From: Muricea muricata
Lineage: Eukaryota; Cnidaria; Anthozoa; Malacalcyonacea; Plexauridae
DNA length: 64,000 nucleotides
Reading direction: 5' to 3'
Assembly (NCBI GenBank): GCA_963855995.1
Contig: OY979717.1
Span: forward strand, 7,861,290 to 7,925,289
Shown here one piece after another: positions 1 through 64,000 of this stretch (position 1 is the stretch's first letter; each line of letters opens with the position of its first letter). A program made the position numbers and the translations under genes. Below the pieces are notes generated by a model. The model saw only the letters and a program-made list of their open reading frames with translations. It did not search any database and was not told where the DNA came from.

Positions 1-118
1 CAAGATGCATGCTGGTATAGCTTCAGTACAAGCAATTCCATATAAGGTATGATAAATTAATTATTTTGTACTGAATCTAAACCACAATGCACCATGCTTT
101 GTAGTTCAGAAAAGGTCT
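1..118. other. Non-repetitive flank left of the tRNA array
   Basis: These bases match no part of the 850-bp unit. From about 119 (atgatcacctgaaatt) the sequence follows the repeat, entering it in the spacer downstream of a tRNA-Lys. I see no gene, RNA or known element in the flank. Confidence 0.75.
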
Positions 119-219
119 ATGATCACCTGAAATTTTTTCCATATGGATCATAACATTTTGCCAATATCAACAAAAAATATTTGAACATGCAGACACGTTT
201 ATCCTACCAGGTTGAAAAT

Positions 220-292
220 CGCCCAACGTGGGGCTCGAACCCACGACCCTGAGATTAAGAGTCTCATGCTCTACCGACTGAGCTAGCCGGGC
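220..292 (-). tRNA. tRNA-Lys-CTT: tRNA-Lys(CTT), unit 1
   Basis: Consensus body. First Lys of the array; T4 terminator begins 2 nt after the gene. Confidence 0.94.
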
Positions 293-806
293 AACGGTGC
301 CCATCAAGGCGATGGGTACTCTAATAAAACATCACAAACAACGATAATTTACAAAATATTTAACAAAAAAGTAAATGTTGGTGTCCTGTGTGACAGAGAA
401 AAAGAAAACATTTAAATTATGACAGTATTCCGCTATCAATCGCGTTAAAACAACTATGGGCACAAAAAGGTAATGCAGAATAAATTTATTCTTGTCTTCA
501 ATGTTGAACAAGATCATCCTTCCTCTTTTTTGCCCAAAATTAGATTTAACCATCAATGGAATTTTCCATCCACATCAATGAAAGTAATTTCTCAGCATTA
601 ACAAAGCTTTTTTAAACATAGACGTTTGTTTTTACGACGTTGAAAATCTCGCCACGTGGGACTTAAACCAACAACCCTGAGATTAAGATTCTTAACTTCT
701 ACTGCCTAAGTTATCCGGCAACGGTGCCCACTTCGGCGATCAGTACTTAAGTATTCGTCCTAAAAAACAGTAATCCACAAAAATCTTAGGAAAACGTAGA
801 TGTTGG

Positions 807-879
807 TGCCGTGGGTGAGGGTCGAACTCACGACCTTTAGATTATGAGACTAACGCGCTACCTACTGCGCTAACAGGGC
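807..879 (-). pseudogene. tRNA-Met(CAT), degenerate acceptor, unit 1
   Basis: The body and CAT anticodon are kept. The 3' acceptor strand reads CCACGGC, giving mismatches at pairs 4:69 and 7:66. Twin of 3356. Confidence 0.7.
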
Positions 880-1079
880 TACTTGCACAAAGGTTAGTGT
901 AGAAAAATCTATTTTTTTTATCAAAGACTGAAGGCTAGATACTCATTTTGTCTTATCAAAAATTAGTTTCAATGATCACCTGAAATTTCTTCCATATGGA
1001 TCATAATAATTTGCCAATATCAACAATAAATATTTGAACAGACACGTTTATCCTACCATGTTGCAAATCGCCCAACGTG

Positions 1080-1090
1080 GGGCTCGAACC
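1080..1090 (-). promoter_or_regulatory. Internal B box of tRNA-Lys (representative)
   Basis: Reads GGTTCGAGCCC on the minus strand, a full match to the Pol III B-box consensus GGTTCGANNCC bound by TFIIIC. It is present in all consensus Lys copies and lost in the T-arm-deleted copies. Confidence 0.9.
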
Positions 1091-1122
1091 CACGACCCTG
1101 AGATTAAGAGTCTCATGCTCTA

Positions 1123-1134
1123 CCGACTGAGCTA
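1123..1134 (-). promoter_or_regulatory. Internal A box of tRNA-Lys (representative)
   Basis: Reads TAGCTCAGTCGG on the minus strand, fitting the Pol III A-box consensus TRGYNNARNNG. Confidence 0.9.
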
Positions 1135-1148
1135 GCCGGGCAACGGTG

Positions 1149-1165
1149 CCCATCAAGGCGATGGG
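1149..1165. other. Inverted repeat just upstream of tRNA-Lys (representative)
   Basis: cccatc-aaggc-gatggg, a perfect 6-bp stem with a 5-base loop, whose near edge is 8 bp from the first base of the Lys gene. It recurs beside many half-A Lys genes (some have gatagg, with one mismatch) and is broken at the half-B Lys pseudogene (cccacttcggcgatcagt). Confidence 0.6.
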
Positions 1166-1230
1166 TACTCTAATAAAACGTACCAAACAACGATAATTTA
1201 CAAAATTTTTGACCAAAAAGTCAATGCTGG

Positions 1231-1303
1231 TGTCCTGTGTGACAGAGAAAAACAAGAAAGTTAAAATATGACAGTATTCCGCTATCAATCGCGTAAAGAA
1301 CAC
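1231..1303 (-). pseudogene. tRNA-Met pseudogene, half A (representative)
   Basis: Aligned without gaps to the intact Met gene at 1657, about 45 of 73 positions agree by hand count, including the whole 3' end and the CAT anticodon. The D-arm/A box and the T-loop/B box are destroyed (the GTTCGA core becomes TTTTTCT), so no tRNA is expected. The neighbouring CCA is kept. The plus-strand complement of its anticodon supplies the ATG of a recurrent 60-codon ORF. Confidence 0.85.
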
Positions 1304-1498
1304 TATGGGAAGAAAAAGGTAATGCAGAATAAATTTATTCTAGTCTTCAATGCTGAACAAGATCATCCTACTTTTCTCTTGCCGAAAATTAGATTTAACC
1401 ATCAATGGAATTTTCCATCCACATCAATGGAAGTAATTTCTCAGCATTAACAAAGCGCTTTTAAACATAGACGTTAATTTTTACGACGTTGAAAATCT

Positions 1499-1568
1499 CG
1501 CCACGTGGGACACAAACCAACAACCCTGAGATTAAGATTCTTAAGTTCTACTGCCTGAGTTATCGGGC
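1499..1568 (-). pseudogene. tRNA-Lys pseudogene, half B (representative)
   Basis: A 70-bp relic of the Lys gene. The anticodon loop with CTT and the TCTCAGGG that follows are kept. The B box GGTTCGAGCC has become GGTTTGTGTC, the acceptor ends no longer pair, and the D-loop GG is lost. Both flanks align with those of the intact Lys gene, so it came by duplication of a genomic segment and not by retroposition. Confidence 0.88.
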
Positions 1569-1640
1569 AACGGTGCCCAGTTCGGCGATCAGTACTTAAG
1601 TAATTCGTCCTAAACAACAGTAATATAAAAAGATATAAGG

Positions 1641-1644
1641 AAAA
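1641..1644 (-). terminator. Pol III T4 terminator of tRNA-Met (representative)
   Basis: TTTT on the minus strand, 12 nt past the discriminator base. The ggaaaacg context is conserved at essentially every Met copy. Most units have a longer T-run (from aaaaatct or aaaaaaatct) a little further on as a possible backup. Confidence 0.75.
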
Positions 1645-1656
1645 CGTAGATGTTGG

Positions 1657-1729
1657 TGCCCTGTGTGAGGGTCGAACTCACGACCTTTAGATTATGAGAC
1701 TAACGCGCTACCTACTGCGCTAACAGGGC
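1657..1729 (-). tRNA. tRNA-Met-CAT: tRNA-Met(CAT), elongator type, unit 2 (reference copy)
   Basis: The 73-nt body folds as a cloverleaf: acceptor GCCCTGT/ACAGGGC fully paired, D-arm GCGC...GCGC, loop CTCATAA (anticodon CAT), variable loop AGGTC, T-arm GTGAG TTCGACC CTCAC, discriminator A. It resembles animal elongator tRNA-Met and not the initiator, which starts with A1:U72. The anticodon stem has the U31-U39 apposition also found in other animal elongator Met tRNAs. The genome encodes CCA directly after A73. T4 terminator at +13. Twin of 4205. Confidence 0.95.
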
Positions 1730-1918
1730 TACTGGCACAAAAGTTAGTCTAGAAAAATCTACTTTTTTTATCAAAGACTGAAGGCTAGCATACTAATTTT
1801 GTCTTATCAAAAATTAGTTTCAATGATCACTTGAAATTTCTTCCATCTGGATCATATTATTTTGCACGTGTCAACAAAAAATATTTAAACAGACACGTTT
1901 ATCCTACCATTTTTAAAT

Positions 1919-1991
1919 CGCCCAACGTGTGGCTCGAACCTACGACCCTGAGATTAAGAGTCTCATGCTCTACCGACTGAGCTAGCCGGGC
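1919..1991 (-). pseudogene. tRNA-Lys(CTT), degenerate T-stem, unit 3
   Basis: The T-stem GTAGG/CACAC has two mismatches; acceptor, D-arm and anticodon arm are intact. Twin of 4467. Confidence 0.65.
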
Positions 1992-2506
1992 AACGGTGCC
2001 CATCAATGCGATGGGTACTCTAATAAAACATCACAAACAACGACAATTTAAAAAATATTTAACAAAAAAGTAAATGTTGGTGTCCTGTGTGACAGAGAAA
2101 AACAAGACATTTAAATTATGATAGTATTCCGCTATCAATCGCGCTAAAACAAGTATAGGCACACAAAGGTAATGCAGAATAAATTTATTCTAGTCTTCAA
2201 TGTTGAACAAGATCATCCTACTTTTTTCTTGCCGAAATTTAGATTTAACCATCAATGGAATTTTTCATCCACATCAATGAAAGTAATTTCTCAGCATTAA
2301 CAAAGATTTTTTAAACATAGACATTTGTTTTTACGACGTTGAACATCTCGCCACGTGGGACTCAAATCAACAACCCTGAGATTAAGATTCTAAAGTTCTA
2401 CTGCCTGAGTTATCTGGCAACGGTGCCCACTTCGGCGATCAGTAGTTAAGTAATTCGTCCTAAACAACAGTAATCTACAAAAATCTAACGAAAACGTAGA
2501 TCTTGG

Positions 2507-2579
2507 TGCCCTTTGTGAGGGTCGAACTCACGACCTTTAAATTATGAGACTAACGCGCTACCTACTGCACTAACAGGGC
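2507..2579 (-). tRNA. tRNA-Met-CAT: tRNA-Met(CAT), variant, unit 3
   Basis: One acceptor mismatch (G6:A67, from ccctttg), D-stem C11 to T, and a change at the anticodon-stem base 41 region (ttaaattatg). Same family as 5055 and 5905. Confidence 0.7.
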
Positions 2580-2764
2580 TACTGGCACAAAGGTTAGTGT
2601 AGAAAAATCTATTTTTTTTATCAAAGACTGAAGGCTAGCATACTCATTTTGTCTTATCAAAAACTAGTTTCAATGATCACCTGAAATTTCTACCATATGG
2701 ATCATAATATTTTGCCAATATCAACAAAAAATATTTGAACAGAAACGTTTATCCTACCAGATTG

Positions 2765-2768
2765 AAAA
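2765..2768 (-). terminator. Immediate T4 terminator of a tRNA-Lys (unit 4 type)
   Basis: TTTT begins 2 nt after the Lys discriminator base (ttgaaaatcg context). Only the Lys copies at 220, 2770, 5318 and 6168 have it; elsewhere gcaaatcg leaves only three Ts. Confidence 0.65.
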
Positions 2769-2769
2769 T

Positions 2770-2842
2770 CGCCTAACGTAGAGCTCGAACCCACGACCCT
2801 GAGATTAAGAGTCTCATGCTCTACCGACTGAGCTAGCCGGGC
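2770..2842 (-). tRNA. tRNA-Lys-CTT: tRNA-Lys(CTT), variant, unit 4
   Basis: Acceptor 3' strand GTTAGGC gives one C:A mismatch; the T-stem keeps pairing through two G-U pairs. Immediate T4 terminator. Confidence 0.75.
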
Positions 2843-3355
2843 AACGGTACCCATCAAGGCGATGGGTACTCTAATAAAACGTACCAAACAACGATAATTT
2901 ACAAAATTTTTAACCAAAAAGTCAATGCTGGTGTCCTGTGTGACAGACAAAACAAGACAGTTAAAATATGACAGTATTCCGCTATCAATCGCGTAAAAAA
3001 CACTATGGGAAGAAAAAGGTAATGCAGAATAAATTTATTCTAGTCTTCAATGCTGAACAAGATCATCCTACTTTTCTCTTGCCGAAAATTAGATTTAACC
3101 ATCAATGGAATTTTCCATCCACATCAATGAAAGTAATTTCTCAGCATTAACAAAGCTTTTTTAAACATAGACGTTTGTTTTTACGACGTTGAAAATCTCG
3201 CCACGTGGGACTTAAACCAACAACCCTGAGATTAAGATTCTTAACTTCTACTGCCTAAGTTATCCGGCAACGGTGCCCACTTCGGCGATCAGTACTTAAG
3301 TATTCGTCCTAAAAAACAGTAATCCACAAAAATCTAAGGAAAACGTAGATGTTGG

Positions 3356-3428
3356 TGCCGTGGGTGAGGGTCGAACTCACGACCTTTAGTTTATGAGACT
3401 AACGCGCTACCTACTGCGCTAACAGGGC
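3356..3428 (-). pseudogene. tRNA-Met(CAT), degenerate acceptor, unit 4
   Basis: Same acceptor damage as its twin at 807. Here position 39 is A, restoring a 31:39 pair. Confidence 0.7.
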
Positions 3429-3617
3429 TACTTGCACAAAGGTTAGTGTAGAAAAATCTATTTTTTTTATCAAAGACTGAAGGCTAGATACTCACTTTGT
3501 CTTATCAAAAATTAGTTTCAATGATCACCTGAAATTTCTTCCATATGGATCATAATAATTTGCCAATATCAACACTAAATATTTGAACAGACACGTTTAT
3601 CCTACCATGTTGCAAAT

Positions 3618-3690
3618 CGCCCAACGTGGGGCGCGAACCCACGACCCTGAGATTAAGAGTCTCATGCTCTACCGACTGAGCTAGCCGGGC
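3618..3690 (-). tRNA. tRNA-Lys-CTT: tRNA-Lys(CTT), T-loop variant, unit 5
   Basis: A58 is C (loop TTCGCGC), which breaks the B-box core and removes the conserved T54-A58 pair. Otherwise consensus. Twin of 1069. No nearby T4. Confidence 0.65.
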
Positions 3691-4204
3691 AACGGTGCCC
3701 ATCAAGGCGATGGGTACTCTAATAAAACGTACCAAACAACGATAATTTACAAAATTTTTGACCAAAAAGTCAATGCTGGTGTCCTGTGTGACAGAGAAAA
3801 CAAGACAGTTAAAATATCACAGTATTCCGCTATCAATCGCGTAAAGAACACTATGGGAAGAAAAAGGTAATGCAGAATAAATTTATTCTAGTCTTCAATG
3901 CTGAACAAGATCATCCTACTTTTCTCTTGCCGAAAATTAGATTTAACCATCAATGGAATTTTCCATCCACATCAATGTAAGTAATTTCTCAGCATTAACA
4001 AAGCGCTTTTAAACATAGACGTTAATTTTTACGACGTTGAAAATCTCGCCACGTGGGACACAAACCAACAACCCTGAGATTAAGATTCTTAAGTTCTACT
4101 GCCTGAGTTATCGGGCAACGGTGCCCAGTTCGGCGATCAGTACTTAAGTAATTCGTCCTAAACAACAGTAATATAAAAAGATATAAGGAAAACGTAGATG
4201 TTGG

Positions 4205-4277
4205 TGCCCTGTGTGAGGGTCGAACTCACGACCTTTAGATTATGAGACTAACGCGCTACCTACTGCGCTAACAGGGC
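4205..4277 (-). tRNA. tRNA-Met-CAT: tRNA-Met(CAT), unit 5
   Basis: Consensus body with encoded CCA. Twin of 1657. Confidence 0.94.
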
Positions 4278-4466
4278 TACTGGCACAAAAGTTAGTCTAG
4301 AAAAATCTACTTTTTTTATCAAAGACTGAAGGCTAGCATACTAATTTTGTCTTATCAAAAATTAGTTTCAATGATCACTTGAAATTTCTTCCATCTGGAT
4401 CATATTATTTTGCACGTGTCAACAAAAAATATTTAAACAGACACGTTTATCCTACCATTTTTAAAT

Positions 4467-4539
4467 CGCCCAACGTGTGCCTCGAACCTACGACCCTGAG
4501 ATTAAGAGCCTCATGCTCTACCGACTGAGCTAGCCGGGC
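4467..4539 (-). pseudogene. tRNA-Lys(CTT), degenerate, unit 6
   Basis: T-stem mismatches as in its twin at 1919, plus further T-arm and anticodon-stem changes (cgtgtgcctcg, agagcctcatg). Confidence 0.65.
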
Positions 4540-5054
4540 AACGGTGCCCATCAATGCGATGGGTACTCTAATAAAACATCACAAACAACGACAATTTAAA
4601 AAATATTTAACAAAAAAGTAAATGTTGGTGTCCTGTGTGACAGAGAAAAACAAGACATTTAAATTATGATAGTATTCCGCTATCAATCGCGCTAAAACAA
4701 GTATGGGCACACAAAGGTAATGCAGAATAAATTTATTCTAGTCTTCAATGTTAAACAAGATCATCCTACTTTTTTCTTGCCGAAATTTAGATTTAACCAT
4801 CAATGGAATTTTTCATCCACATCAATGAAAGTAATTTCTCAGCATTAACAAAGATTTTTTAAACATAGACGTTTGTTTTTACGACGTTGAACATCTCGCC
4901 ACGTGGGACTCAAATCAACAACCCTGAGATTAAGATTCTAAAGTTCTACTGCCTGAGTTATCTGGCAACGGTGCCCACTTCGGCGATCAGTAGTTAAGTA
5001 ATTCGTCCTAAACAACAGTAATCTACAAAAATCTAACGAAAACGTAGATCTTGG

Positions 5055-5127
5055 TGCCCTTTGTGAGGGTCGAACTCACGACCTTTAGATTATGAGACTA
5101 ACGCGCTACCTACTGCACTAACAGGGC
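5055..5127 (-). tRNA. tRNA-Met-CAT: tRNA-Met(CAT), variant, unit 6
   Basis: Acceptor G6:A67 mismatch and D-stem C11 to T; otherwise consensus. Confidence 0.75.
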
Positions 5128-5317
5128 TACTAGCACAAAGGTTAGTGTAGAAAAATCTATTTTTTTTATCAAAGACTGAAGGCTAGCATACTCATTTTGT
5201 CTTATCAAAAATTAGTTTCAATGATCACCTGAAATTTCTACCATATGGATCATAATATTTTGCCAATATCAACAAAAAATATTTGAACAGACACATTTAT
5301 CCTACCAGATTGAAAAT

Positions 5318-5390
5318 CGCCTAACGTAGAGCTCGAACCCACGACCCTGAGACTAAGAGTCTCATGCTCTACGGACTGAGATAGCCGGGC
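5318..5390 (-). pseudogene. tRNA-Lys(CTT), degenerate D-arm, unit 7
   Basis: G10 is T, the D-loop GG is changed to CG, A38 is G, and the acceptor has the same C:A mismatch as unit 4. Immediate T4. Confidence 0.6.
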
Positions 5391-5904
5391 AACGGTACCC
5401 ATCAAGGCGATGGGTACTCTAATAAAACGTACCAAACAACGATAAATTACAAAATTTTTAACCAAAAAGTCAATGCTGGTGTCCTGTGTGACAGAGAAAA
5501 CAAGACAGTTAAAATATGACAGTATTCCGCTATCAATCGCGTAAAAAACACTATGGGAAGAAAAAGGTAATGCAGAATAAATTTATTCTAGTCTTCAATG
5601 CTGAACAAGATCATCCTACTTTTCTCTTGCCGAAAATTAGATTTAACCATCAATGGAATTTTCCATCCACATCAATGAAAGTAATTTCTCAGCATTAACA
5701 AAGCGTTTTTAAACATAGACGTCAATTTTTACGACGTTGAAAATCTCGCCACGTGGGACACAAACCAACAACCCTGAGATTAAGATTCTTAAATTCTACT
5801 GCCTGAGTTATCCGGCAACGGTGCCCACTTCGGCGATCAGTACTTAAGTAATTCGTCCTAAACAACAGTAATCTACAAAAATCTAACGAAAACGTAGATC
5901 TTGG

Positions 5905-5977
5905 TGCCCTTTGTGAGGGTCGAACTCACGACCTTTAGATTATGAGACTAACGCGCTACCTACTGCACTAACAGGGC
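5905..5977 (-). tRNA. tRNA-Met-CAT: tRNA-Met(CAT), variant, unit 7
   Basis: Same two changes as 5055, from which it is one 850-bp step away. Confidence 0.75.
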
Positions 5978-6167
5978 TACTAGCACAAAGGTTAGTGTAG
6001 AAAAATCTATTTTTTTTATCAAAGACTGAAGGCTAGCATACTCATTTTGTCTTATCAAAAATTAGTTTCAATGATCACCTGAAATTTCTACCATATGGAT
6101 CATAATATTTTGCCAATATCAACAAAAAATATTTGAACAGACACGTTTATCCTACCAGATTGAAAAT

Positions 6168-6240
6168 CGCCTAACGTAGAGCTCGAACCCACGACCCTGA
6201 GATTAAGAGTCTCATGCTCTACCGACTGAGCTAGCCGTGC
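6168..6240 (-). tRNA. tRNA-Lys-CTT: tRNA-Lys(CTT), acceptor variant, unit 8
   Basis: Acceptor 5' strand GCACGGC (position 3 mismatch) on top of the unit-4 C:A mismatch. Immediate T4. Confidence 0.6.
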
Positions 6241-6754
6241 AACGGTACTCATCAAGGCGATGGGTACTCTAATAAAACGTACCAAACAACGATAATTTAC
6301 AAAATTTTTAACCAAAAAGTCAATGCTGGTGTCCTGTGTGACAGAGAAAACAAGACAGTTAAAATATGACAGTATTCCGCTATCAATCGCGTAAAAAACA
6401 CTATGGGAAGAAAAAGGTAATGCAGAATAAATTTATTCTAGTCTTCAATGCTGAACAAGATCATCCTACTTTTCTCTTGCCGAAAATTAGATTTAACCAT
6501 CAATGGAATTTTCCATCCACATCAATGAAAGTAATTTCTCAGCATTAACAAAGCGTTTTTAAACATAGACGTTAATTTTTACGACGTTGAAAATCTCGCC
6601 ACGTGGGACACAAACCAACAACCCTGAGATTAAGATTCTTAAATTCTACTGCCTGAGTTATCCGGCAACGGTGCCCACTTCGGCGATCAGTACTTAAGTA
6701 ATTCGTCCTAAACAACAGTAATCTACAAAAATCTAACGAAAACGTAGATGTTAG

Positions 6755-6827
6755 TGCCCTGTGTGAGGGTCGAACTCACGACCTTTAGATTATGAGACTA
6801 ACGCGCTACCTACTGCGCTAACAGGGC
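6755..6827 (-). tRNA. tRNA-Met-CAT: tRNA-Met(CAT), unit 8
   Basis: Consensus body; the encoded CCA has become CTA. Confidence 0.93.
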
Positions 6828-7017
6828 TACTGGCACAAAAGTTAGTGTAGAAAAATATATCTTTTCTATAAATGACTGAATTCTAGCATACTAATTTTGT
6901 CTTATCAAAAATTAGTTTCAATGATCACCTGAAATTTCTTCCATATGGATCATAACATTTTGCTCATGTACACAAAAAATATTTAAACAGACACGTTCAT
7001 CCTACCATGTTGCAAAT

Positions 7018-7090
7018 CGCCCAACGTGGGGTTCGAACCCACGACTCTGAGATTAAGAGTCTCATGCTCTACCGACTGAGCTAGCCGGGC
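7018..7090 (-). tRNA. tRNA-Lys-CTT: tRNA-Lys(CTT), unit 9
   Basis: Loop changes only: T-loop TTCGAAC and variable loop G45 to A. All stems are intact. T6 class terminator. Confidence 0.88.
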
Positions 7091-7606
7091 CACGGTGCCC
7101 ATCAAAGCGATGGGTACTCCAATAAAACGTACTAAACAACGATAATTTAAAAAAATAATAAACAAAAAAGTAAATGTTGGTGTCCTGTGTGACAGAGAAA
7201 AACAAGACATTTAAATTATGATAGTATTCCGCTATCAATCGCGCTAAAACAACTATGGGCACACAAAGGTAATGCAGAATAATTTTATTCTAGTCTTCAA
7301 TGTTGAACAAGATCATCCTACTTTTTTCTTGCCGAAATTTAGATTTAACCATCAATGGAATTTTTCATCCACATCAATGAAAGTAATTTCTCAGCATTAA
7401 CAAAGATTTTTTGAACATAGACGTTTGTTTTTACGACGTTGAACATCTCGCCACGTGGGACTCATACCTACAACCCTGAGATTAAGATTCTTAAGTTCTA
7501 CTGCCTGAGTTATCTGGCAACGGTGCCCACTTCGGCGATCAGTAGTTTAGTAATTCGTCCTAAACAACAGTAATCTACAAAAATCTAAGGAAAACGTAGA
7601 TGTTGG

Positions 7607-7679
7607 TGCGCTGTGTGAGGGTCGAACTCACGACCTTTAGATTATGAGACTAACGCGCTACCTGCTGCACTAACAGGGC
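7607..7679 (-). tRNA. tRNA-Met-CAT: tRNA-Met(CAT), variant, unit 9
   Basis: Acceptor C3:C70 mismatch and D-arm changes (cctgctgcac). Confidence 0.65.
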
Positions 7680-7820
7680 TACTGGCACAAAGGTTAGTGT
7701 ACAAAAATCTACTTTTTTTATCAAAGACTGAAGGCTAGCATACTAATTTTGTCTTATCAAAAATTATTTTCAATGATCACCTGAAATTTCTTCCATATAG
7801 ATCATAACATTTTGCTCATG

Positions 7821-7876
7821 GAACCCACGACCCTGAGATTAAGAGTCTGATGCTCTACCGACTGAGCTACTTGGGC
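7821..7876 (-). pseudogene. tRNA-Lys lacking its 3' end, unit 10
   Basis: Keeps the 5' acceptor strand (changed to GCCCAAG), D-arm, anticodon CTT and half of the T-arm. The rest of the T-arm, the 3' acceptor strand and downstream flank are deleted; the break joins tttgctcatg to gaacccacg. This explains the short unit. Confidence 0.85.
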
Positions 7877-8395
7877 AACGGTGCCCATCAAGGCGATGGG
7901 TACTCCAATAAAACATACCAAACAACGATAATTTAAAAAAATATTTAACAAAAAAGTAAATAATGGTGTGCTGTGTTACCAAGAAAAACAAGACATTTAA
8001 ATTATCACAGTATTCCGCTATCAATCGCGTTAAAACAACTATGGCCACAAAAAGGTAATGAAAAATAAATTTATTCTTGTCTTCAATGTTGAACAAGATC
8101 ATCCTACTTTTTTCTTGCCGAAAATTAGATTTAACCATCAATGGAATTTTCCATCCACATCAATGAAAGTAATTTCTCAGCATTAACAAAGCGTTTTTAA
8201 ACATAGACGTTAATTTTTACGAGGTTTAAAATCTCGCCACGTTTGACACAAACCATTAACCCTGAGATTAAGATTCTTAAGTTCTACTGCCTGAGTTATC
8301 CGGAAACGGTGCCCACTTCGGCGACCAGTACTTAAGTAATTCGTCGTCCTAAACAACAGTAATCTAAAAAAATCTAAGGAAAACGTAGATGTTGG

Positions 8396-8468
8396 TGCCC
8401 TGTGTGAGGGTCGAACTCACGACCTTTAGCTTATGAGACTAACGCGCTACCTACTGCGCTAACAGGGC
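8396..8468 (-). tRNA. tRNA-Met-CAT: tRNA-Met(CAT), unit 10
   Basis: Single change: U39 is G. Encoded CCA present. Confidence 0.88.
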
Positions 8469-8656
8469 TACTGGCACAAAGGTTAGTGTAGAAAAATCTA
8501 TTTTTTTATCAAAGACTGAAGCTAGCATACTAAGTTTGTCTTATCAAAAATTAGTTTCAATGATCACTTGAAATTTCTTCAATATGGATCATAATATTTT
8601 TCCAATATCAACAAAAAATATTCGAACAGACACGTTTATCCTACCATGTTGCAAAT

Positions 8657-8729
8657 CGCCCAACGTGGGGCTCGAACCCACGACCCTGAGATTAAGAGTC
8701 TCATGCTCTACCGACTGAGCTAGCCATGC
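8657..8729 (-). tRNA. tRNA-Lys-CTT: tRNA-Lys(CTT), acceptor variant, unit 11
   Basis: Acceptor 5' strand GCATGGC leaves a mismatch at position 3 and an added wobble pair. Same variant at 12048, 27245 and 32326. T6 class. Confidence 0.7.
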
Positions 8730-9244
8730 AACGGTGCCAATCAAGCCGATGGGTACTCTAATAAAACGTACCAAACAACGATAATTTAAAAAATTTTTGA
8801 CCAAAAAGTCAATGCTATTGTCCTGTGTGACAGAGAAAAACAAGACAGTTAAAATATGACAGTATTCCGCTATCAATCGCGTAAAGAACACTATGGGAAG
8901 AAAAAGGTAATGAAGAATAAATTTATTCTAGTCTTCAATGCTGAACAAGATCATCCTACTTTTCTCTTGCCGAAAAATAGATTTAACCATCAATGGAATT
9001 TTCCATCCACATCAATGAAAGTAATTTCTCAGCATTAACAAAGCGTTTTTAAACATAGACGTTAATTTTTACGACGTTTAAAATCTCGCCACGTGGGACA
9101 CAAACCATTAACCCTGAGATTAAGATTCTTAAGTTCTACTGCCTGAGTTATCCGGCAACGGTGCCCACTTCGGGAATCAGTACTTAAGTAATTCGTCCTA
9201 AACAACAGTAATATAAAAAAATCTAAGGAAAACGTAGATGTTGA

Positions 9245-9317
9245 TGCCCTGTGTGAGGGTCGAACTCACGACCTTTAGATTATGAGACTAACGCGCTACC
9301 TACTGCGCTAACAGGGC
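9245..9317 (-). tRNA. tRNA-Met-CAT: tRNA-Met(CAT), unit 11
   Basis: Consensus body; the trailing CCA is TCA here. Confidence 0.93.
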
Positions 9318-9507
9318 TACTTGCACAAAGGTTAGTGTAAAAAAATCTATTTTTTTTATCAAAGACTGAAGGCTAGCATACTCATTTTGTCTTATCAAAA
9401 ATTAGTTTCAATGATCACCTGAAATTTCTTCCATATGGATAATAATAATTTGCCAATATCAACAATAAACATTTGAACAGACACGTTTATCCTACCATGT
9501 TGCAAAT

Positions 9508-9580
9508 CGCCCAACCTGGGGCTCGAACCCACGACCCTGATATTAAGAGTCTCATGCTCTACCGACTGAGCTAGCCGGGC
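9508..9580 (-). tRNA. tRNA-Lys-CTT: tRNA-Lys(CTT), variant, unit 12
   Basis: C40 is A (anticodon-stem mismatch) and one change at the T-stem/acceptor boundary (ccaacctgg). No nearby T4. Twin of 12898. Confidence 0.65.
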
Positions 9581-10095
9581 AACGGTGCCCATCAAGGCGA
9601 TGGGTACTCTAATCAAACGTCACAAACAACGATAATTTACAAAATATTTAACAAAAAAATAAATGTTGGTGTGCTGTGTTACAAAGAAAAACAAGACATT
9701 TAAATTATGACATTATTCCGCTATCAATCGCGTTAAAACAACTATGGCCTCAAAAAGGTAATGCAGATTAAATTTATTCTTGTCTTCAATGTTGAAACAG
9801 ATCATCCTACTTTTTTCTTGCCGAAAATTAGATTTAACTATCAATGGAATTTTCCATCCACATCAATGAAAGTAATTTCTCAGCATTAACAAAGCGTTTT
9901 TAAACATAGACGTTAATTTTTACGACGTTGAAAATCTCGCCACGTGGGACACAAACCATTAACCCTGAGATTAAGATTCTTAAGTTCTACTGCCTGAGTT
10001 ATCCGGCAACGGTGCCCACTTCGGCGACCAGTACTTAAGTAATTCGTCCTAAACAACAGTAATCTAAAAAAATCTAAGGAAAACGTAGATGTTGG

Positions 10096-10168
10096 TGCCC
10101 TGTGTGAGGGTCGAACTCACGACCTTTAGATTATGAGACTAACGCGCTACCTACTGCGCTAACAGGGC
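10096..10168 (-). tRNA. tRNA-Met-CAT: tRNA-Met(CAT), unit 12
   Basis: Consensus body with encoded CCA. Confidence 0.94.
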
Positions 10169-10357
10169 TACTGGCACAAAGGTTAGTGTAGAAAAATCTA
10201 TTTTTTTATCAAAGACTGAAGGCTAGCATACTAATTTTGTCTTATCAAAAATTAGTTTCAATGATCACCTGAAATTTCTTCCATATGGATCATAATATTT
10301 TGCCAATATCAACAAAAAATATTTGAACAGACACGTTTATCCTACCATGTTGCAAAT

Positions 10358-10421
10358 CGCCGAACGTGGGGCTCTTATTAAGATTAAGAGTCTCATGCTC
10401 TACCGACTGAGCTAGCCGGGC
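10358..10421 (-). pseudogene. T-arm-less tRNA-Lys, unit 13
   Basis: 64 bp. The T-arm is replaced by a short AT-rich run (cttattaag), removing the B box. D-arm, anticodon CTT and most of the acceptor remain. Founder-type copy of a seven-member family. Confidence 0.85.
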
Positions 10422-10935
10422 AACGGTGCCCATCAAGGCGATGGGTACTCTAATAAAACGTATTAAACAACGATAATTTAAAAAATTTTTGACCAAAAAG
10501 TCAATGCTGGTGTCCTGTGTGACAGAGAAAAACAAGACAGTTAAAATATGACAGTATTCCGCTATTAATCGCGTAAAGAACACTATCGGAAGAAAAAGGT
10601 AATGCAGAATAAATTTATTCTAGTCTTCAATGCTGAACAAGATCATCCTACTTTTCTCTTGCCGAAAATTAGATTTAACCATCAATGGAATTTTCCATCC
10701 ACATCAATGAAAGTAATTTCTCAGCATTAAAAAAGCGTTTTTAAACATAGACGTTAATTTTTACGACGTTGAAAATCTCGCCACGTGGGACACAAACCAT
10801 TAACCTGAGATTAAGATTCTTAAGTTCTACTGCCTGAGTTATCCGGCAACGGTGCCCAGTTCGGCGATCAGTACTTAAGTAATTCGTCCTAAACAACAGT
10901 AATCTAAAAAAATCTAAGGAAAACGTAGATGTTGG

Positions 10936-11008
10936 TGCCCTGTGTGAGGGTCGAATTCACGACCTTTAGACTATGAGACTAACGCGCTACCTACTGCGCT
11001 AACAGGGC
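10936..11008 (-). tRNA. tRNA-Met-CAT: tRNA-Met(CAT), variant, unit 13
   Basis: A38 is G and the T-stem has an A53:C61 mismatch (gaattcacg). Same variant at 14325 and 25283. Confidence 0.65.
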
Positions 11009-11195
11009 TACTTGCACAAAGGTTAGTGTAGAAAAATCTATTTTTTTATCAAAGACTGAAGGCTAGAATACTAATTTTGTCTTATCAAAAACTAGTTTCA
11101 ATGATCACCTAAAATTCTTCCATATGGATCATAACATTTTGCCCATGTCAAAAAAAAAATTTAAACAGAGACGTTCATCCTACCATGTTGCAAAT

Positions 11196-11268
11196 CGCCC
11201 AACGTGGGGCTCGAACCCACGACCCTGAGATTAAGAGTCTCATGCTCTACCGACTGAGCTAGCCGGGC
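11196..11268 (-). tRNA. tRNA-Lys-CTT: tRNA-Lys(CTT), unit 14
   Basis: Consensus body; long T-run class terminator. Confidence 0.95.
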
Positions 11269-11786
11269 AACGGTGGCCATCAAGGCGATGGGTACTCTAA
11301 TAAAACGTCACAAACAACGATAATTTACAAAATATTTAACAAAAAAATAAATGTTGGTGTGCTGTGTTACAAAGAAAAACAAGACATTTAAATTATGATA
11401 GTATTCCGCTATCATACGCGCTAAAACAACTATGAGCACACAAAGGTAATGCAGAAATAATTTATTCTAGTCTTCAATGTTGAACAAGATCATCCAACTT
11501 TTCTCTTGCCGAAAATTAGATTTAACCATCAATGGAATTTTTCATCCACATCAATGAAAGTAATTTTTCAGCATTAACAAAGCGTTTTTAAACATAGACG
11601 TTAATTTTTACGACGTTGAAAATCTCGCCACGTTTGACACAAACCATTAACCCTGAGATTAAGATTCTTAAGTTCTACTGCCTGAGTTATCCGGCAACGG
11701 TGCCCACTTCGGCGACCAGTACTTAAGTAATTCGTCGTCCTAAACAACAGTAATCTAAAAAAATCTAAGGAAAACGTAGATGTTGG

Positions 11787-11859
11787 TGCCCTGTGTGAGG
11801 GTCGAACTCACGACCTTTAGGTTATGAGACTAACGCGCTACCTACTGCGCTAACAGGGC
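11787..11859 (-). tRNA. tRNA-Met-CAT: tRNA-Met(CAT), unit 14
   Basis: Single change: U39 is C. Confidence 0.88.
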
Positions 11860-12047
11860 TACTGGCACAAAGGTTAGTGTAGAAAAATCTATTTTTTTAT
11901 CAAAGACTGAAGCTAGCATACTAAGTTTGTCTTATCAAAAATTAGTTTCAATGATCACTTGAAATTTCTTCAATATGGATCATAATATTTTTCCAATATC
12001 AACAAAAAATATTCGAACAGACACGTTTATCCTACCATGTTGCAAAT

Positions 12048-12120
12048 CGCCCAACGTGGGGCTCGAACCCACGACCCTGAGATTAAGAGTCTCATGCTCT
12101 ACCGACTGAGCTAGCCATGC
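12048..12120 (-). tRNA. tRNA-Lys-CTT: tRNA-Lys(CTT), acceptor variant, unit 15
   Basis: GCATGGC acceptor; twin of 8657 at +3391. Confidence 0.7.
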
Positions 12121-12635
12121 AACGGTGCCAATCAAGCCGATGGGTACTCTAATAAAACGTACCAAACAACGATAATTTAAAAAATTTTTGACCAAAAAGT
12201 CAATGCTATTGTCCTGTGTGACAGAGAAAAACAAGACAGTTAAAATATGACAGTATTCCGCTATCAATCGCGTAAAGAACACTATGGGAAGAAAAAGGTA
12301 ATGCAGAATAAATTTATTCTAGTCTTCAATGCTGAACAAGATCATCCTACTTTTCTCTTGCCGAAAAATAGATTTAACCATCAATGGAATTTTCCATCCA
12401 CATCAATGAAAGTAATTTCTCAGCATTAACAAAGCGTTTTTAAACATAGACGTTAATTTTTACGACGTTTAAAATCTCGCCACGTGGGACACAAACCATT
12501 AACCCTGAGATTAAGATTCTTAAGTTCTACTGCCTGAGTTATCCGGCAACGGTGCCCACTTCGGGAATCAGTACTTAAGTAATTCGTCCTAAACAACAGT
12601 AATATAAAAAAATCTAAGGAAAACGTAGATGTTGG

Positions 12636-12708
12636 TGCCCTGTGTGAGGGTCGAACTCACGACCTTTAGATTATGAGACTAACGCGCTACCTATTGCGCT
12701 AACAGGGC
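12636..12708 (-). tRNA. tRNA-Met-CAT: tRNA-Met(CAT), unit 15
   Basis: Single D-loop change (G15 to A). Confidence 0.9.
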
Positions 12709-12897
12709 TACTTGCACAAAGGTTAGTGTAAAAAAATCTATTTTTTTATCAAAGACTGAAGGCTAGCATACTCATTTTGTCTTATCAAAAATTAGTTTCA
12801 ATGATCACCTGAAATTTCTTCCATATGGATAATAATAATTTGCCAATATCAACAATAAACATTTGAACAGACACGTTTATCCTACCATGTTGCAAAT

Positions 12898-12970
12898 CGC
12901 CCAACGTGGGGCTCGAACCCACGACCCTGATATTAAGAGTCTCATGCTCTACCGACTGAGCTAGCCGGGC
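12898..12970 (-). tRNA. tRNA-Lys-CTT: tRNA-Lys(CTT), variant, unit 16
   Basis: Only the C40 to A anticodon-stem mismatch. Twin of 9508. Confidence 0.7.
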
Positions 12971-13485
12971 AACGGTGCTCATCAAGGCGATGGGTACTCT
13001 AATCAAACGTCACAAACAACGATAATTTACAAAATATTTAACAAAAAAATAAATGTTGGTGTGCTGTGTTACAAAGAAAAACAAGACATTTAAATTATGA
13101 CATTATTCCGCTATCAATCGCGTTAAAACAACTATGGCCACAAAAAGGTAATGCAGATTAAATTTATTCTTGTCTTCAATGTTGAACAAGATCATCCTAC
13201 TTTTTTCTTGCCGAAAATTAGATTTAACCATCAATGGAATTTTCCATCCACATCAATGAAAGTAATTTCTCAGCATTAACAAAGCGTTTTTAAACATAGA
13301 CGTTAATTTTTACGACGTTGAAAATCTCGCCACGTGGGACACAAACCATTAACGCTGAGATTAAGATTCTTAAGTTCTACTGCCTGAGTTATGCGGCAAC
13401 GGTGCCCACTTCGGCGACCAGTACTTAAGTAACTCGTCCTAAACAACAGTAATCTAAAAAAATCTAAGGAAAACGTAGATGTTGG

Positions 13486-13558
13486 TGCCCTGTGTGAGGG
13501 TCGAACTCACGACCTTTAGATTATGAGACTAACGCGCTACCTACTGCGCTAACAGGGC
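13486..13558 (-). tRNA. tRNA-Met-CAT: tRNA-Met(CAT), unit 16
   Basis: Consensus body with encoded CCA. Confidence 0.94.
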
Positions 13559-13747
13559 TACTGGCACAAAGGTTAGTGTAGAAAAATCTATTTTTTTATC
13601 AAAGACTGAAGGCTAGCATACTAATTTTGTCTTATCAAAAATTAATTTCAATGATCACCTGAAATTTCTTCCATATGGATCATAATATTTTGCCAATATC
13701 AACAAAAAATATTTGAACAGACACGTTTATCCTACCATGTTGCAAAT

Positions 13748-13811
13748 CGCCCAACGTGGGGCTCTTATTAAGATTGAGAGTCTCATGCTCTACCGACTGA
13801 GCTAGCCGGGC
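13748..13811 (-). pseudogene. T-arm-less tRNA-Lys relic, unit 17
   Basis: 64 bp, T-arm replaced as in unit 13. In addition the anticodon reads CTC (from attgagag). Confidence 0.85.
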
Positions 13812-14324
13812 AACGGTGCCCATCAAGGTGATGGGTACTCTAATAAAACGTACCAAACAACGATAATTTACAAAATTTTTGACCAAAAAGTCAATGCTGG
13901 TGTCCTTTGTGACAGAGAAAAACAAGACAGTTAAAATATGACAGTATTCCGCTATCAATCGCGTAAAGAACACTATGGGAAGAAAAAGGTAATGCAGAAT
14001 AAATTTATTCTAGTCTTCAATGCTGAACAAGATCATCCTACTTTTCTCTTGCCGAAAATTAGATTTAACCATCAATGGAATTTTCCATCCACATCAATGA
14101 AAGTAATTTCTCAGCATTAACAAAGCGTTTTTAAACATAGACGTTAATTTTTACGACGTTGAAAATCTCGCCACGTGGACACAAACCATTAACCTGAGAT
14201 TAAGATTCTTAAGTTCTACTGCCTGAGTTATCCGGCAACGGTGCCCAGTTCGGCGATCAGTACTTAAGTAATTCGTCCTAAACAACAGTAATATAAAAAA
14301 ATCTAAGGAAAACGTAGATGTTGG

Positions 14325-14397
14325 TGCCCTGTGTGAGGGTCGAATTCACGACCTTTAGACTATGAGACTAACGCGCTACCTACTGCGCTAACAGGGC
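14325..14397 (-). tRNA. tRNA-Met-CAT: tRNA-Met(CAT), variant, unit 17
   Basis: A38G and A53:C61 mismatch; twin of 10936 (+3389) and 25283 (+10958). Confidence 0.65.
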
Positions 14398-14587
14398 TAC
14401 TTGCACAAGGGTTAGTGTAGAAAAATCTATTTTTTTTATCAAAGACTGAAGGCTAGCATACTCATTTTGTCTTATCAAAAAATTGTTTCAATGATCACCT
14501 GAAATTTCTTCCATATGGATAAAAATAATTTGCCAATATCAACACTAAATATTTGAACAGACACGTTTATTCTACCATGTTGCAAAT

Positions 14588-14660
14588 CGCCCAACGTGGG
14601 GCTCGAACCCACGACCCTGAGATTAAGAGTCTCATGCTCTACCGACTGAGCTAGCCGGGC
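14588..14660 (-). tRNA. tRNA-Lys-CTT: tRNA-Lys(CTT), unit 18
   Basis: Consensus body; no T4 nearby (aacactaaat class). Confidence 0.94.
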
Positions 14661-15175
14661 AACGGTGCCCGTCAAGGCGATAGGTACTCTAATAAAACAT
14701 CACAAACAACGATAATTTAAAAAATATTAAACAAAAAAGTAAATGTTGGTGTCGTGTGTGACAGAGAAAAACAAGACATTTAAATTATGATAGTATTCCG
14801 CTATCATACGCGCTAAAACAACTATGAGCACACAAAGGTAATGCAGAATAAATTTATTCTAGTCTTCAATGTTGAAGGAGATCATCCAACTTTTCTCTTG
14901 CCTAAAATTAGATTTAACCATCAATGGAATTTTCCATCCACATGAATGAAAGTAATTTCTCAGCATTAACAAAGCGTTTTTAAACATAGACGTTAATTTT
15001 TACGAGGTTGAAAATCTCGCCACGTGGGACACAAACCATTAACCCTGAGATTAAGATTCTTAAGTTCTACTGCCTGAGTTATCCGGCAACGGTGCCCAGT
15101 TCGGCGATCAGTATTTAAGTAATTCGTCCTAAACAACAGTAATCTAAAAAAATCTAAGGAAAACGTACATGTTGG

Positions 15176-15248
15176 TGCCCTGTGTGAGGGTCGAACTCAC
15201 GACCTATAGATTATGAGACTAACGCGCTACCTACTGCGCTAACAGGGT
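15176..15248 (-). tRNA. tRNA-Met-CAT: tRNA-Met(CAT), weakened, unit 18
   Basis: G1 is A (A1:C72 mismatch) and A43 is T (loss of pair 27:43). Same at 17695 and 23595. Confidence 0.55.
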
Positions 15249-15436
15249 TACTGGCACAAAGGTTAGTGTAGAAAAATCTATTTTTTTATCAAAGACTGAA
15301 GCTAGCATACTAAGTTTGTCTTATCAAAAATTAGTTTCAATGATCACCTGAAATTTCTTCCATATGGATCATAATATTTTTCCAATATCAACAAAAAATA
15401 TTTGAACAGACACGTTTATCCTACCATGTTGCAAAT

Positions 15437-15509
15437 CGCCCAACGTGGGGCTCGAACCCACGACCCTGAGATTAAGAATCTCATGCTCTACCGACTGAGC
15501 TAGCCGGGC
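15437..15509 (-). tRNA. tRNA-Lys-CTT: tRNA-Lys(CTT), unit 19
   Basis: Only C32 to U in the anticodon loop, a tolerated position. T6 class. Confidence 0.9.
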
Positions 15510-16024
15510 AACGGTGCCCATCAAGGCGATGGGTACTCTAATAAAACGTACCAAACAACGATAATTTACAAAATTTTTGACCAAAAAGTCAATGCTGGTG
15601 TCCTGTGTGACAGAGAAAAACAAGACAGTTAAAATATGACAGTATTCCGCTATCAATCGCGTAAAGAACACTATGGGAAGAAAAAGGTAATGCAGAATAA
15701 ATTTATTCTAGTCTTCAATGCTGAACAAGATCATCCTACTTTTCTCTTGCCGAAAATTAGATTTAACCATCAATGGAATTTTCCATCCACATCAATGAAA
15801 GTAATTTCTCAGCATTAACAAAGCGCTTTTAAACATAGACGTTAATTTTTACGACGTTGAAAATCTTGCCACGTGGGACACAAACCAACAACCCTGAGAT
15901 TAAGATTCTTAAGTTCTACTGCCTGAGTTATCGGGCAACGGTGCCCAGTTCGGCGATCAGTACTTAAGTAATTCGTGCTAAACAACAGTAATCTAAAAAA
16001 ATCTAAGGAAAACGTAGATGTTGG

Positions 16025-16097
16025 TGCCGTGTGTTAGGGTCGAAATCACGACCTTTAGATTATGAGACAAACGCGCTACCTACTGCGCTAAAAGGAC
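16025..16097 (-). pseudogene. tRNA-Met relic, unit 19
   Basis: Changes in both acceptor strands (GTCCTTT against ACACGGC), T-stem, T-loop edge and anticodon stem. CAT kept. Twin of 21925. Confidence 0.8.
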
Positions 16098-16286
16098 TAC
16101 TGCCACAAAGGTTAGGTTAGAAAAATCTATTTTTTTTATCAAAGACTGAAGGCTAGAATACTAATTTTGTCTTATCAAAAACTAGTTTCAATGATCATCT
16201 AAAATTCTTCCATATGGATCACAACATTTTGCCCATGTCAAAAAAAAATATTTAAACAGAGACGTTCATCCTACCATGTTGCAAAT

Positions 16287-16359
16287 CGCCCAACGTGGGG
16301 CTCGAACCCACGACCCTGAGATTAAGAGTCTGATGCTCTACCGACTGAGCTAGCCGGGC
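16287..16359 (-). tRNA. tRNA-Lys-CTT: tRNA-Lys(CTT), variant, unit 20
   Basis: G28 is C, making a C28:C42 mismatch in the anticodon stem; otherwise consensus. Long T-run class. Twin of 22187. Confidence 0.75.
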
Positions 16360-16873
16360 AACGGAGCCCATCAAGGCGATGGGTACTCTAATAAAACGTC
16401 ACAAACAACGATAATTTACAAAATATTTAACAAAAAAATAAATGTTGGTGTGCTGTGTTACAAAGAAAAACAAGACATTTAAATTATGACATTATTCCGC
16501 TATCAATCGCGTTAAAACAACTATGGCCACAAAAAGGTAATGCAGATTAAATTTATTCTTGTCTTCAATGTTGAACAAGATCATCCTACTTTTTTCTTGC
16601 CGAAAATTAGATTTAACCATCAATGGAATTTTCCATCCACATCAATGAAAGTAATTTCTCAGCATTAACAAAGCGTTTTTAAACATAGACGTTAATTTTT
16701 ACGACGTTGAAAATCTCGCCACGTGGGACACAAACCATTAACCTGAGATTAAGATTCTTAAGTTCTACTGCCTGAGTTATCCGGCAACGGTGCCCACTTC
16801 GGCGATCAGTACTTAAGTAATTCGTCCTAAACAACAGTAATCTAAAAAAATCTAAGGAAAACGTTGATGTTGG

Positions 16874-16946
16874 TGCCCTGTAAGAGGGTCGAACTCACGA
16901 CCTTTAGATTATGAGACTAACGCGCTACCTACTGCGCTAACAGGGC
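16874..16946 (-). tRNA. tRNA-Met-CAT: tRNA-Met(CAT), weakened, unit 20
   Basis: T-stem 3' strand reads CTCTT, giving two mismatches. The 5' flank is missing about 35 bp (gggctacaggggctatcaaag). Twin of 22774. Confidence 0.55.
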
Positions 16947-17106
16947 TACAGGGGCTATCAAAGACTGAAGGCTAGAATACTCATTTTGTCTTATCAAAAA
17001 TTAGTTTCAATGATGACCTGAAATTTCTTCCATATGGATAATAATAATTTGCCAATATCAACAATAAATATTTGAACAGACACGTTTATCCTACCATGGT
17101 TCAAAT

Positions 17107-17179
17107 CGCCCAACGTGGGGCTCGAACCCACGACCCTGAGATTAAGAGTCTCATGCTCTACCGACTGACCTAGCCGGGC
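17107..17179 (-). tRNA. tRNA-Lys-CTT: tRNA-Lys(CTT), variant, unit 21
   Basis: One D-stem mismatch (C11 to G). No nearby T4. Twin of 23007. Confidence 0.7.
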
Positions 17180-17694
17180 AACGGTGCCCATCAAGGCGAT
17201 AGGTACTCTAATAAAACATCACAAACAACGATAATTTAAAAAATATCAAACAAAAAAGTAAATGTTGGTGTCGTGTGTGACAGAGAAAAACAAGACATTT
17301 AAATTATGATAGTATTCCGCTATCATACGCGCTAAAACAACTATGAGCACACAAAGGTAATGCAGAATAAATTTATTCTAGTCTTCAATGTTGAAGGAGA
17401 TCATCCAACTTTTCTCTTGCCTAAAATTAGATTTAACCATCAATGGAATTTTCCATCCACATGAATGAAAGTAATTTCTCAGCATTAACAAAGCGTTTTT
17501 AAACATAGACGTTAATTTTTACGAGGTTGAAAATCTCGCCACGTGGGACACAAACCATTAACCCTGAGATTAAGATTCTTAAGTTCTACTGCCTGAGTTA
17601 TCCGGCAACGGTGCCCAGTTCGGCGATCAGTATTTAAGTAATTCGTCCTAAACAACAGTAATCTAAAAAAATCTAAGGAAAACGTACATGTTGG

Positions 17695-17767
17695 TGCCCT
17701 GTGTGAGGGTCGAACTCACGACCTATAGATTATGAGACTAACGCGCTACCTACTGCGCTAACAGGGT
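17695..17767 (-). tRNA. tRNA-Met-CAT: tRNA-Met(CAT), weakened, unit 21
   Basis: A1:C72 and 27:43 mismatches, as at 15176. Confidence 0.55.
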
Positions 17768-17955
17768 TACTGGCACAAAGGTTAGTGTAGAAAAATCTAT
17801 TTTTTTATCAAAGACTGAAGCTAGCATACTAAGTTTGTCTTATCAAAAATTAGTTTCAATGATCACCTGAAATTTCTTCCATATGGATCATAATATTTTT
17901 CCAATATCAACAAAAAATATTTGAACAGACACGTTTATCCTACCATGTTGCAAAT

Positions 17956-18028
17956 CGCCCAACGTGGGGCTCGAACCCACGACCCTGAGATTAAGAATCT
18001 CATGCTCTACCGACTGAGCTAGCCGGGC
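17956..18028 (-). tRNA. tRNA-Lys-CTT: tRNA-Lys(CTT), unit 22
   Basis: C32U only. Twin of 23856. Confidence 0.9.
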
Positions 18029-18543
18029 AACGGTGCCCATCAAGGCGATGGGTACTCTAATAAAACGTACCAAACAACGATAATTTACAAAATTTTTGAC
18101 CAAAAAGTCAATGCTGGTGTCCTGTGTGACAGAGAAAAACAAGACAGTTAAAATATGACAGTATTCCGCTATCAATCGCGTAAAGAACACTATGGGAAGA
18201 AAAAGGTAATGCAGAATAAATTTATTCTAGTCTTCAATGCTGAACAAGATCATCCTACTTTTCTCTTGCCAAAAATTAGATTTAACCATCAATGGAATTT
18301 TCCATCCACATCAATGAAAGTAATTTCTCAGCATTAACAAAGCGCTTTTAAACATAGACGTTAATTTTTACGACGTTGAAAATCTCGCCACGTGGGACAC
18401 AAACCAACAACCCTGAGATTAAGATTCTTAAGTTCTACTGCCTGAGTTATCGGGCAACGGTGCCCAGTTCGGCGATCAGTACTTAAGTAATTCGTGCTAA
18501 ACAACAGTGATCTACAAAAATCTAAGGAAAACGTAGATGTTGG

Positions 18544-18616
18544 TGCCCTGTGTGAGGGTCGAACTCACGACCTTTAGATTATGAGACTAACGCGCTACCT
18601 ACTGCGCTAACAGGGC
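18544..18616 (-). tRNA. tRNA-Met-CAT: tRNA-Met(CAT), unit 22
   Basis: Consensus body with encoded CCA. Twin of 24444. Confidence 0.94.
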
Positions 18617-18805
18617 TACTGGCACAAAGGTTAGTGTAGAAAAATCTATTTTTTTATCAAAGACTGAAGGCTAGCATACTAATTTTGTCTTATCAAAAAT
18701 TAATTTCAATGATCACCTGAAATTTCTTCCATATGGATCATAATATTTTGCCAATATCAACAAAAAATATTTGAACAGACACGTTTATCCTACCATGTTG
18801 CAAAT

Positions 18806-18869
18806 CGCCCAACGTGGGGCTCTTATTAAGATTGAGAGTCTCATGCTCTACCGACTGAGCTAGCCGGGC
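18806..18869 (-). pseudogene. T-arm-less tRNA-Lys relic, unit 23
   Basis: 64 bp; anticodon reads CTC as at 13748. Twin of 24706. Confidence 0.85.
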
Positions 18870-19384
18870 AACGGTGCCCATCAAGGCGATGGGTACTCTA
18901 AGAAAACGTACCAAACAACGATAATTTCAAAAAATATTTAACAAAAAAGTAAATAATGGTGTGCTGTGTTAACAAGAAAAACAAGACATTTAAATTATGA
19001 CAGTATTCCGCTATCAATCGCGTTAAAACAACTATGGCCACAAAAAGGTAATGCAGAATAAATTTATTCTTGTCTTCAATGTTGAACAAGATCATCCTAC
19101 TTTTTTCTTGCCGAAAATTAGATTTAACCATCAATGGAATTTTCCATCCACATCAATGAAAGTAATTTCTCAGCATTAACAAAGCGTTTTTAAACATAGA
19201 CGTTAATTTTTACGAGGTTGAAAATCTCGCCACGTGGGACACAAACCATTAACCTGAGATTAAGATTCTTAAGTTCTACTGCCTGAGTTATCCGGCAACA
19301 ATGCCCACTTCGGCGATCAGTACTTAAGTAATTCGTCCTAAACAACAGTAATCTAAAAAAATCTAAGGAAAACGTAGATGTTGG

Positions 19385-19457
19385 TGCCCTGTGTGAGGGT
19401 CGAACTCACGACCTTTAGATTATGAGACTAACGCGCTACCTACTGCGCTAACAGGGC
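19385..19457 (-). tRNA. tRNA-Met-CAT: tRNA-Met(CAT), unit 23
   Basis: Consensus body with encoded CCA. Twin of 28683. Confidence 0.94.
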
Positions 19458-19647
19458 TACTTGCACAAGGGTTAGTGTAGAAAAATCTATTTTTTTTATC
19501 AAAGACTGAAGGCTAGCATACTCATTTTGTCTTATCAAAAATTAGTTTCAATGATCACCTGAAATTTCTTTTATATGGATAAAAATAATTTGCCAATAAC
19601 AACAATAAATATTTGAACAGACACGTTTATCCTACCATGTTGCAAAT

Positions 19648-19720
19648 CGCCCAACGTGGGGCTCGAACCCACGACCCTGAGATTAAGAGTCTCATGCTCT
19701 ACCGACTGAGCTAGCCGGGC
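19648..19720 (-). tRNA. tRNA-Lys-CTT: tRNA-Lys(CTT), unit 24
   Basis: Consensus body; no T4 nearby. Twin of 28946. Confidence 0.95.
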
Positions 19721-20233
19721 AACGGTGCCCATCAAGGCGATAGGTACTCTAATAAAACATCACAAACAACGATAATTTAAAAAATATTAAACAAAAAAGT
19801 AAATGTTGGTGTCGTGTGTGAGAGAAAAACAAGACATTTAAATTATGATAGTATTCCGCTATCATACGCGCTAAAACAACTATGAGCACACAAAGGTAAT
19901 GCAGAATAAATTTATTCTAGTCTTCAATGCTGAACAAGATCATCCTATTTTTCTCTTGCCGAAAATTAGATTTAACCATCAATGGAATTTTCCATCCACA
20001 TCAATGAAAGTAATTTCTCAGCATTAACAAAGCGCTTTTAAACATAGACGTTAATTTTTACGACGTTGAAAATCTCGCCACGTGGGACACAAACCAACAA
20101 CCCTGAGATTAAGATTCTTAAGTTCTACTGCCTGAGTCATCCGGCAACGGCGCCCACTTCGGCGACCAGTACTTAAGTAATTCGTCCTAAACAACAGTAA
20201 TCTAAAAAAATCTAAGGAAAACGTAGATGTTGG

Positions 20234-20306
20234 TGCCCTGTGTGAGGGTCAAACTCACGACCTTTAGATTATGAGACTAACGCGCTACCTACTGCGCTAA
20301 CAGGGC
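20234..20306 (-). tRNA. tRNA-Met-CAT: tRNA-Met(CAT), T-loop variant, unit 24
   Basis: C56 is T (loop TTTGACC), which breaks the B box and the G19-C56 tertiary pair. Confidence 0.6.
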
Positions 20307-20496
20307 TACTGGCACAAAGGTTAGTGTAGAAAAATCTATTTTTTTTATCAAAGACTGAAGGCTAGCATACTCATTTTGTCTTATCAAAAATTAGTTTCAA
20401 TGATCACCTGAAATTTCTTCCATATGGATCATAATATTTTGCCAATATCAACAAAAAATATTTTAACAGACACGTTTATCCTACCATGTTGCAAAT

Positions 20497-20560
20497 CGCC
20501 CAACGTTGGTCTCTTATTAAGATTAAGAGTCTCATGCTCTACCGACTGAGCTAGCCGGGC
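20497..20560 (-). pseudogene. T-arm-less tRNA-Lys relic, unit 25
   Basis: 64 bp; anticodon CTT. Further changes in the 3' part (acgttggtctc). Twin of 29795. Confidence 0.85.
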
Positions 20561-21075
20561 AACGGTGCCCATCAAGGCGATGGGTACTCTAATAAAACGT
20601 ACCAAACAACGATAATTTACAAAATTTTTGACCAAAAAGTCAATGCTGGTGTCCTGTGTGACAGAGAAAAACAAGACAGTTAAAATATGACAGTATTCCG
20701 CTATCAATAGCGTAAAGAACACTATGGGAAGAAAAAGGTAATGCAGAATAAATTTATTCTAGTCTTCAATGCTGAACAAGATCATCCTACTTTTCTCTTG
20801 CCGAAAATTAGATTTAACCATCAATGGAATTTTCCATCCACATCAATGAAAGTAATTTCTCAGCATTAACAAAGCGCTTTTAAACATAGACGTTAATTTT
20901 TACGACGTTGAAAATCTCGCCACGTGGGACACAAACCAACAACCCTGAGATTAAGATTCTTAAGTTCTACTGCCTGAGTTATCCGGCAACGGTGCCCACT
21001 TCGGCGATCAGTACTTAAGTAATTCGTCGTAAACAACATTAATCTACAAAAATCTAAGGAAAACGTAGATGTTAG

Positions 21076-21148
21076 TGTTCTGTGTGAGGGTCGAACTCAC
21101 GACCTATAGATTATGAGACTAACGCGCTACCTACTGCGCTAACAGGGT
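21076..21148 (-). pseudogene. tRNA-Met relic, unit 25
   Basis: The acceptor is lost on both sides (ACCCTGT against ACAGAAC) and pair 27:43 is gone. Same at 29532 and 30374. Confidence 0.75.
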
Positions 21149-21336
21149 TACTGGCACAAAGGTTAGTGTAGAAAAATATATTTTTTTATCAAAGACTGAA
21201 GCTAGCATACTAAGTTTGTCTTATCAAAAATTAGTTTCAATGATCACCTGAAATTTCTTCCATATGGATCATAATATTTTTCCAATATCAACAAAAAATA
21301 TTTGAACAGACACGTTTATCCTACCATGTTGCAAAT

Positions 21337-21409
21337 CGCCCAACGTGGGGTTTGAACCCACGACCGTGAGATTAAGAATCTCATGCTCTACCGACTGAAC
21401 TAGCCGGGC
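21337..21409 (-). tRNA. tRNA-Lys-CTT: tRNA-Lys(CTT), weakened, unit 26
   Basis: T-loop TTCAAAC, a variable-loop change, C32U, and a D-stem change (tgaactag). Twin of 30635, which has the normal D-stem. Confidence 0.6.
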
Positions 21410-21924
21410 AACGGTGCCCATCAAGGCGATGGGTACTCTAATAAAACGTACCAAACAACGATAATTTACAAAATTTTTGACCAAAAAGTCAATGCTGGTG
21501 TCCTGTGTGACAGAGAAAAACAAGACAGTTAAAATATGACAGTATTCCGCTATCAATCGCGTAAAGAACACTATGGGAAGAAAAAGGTAATGCAGAATAA
21601 ATTTATTCTAGTCTTCAATGCTGAACAAGATCATCCTACTTTTCTCTTGCCGAAAATTAGATTTAACCATCAATGGAATTTTCCATCCACATCAATGAAA
21701 GTAATTTCTCAGCATTAACAAAGCGCTTTTAAACATAGACGTTAATTTTTACGACGTTGAAAATCTTGCCACGTGGGACACAAACCAACAACCCTGAGAT
21801 TAAGATTCTTAAGTTCTACTGCCTGAGTTATCGGGCAACGGTGCCCAGTTCGGCGATCAGTACTTAAGTAATTCGTGCTAAACAACAGTAATCTAAAAAA
21901 ATCTAAGGAAAACGTAGATGTTGG

Positions 21925-21997
21925 TGCCGTGTGTTAGGGTCGAAATCACGACCTTTAGATTATGAGACAAACGCGCTACCTACTGCGCTAAAAGGAC
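21925..21997 (-). pseudogene. tRNA-Met relic, unit 26
   Basis: Matches 16025 throughout, including the gttaggg and aaaaggac changes. Confidence 0.8.
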
Positions 21998-22186
21998 TAC
22001 TGCCACAAAGGTTAGGTTAGAAAAATCTATTTTTTTTATCAAAGACTGAAGGCTAGAATACTAATTTTGTCTTATCAAAAACTAGTTTCAATGATCATCT
22101 AAAATTCTTCCATATGGATCACAACATTTTGCCCATGTCAAAAAAAAATATTTAAACAGAGACGTTCATCCTACCATGTTGCAAAT

Positions 22187-22259
22187 CGCCCAACGTGGGG
22201 CTCGAACCCACGACCCTGAGATTAAGAGTCTGATGCTCTACCGACTGAGCTAGCCGGGC
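22187..22259 (-). tRNA. tRNA-Lys-CTT: tRNA-Lys(CTT), variant, unit 27
   Basis: C28:C42 mismatch only; twin of 16287. Confidence 0.75.
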
Positions 22260-22773
22260 AACGGAGCCCATCAAGGCGATGGGTACTCTAATAAAACGTC
22301 ACAAACAACGATAATTTACAAAATATTTAACAAAAAAATAAATGTTGGTGTGCTGTGTTACAAAGAAAAACAAGACATTTAAATTATGACATTATTCCGC
22401 TATCAATCGCGTTAAAACAACTATGGCCACAAAAAGGTAATGCAGATTAAATTTATTCTTGTCTTCAATGTTGAACAAGATCATCCTACTTTTTTCTTGC
22501 CGAAAATTAGATTTAACCATCAATGGAATTTTCCATCCACATCAATGAAAGTAATTTCTCAGCATTAACAAAGCGTTTTTAAACATAGACGTTAATTTTT
22601 ACGACGTTGAAAATCTCGCCACGTGGGACACAAACCATTAACCTGAGATTAAGATTCTTAAGTTCTACTGCCTGAGTTATCCGGCAACGGTGCCCACTTC
22701 GGCGATCAGTACTTAAGTAATTCGTCCTAAACAACAGTAATCTAAAAAAATCTAAGGAAAACGTTGATGTTGG

Positions 22774-22846
22774 TGCCCTGTAAGAGGGTCGAACTCACGA
22801 CCTTTAGATTATGAGACTAACGCGCTACCTACTGCGCTAACAGGGC
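22774..22846 (-). tRNA. tRNA-Met-CAT: tRNA-Met(CAT), weakened, unit 27
   Basis: T-stem damage and shortened 5' flank, as at 16874. Confidence 0.55.
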
Positions 22847-23006
22847 TACAGGGGCTATCAAAGACTGAAGGCTAGCATACTCATTTTGTCTTATCAAAAA
22901 TTAGTTTCAATGATGACCTGAAATTTCTTCCATATGGATAATAATAATTTGCCAATATCAACAATAAATATTTGAACAGACACGTTTATCCTACCATGGT
23001 TCAAAT

Positions 23007-23079
23007 CGCCCAACGTGGGGCTCGAACCCACGACCCTGAGATTAAGAGTCTCATGCTCTACCGACTGACCTAGCCGGGC
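23007..23079 (-). tRNA. tRNA-Lys-CTT: tRNA-Lys(CTT), variant, unit 28
   Basis: D-stem C11G as at 17107. Confidence 0.7.
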
Positions 23080-23594
23080 AACGGTGCCCATCAAGGCGAT
23101 AGGTACTCTAATAAAACATCACAAACAACGATAATTTAAAAAATATCAAACAAAAAAGTAAATGTTGGTGTCGTGTGTGACAGAGAAAAACAAGACATTT
23201 AAATTATGATAGTATTCCGCTATCATACGCGCTAAAACAACTATGAGCACACAAAGGTAATGCAGAATAAATTTATTCTAGTCTTCAATGTTGAAGGAGA
23301 TCATCCAACTTTTCTCTTGCCTAAAATTAGATTTAACCATCAATGGAATTTTCCATCCACATGAATGAAAGTAATTTCTCAGCATTAACAAAGCGTTTTT
23401 AAACATAGACGTTAATTTTTACGAGGTTGAAAATCTCGCCACGTGGGACACAAACCATTAACCCTGAGATTAAGATTCTTAAGTTCTACTGCCTGAGTTA
23501 TCCGGCAACGGTGCCCAGTTCGGCGATCAGTATTTAAGTAATTCGTCCTAAACAACAGTAATCTAAAAAAATCTAAGGAAAACGTACATGTTGG

Positions 23595-23667
23595 TGCCCT
23601 GTGTGAGGGTCGAACTCACGACCTATAGATTATGAGACTAACGCGCTACCTACTGCGCTAACAGGGT
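23595..23667 (-). tRNA. tRNA-Met-CAT: tRNA-Met(CAT), weakened, unit 28
   Basis: A1:C72 and 27:43 mismatches; twin of 17695. Confidence 0.55.
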
Positions 23668-23855
23668 TACTGGCACAAAGGTTAGTGTAGAAAAATCTAT
23701 TTTTTTATCAAAGACTGAAGCTAGCATACTAAGTTTGTCTTATCAAAAATTAGTTTCAATGATCACCTGAAATTTCTTCCATATGGATCATAATATTTTT
23801 CCAATATCAACAAAAAATATTTGAACAGACACGTTTATCCTACCATGTTGCAAAT

Positions 23856-23928
23856 CGCCCAACGTGGGGCTCGAACCCACGACCCTGAGATTAAGAATCT
23901 CATGCTCTACCGACTGAGCTAGCCGGGC
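23856..23928 (-). tRNA. tRNA-Lys-CTT: tRNA-Lys(CTT), unit 29
   Basis: C32U only; T6 class. Confidence 0.9.
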
Positions 23929-24443
23929 AACGGTGCCCATCAAGGCGATGGGTACTCTAATAAAACGTACCAAACAACGATAATTTACAAAATTTTTGAC
24001 CAAAAAGTCAATGCTGGTGTCCTGTGTGACAGAGAAAAACAAGACAGTTAAAATATGACAGTATTCCGCTATCAATCGCGTAAAGAACACTATGGGAAGA
24101 AAAAGGTAATGCAGAATAAATTTATTCTAGTCTTCAATGCTGAACAAGATCATCCTACTTTTCTCTTGCCAAAAATTAGATTTAACCATCAATGGAATTT
24201 TCCATCCACATCAATGAAAGTAATTTCTCAGCATTAACAAAGCGCTTTTAAACATAGACGTTAATTTTTACGACGTTGAAAATCTCGCCACGTGGGACAC
24301 AAACCAACAACCCTGAGATTAAGATTCTTAAGTTCTACTGCCTGAGTTATCGGGCAACGGTGCCCAGTTCGGCGATCAGTACTTAAGTAATTCGTGCTAA
24401 ACAACAGTGATCTACAAAAATCTAAGGAAAACGTAGATGTTGG

Positions 24444-24516
24444 TGCCCTGTGTGAGGGTCGAACTCACGACCTTTAGATTATGAGACTAACGCGCTACCT
24501 ACTGCGCTAACAGGGC
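24444..24516 (-). tRNA. tRNA-Met-CAT: tRNA-Met(CAT), unit 29
   Basis: Consensus body with encoded CCA. Confidence 0.94.
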
Positions 24517-24705
24517 TACTGGCACAAAGGTTAGTGTAGAAAAATCTATTTTTTTATCAAAGACTGAAGGCTAGCATACTAATTTTGTCTTATCAAAAAT
24601 TAATTTCAATGATCACCTGAAATTTCTTCCATATGGATCATAATATTTTGCCAATATCAACAAAAAATATTTGAACAGACACGTTTATCCTACCATGTTG
24701 CAAAT

Positions 24706-24769
24706 CGCCCAACGTGGGGCTCTTATTAAGATTGAGAGTCTCATGCTCTACCGACTGAGCTAGCCGGGC
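24706..24769 (-). pseudogene. T-arm-less tRNA-Lys relic, unit 30
   Basis: 64 bp, anticodon CTC. The right boundary of the 5.9-kb block copy falls about here. Confidence 0.85.
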
Positions 24770-25282
24770 AACCGTGCCCATCAAGGTGATGGGTACTCTA
24801 ATAAAACGTACCAAACAACGATAATTTACAAAATTTTTGACCAAAAAGTCAATGCTGGTGTCCTTTGTGACAGAGAAAAACAAGACAGTTAAAATATGAC
24901 AGTATTCCGCTATCAATCGCGTAAAGAACACTATGGGAAGAAAAAGGTAATGCAGAATAAATTTATTCTAGTCTTCAATGCTGAACAAGATCATCCTACT
25001 TTTCTCTTGCCGAAAATTAGATTTAACCATCAATGGAATTTTCCATCCACATCAATGAAAGTAATTTCTCAGCATTAACAAAGCGTTTTTAAACATAGAC
25101 GTTAATTTTTACGACGTTGAAAATCTCGCCACGTGGACACAAACCATTAACCTGAGATTAAGATTCTTAAGTTCTACTGCCTGAGTTATCCGGCAACGGT
25201 GCCCAGTTCGGCGATCAGTACTTAAGTAATTCGTCCTAAACAACAGTAATCTAAAAAAATCTAAGGAAAACGTAGATGTCGG

Positions 25283-25355
25283 TGCCCTGTGTGAGGGTCG
25301 AATTCACGACCTTTAGACTATGAGACTAACGCGCTACCTACTGCGCTAACAGGGC
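25283..25355 (-). tRNA. tRNA-Met-CAT: tRNA-Met(CAT), variant, unit 30
   Basis: A38G and A53:C61 mismatch. The trailing CCA has become CCG. Confidence 0.65.
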
Positions 25356-25545
25356 TACTTGCACAAGGGTTAGTGTAGAAAAATCTATTTTTTTTATCAA
25401 AGACTGAAGGCTAGCATACTCATTTTGTCTTATCAAAAAATTGTTTCAATGATCACCTGAAATTTCTTCCATATGGATAAAAATAATTTGCCAATATCAA
25501 CACTAAATATTTGAACAGACACGTTTATCCTACCATGTTGCAAAT

Positions 25546-25618
25546 CGCCCAACGTGGGGCTCGAACCCACGACCCTGAGATTAAGAGTCTCATGCTCTAC
25601 CGACTGAGCTAGCCGGGC
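25546..25618 (-). tRNA. tRNA-Lys-CTT: tRNA-Lys(CTT), unit 31
   Basis: Consensus body; no T4 nearby. Twin of 14588 at +10958. Confidence 0.95.
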
Positions 25619-26133
25619 AACGGTGCCCATCAAGGCGATAGGTACTCTAATAAAACATCACAAACAACGATAATTTAAAAAATATTAAACAAAAAAGTAA
25701 ATGTTGGTGTCGTGTGTGACAGAGAAAAACAAGACATTTAAATTATGATAGTATTCCGCTATCATACGCGCTAAAACAACTATGAGCACACAAAGGTAAT
25801 GCAGAATAAATTTATTCTAGTCTTCAATGTTGAAGGAGATCATCCAACTTTTCTCTTGCCTAAAATTAGATTTAACCATCAATGGAATTTTCCATCCACA
25901 TCAATGAAAGTAATTTCTCAACATTAACAAAGCGCTTTTAAACATAGACGTTAATTTTTACGACGTTGAAAATCTCGCCACGTGGGACACAAACCAACAA
26001 CCCTGAGATTAAGATTCTTAAGTTCTACTGCCTGAGTTATCCGGCAACGGTGCCTACTTCGGCGATCAGTACTTAAGTAATTCGTCGTAAACAACATTAA
26101 TCTACAAAAATCTAAGGAAAACGTAGATGTTAG

Positions 26134-26206
26134 TGCCCTGTGTGAGGGTCGAACTCACGACCTTTAGATTATGAGACTAACGCGCTACCTACTGTGCTAA
26201 CAGGAC
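26134..26206 (-). tRNA. tRNA-Met-CAT: tRNA-Met(CAT), variant, unit 31
   Basis: G12 is A (A12:C23 mismatch), acceptor position 2 is a U:G pair, and CCA is CTA. Confidence 0.65.
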
Positions 26207-26395
26207 TACTGGCACAAAGGTTAGGTTAGAAAAATCTATTTTTTTTATCAAAGACTGAAGGCTAGAATACTAATTTTGTCTTATCAAAAACTAGTTTCAA
26301 TGATCACCTAAAATTCTTCCATATGGATCATAATATTTTGCCCATGTCAAAAGAAAATATTTAAACAGAGACGTTCATCCTACCATGTTGCAAAT

Positions 26396-26468
26396 CGCCC
26401 AAAGTGGGGCTCGAACCCACGACCCTGAGATTAAGAGTCTGATGCTCTACCGACGGAGCTAGCCGGGC
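26396..26468 (-). tRNA. tRNA-Lys-CTT: tRNA-Lys(CTT), weakened, unit 32
   Basis: C28:C42 mismatch, acceptor/T-stem junction change (cccaaagtgg) and a D-loop change (gacggagc). Confidence 0.55.
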
Positions 26469-26983
26469 AACGGTGCCCATCAAGGCGACGGGTACTCTAA
26501 TAAAACGTCACAAACAACGATAATTTACAAAATATTTAACAAAAAAATAAATGCTGGTGTGCTGTGTTACAAAGAAAAACAAGACATTTAAATTATGACA
26601 TTATTCCGCTATCAATCGCGTTAAAACAACTATGGCCACAAAAAGGTAATGCAGATTAAATTTATTCTTGTCTTCAATGTTGAACAAGATCATCCTACTT
26701 TTTTCTTGCCGAAAATTAGATTTAACCATCAATGGAATTTTCCATCCACATCAATGAAAGTAATTTCTCAGCATTAACAAAGCGTTTTTAAACATAGACG
26801 TTAATTTTTACGAGGTTGAAAATCTCGCCACGTGGGACACAAACCATTAACCCTGAGGTTAAGATTCCTAAGTTCTACTGCCTGAGTTATCCGGCAACGG
26901 TGCCCACTTCGGCGACCAGTACTTAAGTAATTCGTCCTAAACAACAGTAATCTAAAAAAATTTAAGGAAAACGTACATGTTGG

Positions 26984-27056
26984 TGCCCTGTGTGAGGGTC
27001 GAACTCACGACCTTTAGATTATGAGACTAACGCGCTACCTACTGCGCTAACAGGGC
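26984..27056 (-). tRNA. tRNA-Met-CAT: tRNA-Met(CAT), unit 32
   Basis: Consensus body with encoded CCA. Twin of 32065. Confidence 0.93.
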
Positions 27057-27244
27057 TTCTGGCACAAAGGTTAGTGTAGAAAAATCTATTTTTTTATCAA
27101 AGACTGAAGCTAGCATACTAAGTTTGTCTTATCAAAAATTAGTTTCAATGATCACCTGAAATTTCTTCCATATGGATCATAATATTTTTCCAATATCAAC
27201 AAAAAATATTTGAACAGACACGTTTATCCTACCATGTTGCAAAT

Positions 27245-27317
27245 CGCCCAACGTGGGGCTCGAACCCACGACCCTGAGATTAAGAGTCTCATGCTCTACC
27301 GACTGAGCTAGCCATGC
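27245..27317 (-). tRNA. tRNA-Lys-CTT: tRNA-Lys(CTT), acceptor variant, unit 33
   Basis: GCATGGC acceptor as at 8657. Twin of 32326. Confidence 0.7.
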
Positions 27318-27832
27318 AACGGTGCCAATCAAGGCGATGGGTACTCTAATAAAACGTACCAAACAACGATAATTTAAAAAATTTTTGACCAAAAAGTCAA
27401 TGCTGGTGTCCTGTGTGACAGAGAAAAACAAGACAGTTAAAATATGACAGTATTCCGCTATCAATCGCGTAAAGAACACTATTGGAAGAAAAAGGTAATG
27501 CAGAATAAATTTATTCTAGTCTTCAATGCTGAACAAGATCACCCTACTTTTCTCTTGCTGAAAATTAGATTTAACCATCAATGGAATTTTCCATCCACAT
27601 CAATGAAAGTAATTTCTCAGCATTAACAAAGCGCTTTTAAACATAGACGTTAATTGTTACGACGTTGAAAATCTCGCCACGTGGGACACAAACCAACAAC
27701 CCTGAGACTAAGATTCTTAAGTTCTACTGCCTGAGTTATCGGGCAACGGTGCCCAGTTCGGCGATCAGTACTTAAGTAATTCGTCCTAAACAACAGTAAT
27801 CTACAAAAATCTAAGGAAAACGTAGATGTTGG

Positions 27833-27905
27833 TGCCGTGTGTTAGGGTCGAACTCACGACCTTTAGATTATGAGACAAACGCGCTACCTACTGCGCTAAA
27901 AGGAC
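27833..27905 (-). pseudogene. tRNA-Met relic, unit 33
   Basis: Same acceptor and stem damage as 16025, but the T-loop side reads gaactcacg. Confidence 0.75.
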
Positions 27906-28094
27906 TACTGCCACAAAGGTTAGGTTAGAAAAATCTATTTTTTTTATCAAAGACTGAAGGCTAGAATACTAATTTTGTCTTATCAAAAACTAGTTTCAAT
28001 GATCATCTAAAATTCTTCCATATGGATCATAACATTTTGCCCATGTCAAAAAAAAATATTTAAACAGAGACGTTCATCCTACCATGTTGCAAAT

Positions 28095-28167
28095 CGCCCA
28101 ACGTGGGGCTCGAACCCACGACCCTGAGATTAAGAGTCTGATGCTCTACCGACTGAGCTAGCCGGGC
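28095..28167 (-). tRNA. tRNA-Lys-CTT: tRNA-Lys(CTT), variant, unit 34
   Basis: C28:C42 mismatch only. Its positional twin at 33176 has G28 and C32U instead, so this locus was converted after the 5.1-kb duplication. Confidence 0.75.
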
Positions 28168-28682
28168 AACGGTGCCCATCAAGGCGATGGGTACTCTAAG
28201 AAAACGTACCAAACAACGATAATTTCAAAAAATATTTAACAAAAAAGTAAATAATGGTGTGCTGTGTTAACAAGAAAAACAAGACATTTAAATTATGACA
28301 GTATTCCGCTATCAATCGCGTTAAAACAACTATGGCCACAAAAAGGTAATGCAGAATAAATTTATTCTTGTCTTCAATGTTGAACAAGATCATCCTACTT
28401 TTTTCTTGCCGAAAATTAGATTTAACCATCAATGGAATTTTCCATCCACATCAATGAAAGTAATTTCTCAGCATTAACAAAGCGTTTTTAAACATAGACG
28501 TTAATTTTTACGACGTTGAAAATCTCGCCACGTGGGACACAAACCATTAACCTGAGATTAAGATTCTTAAGTTCTACTGCCTGAGTTATCCGGCAACAAT
28601 GCCCACTTCGGCGATCAGTACTTAAGTAATTCGTCCTAAACAACAGTAATCTAAAAAAATCTAAGGAAAACGTAGATGTTGG

Positions 28683-28755
28683 TGCCCTGTGTGAGGGTCG
28701 AACTCACGACCTTTAGATTATGAGACTAACGCGCTACCTACTGCGCTAACAGGGC
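28683..28755 (-). tRNA. tRNA-Met-CAT: tRNA-Met(CAT), unit 34
   Basis: Consensus body with encoded CCA. Confidence 0.94.
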
Positions 28756-28945
28756 TACTTGCACAAGGGTTAGTGTAGAAAAATCTATTTTTTTTATCAA
28801 AGACTGAAGGCTAGCATACTCATTTTGTCTTATCAAAAATTAGTTTCAATGATCACCTGAAATTTCTTTTATATGGATAAAAATAATTTGCCAATAACAA
28901 CAATAAATATTTGAACAGACACGTTTATCCTACCATGTTGCAAAT

Positions 28946-29018
28946 CGCCCAACGTGGGGCTCGAACCCACGACCCTGAGATTAAGAGTCTCATGCTCTAC
29001 CGACTGAGCTAGCCGGGC
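28946..29018 (-). tRNA. tRNA-Lys-CTT: tRNA-Lys(CTT), unit 35
   Basis: Consensus body; no T4 nearby. Confidence 0.95.
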
Positions 29019-29531
29019 AACGGTGCCCATCAAGGCGATAGGTACTCTAATAAAACACCACAAACAACGATAATTTAAAAAATATTAAACAAAAAAGTAA
29101 ATGTTGGTGTCGTGTGTGAGAGAAAAACAAGACATTTAAATTATGATAGTATTCCGCTATCATACGCGCTAAAACAACTATGAGCACACAAAGGTAATGC
29201 AGAATAAATTTATTCTAGTCTTCAATGCTGAACAAGATCATCCTATTTTTCTCTTGCCGAAACTTAGATTTAACCATCAATGGAATTTTCCATCCACATC
29301 AATGAAAGTAATTTCTCAGCATTAACAAAGCGCTTTTAAACATAGACGTTAATTGTTACGACGTTGAAAATCTCGCCACGTGGGACACAAACCAACAACC
29401 CTGAGACTAAGATTCTTAAGTTCTACTGCCTGAGTTATCGGGCAACGGTGCCCAGTTCGGCGATCAGTACTTAAGTAATTCGTCCTAAACAACAGTAATC
29501 TACAAAAATCTAAGGAAAACGTAGATGTTAG

Positions 29532-29604
29532 TGTTCTGTGTGAGGGTCGAACTCACGACCTATAGATTATGAGACTAACGCGCTACCTACTGCGCTAACA
29601 GGGT
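29532..29604 (-). pseudogene. tRNA-Met relic, unit 35
   Basis: Same acceptor collapse as 21076 (tgttctgtg ... aacagggtt). Confidence 0.75.
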
Positions 29605-29794
29605 TACTGGCACAAAGGTTAGTGTAGAAAAATCTATTTTTTTTATCAAAGACTGAAGGCTAGCATACTCATTTTGTCTTATCAAAAATTAGTTTTAATG
29701 ATTACCTGAAATTTCTTCCATATGGATCATAATATTTTGCCAATATCAACAAAAAATATTTTAACAGACACGTTTATCCTACCATGTTGCAAAT

Positions 29795-29858
29795 CGCCCA
29801 ACGTTGGTCTCTTATTAAGATTAAGAGTCTCATGCTCTACCGACTGAGCTAGCCGGGC
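29795..29858 (-). pseudogene. T-arm-less tRNA-Lys relic, unit 36
   Basis: 64 bp, anticodon CTT; twin of 20497 at +9298. Confidence 0.85.
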
Positions 29859-30373
29859 AACGGTGCCCATCAAGGCGATGGGTACTCTAATAAAACGTAC
29901 CAAACAACGATAATTTACAAAATTTTTGACCAAAAAGTCAATGCTGGTGTCCTGTGTGACAGAGAAAAACAAGACAGTTAAAATATGACAGTATTCCGCT
30001 ATCAATAGCGTAAAGAACACTATGGGAAGAAAAAGGTAATGCAGAATAAATTTATTCTAGTCTTCAATGCTGAACAAGATCATCCTACTTTTCTCTTGCC
30101 GAAAATTAGATTTAACCATCAATGGAATTTTCCATCCACATCAATGAAAGTAATTTCTCAGCATTAACAAAGCGCTTTTAAACATAGACGTTAATTTTTA
30201 CGACGTTGAAAATCTCGCCACGTGGGACACAAACCAACAACCCTGAGATTAAGATTCTTAAGTTCTACTGCCTGAGTTATCCGGCAACGGTGCCCACTTC
30301 GGCGATCAGTACTTAAGTAATTCGTCGTAAACAACATTAATCTACAAAAATCTAAGGAAAACGTAGATGTTAG

Positions 30374-30446
30374 TGTTCTGTGTGAGGGTCGAACTCACGA
30401 CCTATAGATTATGAGACTAACGCGCTACCTACTGCGCTAACAGGGT
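30374..30446 (-). pseudogene. tRNA-Met relic, unit 36
   Basis: Twin of 21076 at +9298, with the same changes. Confidence 0.75.
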
Positions 30447-30634
30447 TACTGGCACAAAGGTTAGTGTAGAAAAATATATTTTTTTATCAAAGACTGAAGC
30501 TAGCATACTAAGTTTGTCTTATCAAAAATTAGTTTCAATGATCACCTGAAATTTCTTCCATATGGATCATAATATTTTTCCAATATCAACAAAAAATATT
30601 TGAACAGACACGTTTATCCTACCATGTTGCAAAT

Positions 30635-30707
30635 CGCCCAACGTGGGGTTTGAACCCACGACCGTGAGATTAAGAATCTCATGCTCTACCGACTGAGCTA
30701 GCCGGGC
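30635..30707 (-). tRNA. tRNA-Lys-CTT: tRNA-Lys(CTT), variant, unit 37
   Basis: T-loop TTCAAAC, one variable-loop change and C32U; stems intact. Confidence 0.7.
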
Positions 30708-31222
30708 AACGGTGCCCATCAAGGCGATGGGTACTCTAATAAAACGTACCAAACAACGATAATTTACAAAATTTTTGACCAAAAAGTCAATGCTGGTGTC
30801 CTGTGTGACAGAGAAAAACAAGACAGTTAAAATATGACAGTATTCCGCTATCAATCGCGTAAAGAACACTATGGGAAGAAAAAGGTAATGCAGAATAAAT
30901 TTATTCTAGTCTTCAATGCTGAACAAGATCATCCTACTTTTCTCTTGCCGAAAATTAGATTTAACCATCAATGGAATTTTCCATCCACATCAATGAAAGT
31001 AATTTCTCAGCATTAACAAAGCGCTTTTAAACATAGACGTTAATTTTTACGACGTTGAAAATCTCGCCACGTGGGACACAAACCAACAACCCTGAGATTA
31101 AGATTCTTAAGTTCTACTGCCTGAGTTATCGGGTAACGGTGCCCAGTTCGGCGATCAGTACTTAAGTAATTCGTGCTAAACAACAGTAATCTACAAAAAT
31201 CTAAGGAAAACGTAGATGTTGG

Positions 31223-31295
31223 TGCCCTGTGTGAGGGTCAAACTCACGACCTTTAGATTATGAGACTAACGCGCTACCTACTGCGCTAACAGGGC
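31223..31295 (-). tRNA. tRNA-Met-CAT: tRNA-Met(CAT), T-loop variant, unit 37
   Basis: C56T; otherwise consensus. Confidence 0.6.
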
Positions 31296-31485
31296 TACTG
31301 GCACAAAGGTTAGTGTAGAAAAATCTATTTTTTTTATCAAAGACTGAAGGCTAGCATACTCATTTTGTCTTATCAAAAATTAGTTTCAATGATCACCTGA
31401 AATTTCTTCCATATGGATCATAATATTTTGCCAATATCAACAAAAAATATTTTAACAGACACGTTTATCCTACCATGTTGCAAAT

Positions 31486-31549
31486 CGCCCAACGTGGGTC
31501 TCTTATTAAGATTAAGAGTCTCATGCTCTACCGACTGAGCTAGCCGGGC
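31486..31549 (-). pseudogene. T-arm-less tRNA-Lys relic, unit 38
   Basis: 64 bp, anticodon CTT; last member of the family in the window. Confidence 0.85.
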
Positions 31550-32064
31550 AACGGTGCCCATCAAGGCGACGGGTACTCTAATAAAACGTCACAAACAACG
31601 ATAATTTACAAAATATTTAACAAAAAAATAAATGCTGGTGTGCTGTGTTACAAAGAAAAACAAGACATTTAAATTATGACATTATTCCGCTATCAATCGC
31701 GTTAAAACAACTATGGCCACAAAAAGGTAATGCAGATTAAATTTATTCTTGTCTTCAATGTTGAACAAGATCATCCTACTTTTTTCTTGCCGAAAATTAG
31801 ATTTAACCATCAATGGAATTTTCCATCCACATCAATGAAAGTAATTTCTCAGCATTAACAAAGCGTTTTTAAACATAGACGTTAATTTTTACGAGGTTGA
31901 AAATCTCGCCACGTGGGACACAAACCATTAACCCTGAGGTTAAGATTCCTAAGTTCTACTGCCTGAGTTATCCGGCAACGGTGCCCACTTCGGCGACCAG
32001 TACTTAAGTAATTCGTCCGAAACAACAGTAATCTAAAAAAATTTAAGGAAAACGTACATGTTGG

Positions 32065-32137
32065 TGCCCTGTGTGAGGGTCGAACTCACGACCTTTAGAT
32101 TATGAGACTAACGCGCTACCTACTGCGCTAACAGGGC
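32065..32137 (-). tRNA. tRNA-Met-CAT: tRNA-Met(CAT), unit 38
   Basis: Consensus body with encoded CCA. Confidence 0.93.
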
Positions 32138-32325
32138 TTCTGGCACAAAGGTTAGTGTAGAAAAATCTATTTTTTTATCAAAGACTGAAGCTAGCATACT
32201 AAGTTTGTCTTATCAAAAATTAGTTTCAATGATCACCTGAAATTTCTTCCATATGGATCATAATATTTTTCCAATATCAACAAAAAATATTTGAACAGAC
32301 ACGTTTATCCTACCATGTTGCAAAT

Positions 32326-32398
32326 CGCCCAACGTGGGGCTCGAACCCACGACCCTGAGATTAAGAGTCTCATGCTCTACCGACTGAGCTAGCCATGC
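32326..32398 (-). tRNA. tRNA-Lys-CTT: tRNA-Lys(CTT), acceptor variant, unit 39
   Basis: GCATGGC acceptor; twin of 27245 at +5081. Confidence 0.7.
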
Positions 32399-32913
32399 AA
32401 CGGTGCCAATCAAGGCGATGGGTACTCTAATAAAACGTACCAAACAACGATAATTTAAAAAATTTTTGACCAAAAAGTCAATGCTGGTGTCCTGTGTGAC
32501 AGAGAAAAACAAGACAGTTAAAATATGACAGCATTCCGCTATCAATCGCGTAAAGAACACTATGGGAAGAAAAAGGTAATGCAGAATAAATTTATTCTAG
32601 TCTTCAATGCTGAACAAGGTCACCCTACTTTTCTCTTGCTGAAAATTAGATTTAACCATCAATGGAATTTTCCATCCACATCAATGAAAGTAATTTCTCA
32701 GCATTAACAAAGCGCTTTTAAACATAGACGTTAATTGTTACGACGTTGAAAATCTCGCCACGTGGGACACAAACCAACAACCCTGAGACTAAGATTCTTA
32801 AGTTCTACTGCCTGAGTTATCGGGCAACGGTGCCCAGTTCGGCGATCAGTACTTAAGTAATTCGTCCTAAACAATAGTAATCTACAAAAATCTAAGGAAA
32901 ACGTAGATGTTGG

Positions 32914-32986
32914 TGCCGTGTGTTAGGGTCGAACTCACGACCTTTAGATTATGAGACAAACGCGCTACCTACTGCGCTAAAAGGAC
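32914..32986 (-). pseudogene. tRNA-Met relic, unit 39
   Basis: Twin of 27833. Confidence 0.75.
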
Positions 32987-33175
32987 TACTGCCACAAAGG
33001 TTAGGTTAGAAAAATCTATTTTTTTTATCAAAGACTGAAGGCTAGAATACTAATTTTGTCTTATCAAAAACTAGTTTCAATGATCATCTAAAATTCTTCC
33101 ATATGGATCATAACATTTTGCCCATGTCAAAAAAAAATATTTAAACAGAGACGTTCATCCTACCATGTTGCAAAT

Positions 33176-33248
33176 CGCCCAACGTGGGGCTCGAACCCAC
33201 GACCCTGAGATTAAGAATCTCATGCTCTACCGACTGAGCTAGCCGGGC
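33176..33248 (-). tRNA. tRNA-Lys-CTT: tRNA-Lys(CTT), unit 40
   Basis: C32U only, with a long T-run class flank. Confidence 0.9.
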
Positions 33249-33763
33249 AACGGTGCCCATCAAGGCGATGGGTACTCTAATAAAACGTACCAAACAACGA
33301 TAATTTCAAAAAATATTTAACAAAAAAGTAAATAATGGTGTGCTGTGTTAACAAGAAAAACAAGACATTTAAATTATGACAGTATTCCGCTATCAATCGC
33401 GTTAAAACAACTATGGCCACAAAAAGGTAATGCAGAATAAATTTATTCTTGTCTTCAATGTTGAACAAGATCATCCTACTTTTTTCTTGCCGAAAATTAG
33501 ATTTAACCATCAATGGAATTTTCCATCCACATCAATGAAAGTAATTTCTCAGCATTAACAAAGCGTTTTTAAACATAGACGTTAATTTTTACGACGTTGA
33601 AAATCTCGCCACGTGGGACACAAACCATTAACCTGAGATTAAGATTCTTAAGTTCTACTGCCTGAGTTATCCGGCAACAATGCCCACTTCGGCGATCAGT
33701 ACTTAAGTAATTCGTCCTAAACAACAGTAATCTAAAAAAATCTAAGGAAAACGTAGATGTTGG

Positions 33764-33836
33764 TGCCCTGTGTGAGGGTCGAACTCACGACCTTTAGATT
33801 ATGAGACTAACGCGCTACCTACTGCGCTAACAGGGC
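33764..33836 (-). tRNA. tRNA-Met-CAT: tRNA-Met(CAT), unit 40
   Basis: Consensus body with encoded CCA. Confidence 0.94.
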
Positions 33837-34027
33837 TACTTGCACAAGGGTTAGTGTAGAAAAATCTATTTTTTTTATCAAAGACTGAAGGCTAGCATAC
33901 TCATTTTGTCTTATCAAAAATTAGTTTCAATGATCACCTGAAATTTTGTTTTATATGGATAAAAATAATTTGCCAATAACAACAATAAATATTTGAACAG
34001 ACACGTTTATCCTACCATGTTGCAAAT

Positions 34028-34100
34028 CGCCCAACGTTGGGCTCGAACCCACGACCCTGAGATTAACAGTCTCATGCTCTACCGACTGAGCTAGCCGGGC
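34028..34100 (-). tRNA. tRNA-Lys body with Asn anticodon (GTT), unit 41
   Basis: Position 34 is G instead of C, so the anticodon at 34065-34067 reads GTT (asparagine) in an otherwise tRNA-Lys body. One T-stem mismatch (G51:A63) is also present. Its positional twin at 28946 has CTT, so the change is recent. No nearby T4. Confidence 0.8.
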
Positions 34101-34613
34101 AACGGTGCCCATCAAGGCGATAGGTACTCTAATAAAACATCACAAACAACGATAATTTAAAAAATATTAAACAAAAAAGTAAATGTTGGTGTCGTGTGTG
34201 AGAGAAAAATAAGACATTTAAATTATGATAGTATTCCGCTATCATACGCGCTAAAACAACTATGAGCACACAAAGGTAATGCAGAATAAATTTATTCTAG
34301 TCTTCAATGCTGAACAAGATCATCCTATTTTTCTCTTGCCGAAAATTAGATTTAACCATCAATGGAATTTTCCATCCACATCAATGAAAGTAATTTCTCA
34401 GCATTAACAAAGCGCTTTTAAACATAGACGTTAATTTTTACGACGTTGAAAATCTCGCCACGTGGGACACAAACCAACAACCCTGAGATTAAGATTCTTA
34501 AGTTCTACTGCCTGAGTTATCCGGCAACGGCGCCCACTTCGGCGACCAGTACTTAAGTAATTCGTCCTAAACAACAGTAATCTAAAAAAATCTAAGGAAA
34601 ACGTAGATGTTGG

Positions 34614-34686
34614 TGCCCTGTGTAAGGGTCAAACTCACGACCTTTAGATTATGAGACTAACGCGCTACCTACTGCGCTAACAGGGC
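34614..34686 (-). tRNA. tRNA-Met-CAT: tRNA-Met(CAT), weakened, unit 41
   Basis: C56T plus a T-stem change (tgtaaggg). Confidence 0.5.
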
Positions 34687-34876
34687 TACTGGCACAAAGG
34701 TTAGTGTAGAAAAATCTATTTTTTTTATCAAAGACTGAAGGCTAGCATACTCATTTTGTCTTATCAAAAATTAGTTTCAATGATCGCCTGAAATTTCTTC
34801 CATATGGATCATAATATTTTTCCAATATCAACAAAAAATATTTGAACAGACACGTTTATCCTACCATGTTGCAAAT

Positions 34877-34949
34877 CGCCCAACGTGGGGCTCGAACCCA
34901 CGACCCTGAGATTAAGAATCTCATGCTCTACCGACTGAGCTAGCCGGGC
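34877..34949 (-). tRNA. tRNA-Lys-CTT: tRNA-Lys(CTT), unit 42
   Basis: C32U only; T6 class. Confidence 0.9.
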
Positions 34950-35464
34950 AACGGTGCCCATCAAGGCGATGGGTACTCTAATAAAACGTACCAAACAACG
35001 ATAATTTACAAAATTTTTGACCAAAAAGTCAATGCTGGTGTCCTGTGTGACAGAGAAAAACAAGACAGTTAAAATATGACAGTATTCCGCTATCAATCGC
35101 GTAAAGAACACTATGGGAAGAAAAAGGTAATGCAGAATAAATTTATTCTAGTCTTCAATGCTGAACAAGATCATCCTACTTTTCTCTTGCCGAAAATTAG
35201 ATTTAACCATCAATGGAATTTTCCATCCACATCAATGAAAGTAATTTCTCAGCATTAACAAAGCGCTTTTAAACATAGACGTTAATTTTTACGACGTTGA
35301 AAATCTCGCCACGTGGGACACAAACCAACAACCCTGAGATTAAGATTCTTAAGTTCTACTGCCTGAGTTATCGGGCAACGGTGCCCAGTTCGGCGATCAG
35401 TACTTAAGTAATTCGTGCTAAACAACAGTAATCTACAAAAATCTAAGGAAAACGTAGATGTTGG

Positions 35465-35537
35465 TGCCCTGTGTGAGGGTCGAACTCACGACCTTTAGAT
35501 TATGAGACTAACGCGCTACCTACTGCACTAACAGGAC
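35465..35537 (-). tRNA. tRNA-Met-CAT: tRNA-Met(CAT), variant, unit 42
   Basis: Two changes to wobble pairs: acceptor U2:G71 and D-stem position 11. Confidence 0.8.
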
Positions 35538-35726
35538 TACTGGCACAAAGGTTAGGTTAGAAAAATCTATTTCTTTTATCAAAGACTGAAGGCTAGAATA
35601 CTAATTTTGTCTTATCAAAAACTAGTTTCAATGATCACCTAAAATTCTTCCATATGGATCATAACATTTTGCCCATGTCAAAAAAAAATATTTAAACAGA
35701 GACGTTCATCCTACCATGTTGCAAAT

Positions 35727-35799
35727 CGCCCAACGTGGGGCTCGAACCCACGACCCTGAGATTAAGAGTCTGATGCTCTACCGACTGAGCTATCCGGGC
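35727..35799 (-). tRNA. tRNA-Lys-CTT: tRNA-Lys(CTT), variant, unit 43
   Basis: C28:C42 mismatch and C7 to A (tatccgggc), which loses pair 7:66. Last Lys before the LINE. Confidence 0.65.
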
Positions 35800-35961
35800 A
35801 ACGGTGGCCATCAAGGCGATGGGTACTCTAATAAAACGTCACAAAAAACGATAATTTACAAAATATTTAACAAAAAAATAAATGTTGGTGTGCTGTGTTA
35901 CAAAGAAAAACAAGACATTTAAATTATGACATTATTCCGCTATCAATCGCGTTAAAACAAC

Positions 35962-35964
<3 letters not shown>

Positions 35965-35994
<30 letters not shown>
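35965..35994 (-). repeat. (TAA)10 tail of the LINE
   Basis: Ten uninterrupted TTA triplets on the plus strand, i.e. (TAA)10 at the LINE 3' end. CR1-, L2- and I-type elements typically end in short microsatellites, not poly-A. Confidence 0.9.
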
Positions 35995-35995
<1 letters not shown>

Positions 35996-36204
35996 AAATA
36001 CACACATTAAGTAGCTTAGACAGCTAAATTGTTATATGATTTACATGAAAAAGAGAGACGAAATCAATTATATGTATATAAGTACAATTACAGAGTTTTT
36101 GTAAAACTACAATCTATATTAAAAATAATTAATTAAAAGTGCCCCAGAATACCAAAGCCATAGTAGTTCAATAGTAAAAATATTTGAAATCCAAGAAAAA
36201 ACCA
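35995..36204 (-). other. LINE 3' UTR
   Basis: AT-rich sequence between the recoverable end of ORF2 and the TAA tail. It probably carries the RNA signal recognised by the reverse transcriptase. No ORF or clear hairpin noted. Confidence 0.6.
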
Positions 36205-36610
36205 TTAATTATTGTCAAAAGCCATATTGTATTTGCGGATCGCATATACTAAAGGACTATTGTTAAAACGTTCTGTTTTGCATTTAAAAAATTTAAAATT
36301 TATTTTCATTAAGTCTCGTGTGTTTCTCCCGTACCAGACCGACAATAGGTGGCAGAAGATCGTTTAGTTTGTGGGTTGGCTGTTTCATGTCTTTTATTAA
36401 ATTTACACACACTATATCTCTTCTGTATTCTAGAGTCTGCAAACCACATTCAGTTATTGCCTGTTTGTAAGTCTTTCTTGGACATATTATTTTCATAGCG
36501 CGCCTTTGAATTCTCTCTATATCTTTAGACTGTTCCTGTGTCAGGCCACCATGGCAAATTTGAGCTCCAAATTCCACAATTGATCTGATAGCCGAGATAT
36601 AAAATATCTT
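36205..36610 (-). pseudogene. LINE ORF2 C-terminal part, broken
   Basis: The frame continues directly after a TGA stop at 36611-36613: the next residues include SIVEFGAQICHGGLT and KDIERIQRRAMKII, matching the region after the reverse transcriptase in CR1-like elements. It meets a TAA at 36293-36295. The family's usual ending (CKTERF then YAIRKYN) is still readable in another frame down to a stop at 36205-36207, so an indel lies in the A/T run near 36290. Not expected to be translated. Confidence 0.8.
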
Positions 36611-37621
36611 TCAGTCTTCTCGTGGAGCATTGTACCCTTTAAGAGTTTTTAAAAAATATAACCGCTTAGCTGCCTTCTTTACAACGTATTCCGTGTTTGA
36701 TTTCCACTTGAGGTCATCATCTATCCATAAACCAAGTAATTTATAAGAGCTAACTCTTTCAAGGACACAGTCATTTATTTTCATTGCAGGAATAACTGTT
36801 CTATCTTTTCGAAAGTCAATGATCATTTCTTTACATTTTTTTGCGTTTAATACCATTTTCTCGTTTTCCGCAAAGGTTTTTACTGACTCAATTTTCTTGG
36901 GTATGTTCCCAATTTCCATTCCAGAAACGTGATAATGAACATCTAACGCCTCCCAACTCGTGGTATCGTCCATGAAGAGAATCGTATCACCATCCACAAC
37001 AACATCCTCGTTTCCAACAACTTGTTCTATAACACTAGGTAGCATATTAATTTTAATTACAAAGGCAATTGGTCCCAATTTACTGCCCTGTGGGACGCCC
37101 CCAGTAACATTTTCAAAATCAGATGTTTCTTTCCCAAACTGTGTGAAATGAGATCGCTCATTCAAGTACGAAGCAAACCATTTTATCAAGGCGGGTCTTA
37201 CACCCATTGATCTCATGTTTTCTAGCAATTTATTGTGATCGATGAGGTCGAAAGCCTTGCGAAAGTCGAGGAAGACTATCCTAATCACTCTATGCCTTTC
37301 GTCCATTAATTTGTGCCAATTATGTAATAAATTAACTAAGGCATTAACTGTCGATGATCGCGGTAAACCACCATATTGAGAATCCGAAATTTTCCCAGTG
37401 GTATCATCATACATCCACTTAACTGCAAAGGTTTCTTGGATTTTTGCCAGGACACTTGTTAAAGCAATTGGTCTTAAATCTTCTGCAAGCGTACAAGGTA
37501 TTGATTTTGGAATACCCGACACTTTATAATTCTTCCAAACTTTAGGAAAAGTTTTAGATTGAAAGGATTCATTGAAGATTTCGGTCAAGGGTACAGCAAA
37601 GTACTTTGCAAAGGTCTTCAA
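36611..37621 (-). pseudogene. LINE ORF2 reverse transcriptase part
   Basis: 336 codons with reverse transcriptase motifs in order: PKS and LRPIALTSVLAK (about 38-60), motif A FLDFRKAFD (117-125), motif B GGVPQGS (174-180), motif C FMDD (216-219, where YADD or FADD is usual), then the YKLLGLWIDDDLKW block (293-306). The catalytic aspartates are present. It begins by frameshift from the upstream endonuclease frame, overlapping it by 53 bp, and ends at an in-frame TGA after NAPRED. The domain would copy LINE RNA at a nicked target in the nucleus; here it is split from the endonuclease. Confidence 0.9.
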
Positions 37622-39167
37622 AAATTTTCAGTAATGGATCGTTAGGGCCAGGTGCTTTATTAACATTAATTTTTTGCAGTTCTTGTTGCACTTCATCGAC
37701 GGTGATTAGTGGCAAATTTTCCGCGCAATGAAGTTCTAGCCATTCTTTTCCCACTTTTGGGTAATCCTTAGTTAAGTTTGCAAAGAAATGGTTTATGAAG
37801 CAAGCAGACCGTTTATCATCCATCAACAGCCCAGTAGAGGGATCCACCATCGTTGCTTTAGCCGACTTTTTGCCAATCAAACGCTTAATGACTTTCCACC
37901 AAGATTTTGGGCGATTTTTTACGTTTGGACCTACTTTATTCTCGTAGAAAAAGGTTTTTGCTTTCCTAATCTCTGCCGAAATCTGACTTCTGAGCTTCTT
38001 TACACATTCGATATTTTTTCTTTTAAAAGCCATGTTCCTTTTAGAAATCAGGCGTTTTATTTTTGGTGTCATAAAGGGTTTGTCCTTACTGTGCATTCTG
38101 ACTGTCCTTTCCGGAAAATGTTCAGAGATCATATTATTAGTAATGTGCAGAAACGTATTAACTTTTTCATCGGTACCAGAGATGTTGAGCACAGAAGACC
38201 AATCGTAATTTGCTAATAAGGCATCAAAACGTTCTAACTGCTGTTGTCGAAACTTTCTTACTTTAATTTTAACCGTATTTCCTTTTTCTGAAATGTTACA
38301 CTTAGATTTCCAGATAATGATGTTGTGGTCCGAAGTTGAAAGTGGAGCCACAATTGCCGGAGTCTGGTAATAATCAGCCATATTAGTAAAAATTAAATCC
38401 AATGTACTGGTGTCTCTAGTAGGGTGCATTACAATTTGTTTCAAATTACAGTGTCTCTCTAAACGTTTCTGTTGGAAGCCATTACTAGCCGGATTGAAGT
38501 CACCTCCGAGAATAATGGCAGTATTTGGGCTTTCGACGCAGAGCTTGTCATAACAAGTGATAAAATAGTCATAAAAATTATCGATCTCAGATGTAAGTAG
38601 ACTTGGAGGAAGGTATACACATCCCAATGCAATCCTTGAAATTGATCTTGGTAGCCACTTCGGCCGGATAGTAACCCATAAACATTCAAAGAATTGATCG
38701 TTTAAATCATCACGTATTTTTAATGGTATATCATGATTAATATAAATTGCTACTCCCCCGCCTCTTCCACACAATCGGTCTCTTCTGACAATGTTTAGGC
38801 CAGAAACGTTAACAATCTCATCAGGGACCGAGTCTGTTAGCCATGTTTCTGTCACGAAAATTAGGTCTGCTCTGTAGCTTTCCTTAAGGATTTCAAGTTC
38901 ATTTACTTTATTAGCTAATGATCTTGCATTCGACAACATTAGGTTAGGAAAAGCTCTTTCATTTCCTTTCACAGATTTTCCGCCTGAGACTCTATCAGAA
39001 TTGATAGAGACCTCGTTTAGATTGTTATAATCAGTTCTAATAATAGGGACGTTAACAAGATTGCCAAAATTTCGTGTGCGCATCGATTTTGTTCGGCTGA
39101 AATGCTGACCTCTGGGCCTACCCATACCAAGTACTGTAGGAATGCTTTGCATGTGTTTCTCTGCCAT
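37569..39167 (-). pseudogene. LINE ORF2 endonuclease part
   Basis: 532 codons. An exonuclease-endonuclease-phosphatase domain spans about 75-290: LSNARSL (78-84), catalytic E107 in VTETWL, GGDFN (221-225), DLIFTN (257-262) and SDH (279-281). All key residues are intact, so the nickase itself could be active. A basic linker follows, then the start of the RT region (KINVNKAPGPND). It runs out of frame near 37620 at an AAAATTTTT run, where removing one base would rejoin the RT frame. The ATG overlaps the ORF1 stop as TAATG, which fixes the start. Confidence 0.9.
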
Positions 39168-39169
39168 TA
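39165..39169 (-). promoter_or_regulatory. ORF1/ORF2 stop-start overlap TAATG
   Basis: The ORF1 stop TAA and the ORF2 start ATG share one base. In the silkworm LINE SART1, a UAAUG junction of this kind supports translation of ORF2 by termination-reinitiation; the same is inferred here. Confidence 0.8.
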
Positions 39170-40747
39170 TACGTATGTTGTATATTCCTCCGTTTGGGGC
39201 ATATTATTAATTCTCTGTACAACAGGTTTTCTTTTGTCGTTTTGTCGCCAAGGCTTGCAATATACATACATAGGCCAAAACGTTTTCTCCTGAACTTTCG
39301 AAACTGATGCTATAGGTATGCCGATTTTTGCCGAGATTGTCCCCTTACGTTTGCTTGGGAAAACAGATATATGGCTAGGAATGACATTTCGCCTCGAAAG
39401 GTACAAGCTTATTTGTTTTTCCTTTACATGCTCTGAAATTCCTGACACAAAGAAAGACTTAAATTTTTTCCGTTTTCGTTGTACACCGACAAAACCATCA
39501 GTGTTGGTTAGCATTTCATCACAGTTTTCTTTAGGATTATCGGAAGATTTTGATATCAACTGAGACGAAATATTTGCATTGTTAGATTTTAAAACTTCTG
39601 CATATGTTAATTTTTTCTTGCTATTACATCTCCTTTGTCCAGCGTCGCCCCGCAACTCATCCAGGGTAACATAACAAGCTCCATTGTCATTATTACTCAA
39701 AATGTTTTTTTCCCCTGGGGGAAAATAGACATTTTTATTTGTAGGAAGATCAAACTGATCGTGTATAGTGGATGCAATTGCTGAGGGGACGACCAAGGGG
39801 TTTTCTGTATTGGTGTTTTTTGAATATTTGGATAGGGCGCCCTCATTAACATCTTTAGATTCAACTATTGAAACATCACGAGCAGCTGTAGGCGTTGTGT
39901 TTTGGTCCATTAGAGTTAGGCCCATTAGACCAATTGGCCCTTTAGAATTAGGCAATGAATTCTGATTGTTATTAGTATCCTCATTCTTCTCTACTTGAGT
40001 TGTTTCTACAAGGCTCTGCTCTCGTTCGTGATCATAACTCACGTTATTTTTATTAAATATTAATTGACATTTATCCTCGTTTAGGAGACGCACCGAGGCT
40101 TCTAGGCTTGCTTTCTCTTCATTAAGCGATTTGATTTTTATATTTAGATCGGCAATAGTGCCTGCTAGCCCATTCATGCATGCTAAGTACTCAGCATTTT
40201 CTTCCCTAAGATTTGCGTTTTCTGAAGACATAACTTCATACTCATTTCGAAGCTTATACAACTCTAAGCGTGTAGTATCACTCGATGATTGAAGGGTTTT
40301 GCATTTAGATTCTAGATTATCTATAGAAATTTTGTTTTGTTCTGTAACTTCTTTTAGTTGTTGGAATTGAAGTTTGAAATCATTTAACGATTCACTAACT
40401 TTGTCGTTATTATGCAAATTGGAACATTCGAACCTGCTACACGTTTCCCCTTCACTTGAACTTGATTTTAACTGAATTTTCCTGTATAAGTCTTCTTCTA
40501 TTTGCTTTGCTCCAGATCCTTGAAATAACAATGTTTTTTTACCTTGATACCATTTTATTTTTACAATATCACCCTCGGTTGAGATTTCATTCTCGTTTGT
40601 AAATGCTCTCGCAATTCCGCCGGGAGAAGACCACTTTCCAGATAAATTCAAATCATCAGCGATGAAACGTTTAAGCGATTCCAAATCGCCTCGCCACTTA
40701 AGTTTAGAATCTTCGATAATAAGATATTTATTCTTATTTTGCTCCAT
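39167..40747 (-). CDS. LINE ORF1 protein (nucleic-acid-binding, coiled coil)
   Basis: 526 codons, uninterrupted. An N-terminal region of about 90 residues has GKWSSPGG (37-44) and IKWYQGKKTLLFQG (64-77), a pattern I associate with cnidarian LINE proteins from memory. A long coiled coil runs from about 120 to 230 (heptads through LNDFKLQFQQLKEVTEQ, LREENAEYL, LNEEKASLEASVRLL). A polar linker follows. The last 100 residues (FFVSGISEHVKEKQISLYL ... FWPMYVYCKPWR) look like an RRM-type fold. No CCHC zinc knuckle is seen. Such proteins trimerise and coat LINE RNA. Its intact frame contrasts with the broken ORF2. Confidence 0.85.
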   Translation of the reverse strand: MEQNKNKYLIIEDSKLKWRGDLESLKRFIADDLNLSGKWSSPGGIARAFTNENEISTEGDIVKIKWYQGKKTLLFQGSGAKQIEEDLYRKIQLKSSSSEGETCSRFECSNLHNNDKVSESLNDFKLQFQQLKEVTEQNKISIDNLESKCKTLQSSSDTTRLELYKLRNEYEVMSSENANLREENAEYLACMNGLAGTIADLNIKIKSLNEEKASLEASVRLLNEDKCQLIFNKNNVSYDHEREQSLVETTQVEKNEDTNNNQNSLPNSKGPIGLMGLTLMDQNTTPTAARDVSIVESKDVNEGALSKYSKNTNTENPLVVPSAIASTIHDQFDLPTNKNVYFPPGEKNILSNNDNGACYVTLDELRGDAGQRRCNSKKKLTYAEVLKSNNANISSQLISKSSDNPKENCDEMLTNTDGFVGVQRKRKKFKSFFVSGISEHVKEKQISLYLSRRNVIPSHISVFPSKRKGTISAKIGIPIASVSKVQEKTFWPMYVYCKPWRQNDKRKPVVQRINNMPQTEEYTTYV

Positions 40748-40865
40748 GGTTCAATTCCAGGGTCTGGTTAGTAATAAAGTAAATAGTTATATAAAATATA
40801 AGGAGCTCAAAAATACACGTCTGTCCACCATAAATCAATCAGCATGAATCAATCAGCATGAATCA
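40748..40865 (-). other. LINE 5' UTR with terminal 14-bp tandem repeat
   Basis: About 118 bp upstream of the ORF1 ATG. At its extreme 5' end aatcaatcagcatg occurs twice in tandem (40833-40860) plus a partial copy (aatca). An internal Pol II promoter is expected in such elements but none is recognisable. Confidence 0.65.
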
Positions 40866-41217
40866 TATGGCCACAAAAAGGTAATGCAGATTAAATTTAT
40901 TCTTGTCTTCAATGTTGAACAAGATCATCCTACTTTTTTCTTGCCGAAAATTAGATTTAACCATCAATGGAATTTTCCATCCACATCAATGAAAGTAATT
41001 TCTCAGCATTAACAAAGCGTTTTTAAACATAGACGTTAATTTTTACGACGTTGAAAATCTCACCACGTGGGACACAAACCATTAACCTGAGATTAAGATT
41101 CTTAAGTTCTACTGCCTGAGTTATCCGGCAACGGTGCCCACTTCGGCGATCAGTACTTAAGTAATTCGTCCTAAACAACAGTAACCTAAAAAAATCTAAG
41201 GAAAACGTAGATGTTGG

Positions 41218-41290
41218 TGCCCTGTGTGAGGGTCGAACTCACGACCTTTAGATTATGAGACTAACGCGCTACCTACTGCGCTAACAGGGC
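41218..41290 (-). tRNA. tRNA-Met-CAT: tRNA-Met(CAT), unit 43
   Basis: Consensus body with encoded CCA; first intact gene to the right of the LINE. Confidence 0.94.
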
Positions 41291-41480
41291 TACTTGCACA
41301 AGGGTTAGTGTAGAAAAATCTATTTTTTTTATCAAAGACTGAAGGCTAGCATACTCATTTTGTCTTATCAAAAAATTGTTTCAATGATGACCTGAAATTT
41401 CTTCCATATGGATAAAAATAATTTGCCAATATCAACACTAAATATTTGAACAGACACGTTTATCCTACCATGTTGCAAAT

Positions 41481-41553
41481 CGCCCAACGTGGGGCTCGAA
41501 CTCACGACCCTGAGATTAAGAGTCTCATGCTCTACCGACTGAGCTAGCCGGGC
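41481..41553 (-). tRNA. tRNA-Lys-CTT: tRNA-Lys(CTT), variant, unit 44
   Basis: One T-stem mismatch (A52:C62, gaactcacg). No nearby T4. Twin of 44876, which is consensus. Confidence 0.75.
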
Positions 41554-42068
41554 AACGGTGCCCATCTAGGCGATAGGTACTCTAATAAAACATCACAAAC
41601 AACGATAATTTAAAAAATATTAAACAAAAAAGTAAATGTTGGTGTCGTGTGTGACAGAGAAAAACAAGACATTTAAATTATGATAGTATTCCGCTATCAT
41701 ACGCGCTAAAACAACTATGAGCACACAAAGGTAATGCAGAATAAATTTATTCTAGTCTTCAATGCTGAACAAGATCATCCTATTTTTCTCTTGCCGAAAA
41801 TTAGATTTAACCATCAATGGAATTTTCCATCCACATCAATGAAAGTAATTTCTCAGCATTAACAAAGCGCTTTTAAACATAGACGTTAATTTTTACGACG
41901 TTGAAAATCTCGCCACGTGGGACACAAACCAACAACCCTGAGATTAAGATTCTAAAGTTCTACTGCCTGAGTTATCCGGCAACGGCGCCCACTTCGGCGA
42001 CCAGTACTTAAGTAATTCGTCCTAAACAACAGTAATCTAAAAAAATCTAAGGAAAACGTAGATGTTGG

Positions 42069-42141
42069 TGCCCTGTTTGAGGGTCAAACTCACGACCTTT
42101 AGATTATGAGACTAACGCGCTACCTACTGCGCTAACAGGGC
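42069..42141 (-). tRNA. tRNA-Met-CAT: tRNA-Met(CAT), weakened, unit 44
   Basis: C56T and a G49:A65 mismatch (ctgtttgaggg). Twin of 45464. Confidence 0.5.
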
Positions 42142-42286
42142 TACTGGCACAAAGGTTAGTGTAGAAAAATCTATTTTTTTATCAAAGACTGAAGGCTAGC
42201 ATACTAATTTTGTCTTATCAAAAATTAGTTTCAATGATCACCTGAAATTTCTTCCATATGGATCATAATATTTTGCCAATATCAAC

Positions 42287-42292
42287 AAAAAA
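42287..42292 (-). terminator. Distal T6 terminator of a tRNA-Lys (unit 45 type)
   Basis: TTTTTT on the minus strand, 38 nt past the Lys discriminator (aacaaaaaatattt context). This is the commonest arrangement; another class has seven or more Ts at nearly the same place, and a third has no run of four. Confidence 0.65.
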
Positions 42293-42330
42293 TATTTGAA
42301 CAGACACGTTTATCCTACCATGTTGCAAAT

Positions 42331-42403
42331 CGCCCAACGTGGGGCTCGAACCCACGACCCTGAGATTAAGAGTCTCATGCTCTACCGACTGAGCTAGCCG
42401 GGC
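42331..42403 (-). tRNA. tRNA-Lys-CTT: tRNA-Lys(CTT), unit 45
   Basis: Consensus body, T6 terminator at +38. Confidence 0.95.
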
Positions 42404-42914
42404 AACGGTGCCCATCAAGGCGATGGGTACTCTAATAAAACGTACCAAACAACGATAATTTAAAAAATTTTTGACCAAAAGGTCAATGCTGGTGTCCTGT
42501 GTGACAGAGAAAAACAAGACAGTTAAAATATGAAAGTATTCCGCTATCAATCGCGTAAAGAACACTATGGGAAGAAAAAGGTAATGCAGAATAAATTTAT
42601 TCTAGTCTTCAATGCTGAACAAGATCATCCTACTTTTCTCTTGCCGAAAATTAGATTTAACCATCAATGGAATTTTCCATCCACATCAATGAAAGTAATT
42701 TCTCAGCATTAACAAAGCGCTTTTAAACATAGACGTTAATTTTTACGATGTTCAAAATCTCGCCACGTGGGACACAAACCAACAACCCTGAGATTAAGAT
42801 TCTTAAGTTCTACTGAGTTATCGGGCAACGGTGCCCAGTTCGGCGATCAATACTTAAGTAATTCGTCCTAAACAACAGTAATCTACAAAAATCTAAGGAA
42901 AACGTAGATGTTGG

Positions 42915-42987
42915 TGCCCTGTGTGAGGGTCGAACTCACGACCTTTAGATTATGAGACTAACGCGCTACCTACTGCGCTAACAGGAC
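42915..42987 (-). tRNA. tRNA-Met-CAT: tRNA-Met(CAT), unit 45
   Basis: Only the acceptor U2:G71 wobble (aacaggac). Confidence 0.88.
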
Positions 42988-43176
42988 TACTGGCACAAAG
43001 GTTAGGTTAGAAAAATCTATTTTTTTTATCAAAGACTGAAGGCTAGAATACTAATTTTGTCTTATAAAAAACTAGTTTCAATGATCACCTAAAATTCTTC
43101 CATTTGGATCATAACATTTTGCCCATGTCAAAAAAAAATATTTAAACAGAGACGTTCATCCTACCATGTTGCAAAT

Positions 43177-43249
43177 TGCCCAACGTGGGGCTCGAACCCA
43201 CGACCCTGAGATTAAGAGTCTGATGCTCTACCGACTGAGCTAGCCGGGC
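43177..43249 (-). tRNA. tRNA-Lys-CTT: tRNA-Lys(CTT), variant, unit 46
   Basis: Discriminator G73 is A, and C28:C42 mismatch. Confidence 0.7.
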
Positions 43250-43764
43250 AACGGAGCCCATCAAGGCGATGGGTACTCTAATAAAACGTACCAAACAACG
43301 ATAATTTCAAAAAATATTTAACAAAAAAGTAAATAATGGTGTGCTGTGTTAACAAGAAAAACAAGACATTTAAATTATGACAGTATTCCGCTATCAATCG
43401 CGTTAAAACAACTATGGCCACAAAAAGGTAATGCAGAATAAATTTATTCTTGTCTTCAATGTTGAACAAGATCATCCTACTTTTTTCTTGCCGAAAATTA
43501 GATTTAACCATCAATGGAATTTTCCATCCACATCAATGAAAGTAATTTCTCAGCATTAACAAAGCGTTTTTAAACATAGACGTTAATTTTTACGACGTTT
43601 AAAATCTCGCCACGTGGGACACAAACCATTAACCTGAGATTAAGATTCTTAAGTTCTACTGCCTGAGTTATCCGGCAACAATGCCCACTTCGGCGATCAG
43701 TACTTAAGTAATTCGTCCTAAACAACAGTAATCTAAAAAAATCTAAGGAAAACGTAGATGTTGG

Positions 43765-43837
43765 TGCCCTGTGTGAGGGTCGAACTCACGACCTTTAGAT
43801 TATGAGACTAACGCGCTACCTACTGCGCTAACAGGGC
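43765..43837 (-). tRNA. tRNA-Met-CAT: tRNA-Met(CAT), unit 46
   Basis: Consensus body with encoded CCA. Confidence 0.94.
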
Positions 43838-44027
43838 TACTTGCACAAGGGTTAGTGTAGAAAAATCTATTTTTTTTATCAAAGACTGAAGGCTAGCATA
43901 CTCATTTTGTCTTATCAAAAATTAGTTTCAATAATCACCTGAAATTTCTTCCATATGGATAAAAATAATTTGCCAATATCAACAATAAATATTTGAACAG
44001 ACACGTTTATCCTACCATGTTGCAAAT

Positions 44028-44100
44028 CGCCCAACGTGGGGCTCGAACCCACGACCCTGAGATTAAGAGTCTCATGCTCTACCGACTGAGCTAGCCGGGC
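44028..44100 (-). tRNA. tRNA-Lys-CTT: tRNA-Lys(CTT), unit 47
   Basis: Consensus body; no T4 nearby. Confidence 0.95.
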
Positions 44101-44612
44101 AACGGTGCCCATCAAGGCGATAGGTACTCTAATAAAACATCACAAACAACGATAATTTAAAAAATATAAAACAAAAAAGTAAATGTTGGTGTCGTGTGTG
44201 AGAGAAAAACAAGACATTTAAATTATGATAGTATTCCGCTATCATACGCGCTAAAACAACTATGAGCACACAAAGGTAATGCAGAATAAATTTATTCTAG
44301 TCTTCAATGCTGAACAAGATCATCCTATTTTTCTCTTGCCGAAAATTAGATTTAACCATCAATGGAATTTTCCATCCACATCAATGAAAGTAATTTCTCA
44401 GCATTAACAAAGCGTTTTTAAACATAGACGTTAATTTTTACGACGTTGAAAATCTCGCCACGTGGGACACAAACCATTAACCTGAGATTAAGATTCTTAA
44501 GTTCTACTGCCTGAGTTATCCGGCAACGGTGCCCACTTCGGCGATCAGTACTTAAGTAATTCGTCCTAAACAACAGTAACCTAAAAAAATCTAAGGAAAA
44601 CGTAGATGTTGG

Positions 44613-44685
44613 TGCCCTGTGTGAGGGTCGAACTCACGACCTTTAGATTATGAGACTAACGCGCTACCTACTGCGCTAACAGGGC
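44613..44685 (-). tRNA. tRNA-Met-CAT: tRNA-Met(CAT), unit 47
   Basis: Consensus body with encoded CCA; twin of 41218 at +3395. Confidence 0.94.
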
Positions 44686-44875
44686 TACTTGCACAAGGGT
44701 TAGTGTAGAAAAATCTATTTTTTTTATCAAAGACTGAAGGCTAGCATACTCATTTTGTCTTATCAAAAAATTGTTTCAATGATCACCTGAAATTTCTTCC
44801 ATATGGATAAAAATAATTTGCCAATATCAACACTAAATATTTGAACAGACACGTTTATCCTACCATGTTGCAAAT

Positions 44876-44948
44876 CGCCCAACGTGGGGCTCGAACCCAC
44901 GACCCTGAGATTAAGAGTCTCATGCTCTACCGACTGAGCTAGCCGGGC
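44876..44948 (-). tRNA. tRNA-Lys-CTT: tRNA-Lys(CTT), unit 48
   Basis: Consensus body; no T4 nearby. Confidence 0.95.
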
Positions 44949-45463
44949 AACGGTGCCCATCAAGGCGATAGGTACTCTAATAAAACATCACAAACAACGA
45001 TAATTTAAAAAATATTAAACAAAAAAGTAAATGTTGGTGTCGTGTGTGACAGAGAAAAACAAGACATTTAAATTATGATAGTATTCCGCTATCATACGCG
45101 CTAAAACAACTATGAGCACACAAAGGTAATGCAGAATAAATTTATTCTAGTCTTCAATGCTGAACAAGATCATCCTATTTTTCTCTTGCCGAAAATTAGA
45201 TTTAACCATCAATGGAATTTTCCTTCCACATCAATGAAAGTAATTTCTCAGCATTAACAAAGCGCTTTTAAACATAGACGTTAATTTTTACGACGTTGAA
45301 AATCTCGCCACGTGGGACACAAACCAACAGCCCTGAGATTAAGATTCTTAAGTTCTACTGCCTGAGTTCTCCGGCAACGGCGCCCACTTCGGCGACCAGT
45401 ACTTAAGTAATTCGTCCTAAACAACAGTAATCTAAAAAAATCTAAGGAAAACGTAGATGTTGG

Positions 45464-45536
45464 TGCCCTGTTTGAGGGTCAAACTCACGACCTTTAGATT
45501 ATGAGACTAACGCGCTACCTACTGCGCTAACAGGGC
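45464..45536 (-). tRNA. tRNA-Met-CAT: tRNA-Met(CAT), weakened, unit 48
   Basis: C56T and G49:A65 mismatch, as at 42069. Confidence 0.5.
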
Positions 45537-45725
45537 TACTGGCACAAAGGTTAGAGTAGAAAAATCTATTTTTTTATCAAAGACTGAAGGCTAGCATACT
45601 AATTTTGTCTTATCAAAAATTAGTTTCAATGATCACCTGAAATTTCTTCCATATGGATCATAATATTTTGCCAATATCAACAAAAAATATTTGAACAGAC
45701 ACGTTTATCCTACCATGTTGCAAAT

Positions 45726-45798
45726 CGCCCAACGTGGGGCTCGAACCCACGACCCTGAGATTAAGAGTCTCATGCTCTACCGACTGAGCTAGCCGGGC
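45726..45798 (-). tRNA. tRNA-Lys-CTT: tRNA-Lys(CTT), unit 49
   Basis: Consensus body, T6 class. Confidence 0.95.
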
Positions 45799-46309
45799 AA
45801 CGGTGCCCATCAAGGCGATGGGTACTGTAATAAAACGTACCAAACAACGATAATTTAAAAAATTTTTGACCAAAAGGTCAATGCTGGTGTCCTGTGTGAC
45901 AGAGAAAAACAAGACAGTTAAAATATGAAAGTATTCCGCTATCAATCGCGTAAAGAACACTATGGGAAGAAAAAGGTAATGCAGATTAAATTTATTCTAG
46001 TCTTCAATGCTGAACAAGATCATCCTACTTTTCTCTTGCCGAAAATTAGATTTAACCATCAATGGAATTTTCCATCCACATCAATGAAAGTAATTTCTCA
46101 GCATTAACAAAGCGCTTTTAAACATAGACGTTAATTTTTACGATGTTCAAAATCTCGCCACGTGGGACACAAACCAACAACCCTGAGATTAAGATTCTTA
46201 AGTTCTACTGAGTTATCGGGCAACGGTGCCCAGTTCGGCGATCAATACTTAAGTAATTCGTCCTAAACAACAGTAATCTAAAAAAATCTAAGGAAAACGT
46301 AGATGTTGG

Positions 46310-46382
46310 TGCCCTGTGTGAGGGTCGAACTCACGACCTTTAGATTATGAGACTAACGCGCTACCTACTGCGCTAACAGGAC
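46310..46382 (-). tRNA. tRNA-Met-CAT: tRNA-Met(CAT), unit 49
   Basis: U2:G71 wobble only; twin of 42915. Confidence 0.88.
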
Positions 46383-46571
46383 TACTGGCACAAAGGTTAG
46401 GTTAGAAAAATCTATTTTTTTTATCAAAGACTGAAGGCTAGAATACTAATTTTGTCTTATAAAAAACTAGTTTCAATGATCACCTAAAATTCTTCCATTT
46501 GGATCATAACATTTTGCCCATGTCAAAAAAAAATATTTAAACAGAGACGTTCATCCTACCATGTTGCAAAT

Positions 46572-46644
46572 CGCCCAACGTGGGGCTCGAACCCACGACC
46601 CTGAGATTAAGAGTCTGATGCTCTACCGACTGAGCTAGCCGGGC
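46572..46644 (-). tRNA. tRNA-Lys-CTT: tRNA-Lys(CTT), variant, unit 50
   Basis: C28:C42 mismatch only. Confidence 0.75.
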
Positions 46645-47159
46645 AACGGAGCCCATCAAGGCGATGGGTACTCTAATAAAACGTACCAAACAACGATAAT
46701 TTCAAAAAATATTTAACAAAAAAGTAAATAATGATGTGCTGTGTTAACAAGAAAAACAAGACATTTAAATTATGACAGTATTCCGCTATCAATCGCGTTA
46801 AAACAACTATGGCCACAAAAAGGTAATGCAGAATAAATTTATTCTTGTCTTCAATGTTGAACAAGATCATCCTACTTTTTTCTTGCCGAAAATTAGATTT
46901 AACCATCAATGGAATTTTCCATCCACATCAATGAAAGTAATTTCTCAGCATTAACAAAGCGTTTTTAAACATAGACGTTAATTTTTACGACGTTGAAAAT
47001 CTCGCCACGTGGGACACAAACCATTAACCTGAGATTAAGATTCTTAAGTTCTACTGCCTGAGTTATCCGGCAACAATGCCCACTTCGGCGATCAGTACTT
47101 AAGTAATTCGTCCTAAACAACAGTAATCTAAAAAAATCTAAGGAAAACGTAGATGTTGG

Positions 47160-47232
47160 TGCCCTGTGTGAGGGTCGAACTCACGACCTTTAGATTATGA
47201 GACTAACGCGCTACCTACTGCGCTAACAGGGC
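47160..47232 (-). tRNA. tRNA-Met-CAT: tRNA-Met(CAT), unit 50
   Basis: Consensus body with encoded CCA. Confidence 0.94.
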
Positions 47233-47422
47233 TACTTGCACAAGGGTTAGTGTAGAAAAATCTATTTTTTTTATCAAAGACTGAAGGCTAGCATACTCAT
47301 TTTGTCTTATCAAAAATTAGTTTCAATGATCACCTGAAATTTCTTCCATATGGATAAAAATAATTTGCCAATATCAACAATAAATATTTGAACAGACACG
47401 TTTATCCTACCATGTTGCAAAT

Positions 47423-47495
47423 CGCCCAACGTGGGGCTCGAACCCACGACCCTGAGATTAAGAGACTCATGCTCTACCGACTGAGCTAGCCGGGC
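47423..47495 (-). tRNA. tRNA-Lys-CTT: tRNA-Lys(CTT), variant, unit 51
   Basis: A31 is T, so pair 31:39 is lost; otherwise consensus. Confidence 0.75.
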
Positions 47496-48008
47496 AACGG
47501 TGCCCATCAAGGCGATAGGTACTCTAATAAAACATCACAAACAACGATAATTTAAAAAATATTAAACAAAAAAGTAAATGTTGGTGTCGTGTGTGAGAGA
47601 AAAACAAGACATTTAAATTATGATAGTATTCCGCTATCATACGCGCTAAAACAACTATGAGCACACAAAGGTAATGCAGAATAAATTTATTCTAGTCTTC
47701 AATGCTGAACAAGATCATCCTATTTTTCTCTTGCCGAAAATTAGATTTAACCATCAATGGAATTTTCCATCCACATCAATGAAAGTAATTTCTCAGCATT
47801 AACAAAGCGCTTTTAAACATAGACGTTAATTTTTACGACGTTGAAAATCTCGCCACGTGGGACACAAACCATTAACCCTGAGATTAAGATTCTTAAGTTC
47901 TACTGCCTGAGTTATCCGGCAACGGCGCCCACTTCGGCGACCAGTACTTAAGTAATTCGTCCTAAACAACAGTAATCTAAAAAAATCTAAGGAAAACGTA
48001 GATGTTGG

Positions 48009-48081
48009 TGCCCTGTGTGAGGGTCAAACTCACGACCTTTAGATTATGAGACTAACGCGCTACCTACTGCGCTAACAGGGC
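48009..48081 (-). tRNA. tRNA-Met-CAT: tRNA-Met(CAT), T-loop variant, unit 51
   Basis: C56T only. Confidence 0.6.
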
Positions 48082-48271
48082 TACTGGCGCAAAGGTTAGT
48101 GTAGAAAAATCTATTTTTTTTATCAAAGACTGAAGGCTAGCATACTAATTTTGTCTTATCAAAAATTAGTTTCAATGATCACCTGAAATTTCTTCCATAT
48201 GGATCATAATATTTTGCCAATATCAACAAAAAATATTTGAACAGACACGTTTATCCTACCATGTTGCAAAT

Positions 48272-48344
48272 CGCCCAACGTGGGGCTCGAACCCACGACC
48301 CTGAGATTAAGAGTCTGATGCTCTACCGACTGAGCTAGCCGGGC
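48272..48344 (-). tRNA. tRNA-Lys-CTT: tRNA-Lys(CTT), variant, unit 52
   Basis: C28:C42 mismatch. Its downstream flank is of the T6 class, unlike other copies with this mismatch, which suggests an exchange inside or next to the gene. Confidence 0.75.
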
Positions 48345-48860
48345 AACGGAGCCCATCAAGGCGATGGGTACTCTAATAAAACGTACCAAACAACGATAAT
48401 ATCAAAAAATATTTAACAAAAAAGTAAATAATGGTGTGCTGTGTTAACAAGAAAAACAAGACATTTAAATTATGACAGTATTCCGCTATCAATCGCGTTA
48501 AAACAACTATGGCCACAAAAAGGTAATGCAGAATAAATTTATTCTTGTCTTCAATGTTGAACAAGATCATCCTACTTTTTTCTTGCCGAAAATTAGATTT
48601 AACCATCAATGGAATTTTCCATCCACATCAATGAAAGTAATTTCTCAGCATTAACAAAGCGCTTTTAAACATAGACGTTAATTTTTACGACGTTGAAAAT
48701 CTCGCCACGTGGGACACAAACCATTAACCCTGAGATTAAGATTCTTAAGTTCTACTGCCTGAGTTATCCGGCAACGGCGCCCACTTCGGCGACCAGTACT
48801 TAAGTAATTCGTCCTAAACAACAGTAATCTAAAAAAATCTAAGGAAAACGTAGATATTGG

Positions 48861-48933
48861 TGCCCTGTGTGAGGGTCAAACTCACGACCTTTAGATTATG
48901 AGACTAACGCGCTAGCTACTGCGCTAACAGGGC
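48861..48933 (-). tRNA. tRNA-Met-CAT: tRNA-Met(CAT), weakened, unit 52
   Basis: C56T and a D-loop change (gctagctact). Confidence 0.55.
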
Positions 48934-49123
48934 TACTGGCACAAAGGTTAGTGTAGAAAAATCTATTTTTTTTATAAAAGACTGAAGGCTAGCATACTAA
49001 TTTTGTCTTATCAAAAATTAGTTTCAATGATCACCTGAAATTTCTTCCATATGGATCATAATATTTTGCCAATATCAACAAAAAATATCTGAACAGACAC
49101 GTTTATCCTACCATGTTGCAAAT

Positions 49124-49196
49124 CGCCCAACGTGGGGCTCGAACCCACGACCCTGAGATTAAGAGTCTCATGCTCTACCGACTGAGCTAGCCGGGC
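49124..49196 (-). tRNA. tRNA-Lys-CTT: tRNA-Lys(CTT), unit 53
   Basis: Consensus body, T6 class. Confidence 0.95.
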
Positions 49197-49707
49197 AACG
49201 GTGCCCATCAAGGCGATGGGTACTCTAATAAAACGTACCAAACAACGATAATTTAAAAAATTTTTGACCAAAAAGTCAATGCTGGTGTCCTGTGTGACAG
49301 AGAAAAACAAGACAGTTAAAATATGAAAGTATTCCGCTATCAATCGCGTAAAGAACACTATGGGAAGAAAAAGGTAATGCAGAATAAATTTATTCTAGTC
49401 TTCAATGCTGAACAAGATCATCCTACTTTTCTCTTGCCGAAAATTAGATTTAACCATCAATGGAATTTTCCATCCACATCAATGAAAGTAATTTCTCAGC
49501 ATTAACAAAGCGCTTTTAAACATAGACGTTAATTTTTACGACGTTCAAAATCTCGCCACGTGGGACACAAACCAACAACCCTGAGATTAAGATTCTTAAG
49601 TTCTACTGAGTTATCGGGCAACGGTGCCCAGTTCGGCGATCAATACTTAAGTAATTCGTCCTAAACAACAGTAATCTACAAAAATCTAAGGAAAACGTAG
49701 ATGTTGG

Positions 49708-49780
49708 TGCCCTGTGTGAGGGTCGAACTCACGACCTTTAGATTATGAGACTAACGCGCTACCTACTGCGCTAACAGGAC
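49708..49780 (-). tRNA. tRNA-Met-CAT: tRNA-Met(CAT), unit 53
   Basis: U2:G71 wobble only. Confidence 0.88.
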
Positions 49781-49969
49781 TACTGGCACAAAGGTTAGGT
49801 TAGAAAAATCTATTTTTTTTATCAAAGACTGAAGGCTAGAATACTAATTTTGTCTTATAAAAAACTAGTTTCAATGATCACCTAAAATTCTTCCATATGG
49901 ATCATAACATTTTGCCCTTGTCAAAAAAAAATATTTAAACAGAGACGTTCATCCTACCATGTTGCAAAT

Positions 49970-50042
49970 CGCCCAACGTGGGGCTCGAACCCACGACCCT
50001 GAGATTAAGAGTCTGATGCTCTACCGACTGAGCTAGCCGGGC
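49970..50042 (-). tRNA. tRNA-Lys-CTT: tRNA-Lys(CTT), variant, unit 54
   Basis: C28:C42 mismatch only. Confidence 0.75.
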
Positions 50043-50557
50043 AACGGTGCCCATCAAGGCGATGGGTACTCTAATAAAACGTACCAAACAACGATAATTT
50101 CAAAAAATATTTAACAAAAAAGTAAATAATGGTGTGCTGTGTTAACAAGAAAAACAAGACAATTAATTTATGACAGTATTCCGCTATCAATCGCGTTAAA
50201 ACAACTATGGCCACAAAAAGGTAATGCAGAATAAATTTATTCTTGTCTTCAATGTTGAACAAGATCATCCTACTTTTTTCTTGCCGAAAATTAGATTTAA
50301 CCATCAATGGAATTTTCCATCCACATCAATGAAAGTAATTTCTCAGCATTAACAAAGCGTTTTTAAACATAGACGTTAATTTTTACGACGTTGAAAATCT
50401 CGCCACGTGGGACACAAACCATTAACCTGAGATTAAGATTCTTAAGTTCTACTGCCTGAGTTATCCGGCAACAATGCCCACTTCGGCGATCAGTACTTAA
50501 GTAATTCGTCCTAAACAACAGTAATCTAAAAAAATCTAAGGAAAACGTAGATGTTGG

Positions 50558-50630
50558 TGCCCTGTGTGAGGGTCGAACTCACGACCTTTAGATTATGAGA
50601 CTAACGCGCTACCTACTGCGCTAACAGGGC
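50558..50630 (-). tRNA. tRNA-Met-CAT: tRNA-Met(CAT), unit 54
   Basis: Consensus body with encoded CCA. Confidence 0.94.
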
Positions 50631-50821
50631 TACTTGCACAAGGGTTAGTGTAGAAAAATCTATTTTTTTTTATCAAAGACTGAAGGCTAGCATACTCATT
50701 TTGTCTTATCAAAAATTAGTTTCAATGATCACCTGAAATTTCTTCCATATGGATAAAAATAATTTGCCAATATCAACAATAAATATTTGAACAGACACGT
50801 TTATCCTACCATGTTGCAAAT

Positions 50822-50894
50822 CGCCCAACGTGGGGCTCGAACCCACGACCCTGAGATTAAGAGTCTCATGCTCTACCGACTGAGCTAGCCGGGC
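50822..50894 (-). tRNA. tRNA-Lys-CTT: tRNA-Lys(CTT), unit 55
   Basis: Consensus body; no T4 nearby. Confidence 0.95.
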
Positions 50895-51406
50895 AACGGT
50901 GCCCATCAAGGCGATAGGTACTCTAATAAAACATCACAAACAACGATAATTTAAAAAATATTAAACAAAAAAGTAAATGTTGGTGTCGTGTGTGAGAGAA
51001 AAACAAGACATTTAAATTATGATAGTATTCCGCTATCATACGCGCTAAAACAACTATGAGCACACAAAGGTAATGCAGAATAAATTTATTCTAGTCTTCA
51101 ATGCTGAACAAGATCATCCTACTTTTCTCTTGCCGAAAATTAGATTTAACCATCAATGGAATTTTCCATCCACATCAATGAAAGTAATTTCTCAGCATTA
51201 ACAAAGCGCTTTTAAACATAGACGTTAATTTTTACGACGTTCAAAATCTCGCCACGTGGGACACAAACCATTAACCTGAGATTAAGATTCTTAAGTTCTA
51301 CTGCCTGAGTTATCCGGCAACAATGCCCACTTCGGCGATCAATACTTAAGTAATTCGTCCTAAACAACAGTAATCTACAAAAATCTAAGGAAAACGTAGA
51401 TGTTGG

Positions 51407-51479
51407 TGCCCTGTGTGAGGGTCGAACTCACGACCTTTAGATTATGAGACTAACGCGCTACCTACTGCGCTAACAGGAC
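51407..51479 (-). tRNA. tRNA-Met-CAT: tRNA-Met(CAT), unit 55
   Basis: U2:G71 wobble only. Confidence 0.88.
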
Positions 51480-51669
51480 TACTGGCACAAAGGTTAGGTT
51501 AGAAAAATCTATTTTTTTTATCAAAGACTGAAGGCTAGCATACTCATTTTGTCTTATCAAAAATTAGTTTCAATGATCACCTGAAATTTCTTCCATATGG
51601 ATAAAAATAATTTGCCAATATCAACAATAAATATTTGAACAGACACGTTTATCCTACCATGTTGCAAAT

Positions 51670-51742
51670 CGCCCAACGTGGGGCTCGAATCCACGACCCT
51701 GAGATTAAGAGTCTGATGCTCTACCGACTGAGCTAGCCGGGC
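51670..51742 (-). tRNA. tRNA-Lys-CTT: tRNA-Lys(CTT), weakened, unit 56
   Basis: C28:C42 mismatch and a B-box edge change (cgaatccacg, G53 to A). Confidence 0.6.
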
Positions 51743-52255
51743 AACGGTGCCCATCAAGGCGATAGGTACTCTAATAAAACATCACAAACAACGATAATTT
51801 AAAAAATATTAAACAAAAAAGTAAATGTTGGTGTCGTGTGTGAGAGAAAAACAAGACATTTAAATTATGATAGTATTCCGCTATCATCCGCGCTAAAACA
51901 ACTATGAGCACACAAAGGTAATGCAGAATAAACTTATTCTAGTCTTCAATGCTGAATAAGATCATCCTATTTTTCTCTTGCCGAAAATTAGATTTAACCA
52001 TCAATGGAATTTTCCATCCACATCAATGAAAGTAATTTCTCAGCATTAACAAAGCGCTTTTAAACATAGACGTTAATTTTTACGACGTTGAAAATCTCGC
52101 CACGTGGGACACAAACCAACAACCCTGAGATTAAGATTCTTAAGTTCTACTGCCTGAGTTATCCGGCAACGGCGCCCACTTCGGCGACCAGTACTTAAGT
52201 AATTCGTCCTAAACAACAGTAATCTAAAAAAATCTAAGGAAAACGTAGATGTTGG

Positions 52256-52328
52256 TGCCCTGTGTGAGGGTCAAACTCACGACCTTTAGATTATGAGACT
52301 AACGCGCTACCTACTGCGCTAACAGGGC
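52256..52328 (-). tRNA. tRNA-Met-CAT: tRNA-Met(CAT), T-loop variant, unit 56
   Basis: C56T only. Confidence 0.6.
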
Positions 52329-52517
52329 TACTGGCACAAAGGTTAGGTTAGAAAAATCTATTTTTTTTAACAAAGACTTAAGGCTAGAATACTAATTTTG
52401 TCTTATCAAAAACTAGTTTCAATGATCACCTAAAATTCTTCCATATGGATCATAACATTTTGCCCATCTCAAAAAAAAATATTTAAACAGAGACGTTCAT
52501 CCTACCATGTTGCAAAT

Positions 52518-52590
52518 CGCCCAACGTGGGGCTCGAACCCACGACCCTGAGATTAAGAGTCTGATGGTCTACCGACTGAGCTAGCCGGGC
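52518..52590 (-). tRNA. tRNA-Lys-CTT: tRNA-Lys(CTT), weakened, unit 57
   Basis: C28:C42 mismatch and a D-stem mismatch (gatggtct). Confidence 0.6.
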
Positions 52591-53105
52591 AACGGTGGCC
52601 ATCAAGGCGATGGGTACTCTAATAAAACGTCACAAACAACGATAATTTACAAAATATTTAACAAAAAAATAAATGTTGGTGTGCTGTGTTACAAAGAAAA
52701 ACAAGACATTTAAATTATGACATTATTCCGCTATCAATCGGGTTAAAACAACTATGGCCACAAAAAGGTAATGCAGATTAAATTTTTTCTTGTCTTCAAT
52801 GTTGAACAAGATCATCCTACTTTTGTCTTGCCGAAAATTAGATTTAACCATCAATGGAATTTTCCATCCACATCAATGAAAGTAATTTCTCAGCATTAAC
52901 AAAGCGCTTTTAAACATAGACGTTAATTTTTACGACGTTTAAAATCTCGCCACGTGGGACACAAACCAACAACCCTGAGATTAAGATTCTTAAGTTCTAC
53001 TGCCTGAGTTATCCGGCAACGGTGCCCTTTTCGGCGACCAGTACTTAAGTAATTCGTTCTAAACAACAGTAATCTAAAAAAATCTAAGGAAAACGTACAT
53101 GTTGG

Positions 53106-53178
53106 TGCCCTGTGTGAGAGTCGAACTCACTACCTTTAGATTATGAGACTAACGCGCTACCTACTGCGCTAACAGGGC
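53106..53178 (-). tRNA. tRNA-Met-CAT: tRNA-Met(CAT), variant, unit 57
   Basis: C48 to A and C60 to T, neither in a stem. Same at 58206 and 60755. Confidence 0.8.
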
Positions 53179-53367
53179 TACTGGCACAAAGGTTAGTGTA
53201 GAAAAATCTATTTTTCTATCAAAGACTGAAGGCTAGCATACTAATTTTGTCTTATCAAAAATTAGTTTCAATGATCACCTGAAATTTTTTCCATATAGAT
53301 CATAATATTTTGCCAATATAAACAAAAAATATTTGAACAGACACGTTTATCCTACCATGTTGCAAAT

Positions 53368-53440
53368 CGCCCAACGTGGGGCTCGAACCCACGACCCTGA
53401 GATTAAGAGTCTCATGCTCTACCGACTGAGCTAGCCGGGC
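53368..53440 (-). tRNA. tRNA-Lys-CTT: tRNA-Lys(CTT), unit 58
   Basis: Consensus body, T6 class. Confidence 0.95.
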
Positions 53441-53955
53441 AACGGTGCCCATCAAGGCGATGGGTACTCTAAAAAAACGTACCAAACAACGATAATTCAA
53501 AAAATTTTTGACCAAAAAGTCAATGCTGGTGTCCTGTGTGACAGAGAAAAACAAGACAGTTAAAATTTGACGGTATTCCGCTATCAATCGCGTAAACAAC
53601 ACTATGGGAAGAAAAAGGTAATGCAGAATAAATTTATTCTAGTCTTCAATGCTGAACAAGATCATCCTACTTTTCTCTTGCCGAAAATTAGATTTAACCA
53701 TCAATGGAATTTTCCATCCACATCAATGAAAGTAATTTCTCAGCATTAACAAAGCGCCTTTAAACATAGACGTTAATTTTTACGACGTTGAAAATCTCGC
53801 CACGTGGGACACAAACCAACAATCCTGAGATTAAGATTCTTAAGTTCTACTGCCTGAGTTATCGGGCAACGGTGCCCAGTTCGGCGATCAGTATTTAAGT
53901 AAATCGTCCTAAACAACAGTAATCTACAAAAATCTAAGGAAAACGTAGATGTTGG

Positions 53956-54028
53956 TGCCCTGTGTGAGGGTCGAACTCACGACCTTTAGATTATGGGACT
54001 AACGCGCTACCTACTGCGCTAACAGGAC
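53956..54028 (-). tRNA. tRNA-Met-CAT: tRNA-Met(CAT) with C33, unit 58
   Basis: Position 33 (base 53996) is C in place of the near-universal U33; also the U2:G71 wobble. Anticodon CAT unchanged. Confidence 0.7.
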
Positions 54029-54217
54029 TACTGGCACAAAGGTTAGGTTAGAAAAATCTATTTTTTTTATCAAAGACTTAAGGCTAGAATACTAATTTTG
54101 TCTTATCAAAAACTAGTTTCAATGATCACCTAAAATTCTTCCATATGGATCATAACATTTTGCCCATCTCAAAAAAAAATATTTAAACAGAGACGTTCAT
54201 CCTACCATGTTGCAAAT

Positions 54218-54290
54218 CGCCCAACGTGGGGCTCGAACCCACGACCCTGAGATTAAGAGTCTCATGCTCTACCGACTGAGCTAGCCGGGC
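54218..54290 (-). tRNA. tRNA-Lys-CTT: tRNA-Lys(CTT), unit 59
   Basis: Consensus body, long T-run class. Confidence 0.95.
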
Positions 54291-54805
54291 AACGGTGGCC
54301 ATCAAGGCGATGGGTACTCTAATAAAACGTCACAAACAACGATAATTTACAAAATATTTAACAAAAAAATAAATGTTGGTGTGCTGTGTTACAAAGAAAA
54401 ACAAGACATTTAAATTATGACATTATTCCGCTATCAATCGGGTTAAAACAACTATGGCCACAAAAAGGTAATGCAGATTAAATTTTTTCTTGTCTTCAAT
54501 GTTGAACAAGATCATCCTACTTTTGTCTTGCCGAAAATTTGATTTAACCATCAATGGAATTTTCCATCAACATCAATGAAAGTAATTTCTCAACATTAAC
54601 AAAGCGCTTTTAAACATAGACGTTAATTTTTACGACGTTTAAAATCTCGCCACGTGGGACACAAACCAACAACCCTGAGATTAAGATTCTTAAGTTCTAC
54701 TGCCTGAGTTATCCGGCAACGGTGCCCTTTTCGGCGACCAGTACTTAAGTAATTCGTTCTAAACAACAGTAATCTAAAAAAATCTAAGGAAAACGTACAT
54801 GTTGG

Positions 54806-54878
54806 TGCCCTGTGTGAGAGTCGAACTCATTACCTTTAGATTATGAGACTAACGCGCTACCTACTGCGCTAACAGGGC
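54806..54878 (-). tRNA. tRNA-Met-CAT: tRNA-Met(CAT), variant, unit 59
   Basis: As 53106, plus an A49:C65 mismatch (actcattacc). Confidence 0.65.
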
Positions 54879-55067
54879 TACTGGCACAAAGGTAAGTGTA
54901 GAAAAATCTATTTTTCTATCAAAGACTGAAGGCTAGCATACTAATTTTGTCTTATCAAAAATTAGTTTCAATGATCACCTGAAATTTTTTCCATATGGAT
55001 CATAATATTTTGCCAATATAAACAAAAAATATTTGAACAGACACGTTTATCCTACCATGTTGCAAAT

Positions 55068-55140
55068 CGCCCAACGTGGGGCTCGAACCCACGACCCTGA
55101 GATTAAGAGTCTCATGCTCTACCGACTGAGCTAGCCGGGC
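55068..55140 (-). tRNA. tRNA-Lys-CTT: tRNA-Lys(CTT), unit 60
   Basis: Consensus body; twin of 53368 at +1700. Confidence 0.95.
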
Positions 55141-55655
55141 AACGGTGCCCATCAAGGCGATGGGTACTCTAAAAAAACGTACCAAACAACGATAATTCAA
55201 AAAATTTTTGACCAAAAAGTCAATGCTGGTGTCCTGTGTGACAGAGAAAAACAAGACAGTTAAAATATGACGGTATTCCGCTATCAATCGCGTAAACAAC
55301 ACTATGGGAAGAAAAAGGTAATGCAGAATAAATTTATTCTAGTCTTCAATGCTGAACAAGATCATCCTACTTTTCTCTTGCCGAAAATTAGATTTAACCA
55401 TCAATGGAATTTTCCATCCACATCAATGAAAGTAATTTCTCAGCATTAACAAAGCGCCTTTAAACATAGACGTTAATTTTTACGACGTTGAAAATCTCGC
55501 CACGTGGGACACAAACCAACAATCATGAGATTAAGATTCTTAAGTTCTACTGCCTGAGTTATCGGGCAACGGTGCCCAGTTCGGCGATCAGTATTTAAGT
55601 AAATCGTCCTAAACAACAGTAATCTACAAAAATCTAAGGAAAACGTAGATGTTGG

Positions 55656-55728
55656 TGCCCTGTGTGAGGGTCGAACTCACGACCTTTAGATTATGGGACT
55701 AACGCGCTACCTACTGCGCTAACAGGAC
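55656..55728 (-). tRNA. tRNA-Met-CAT: tRNA-Met(CAT) with C33, unit 60
   Basis: C33 and U2:G71; twin of 53956. Confidence 0.7.
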
Positions 55729-55917
55729 TACTGGCACAAAGGTTAGGTTAGAAAAATCTATTTTTTTTATCAAAGACTTAAGGCTAGAATACTAATTTTG
55801 TCTTATCAAAAACTAGTTTCAATGATCACCTAAAATTCTTCCATATGGATCATAACATTTTGCCCATCTCAAAAAAAAATATTTAAACAGAGACGTTCAT
55901 CCTACCATGTTGCAAAT

Positions 55918-55990
55918 CGCCCAACGTGGGGCTCGAACCCACGACCCTGAGATTAAGAGTCTCATGCTCTACCGACTGAGCTAGCCGGGC
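55918..55990 (-). tRNA. tRNA-Lys-CTT: tRNA-Lys(CTT), unit 61
   Basis: Consensus body, long T-run class. Confidence 0.95.
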
Positions 55991-56505
55991 AACGGTGGCC
56001 ATCAAGGCGATGGGTACTCTAATAAAACGTCACAAACAACGATAATTTACAAAATATTTAACAAAAAAATAAATGTTGGTGTGCTGTGTCACAAACAAAA
56101 ACAAGACATTTAAATTATGACATTATTCCGCTATCAATCGGGTTAAAACAACTATGGCCGCAAAAAGGTAATGCAGATTAAATTTTTTCTTGTCTTCAAT
56201 GTTGAACAAGATCATCCTACTTTTTTCTTGCCGAAAATTAGATTTAACCATCAATGGAATTTTCCATCCACATCAATGAAAGTAATTTCTCAGCATTAAC
56301 AAAGCGCTTTTAAACATAGACGTTAATTTTTACGACGTTGAAAATCTCGCCACGTGGGACACAAACCAACAATCCTGAGATTAAGATTCTTAAGTTCTAC
56401 TGCCTGAGTTATCGGGCAACGGTGCCCAGTTCGGCGATCAGTATTTAAGTAAATCGTCCTAAACAACAGTAATCTACAAAAATCTAAGGAAAACGTAGAT
56501 GTTGG

Positions 56506-56578
56506 TGCCCTGTGTGAGGGTCGAACTCACGACCTTTAGATTATGGGACTAACGCGCTACCTACTGCGCTAACAGGAC
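56506..56578 (-). tRNA. tRNA-Met-CAT: tRNA-Met(CAT) with C33, unit 61
   Basis: C33 and U2:G71. Confidence 0.7.
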
Positions 56579-56767
56579 TACTGGCACAAAGGTTAGGTTA
56601 GAAAAATCTATTTTTTTTATCAAAGACTTAAGGCTAGAATACTAATTTTGTCTTATCAAAAACTAGTTTCAATGATCACCTAAAATTCTTTCATATGGAT
56701 CATAACATTTTGCCCATCTCAAAAAAAAATATTTAAACAGAGACGTTCATCCTACCATGTTGCAAAT

Positions 56768-56840
56768 CGCCCAACGTGGGGCTCGAACCCACGACCCTGA
56801 GATTAAGAGTCTCATGCTCTACCGACTGAGCTAGCCGGGC
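56768..56840 (-). tRNA. tRNA-Lys-CTT: tRNA-Lys(CTT), unit 62
   Basis: Consensus body; one 850-bp step from 55918. Confidence 0.95.
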
Positions 56841-57355
56841 AACGGTGGCCATCAAGGCGATGGGTACTCTAATAAAACGTCACAAACAACGATAATTTAC
56901 AAAATATTTAGCAAAAAAATAAATGTTGGTGTGCTGTGTTACAAACAAAAACAAGACATTTAAATTATGACATTATTCCGCTATCAATCGGGTTAAAACA
57001 ACTATGGCCGCAAAAAGGTAATGCAGATTAAATTTTTTCTTGTCTTCAATGTTGAACAAGATCATCCTACTTTTTTCTTGCCGAAAATTAGATTTAACCA
57101 TCAATGGAATTTTCCATCCACATCAATGAAAGTAATTTCTCAGCATTAACAAAGCGCTTTTAAACATAGACGTTAATTTTTACGACGTTGAAAATCTCGC
57201 CACGTGGGACACAAACCAACAATCCTGAGATTAAGATTCTTAAGTTCTACTGCCTGAGTTATCGGGCAACGGTGCCCAGTTCGGCGATCAGTATTTAAGT
57301 AAATCGTCCTAAACAACAGTAATCTACAAAAATCTAAGGAAAACGTAGATGTTGG

Positions 57356-57428
57356 TGCCCTGTGTGAGGGTCGAACTCACGACCTTTAGATTATGAGACT
57401 AACGCGCTACCTACTGCGCTAACAGGAT
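57356..57428 (-). tRNA. tRNA-Met-CAT: tRNA-Met(CAT), weakened, unit 62
   Basis: U33 is normal, but G1 is A (A1:C72 mismatch) in addition to U2:G71. Confidence 0.6.
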
Positions 57429-57617
57429 TACTGGCACATAGGTTAGGTTAGAAAAATCTATTTTTTTTATCAAAGACTTAAGGCTAGAATACTAATTTTG
57501 TCTTATCAAAAACTAGTTTCAATGATCACCTAAAATTCTTCCATATGGATCATAACATTTTGCCCATCTCAAAAAAAAATATTTAAACAGAGACGTTCAT
57601 CCTACCATGTTGCAAAT

Positions 57618-57690
57618 CGCCCAACGTGGGGCTCAAACCCACGACCCTGAGATTAAGAGTCTCATGCTCTACCGACTGAGCTAGCCGGGC
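57618..57690 (-). tRNA. tRNA-Lys-CTT: tRNA-Lys(CTT), T-loop variant, unit 63
   Basis: C56 is T, breaking the B box; otherwise consensus. Same at 60167. Confidence 0.6.
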
Positions 57691-58205
57691 AACGGTGGCC
57701 ATCAAGGCGATGGGTACTCTAATAAAACGTCACAAAAAACGATAATTTACAAAATATTTAACAAAAAAATAAATGTTGGTGTGCTGTGTTACAAACAAAA
57801 ACAAGACATTTAAATTATGACATTATTCCGCTATCAATCGGGTTAAAACAACTATGGCCACAAAAAGGTAATGCAGATTAAATTTTTTCGTGTCTTCAAT
57901 GTTGAACAAGATCATCCTACTTTTTTCTTGCCGAAAATTAGATTTAACCATCAATGGAATTTTCCATCCACATCAATGAAAGTAATTTCTCAGCATTAAC
58001 AAAGCGTTTTTAAACATAGACGTTAATTTTTACGACGTTTAAAATCTCGCCACGTGGGACACAAACCAACAACCCTGAGATTAAGATTCTTAAGTTCTAC
58101 TGCCTGAGTTATCCGGCAACGGTGCCCTTTTCGGCGACCAGTACTTAAGTAATTCGTTCTAAACAACAGTAATCTAAAAAAATCTAAGGAAAACGTACAT
58201 GTTGG

Positions 58206-58278
58206 TGCCCTGTGTGAGAGTCGAACTCACTACCTTTAGATTATGAGACTAACGCGCTACCTACTGCGCTAACAGGGC
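58206..58278 (-). tRNA. tRNA-Met-CAT: tRNA-Met(CAT), variant, unit 63
   Basis: C48A and C60T as at 53106. Confidence 0.8.
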
Positions 58279-58467
58279 TACTGGCACAAAGGTAAGTGTA
58301 GAAAAATCTATTTTTCTATCAAAGACTGAAGGCTAGCATACTAATTTTGTCTTATCAAAAATTAGTTTCAATGATCACCTGAAATTTTTTCCATATGGAT
58401 CATAATATTTTGCCAATATAAACAAAAAATATTTGAACAGACACGTTTATCCTACCATGTTGCAAAT

Positions 58468-58540
58468 CGCCCAACGTGGGGCTCGAACCCACGACCCTGA
58501 GATTAAGAGTCTCATGCTCTACCGACTGAGGTAGCCGGGC
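58468..58540 (-). tRNA. tRNA-Lys-CTT: tRNA-Lys(CTT), variant, unit 64
   Basis: G10 is C, giving one D-stem mismatch. Confidence 0.7.
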
Positions 58541-59055
58541 AACGGTACCCATCAAGGCGATGGGTACTCTAAAAAAACGTACCAAACAACGATAATTCAA
58601 AAAATTTTTGACCAAAAAGTCAATGCTGGTGTCCTGTGTGACAGAGAAAAACAAGACAGTTAAAATATGACGGTATTCCGCTATCAATCGCGTAAACAAC
58701 ACTATGGGAAGAAAAAGGTAATGCAGAATAAATTTATTCTAGTCTTCAATGCTGAAGAAGATCATCCTACTTTTCTCTTGCCGAAAATTAGATTTAACCA
58801 TCAATGGAATTTTCCATCCACATCAATGAAAGTAATTTCTCAGCATTAACAAAGCGCTTTTAAACATAGACGTTAATTTTTACGACGTTGAAAATCTCGC
58901 CACGTGGGACACAAACCAACAATCCTGAGATTAAGATTCTTAAGTTCTACTGCCTGAGTTATCGGGCAACGGTGCCCAGTTCGGCGATCAGTATTTAAGT
59001 AAATCGTCCTAAACAACAGTAATCTACAAAAATCTAAGGAAAACGTAGATGTTGG

Positions 59056-59128
59056 TGCCCTGTGTGAGGGTCGAACTCACGACCTTTAGATTATGGGACT
59101 AACGCGCTACCTACTGCGCTAACAGGAC
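59056..59128 (-). tRNA. tRNA-Met-CAT: tRNA-Met(CAT) with C33, unit 64
   Basis: C33 and U2:G71. Confidence 0.7.
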
Positions 59129-59316
59129 TACTGGCACAAAGGTTAGGTTAGAAAAATCTATTTTTTTTATCAAAGACTTAAGACTAGAATACTAATTTTG
59201 TCTTATCAAAAACTAGTTTCAATGATCACCTAAAATTCTTCCATATGGATCATAACATTTTGCCCATCTCAAAAAAAATATTTAAACAGAGACGTTCATC
59301 CTACCATGTTGCAAAT

Positions 59317-59389
59317 CGCCCAACGTGGGGCTCGAACCCACGACCCTGAGATTAAGAGTCTCATGCTCTACCGACTGAGCTAGCCGGGC
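59317..59389 (-). tRNA. tRNA-Lys-CTT: tRNA-Lys(CTT), unit 65
   Basis: Consensus body, long T-run class. Confidence 0.95.
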
Positions 59390-59904
59390 AACGGTGGCCA
59401 TCAAGGCGATGGGTACTCTAATAAAACGTCACAAACAACGATAATTTACAAAATATTTAACAAAAAAATAAATGTTGGTGTGCTGTGTTACAAACAAAAA
59501 CAAGAAATTTAAATTATGACATTATTCCGCTATCAATCGGGTTAAAACAACTATGGCCACAAAAAGGTAATGCAGATTAAATTTTTTCTTGTCTTCAATG
59601 TTGAACAAGATCATCCTACTTTTTTCTTGCCGAAAATTAGATTTAACCATCAATGGAATTTTCCATCCACATCAATGAAAGTAATTTCTCAGCATTAACA
59701 AAGCGCTTTTAAACATAGACGTTAATTTTTACGACGTTGAAAATCTCGCCACGTGGGACACAAACCAACAATCCTGCGATTAAGATTCTTAAGTTCTACT
59801 GCCTGAGTTATCGGGCAACGGTGCCCAGTTCGGCGATCAGTATTTAAGTAAATCGTCCTAAACAACAGTAATCTACAAAAATCTAAGGAAAACGTAGATG
59901 TTGG

Positions 59905-59977
59905 TGCCCTGTGTGAGGGTCGAACTCACGACCTTTAGATTATGAGACTAACGCGCTACCTACTGCGCTAACAGGAC
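59905..59977 (-). tRNA. tRNA-Met-CAT: tRNA-Met(CAT), unit 65
   Basis: U33 present; U2:G71 wobble only. Confidence 0.88.
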
Positions 59978-60166
59978 TACTGGCACAAAGGTTAGGTTAG
60001 AAAAATCTATTTTTTTTATCAAAGACTTAAGGCTAGAATACTAATTTTGTCTTATCAAAAACTAGTTTCAATGATCACCTAAAATTCTTCCATATGGATC
60101 ATAACATTTTGCCCATCTCAAAAAAAAATATTTAAACAGAGACGTTCATCCTACCATGTTGCAAAT

Positions 60167-60239
60167 CGCCCAACGTGGGGCTCAAACCCACGACCCTGAG
60201 ATTAAGAGTCTCATGCTCTACCGACTGAGCTAGCCGGGC
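60167..60239 (-). tRNA. tRNA-Lys-CTT: tRNA-Lys(CTT), T-loop variant, unit 66
   Basis: C56T as at 57618. Confidence 0.6.
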
Positions 60240-60754
60240 AACGGTGGCCATCAAGGCGATGGGTACTCTAATAAAACGTACCAAACAACGATAATTTACA
60301 AAATATTTAACAAAAAAATAAATGTTGGTGTGCTGTGTTACAAACAAAAACAAGACATTTAAATTATGACATTATTCCGCTATCAATCGGGTTAAAACAA
60401 CTATGGCCACAAAAAGGTAATGCAGATTAAATTTTTTCTTGTCTTCAATGTTGAACAAGATCATCCTACTTTTTTCTTGCCGAAAATTAGATTTAACCAT
60501 CAATGGAATTTTCCATCCACATCAATGAAAGTAATTTCTCAGCATTAACAAAGCGTTTTTAAACATAGACGTTAATTTTTACGACGTTGAAAATCTCGCC
60601 ACGTGGGACACAAACCATTAACCCTGAGATTAACATTCTTAAGTTCTACTGCCTGAGTTATCCGGAAACGGTGCCCACTTCGGCGACCAGTACTTAAGTA
60701 ATTCGTCCTAAACAACAGTAATCTAAAAAAATCTAAGGAAAACGTACATGTTGG

Positions 60755-60827
60755 TGCCCTGTGTGAGAGTCGAACTCACTACCTTTAGATTATGAGACTA
60801 ACGCGCTACCTACTGCGCTAACAGGGC
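60755..60827 (-). tRNA. tRNA-Met-CAT: tRNA-Met(CAT), variant, unit 66
   Basis: C48A and C60T. Confidence 0.8.
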
Positions 60828-61016
60828 TACTGGCACAAAGGTTAGTGTAGAAAAATCTATTTTTTTATCAAAGACTGAAGGCTAGCATACTAATTTTGTC
60901 TTATCAAAAATTAGTTTCAATGATCACCTGAAATTTCTTCCATATGGATCATAATATTTTGCCAATATCAACAAAAAATATTTGAACAGACACGTTTATC
61001 CTACCTTGTTGCAAAT

Positions 61017-61089
61017 CGCCCAACGTGGGGCTCGAACCCACGACCCTGAGATTAAGAGTCTCATGCTCTACCGACTGAGCTAGCCGGGC
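61017..61089 (-). tRNA. tRNA-Lys-CTT: tRNA-Lys(CTT), unit 67
   Basis: Consensus body, T6 class. Confidence 0.95.
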
Positions 61090-61603
61090 AACGGTGCCCA
61101 TCAAGGCGATGGGTACTCTAATAAAACGTACCAAACAACGATAATTTACAAAATTTTTGACTAAAAAGTCAATGCTGGTGTCCTGTGTGACAGAGAAAAA
61201 CAAGACAGTTAAAATATGACAGTATTCCGCTATCAATCGCGTAAAGAACACTATGGGAAGAAAAAGGTAATGCAGAATAAATTTATTCCAGTCTTCAATG
61301 TTGAACAAGATCATCCTACTTTTCTTTTGCCGAAAATTAGATTTAACCATCAATGGAATTTTCCATCCACATCAATGAAAGTAATTTCTCAGAATTAACA
61401 AAGCGCTTTTAAACATAGACGTTAATTTTTACGACATTGAAAATCTCGCCACGTGGGACACAAACCAACAACCCTGAGATTAAGATTCTTAAGTTCTACT
61501 GCCTGAGTTATCGGGGACGGTGCCCAGTTCGGCGATCAGTACTTAAGTAATTCGTCCTAAACAACAGTAATCTACAAAAATCTAAGGAAAACGTAGATGT
61601 TGG

Positions 61604-61676
61604 TGCCCTGTGTGAGGGTCGAACTCACGACCTTTAGATTATGAGACTAACGCGCTACCTACTGCGCTAACAGGAC
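61604..61676 (-). tRNA. tRNA-Met-CAT: tRNA-Met(CAT), unit 67
   Basis: U2:G71 wobble only. Confidence 0.88.
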
Positions 61677-61865
61677 TACTGCCACAAAGGTTAGGTTAGA
61701 AAAATCTATTTTTTTTATCAAAGACTTAAGGCTAGAATACTAATTTTGTCTTATCAAAAACTAGTTTCAATGATCACCTAAAATTCTTCCATATGGATCA
61801 TAACATTTTGCCCATGTCAAAAAAAAATATTTAAACAGAGACGTTCATCCTACCATGTTGCAAAT

Positions 61866-61938
61866 CACCCAAAGTGGGGCTTGAACCCACGGCCCTGAGA
61901 TTAAGAGTCTGATGCTCTACCGACTGAGCTAGCCGGGC
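61866..61938 (-). tRNA. tRNA-Lys-CTT: tRNA-Lys(CTT), weakened, unit 68
   Basis: C72 is T (G1:U72), acceptor/T-stem junction change, T-loop change, variable-loop change and C28:C42 mismatch. Probably dying. Confidence 0.5.
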
Positions 61939-62453
61939 AACGGTGCCCATCAAGGCGATGGGTACTCTAATAAAACGTCACAAACAACGAAAATTTAAAA
62001 AATATTTAACAAAAAAATAAATGTTGGTGTGCTGTGTTACAAAGAAAAACAAGACATTTAAATTATGATAGTATTCCGCTATCAATCGCGTTAAAACAAC
62101 TATGGCCACAAAAAGGTAATGCAGATTAAACTTATTCTTGTCTTCAATGTTGAACAAGATCATCCTACTTTTTTCTTGCCGAAAATTATATTTAACCATC
62201 AATGGAATTTTCCATCCACATCAATGAAAGTAAATTCTCAGCATTAACAAAGCGCTTTTAAACATAGACGTTAATTTTTACGACGTTGAAAATCTCGCCA
62301 CGTGGGACACAAACCAACAACCCTGAGATTAAGATTCTTAAGTTCTACTGCCTGAGTTATCCGGCAACGGTGCCCACTTCGGCGACCAGTACTTAAGTAA
62401 TTCGTCCTAAACAACAGTAATCTAAAAAAATCTAAGGAAAACGCACATGTTGG

Positions 62454-62526
62454 TGCCTTGTGTGAGGGTCGAACTCACGACCTTTAGATTATGAGACTAA
62501 CGCGCTACCTACTGCGCTAACAGGGC
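62454..62526 (-). tRNA. tRNA-Met-CAT: tRNA-Met(CAT), variant, unit 68
   Basis: One acceptor mismatch (C4:A69, gccttgtg). Confidence 0.75.
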
Positions 62527-62715
62527 TACTGGCACAAAGGTTAGTGTAGAAAAATCTATTTTTTTATCAAAGACTGAAGGCTAGCATACTAATTTTGTCT
62601 TATCAAAAATTAGTTTCAATGATCACCTGAAATTTCTTCCATATGGATCATAATATTTTGCATATATAAACAAAAACTATTTGAACAGACACGTTTATCC
62701 TACCATTTTGCAAAT

Positions 62716-62788
62716 CGCCCAACGTGGGGCTCGAACCCACGACAATGAGATTAAGAGTCTCATGCTCTACCGACTGAGCTAGCCGGGC
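62716..62788 (-). tRNA. tRNA-Lys-CTT: tRNA-Lys(CTT), variant, unit 69
   Basis: Variable-loop changes only (gacaatgag); all stems intact. Confidence 0.85.
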
Positions 62789-63303
62789 AACGGTGCCCAT
62801 CTAGGCGATGGGTACTCTAATAAAACGTACCAAACAACGATAATTTAAACAATTTTTGACCAAAAAGTCAATGCTTTGTGTCCTGTGTGACAGAGAAAAA
62901 CAAGACAGTTAAAATATGACAGTATTCCGCTATCAATCGCGTAAAGAACACTATGGGAAAAAAAGGTAATGCAGAATAAATTTATTCTAGTCTTCAATGC
63001 TGAACAAGATCATCCTACTTTTCTCTTGCCGAAAATTAGATTTAACCATCAATGGAATTTTTCATCCACATCAATGAAAGTAATTTCTCAGCATTAACAA
63101 AGCGCTTTTAAACATAGACGTTAATTTTTACGACGTTGAAAATCTCGCCACGTGGGACACAAACCAACAACCCTGAGATTAAAATTCTTAAGTTTTACTG
63201 CCTGAGTAATCGGGCAACGGTGCCCAGTTCGGCGATCAGTACTTAAATAATTCGTCGTAAACAACAGTAATCTACAAAAATCTAAGGAAAACGTAGATGT
63301 TGG

Positions 63304-63376
63304 TGCCCTGTGTGAGGGTCGAACTCACGACCTTTAGATTATGAGACTAACGCGCTACCTACTGCGCTAACAGGAC
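63304..63376 (-). tRNA. tRNA-Met-CAT: tRNA-Met(CAT), unit 69
   Basis: U2:G71 wobble only; last Met of the window. Confidence 0.88.
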
Positions 63377-63566
63377 TACTGGCACAAAGGTTAGGTTAGA
63401 AAAATCTATTTTTTTTATCAAAGACTTAAGGCTAGAATACTAATTTTGTCTTATCAAAAACTAGTTTCAATGATCACCTAAAATTCTTCCATATGGATCA
63501 TAATATTTTGCCCATCTCAAAAAAATAATATTTAAACAGAGACGTTCATCCTACCATGTTGCAAAT

Positions 63567-63639
63567 CGCCCAACGTGGGGCTCGAACCCACGACCCTGAG
63601 ATTAAGAGTCTCATGCTCTACCGACTGAGCTAGCCGGGC
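63567..63639 (-). tRNA. tRNA-Lys-CTT: tRNA-Lys(CTT), unit 70
   Basis: Consensus body; last Lys of the window. Confidence 0.95.
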
Positions 63640-64000
63640 AACGGTGGCCATCAAGGCGATGGGTACTCTAATAAAACGTCACAAACAACGATAATTTACA
63701 AAATATTTAACAAAAAAATAAATGTTGGTGTGCTGTGTTACAAAGAAAAACAAGACATTTAAATTATGACATTATTCCGCTATCAATCGGGTTAAAACAA
63801 CTATGGCCACAAAAAGGTAATGCAGATTAAATTTTTTCTTGTCTTCAATGTTGAACTAGATCATCCTACTTTTGTCTTGCCGAAAATTAGATTTAACCAT
63901 CAATGGAATTTTCCATCCACATCAATGAAAGTAATTTCTCAGCATTAACAAAGCGCTTTTAAACATAGACGTTAATTTTTACGACGTTGAAAATCTCGCC

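Follow-up and report, generated by a model that had tools for sequence, protein, structure and literature searches.

The DNA analysed here, a window of 64,000 nucleotides in the 453-Mb assembly of Muricea muricata (C2:7,861,290-7,925,289), is filled almost entirely by a tRNA gene array on the minus strand. ARAGORN called 127 tRNA genes in the window, all of them on this one strand; 126 are Lys-CTT or Met-CAT genes and one has an Asn anticodon. At 34027-34101 lies a Lys-type gene in which the anticodon GTT (Asn) replaces CTT. We take the array sequences to resemble animal tRNAs. Reading a further 200 kb rightward and 20 kb leftward placed the whole array at about C2:7,860,464 to 8,089,233, a span of ~229 kb. 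Its left part (1..35964, minus strand) extends another 0.8 kb beyond the left edge of the window, as far as a divergent end unit, and a stretch of ~0.1 kb at the left end of this part has no array match. The right part (40866..64000, minus strand) continues to about C2:8,089,233, and no array match was found in the sequence read beyond that end. All 159 exact copies of a 31-base core of the Met gene in the assembly lie in the array region, as do all 196 exact copies of a core of the dead Lys gene described below.

The two parts are separated by a LINE-type retrotransposon (35965..40865, minus strand), which has a TTA-repeat end, is inserted at the 5′ edge of a dead tRNA-Met and accounts for a gap of 4902 steps between array matches. 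One of its open reading frames matches the reverse transcriptase family PF00078 (E 3.7e-24), a second matches two endonuclease models below their cut-offs, and a third has no match.

The array is built from units of about 850 bp, of which alignment recovers 67 whole copies in the window, ranging from 789 to 852 bp. Read 5′ to 3′ on the minus strand, each unit carries a live tRNA-Met, a dead tRNA-Lys, a dead tRNA-Met and a live tRNA-Lys. In the unit at 1069..1917, all of whose features lie on the minus strand, half A contains the live tRNA-Lys (CTT, 1069..1141), which is identical to the array consensus and scores 65.1 bits against the Rfam tRNA model, followed by a Met-Lys spacer (1142..1230) and a dead tRNA-Met (1231..1301) that shares 46 identities with the live Met gene against 25 mismatches and has no tRNA-model match. 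A Lys-Met spacer assigned to half B (1302..1498) leads to the dead tRNA-Lys of that half (1499..1568; 57 identities and 13 mismatches to the live Lys gene), the Met-Lys spacer of half B (1569..1656), which aligns to its half-A equivalent, and the live tRNA-Met (1657..1729; CAT, elongator type, 68.9 bits, identical to the array consensus). The unit closes with a Lys-Met spacer of half-A type (1730..1917) that separates neighbouring units and aligns to its half-B counterpart.

We evaluated the two dead genes with the tRNA model, and neither produced a match at E ≤ 10 within 1200-1600. No A box and no B box was found in the dead Met or in the dead Lys of any of the 247 regular units, against 212 A boxes and 231 B boxes in 247 live Met genes, and 128 and 118, respectively, in the 150 readable live Lys genes. 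Of the positions at which the dead genes differ from the live ones, 18 of 21 in the dead Met and 12 of 13 in the dead Lys never show the live state in any of the 67 window units. The dead Met is the most diverse of the eight unit regions (0.106 in the 67 units, 0.100 in the 247).

Across the array, 253 live-Met anchors define 252 intervals, of which 247 measure 780-880 bp and five are longer (996, 3493, 3564, 4532 and 5753 bp, the last occupied by the retrotransposon); none of the 252 is a 425-bp interval. Unreadable bases are present in 97 of the 247 regular units, and the live Lys can be read in 150 units (156 for the count of T4 runs given below). The locus has head-to-tail gene-bearing units (247 regular, ~229 kb) together with homogenisation, as nuclear tRNA tandem arrays do.

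The preliminary description held that the unit is a dimer, and comparison of its halves bears this out and shows the dimer to be old. On the consensus, the Met-Lys spacers of the two halves align with 70 identities and 15 mismatches (82%) and the Lys-Met spacers with 134 identities and 51 mismatches (72%), values that none of 1000 dinucleotide shuffles reached for either pair; the wrong spacer pairings did not align far above such shuffles. Genes and spacers are homologous throughout, in the same order, orientation and spacing in both halves, as had been claimed. Equally confirmed is the complementary pattern of a live Lys with a dead Met in half A and a live Met with a dead Lys in half B, which holds in 247 of 247 regular units. 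As in tandem duplication-random loss, the halves share ancestry that includes their spacers, and one copy of each gene has decayed.

The halves differ at 24% of aligned sites, while the mean difference among the 67 window units is 5.9% and the largest 9.4%, indicating that the halves split before the common ancestor of the window units. Diverged monomers within a more homogeneous multimer are a trait of higher-order satellites; monomeric flanks, a frequent though not strictly defining trait of such satellites, are absent here, where both array ends consist of dimer units. With the live-Lys region left out, half-A and half-B distances correlate at 0.61 within a unit and at 0.24 when each half is paired with that of the neighbouring unit, against ≤0.06 in 200 permutations. 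The part of the unit that reaches from the live Met to the live Lys therefore tends toward joint inheritance, which, together with the regular intervals, upholds the view that the dimer is the unit being copied. Across the 67 units, no conversion tract between halves was found: among 98 diagnostic sites, other-half states never occupy two in a row, although isolated ones occur at 21 half-B and 19 half-A sites.

The unit at the left (3′) end of the array is 87% identical to the consensus and is the same dimer, with live Met and Lys genes scoring 67.3 and 40.5 bits. Its dead genes span the full tRNA model, weakly: Lys with 20.3 bits (E 0.21) and Met with 16.5 bits (E 2.3), against a cut-off of 29, and the same stretch also matches other RNA families below their cut-offs at chance-like values (E 0.031 to 7.8). 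ARAGORN calls the dead Lys of this unit a tRNA-Lys. Identities to the live gene give a mixed picture, at 52 in the end unit vs 50 in the consensus for the dead Met and 56 vs 57 for the dead Lys. Differences between end unit and consensus number 6 in 146 sites for the live genes, 17 in 146 for the dead genes (p 0.028 against live) and 50 in 406 for the spacers (p 0.004 against live). As the end unit already has both losses, the dimer and the decay of its two genes are older than the units of today.

To date the losses, we also compared divergence. Dead and live genes differ at 34 of 141 sites and the spacers of the two halves at 64 of 265 (66 mismatches in 270 under different end-gap costs), giving a Jukes-Cantor distance of 0.291 in both cases. 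If the live genes represent the ancestral state, the dead genes have changed on one branch and the spacers on two, so that per branch the dead genes evolved at roughly double the rate of the spacers. Of the 34 dead-gene changes, 21 run from G/C to A/T. From these sequence comparisons, the gene losses look early.

Variation among the live genes is considerable. In the 67 window units, 17 have a perfect Met, 19 a perfect Lys and 2 both, with 26 distinct gene states for Met and 29 for Lys (deletions of the same length counted as one state); over the whole array, 37 of 247 live Met genes and 20 of 150 readable live Lys genes are perfect. Live-gene diversity is 0.044 vs a unit average of 0.059, a difference that is not significant (24% of circular shifts are as low), and segregating sites are not fewer in the live genes (88th percentile). 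Constraint on single gene copies is thus not visible in the sequences of the present units.

We also considered whether Met and Lys defects exclude each other at the unit level, and this candidate was rejected. Scored by perfect copies, there are 2 units with both, 15 with Met only, 17 with Lys only and 33 with neither (Fisher one-sided p 0.069), and a number of double-perfect units this low arises in 6 of 66 circular shifts. A looser structural test gives 14, 17, 14 and 22 units, respectively (one-sided p 0.78; 50 of 66 circular shifts at or below), amounting to no significant recurrence at this level. The term “interdependent” in the preliminary description is accordingly too strong and not supported for single units: tRNAs act in trans, and most units in the window carry one or more changed genes, with defects that are not significantly exclusive.

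In the 30 nt downstream of the gene, a T4 run follows the live Met and the dead Met in 247 of 247 units each and the dead Lys in 243 of 247, and is missing after the live Lys in 151 of 156 readable units, which makes live-Lys output uncertain. The live Lys is followed by its first T4 at 38 nt in 42 of the 67 units in the window. Unit types recur along the window, and two pairs of identical units lie 5.9 kb apart. Blocks at 15249-18616 and 21149-24516, separated by this distance, have gene states in common and contain the two identical pairs, a sign of what may be a recent multi-unit duplication.

Searches for a monomer with both genes intact returned no matches to either of two exact patterns in the animal's own genome, some of whose bases are unreadable, and none in viral contigs or in bacterial and archaeal genomes, which are unsuitable collections for the question. 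With ≤3 mismatches allowed, the Met core matches the genome 251 times in reverse and 59 times in forward orientation, and 250 and 0 of these matches, respectively, belong to the array region; the one reverse match outside it is a lone gene on C1. Three guessed variants of the core gave 0 forward matches. C1 also holds a second large array, whose 346-bp units each carry one tRNA-Lys (TTT) gene, with tRNA-model matches between 68,263,855 and 68,744,526. Among the 28 genes in the two 5-kb pieces read there, the anticodon is undetermined in two and TTA in two.

Taken together, these results make it probable, in our judgement, that a two-gene unit came to lie beside its own copy, that the two halves suffered complementary losses, before or after the doubling, and that the resulting 850-bp dimer became the unit of copying and deletion by unequal exchange. 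The ancestral unit would have carried tRNA-Met and then tRNA-Lys in ~425 bp; we infer that both genes worked, since each survives intact in one half and can still be recognised at the corresponding position of the other. Once it adjoined its own copy, there would be two copies per gene and the loss of either would cost nothing, and Met would have been lost from one half and Lys from the other. With a random single loss per gene, complementary outcomes make up half of the total, and no special force has to be invoked for the pattern. If a dimer of this kind drops a half it loses a gene, and hence the dimer tends to persist, as in a neutral ratchet; a working monomer would be regained only by a crossover within the Met-Lys spacer.

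The claim of duplication followed by complementary loss is sustained for the common origin of the halves and for their complementary dead genes; the doubling may have come before the loss, and the reverse order, a variant of the same reading, is a rival. In that version, a 425-bp monomer array spread, its monomers decayed at random, and one complementary adjacent pair was amplified until it had displaced the others. The like decay is under way today one level up, with its 26 Met and 29 Lys states in 67 units, identical pairs and recurring unit types, while no monomer is found at either array end or among the 252 intervals; within the main reading, we regard this order as quite possible, if somewhat short of an even prospect. 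A fusion of two single-gene units, one Lys and one Met, in which the dead genes reflect chance or a general resemblance among tRNAs, is disfavoured by spacers that align between the halves far above shuffles and is very improbable.

The dead halves might instead be retained for another role, such as protein binding or array register. Variation in the unit is indeed lowest in a 75-bp block of the spacer that separates dead Lys from dead Met (unit consensus 275-350, about 1380-1455 of the window), where diversity is 0.0135 vs 0.059 overall. However, the dead Met is the region of highest diversity, and the block has no accepted RNA-family match, the best being U6atac at 12.7 bits (cut-off 33, E 0.75), which leaves such a role unlikely. 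Tandem arrays are difficult to assemble, and repeats may be collapsed or mis-joined; against an artefact of this kind, unit types, insertions and a divergent end unit form an ordered structure, no array match appears in the sequence read past the right end, and the dimer is present inside every regular unit. At 850 bp, a unit is short relative to a long read, and we consider an assembly origin of the dimer extremely unlikely.

Under the reading of doubling and complementary loss, selection would act on the total output of good tRNAs from the array and not on single units. It is the intactness of the consensus genes from which we infer such array-wide selection. We further put forward, as a doubtful possibility, that a neutral ratchet operates in the array, that the array is the genome's main or only source of elongator tRNA-Met, that selection keeps the consensus genes while most single copies change, and that the same step may be starting among the 850-bp units. 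An essential gene family may in this way be held by selection on a whole array: 37 of 247 live Met genes equal the consensus, yet the consensus is an intact tRNA. In addition, the product of complementary loss has here multiplied to over 240 units, and the array end retains a more divergent one, so that the order of duplication, loss and spread can be tested in related species.

Complementary loss is usually seen as an event affecting a pair of gene copies, or else in mitochondrial genomes. In duplication-degeneration-complementation, two copies retain complementary parts; here, unlike that case, whole tRNA genes rather than the sub-functions of one gene are split between the halves of a unit. 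The mitochondrial process of tandem duplication-random loss is alike in that, according to the available text of two reports, a gene block is doubled and copies are then lost (PMC4223735, PMC4430869). The present system differs in being nuclear and in having a product that is itself a tandem unit in more than 240 copies.

Large tRNA clusters appear in the accessible part of a eukaryote survey (PMC2888827), and large tRNA arrays are known in Hydractinia and Nematostella, for whose non-coding RNA tandem arrays the portion of the report available describes no dimer unit with complementary dead genes (PMC11067881). Entamoeba tRNA arrays likewise have several tRNA genes per unit, with concerted evolution proposed for their homogenisation, whereas their authors, in the text available, report no clear evidence for non-functional pseudogene copies, and no decayed dimer appears there (PMC2652664). 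The Arabidopsis SYY cluster, whose unit has two Tyr cassettes (Y1, Y2) (PMC12308677), and the tRNA-Cys cluster of ~420-bp units (PMC10701932) resemble ours in arranging tRNA genes in tandem units, with pseudogene copies and variants of the unit; in contrast, as far as the accessible text of both papers goes, their pseudogenes are enriched in flanking variable regions or at the border, without a fixed complementary pattern. The human tRNA tandem repeat at 1q23.3 is also an animal tandem tRNA array, with 9-43 units per allele, but in the available text its unit is 7.3 kb with five tRNA genes and 98% identity (PMC4041453). A complementary-loss tRNA dimer as an array unit is not named in the titles and abstract openings among the matches listed, which is weak evidence of absence given that the subscription literature lies mostly outside them. 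Giant tRNA arrays are thus already known, and the complementary-loss dimer unit is a new variation on them.
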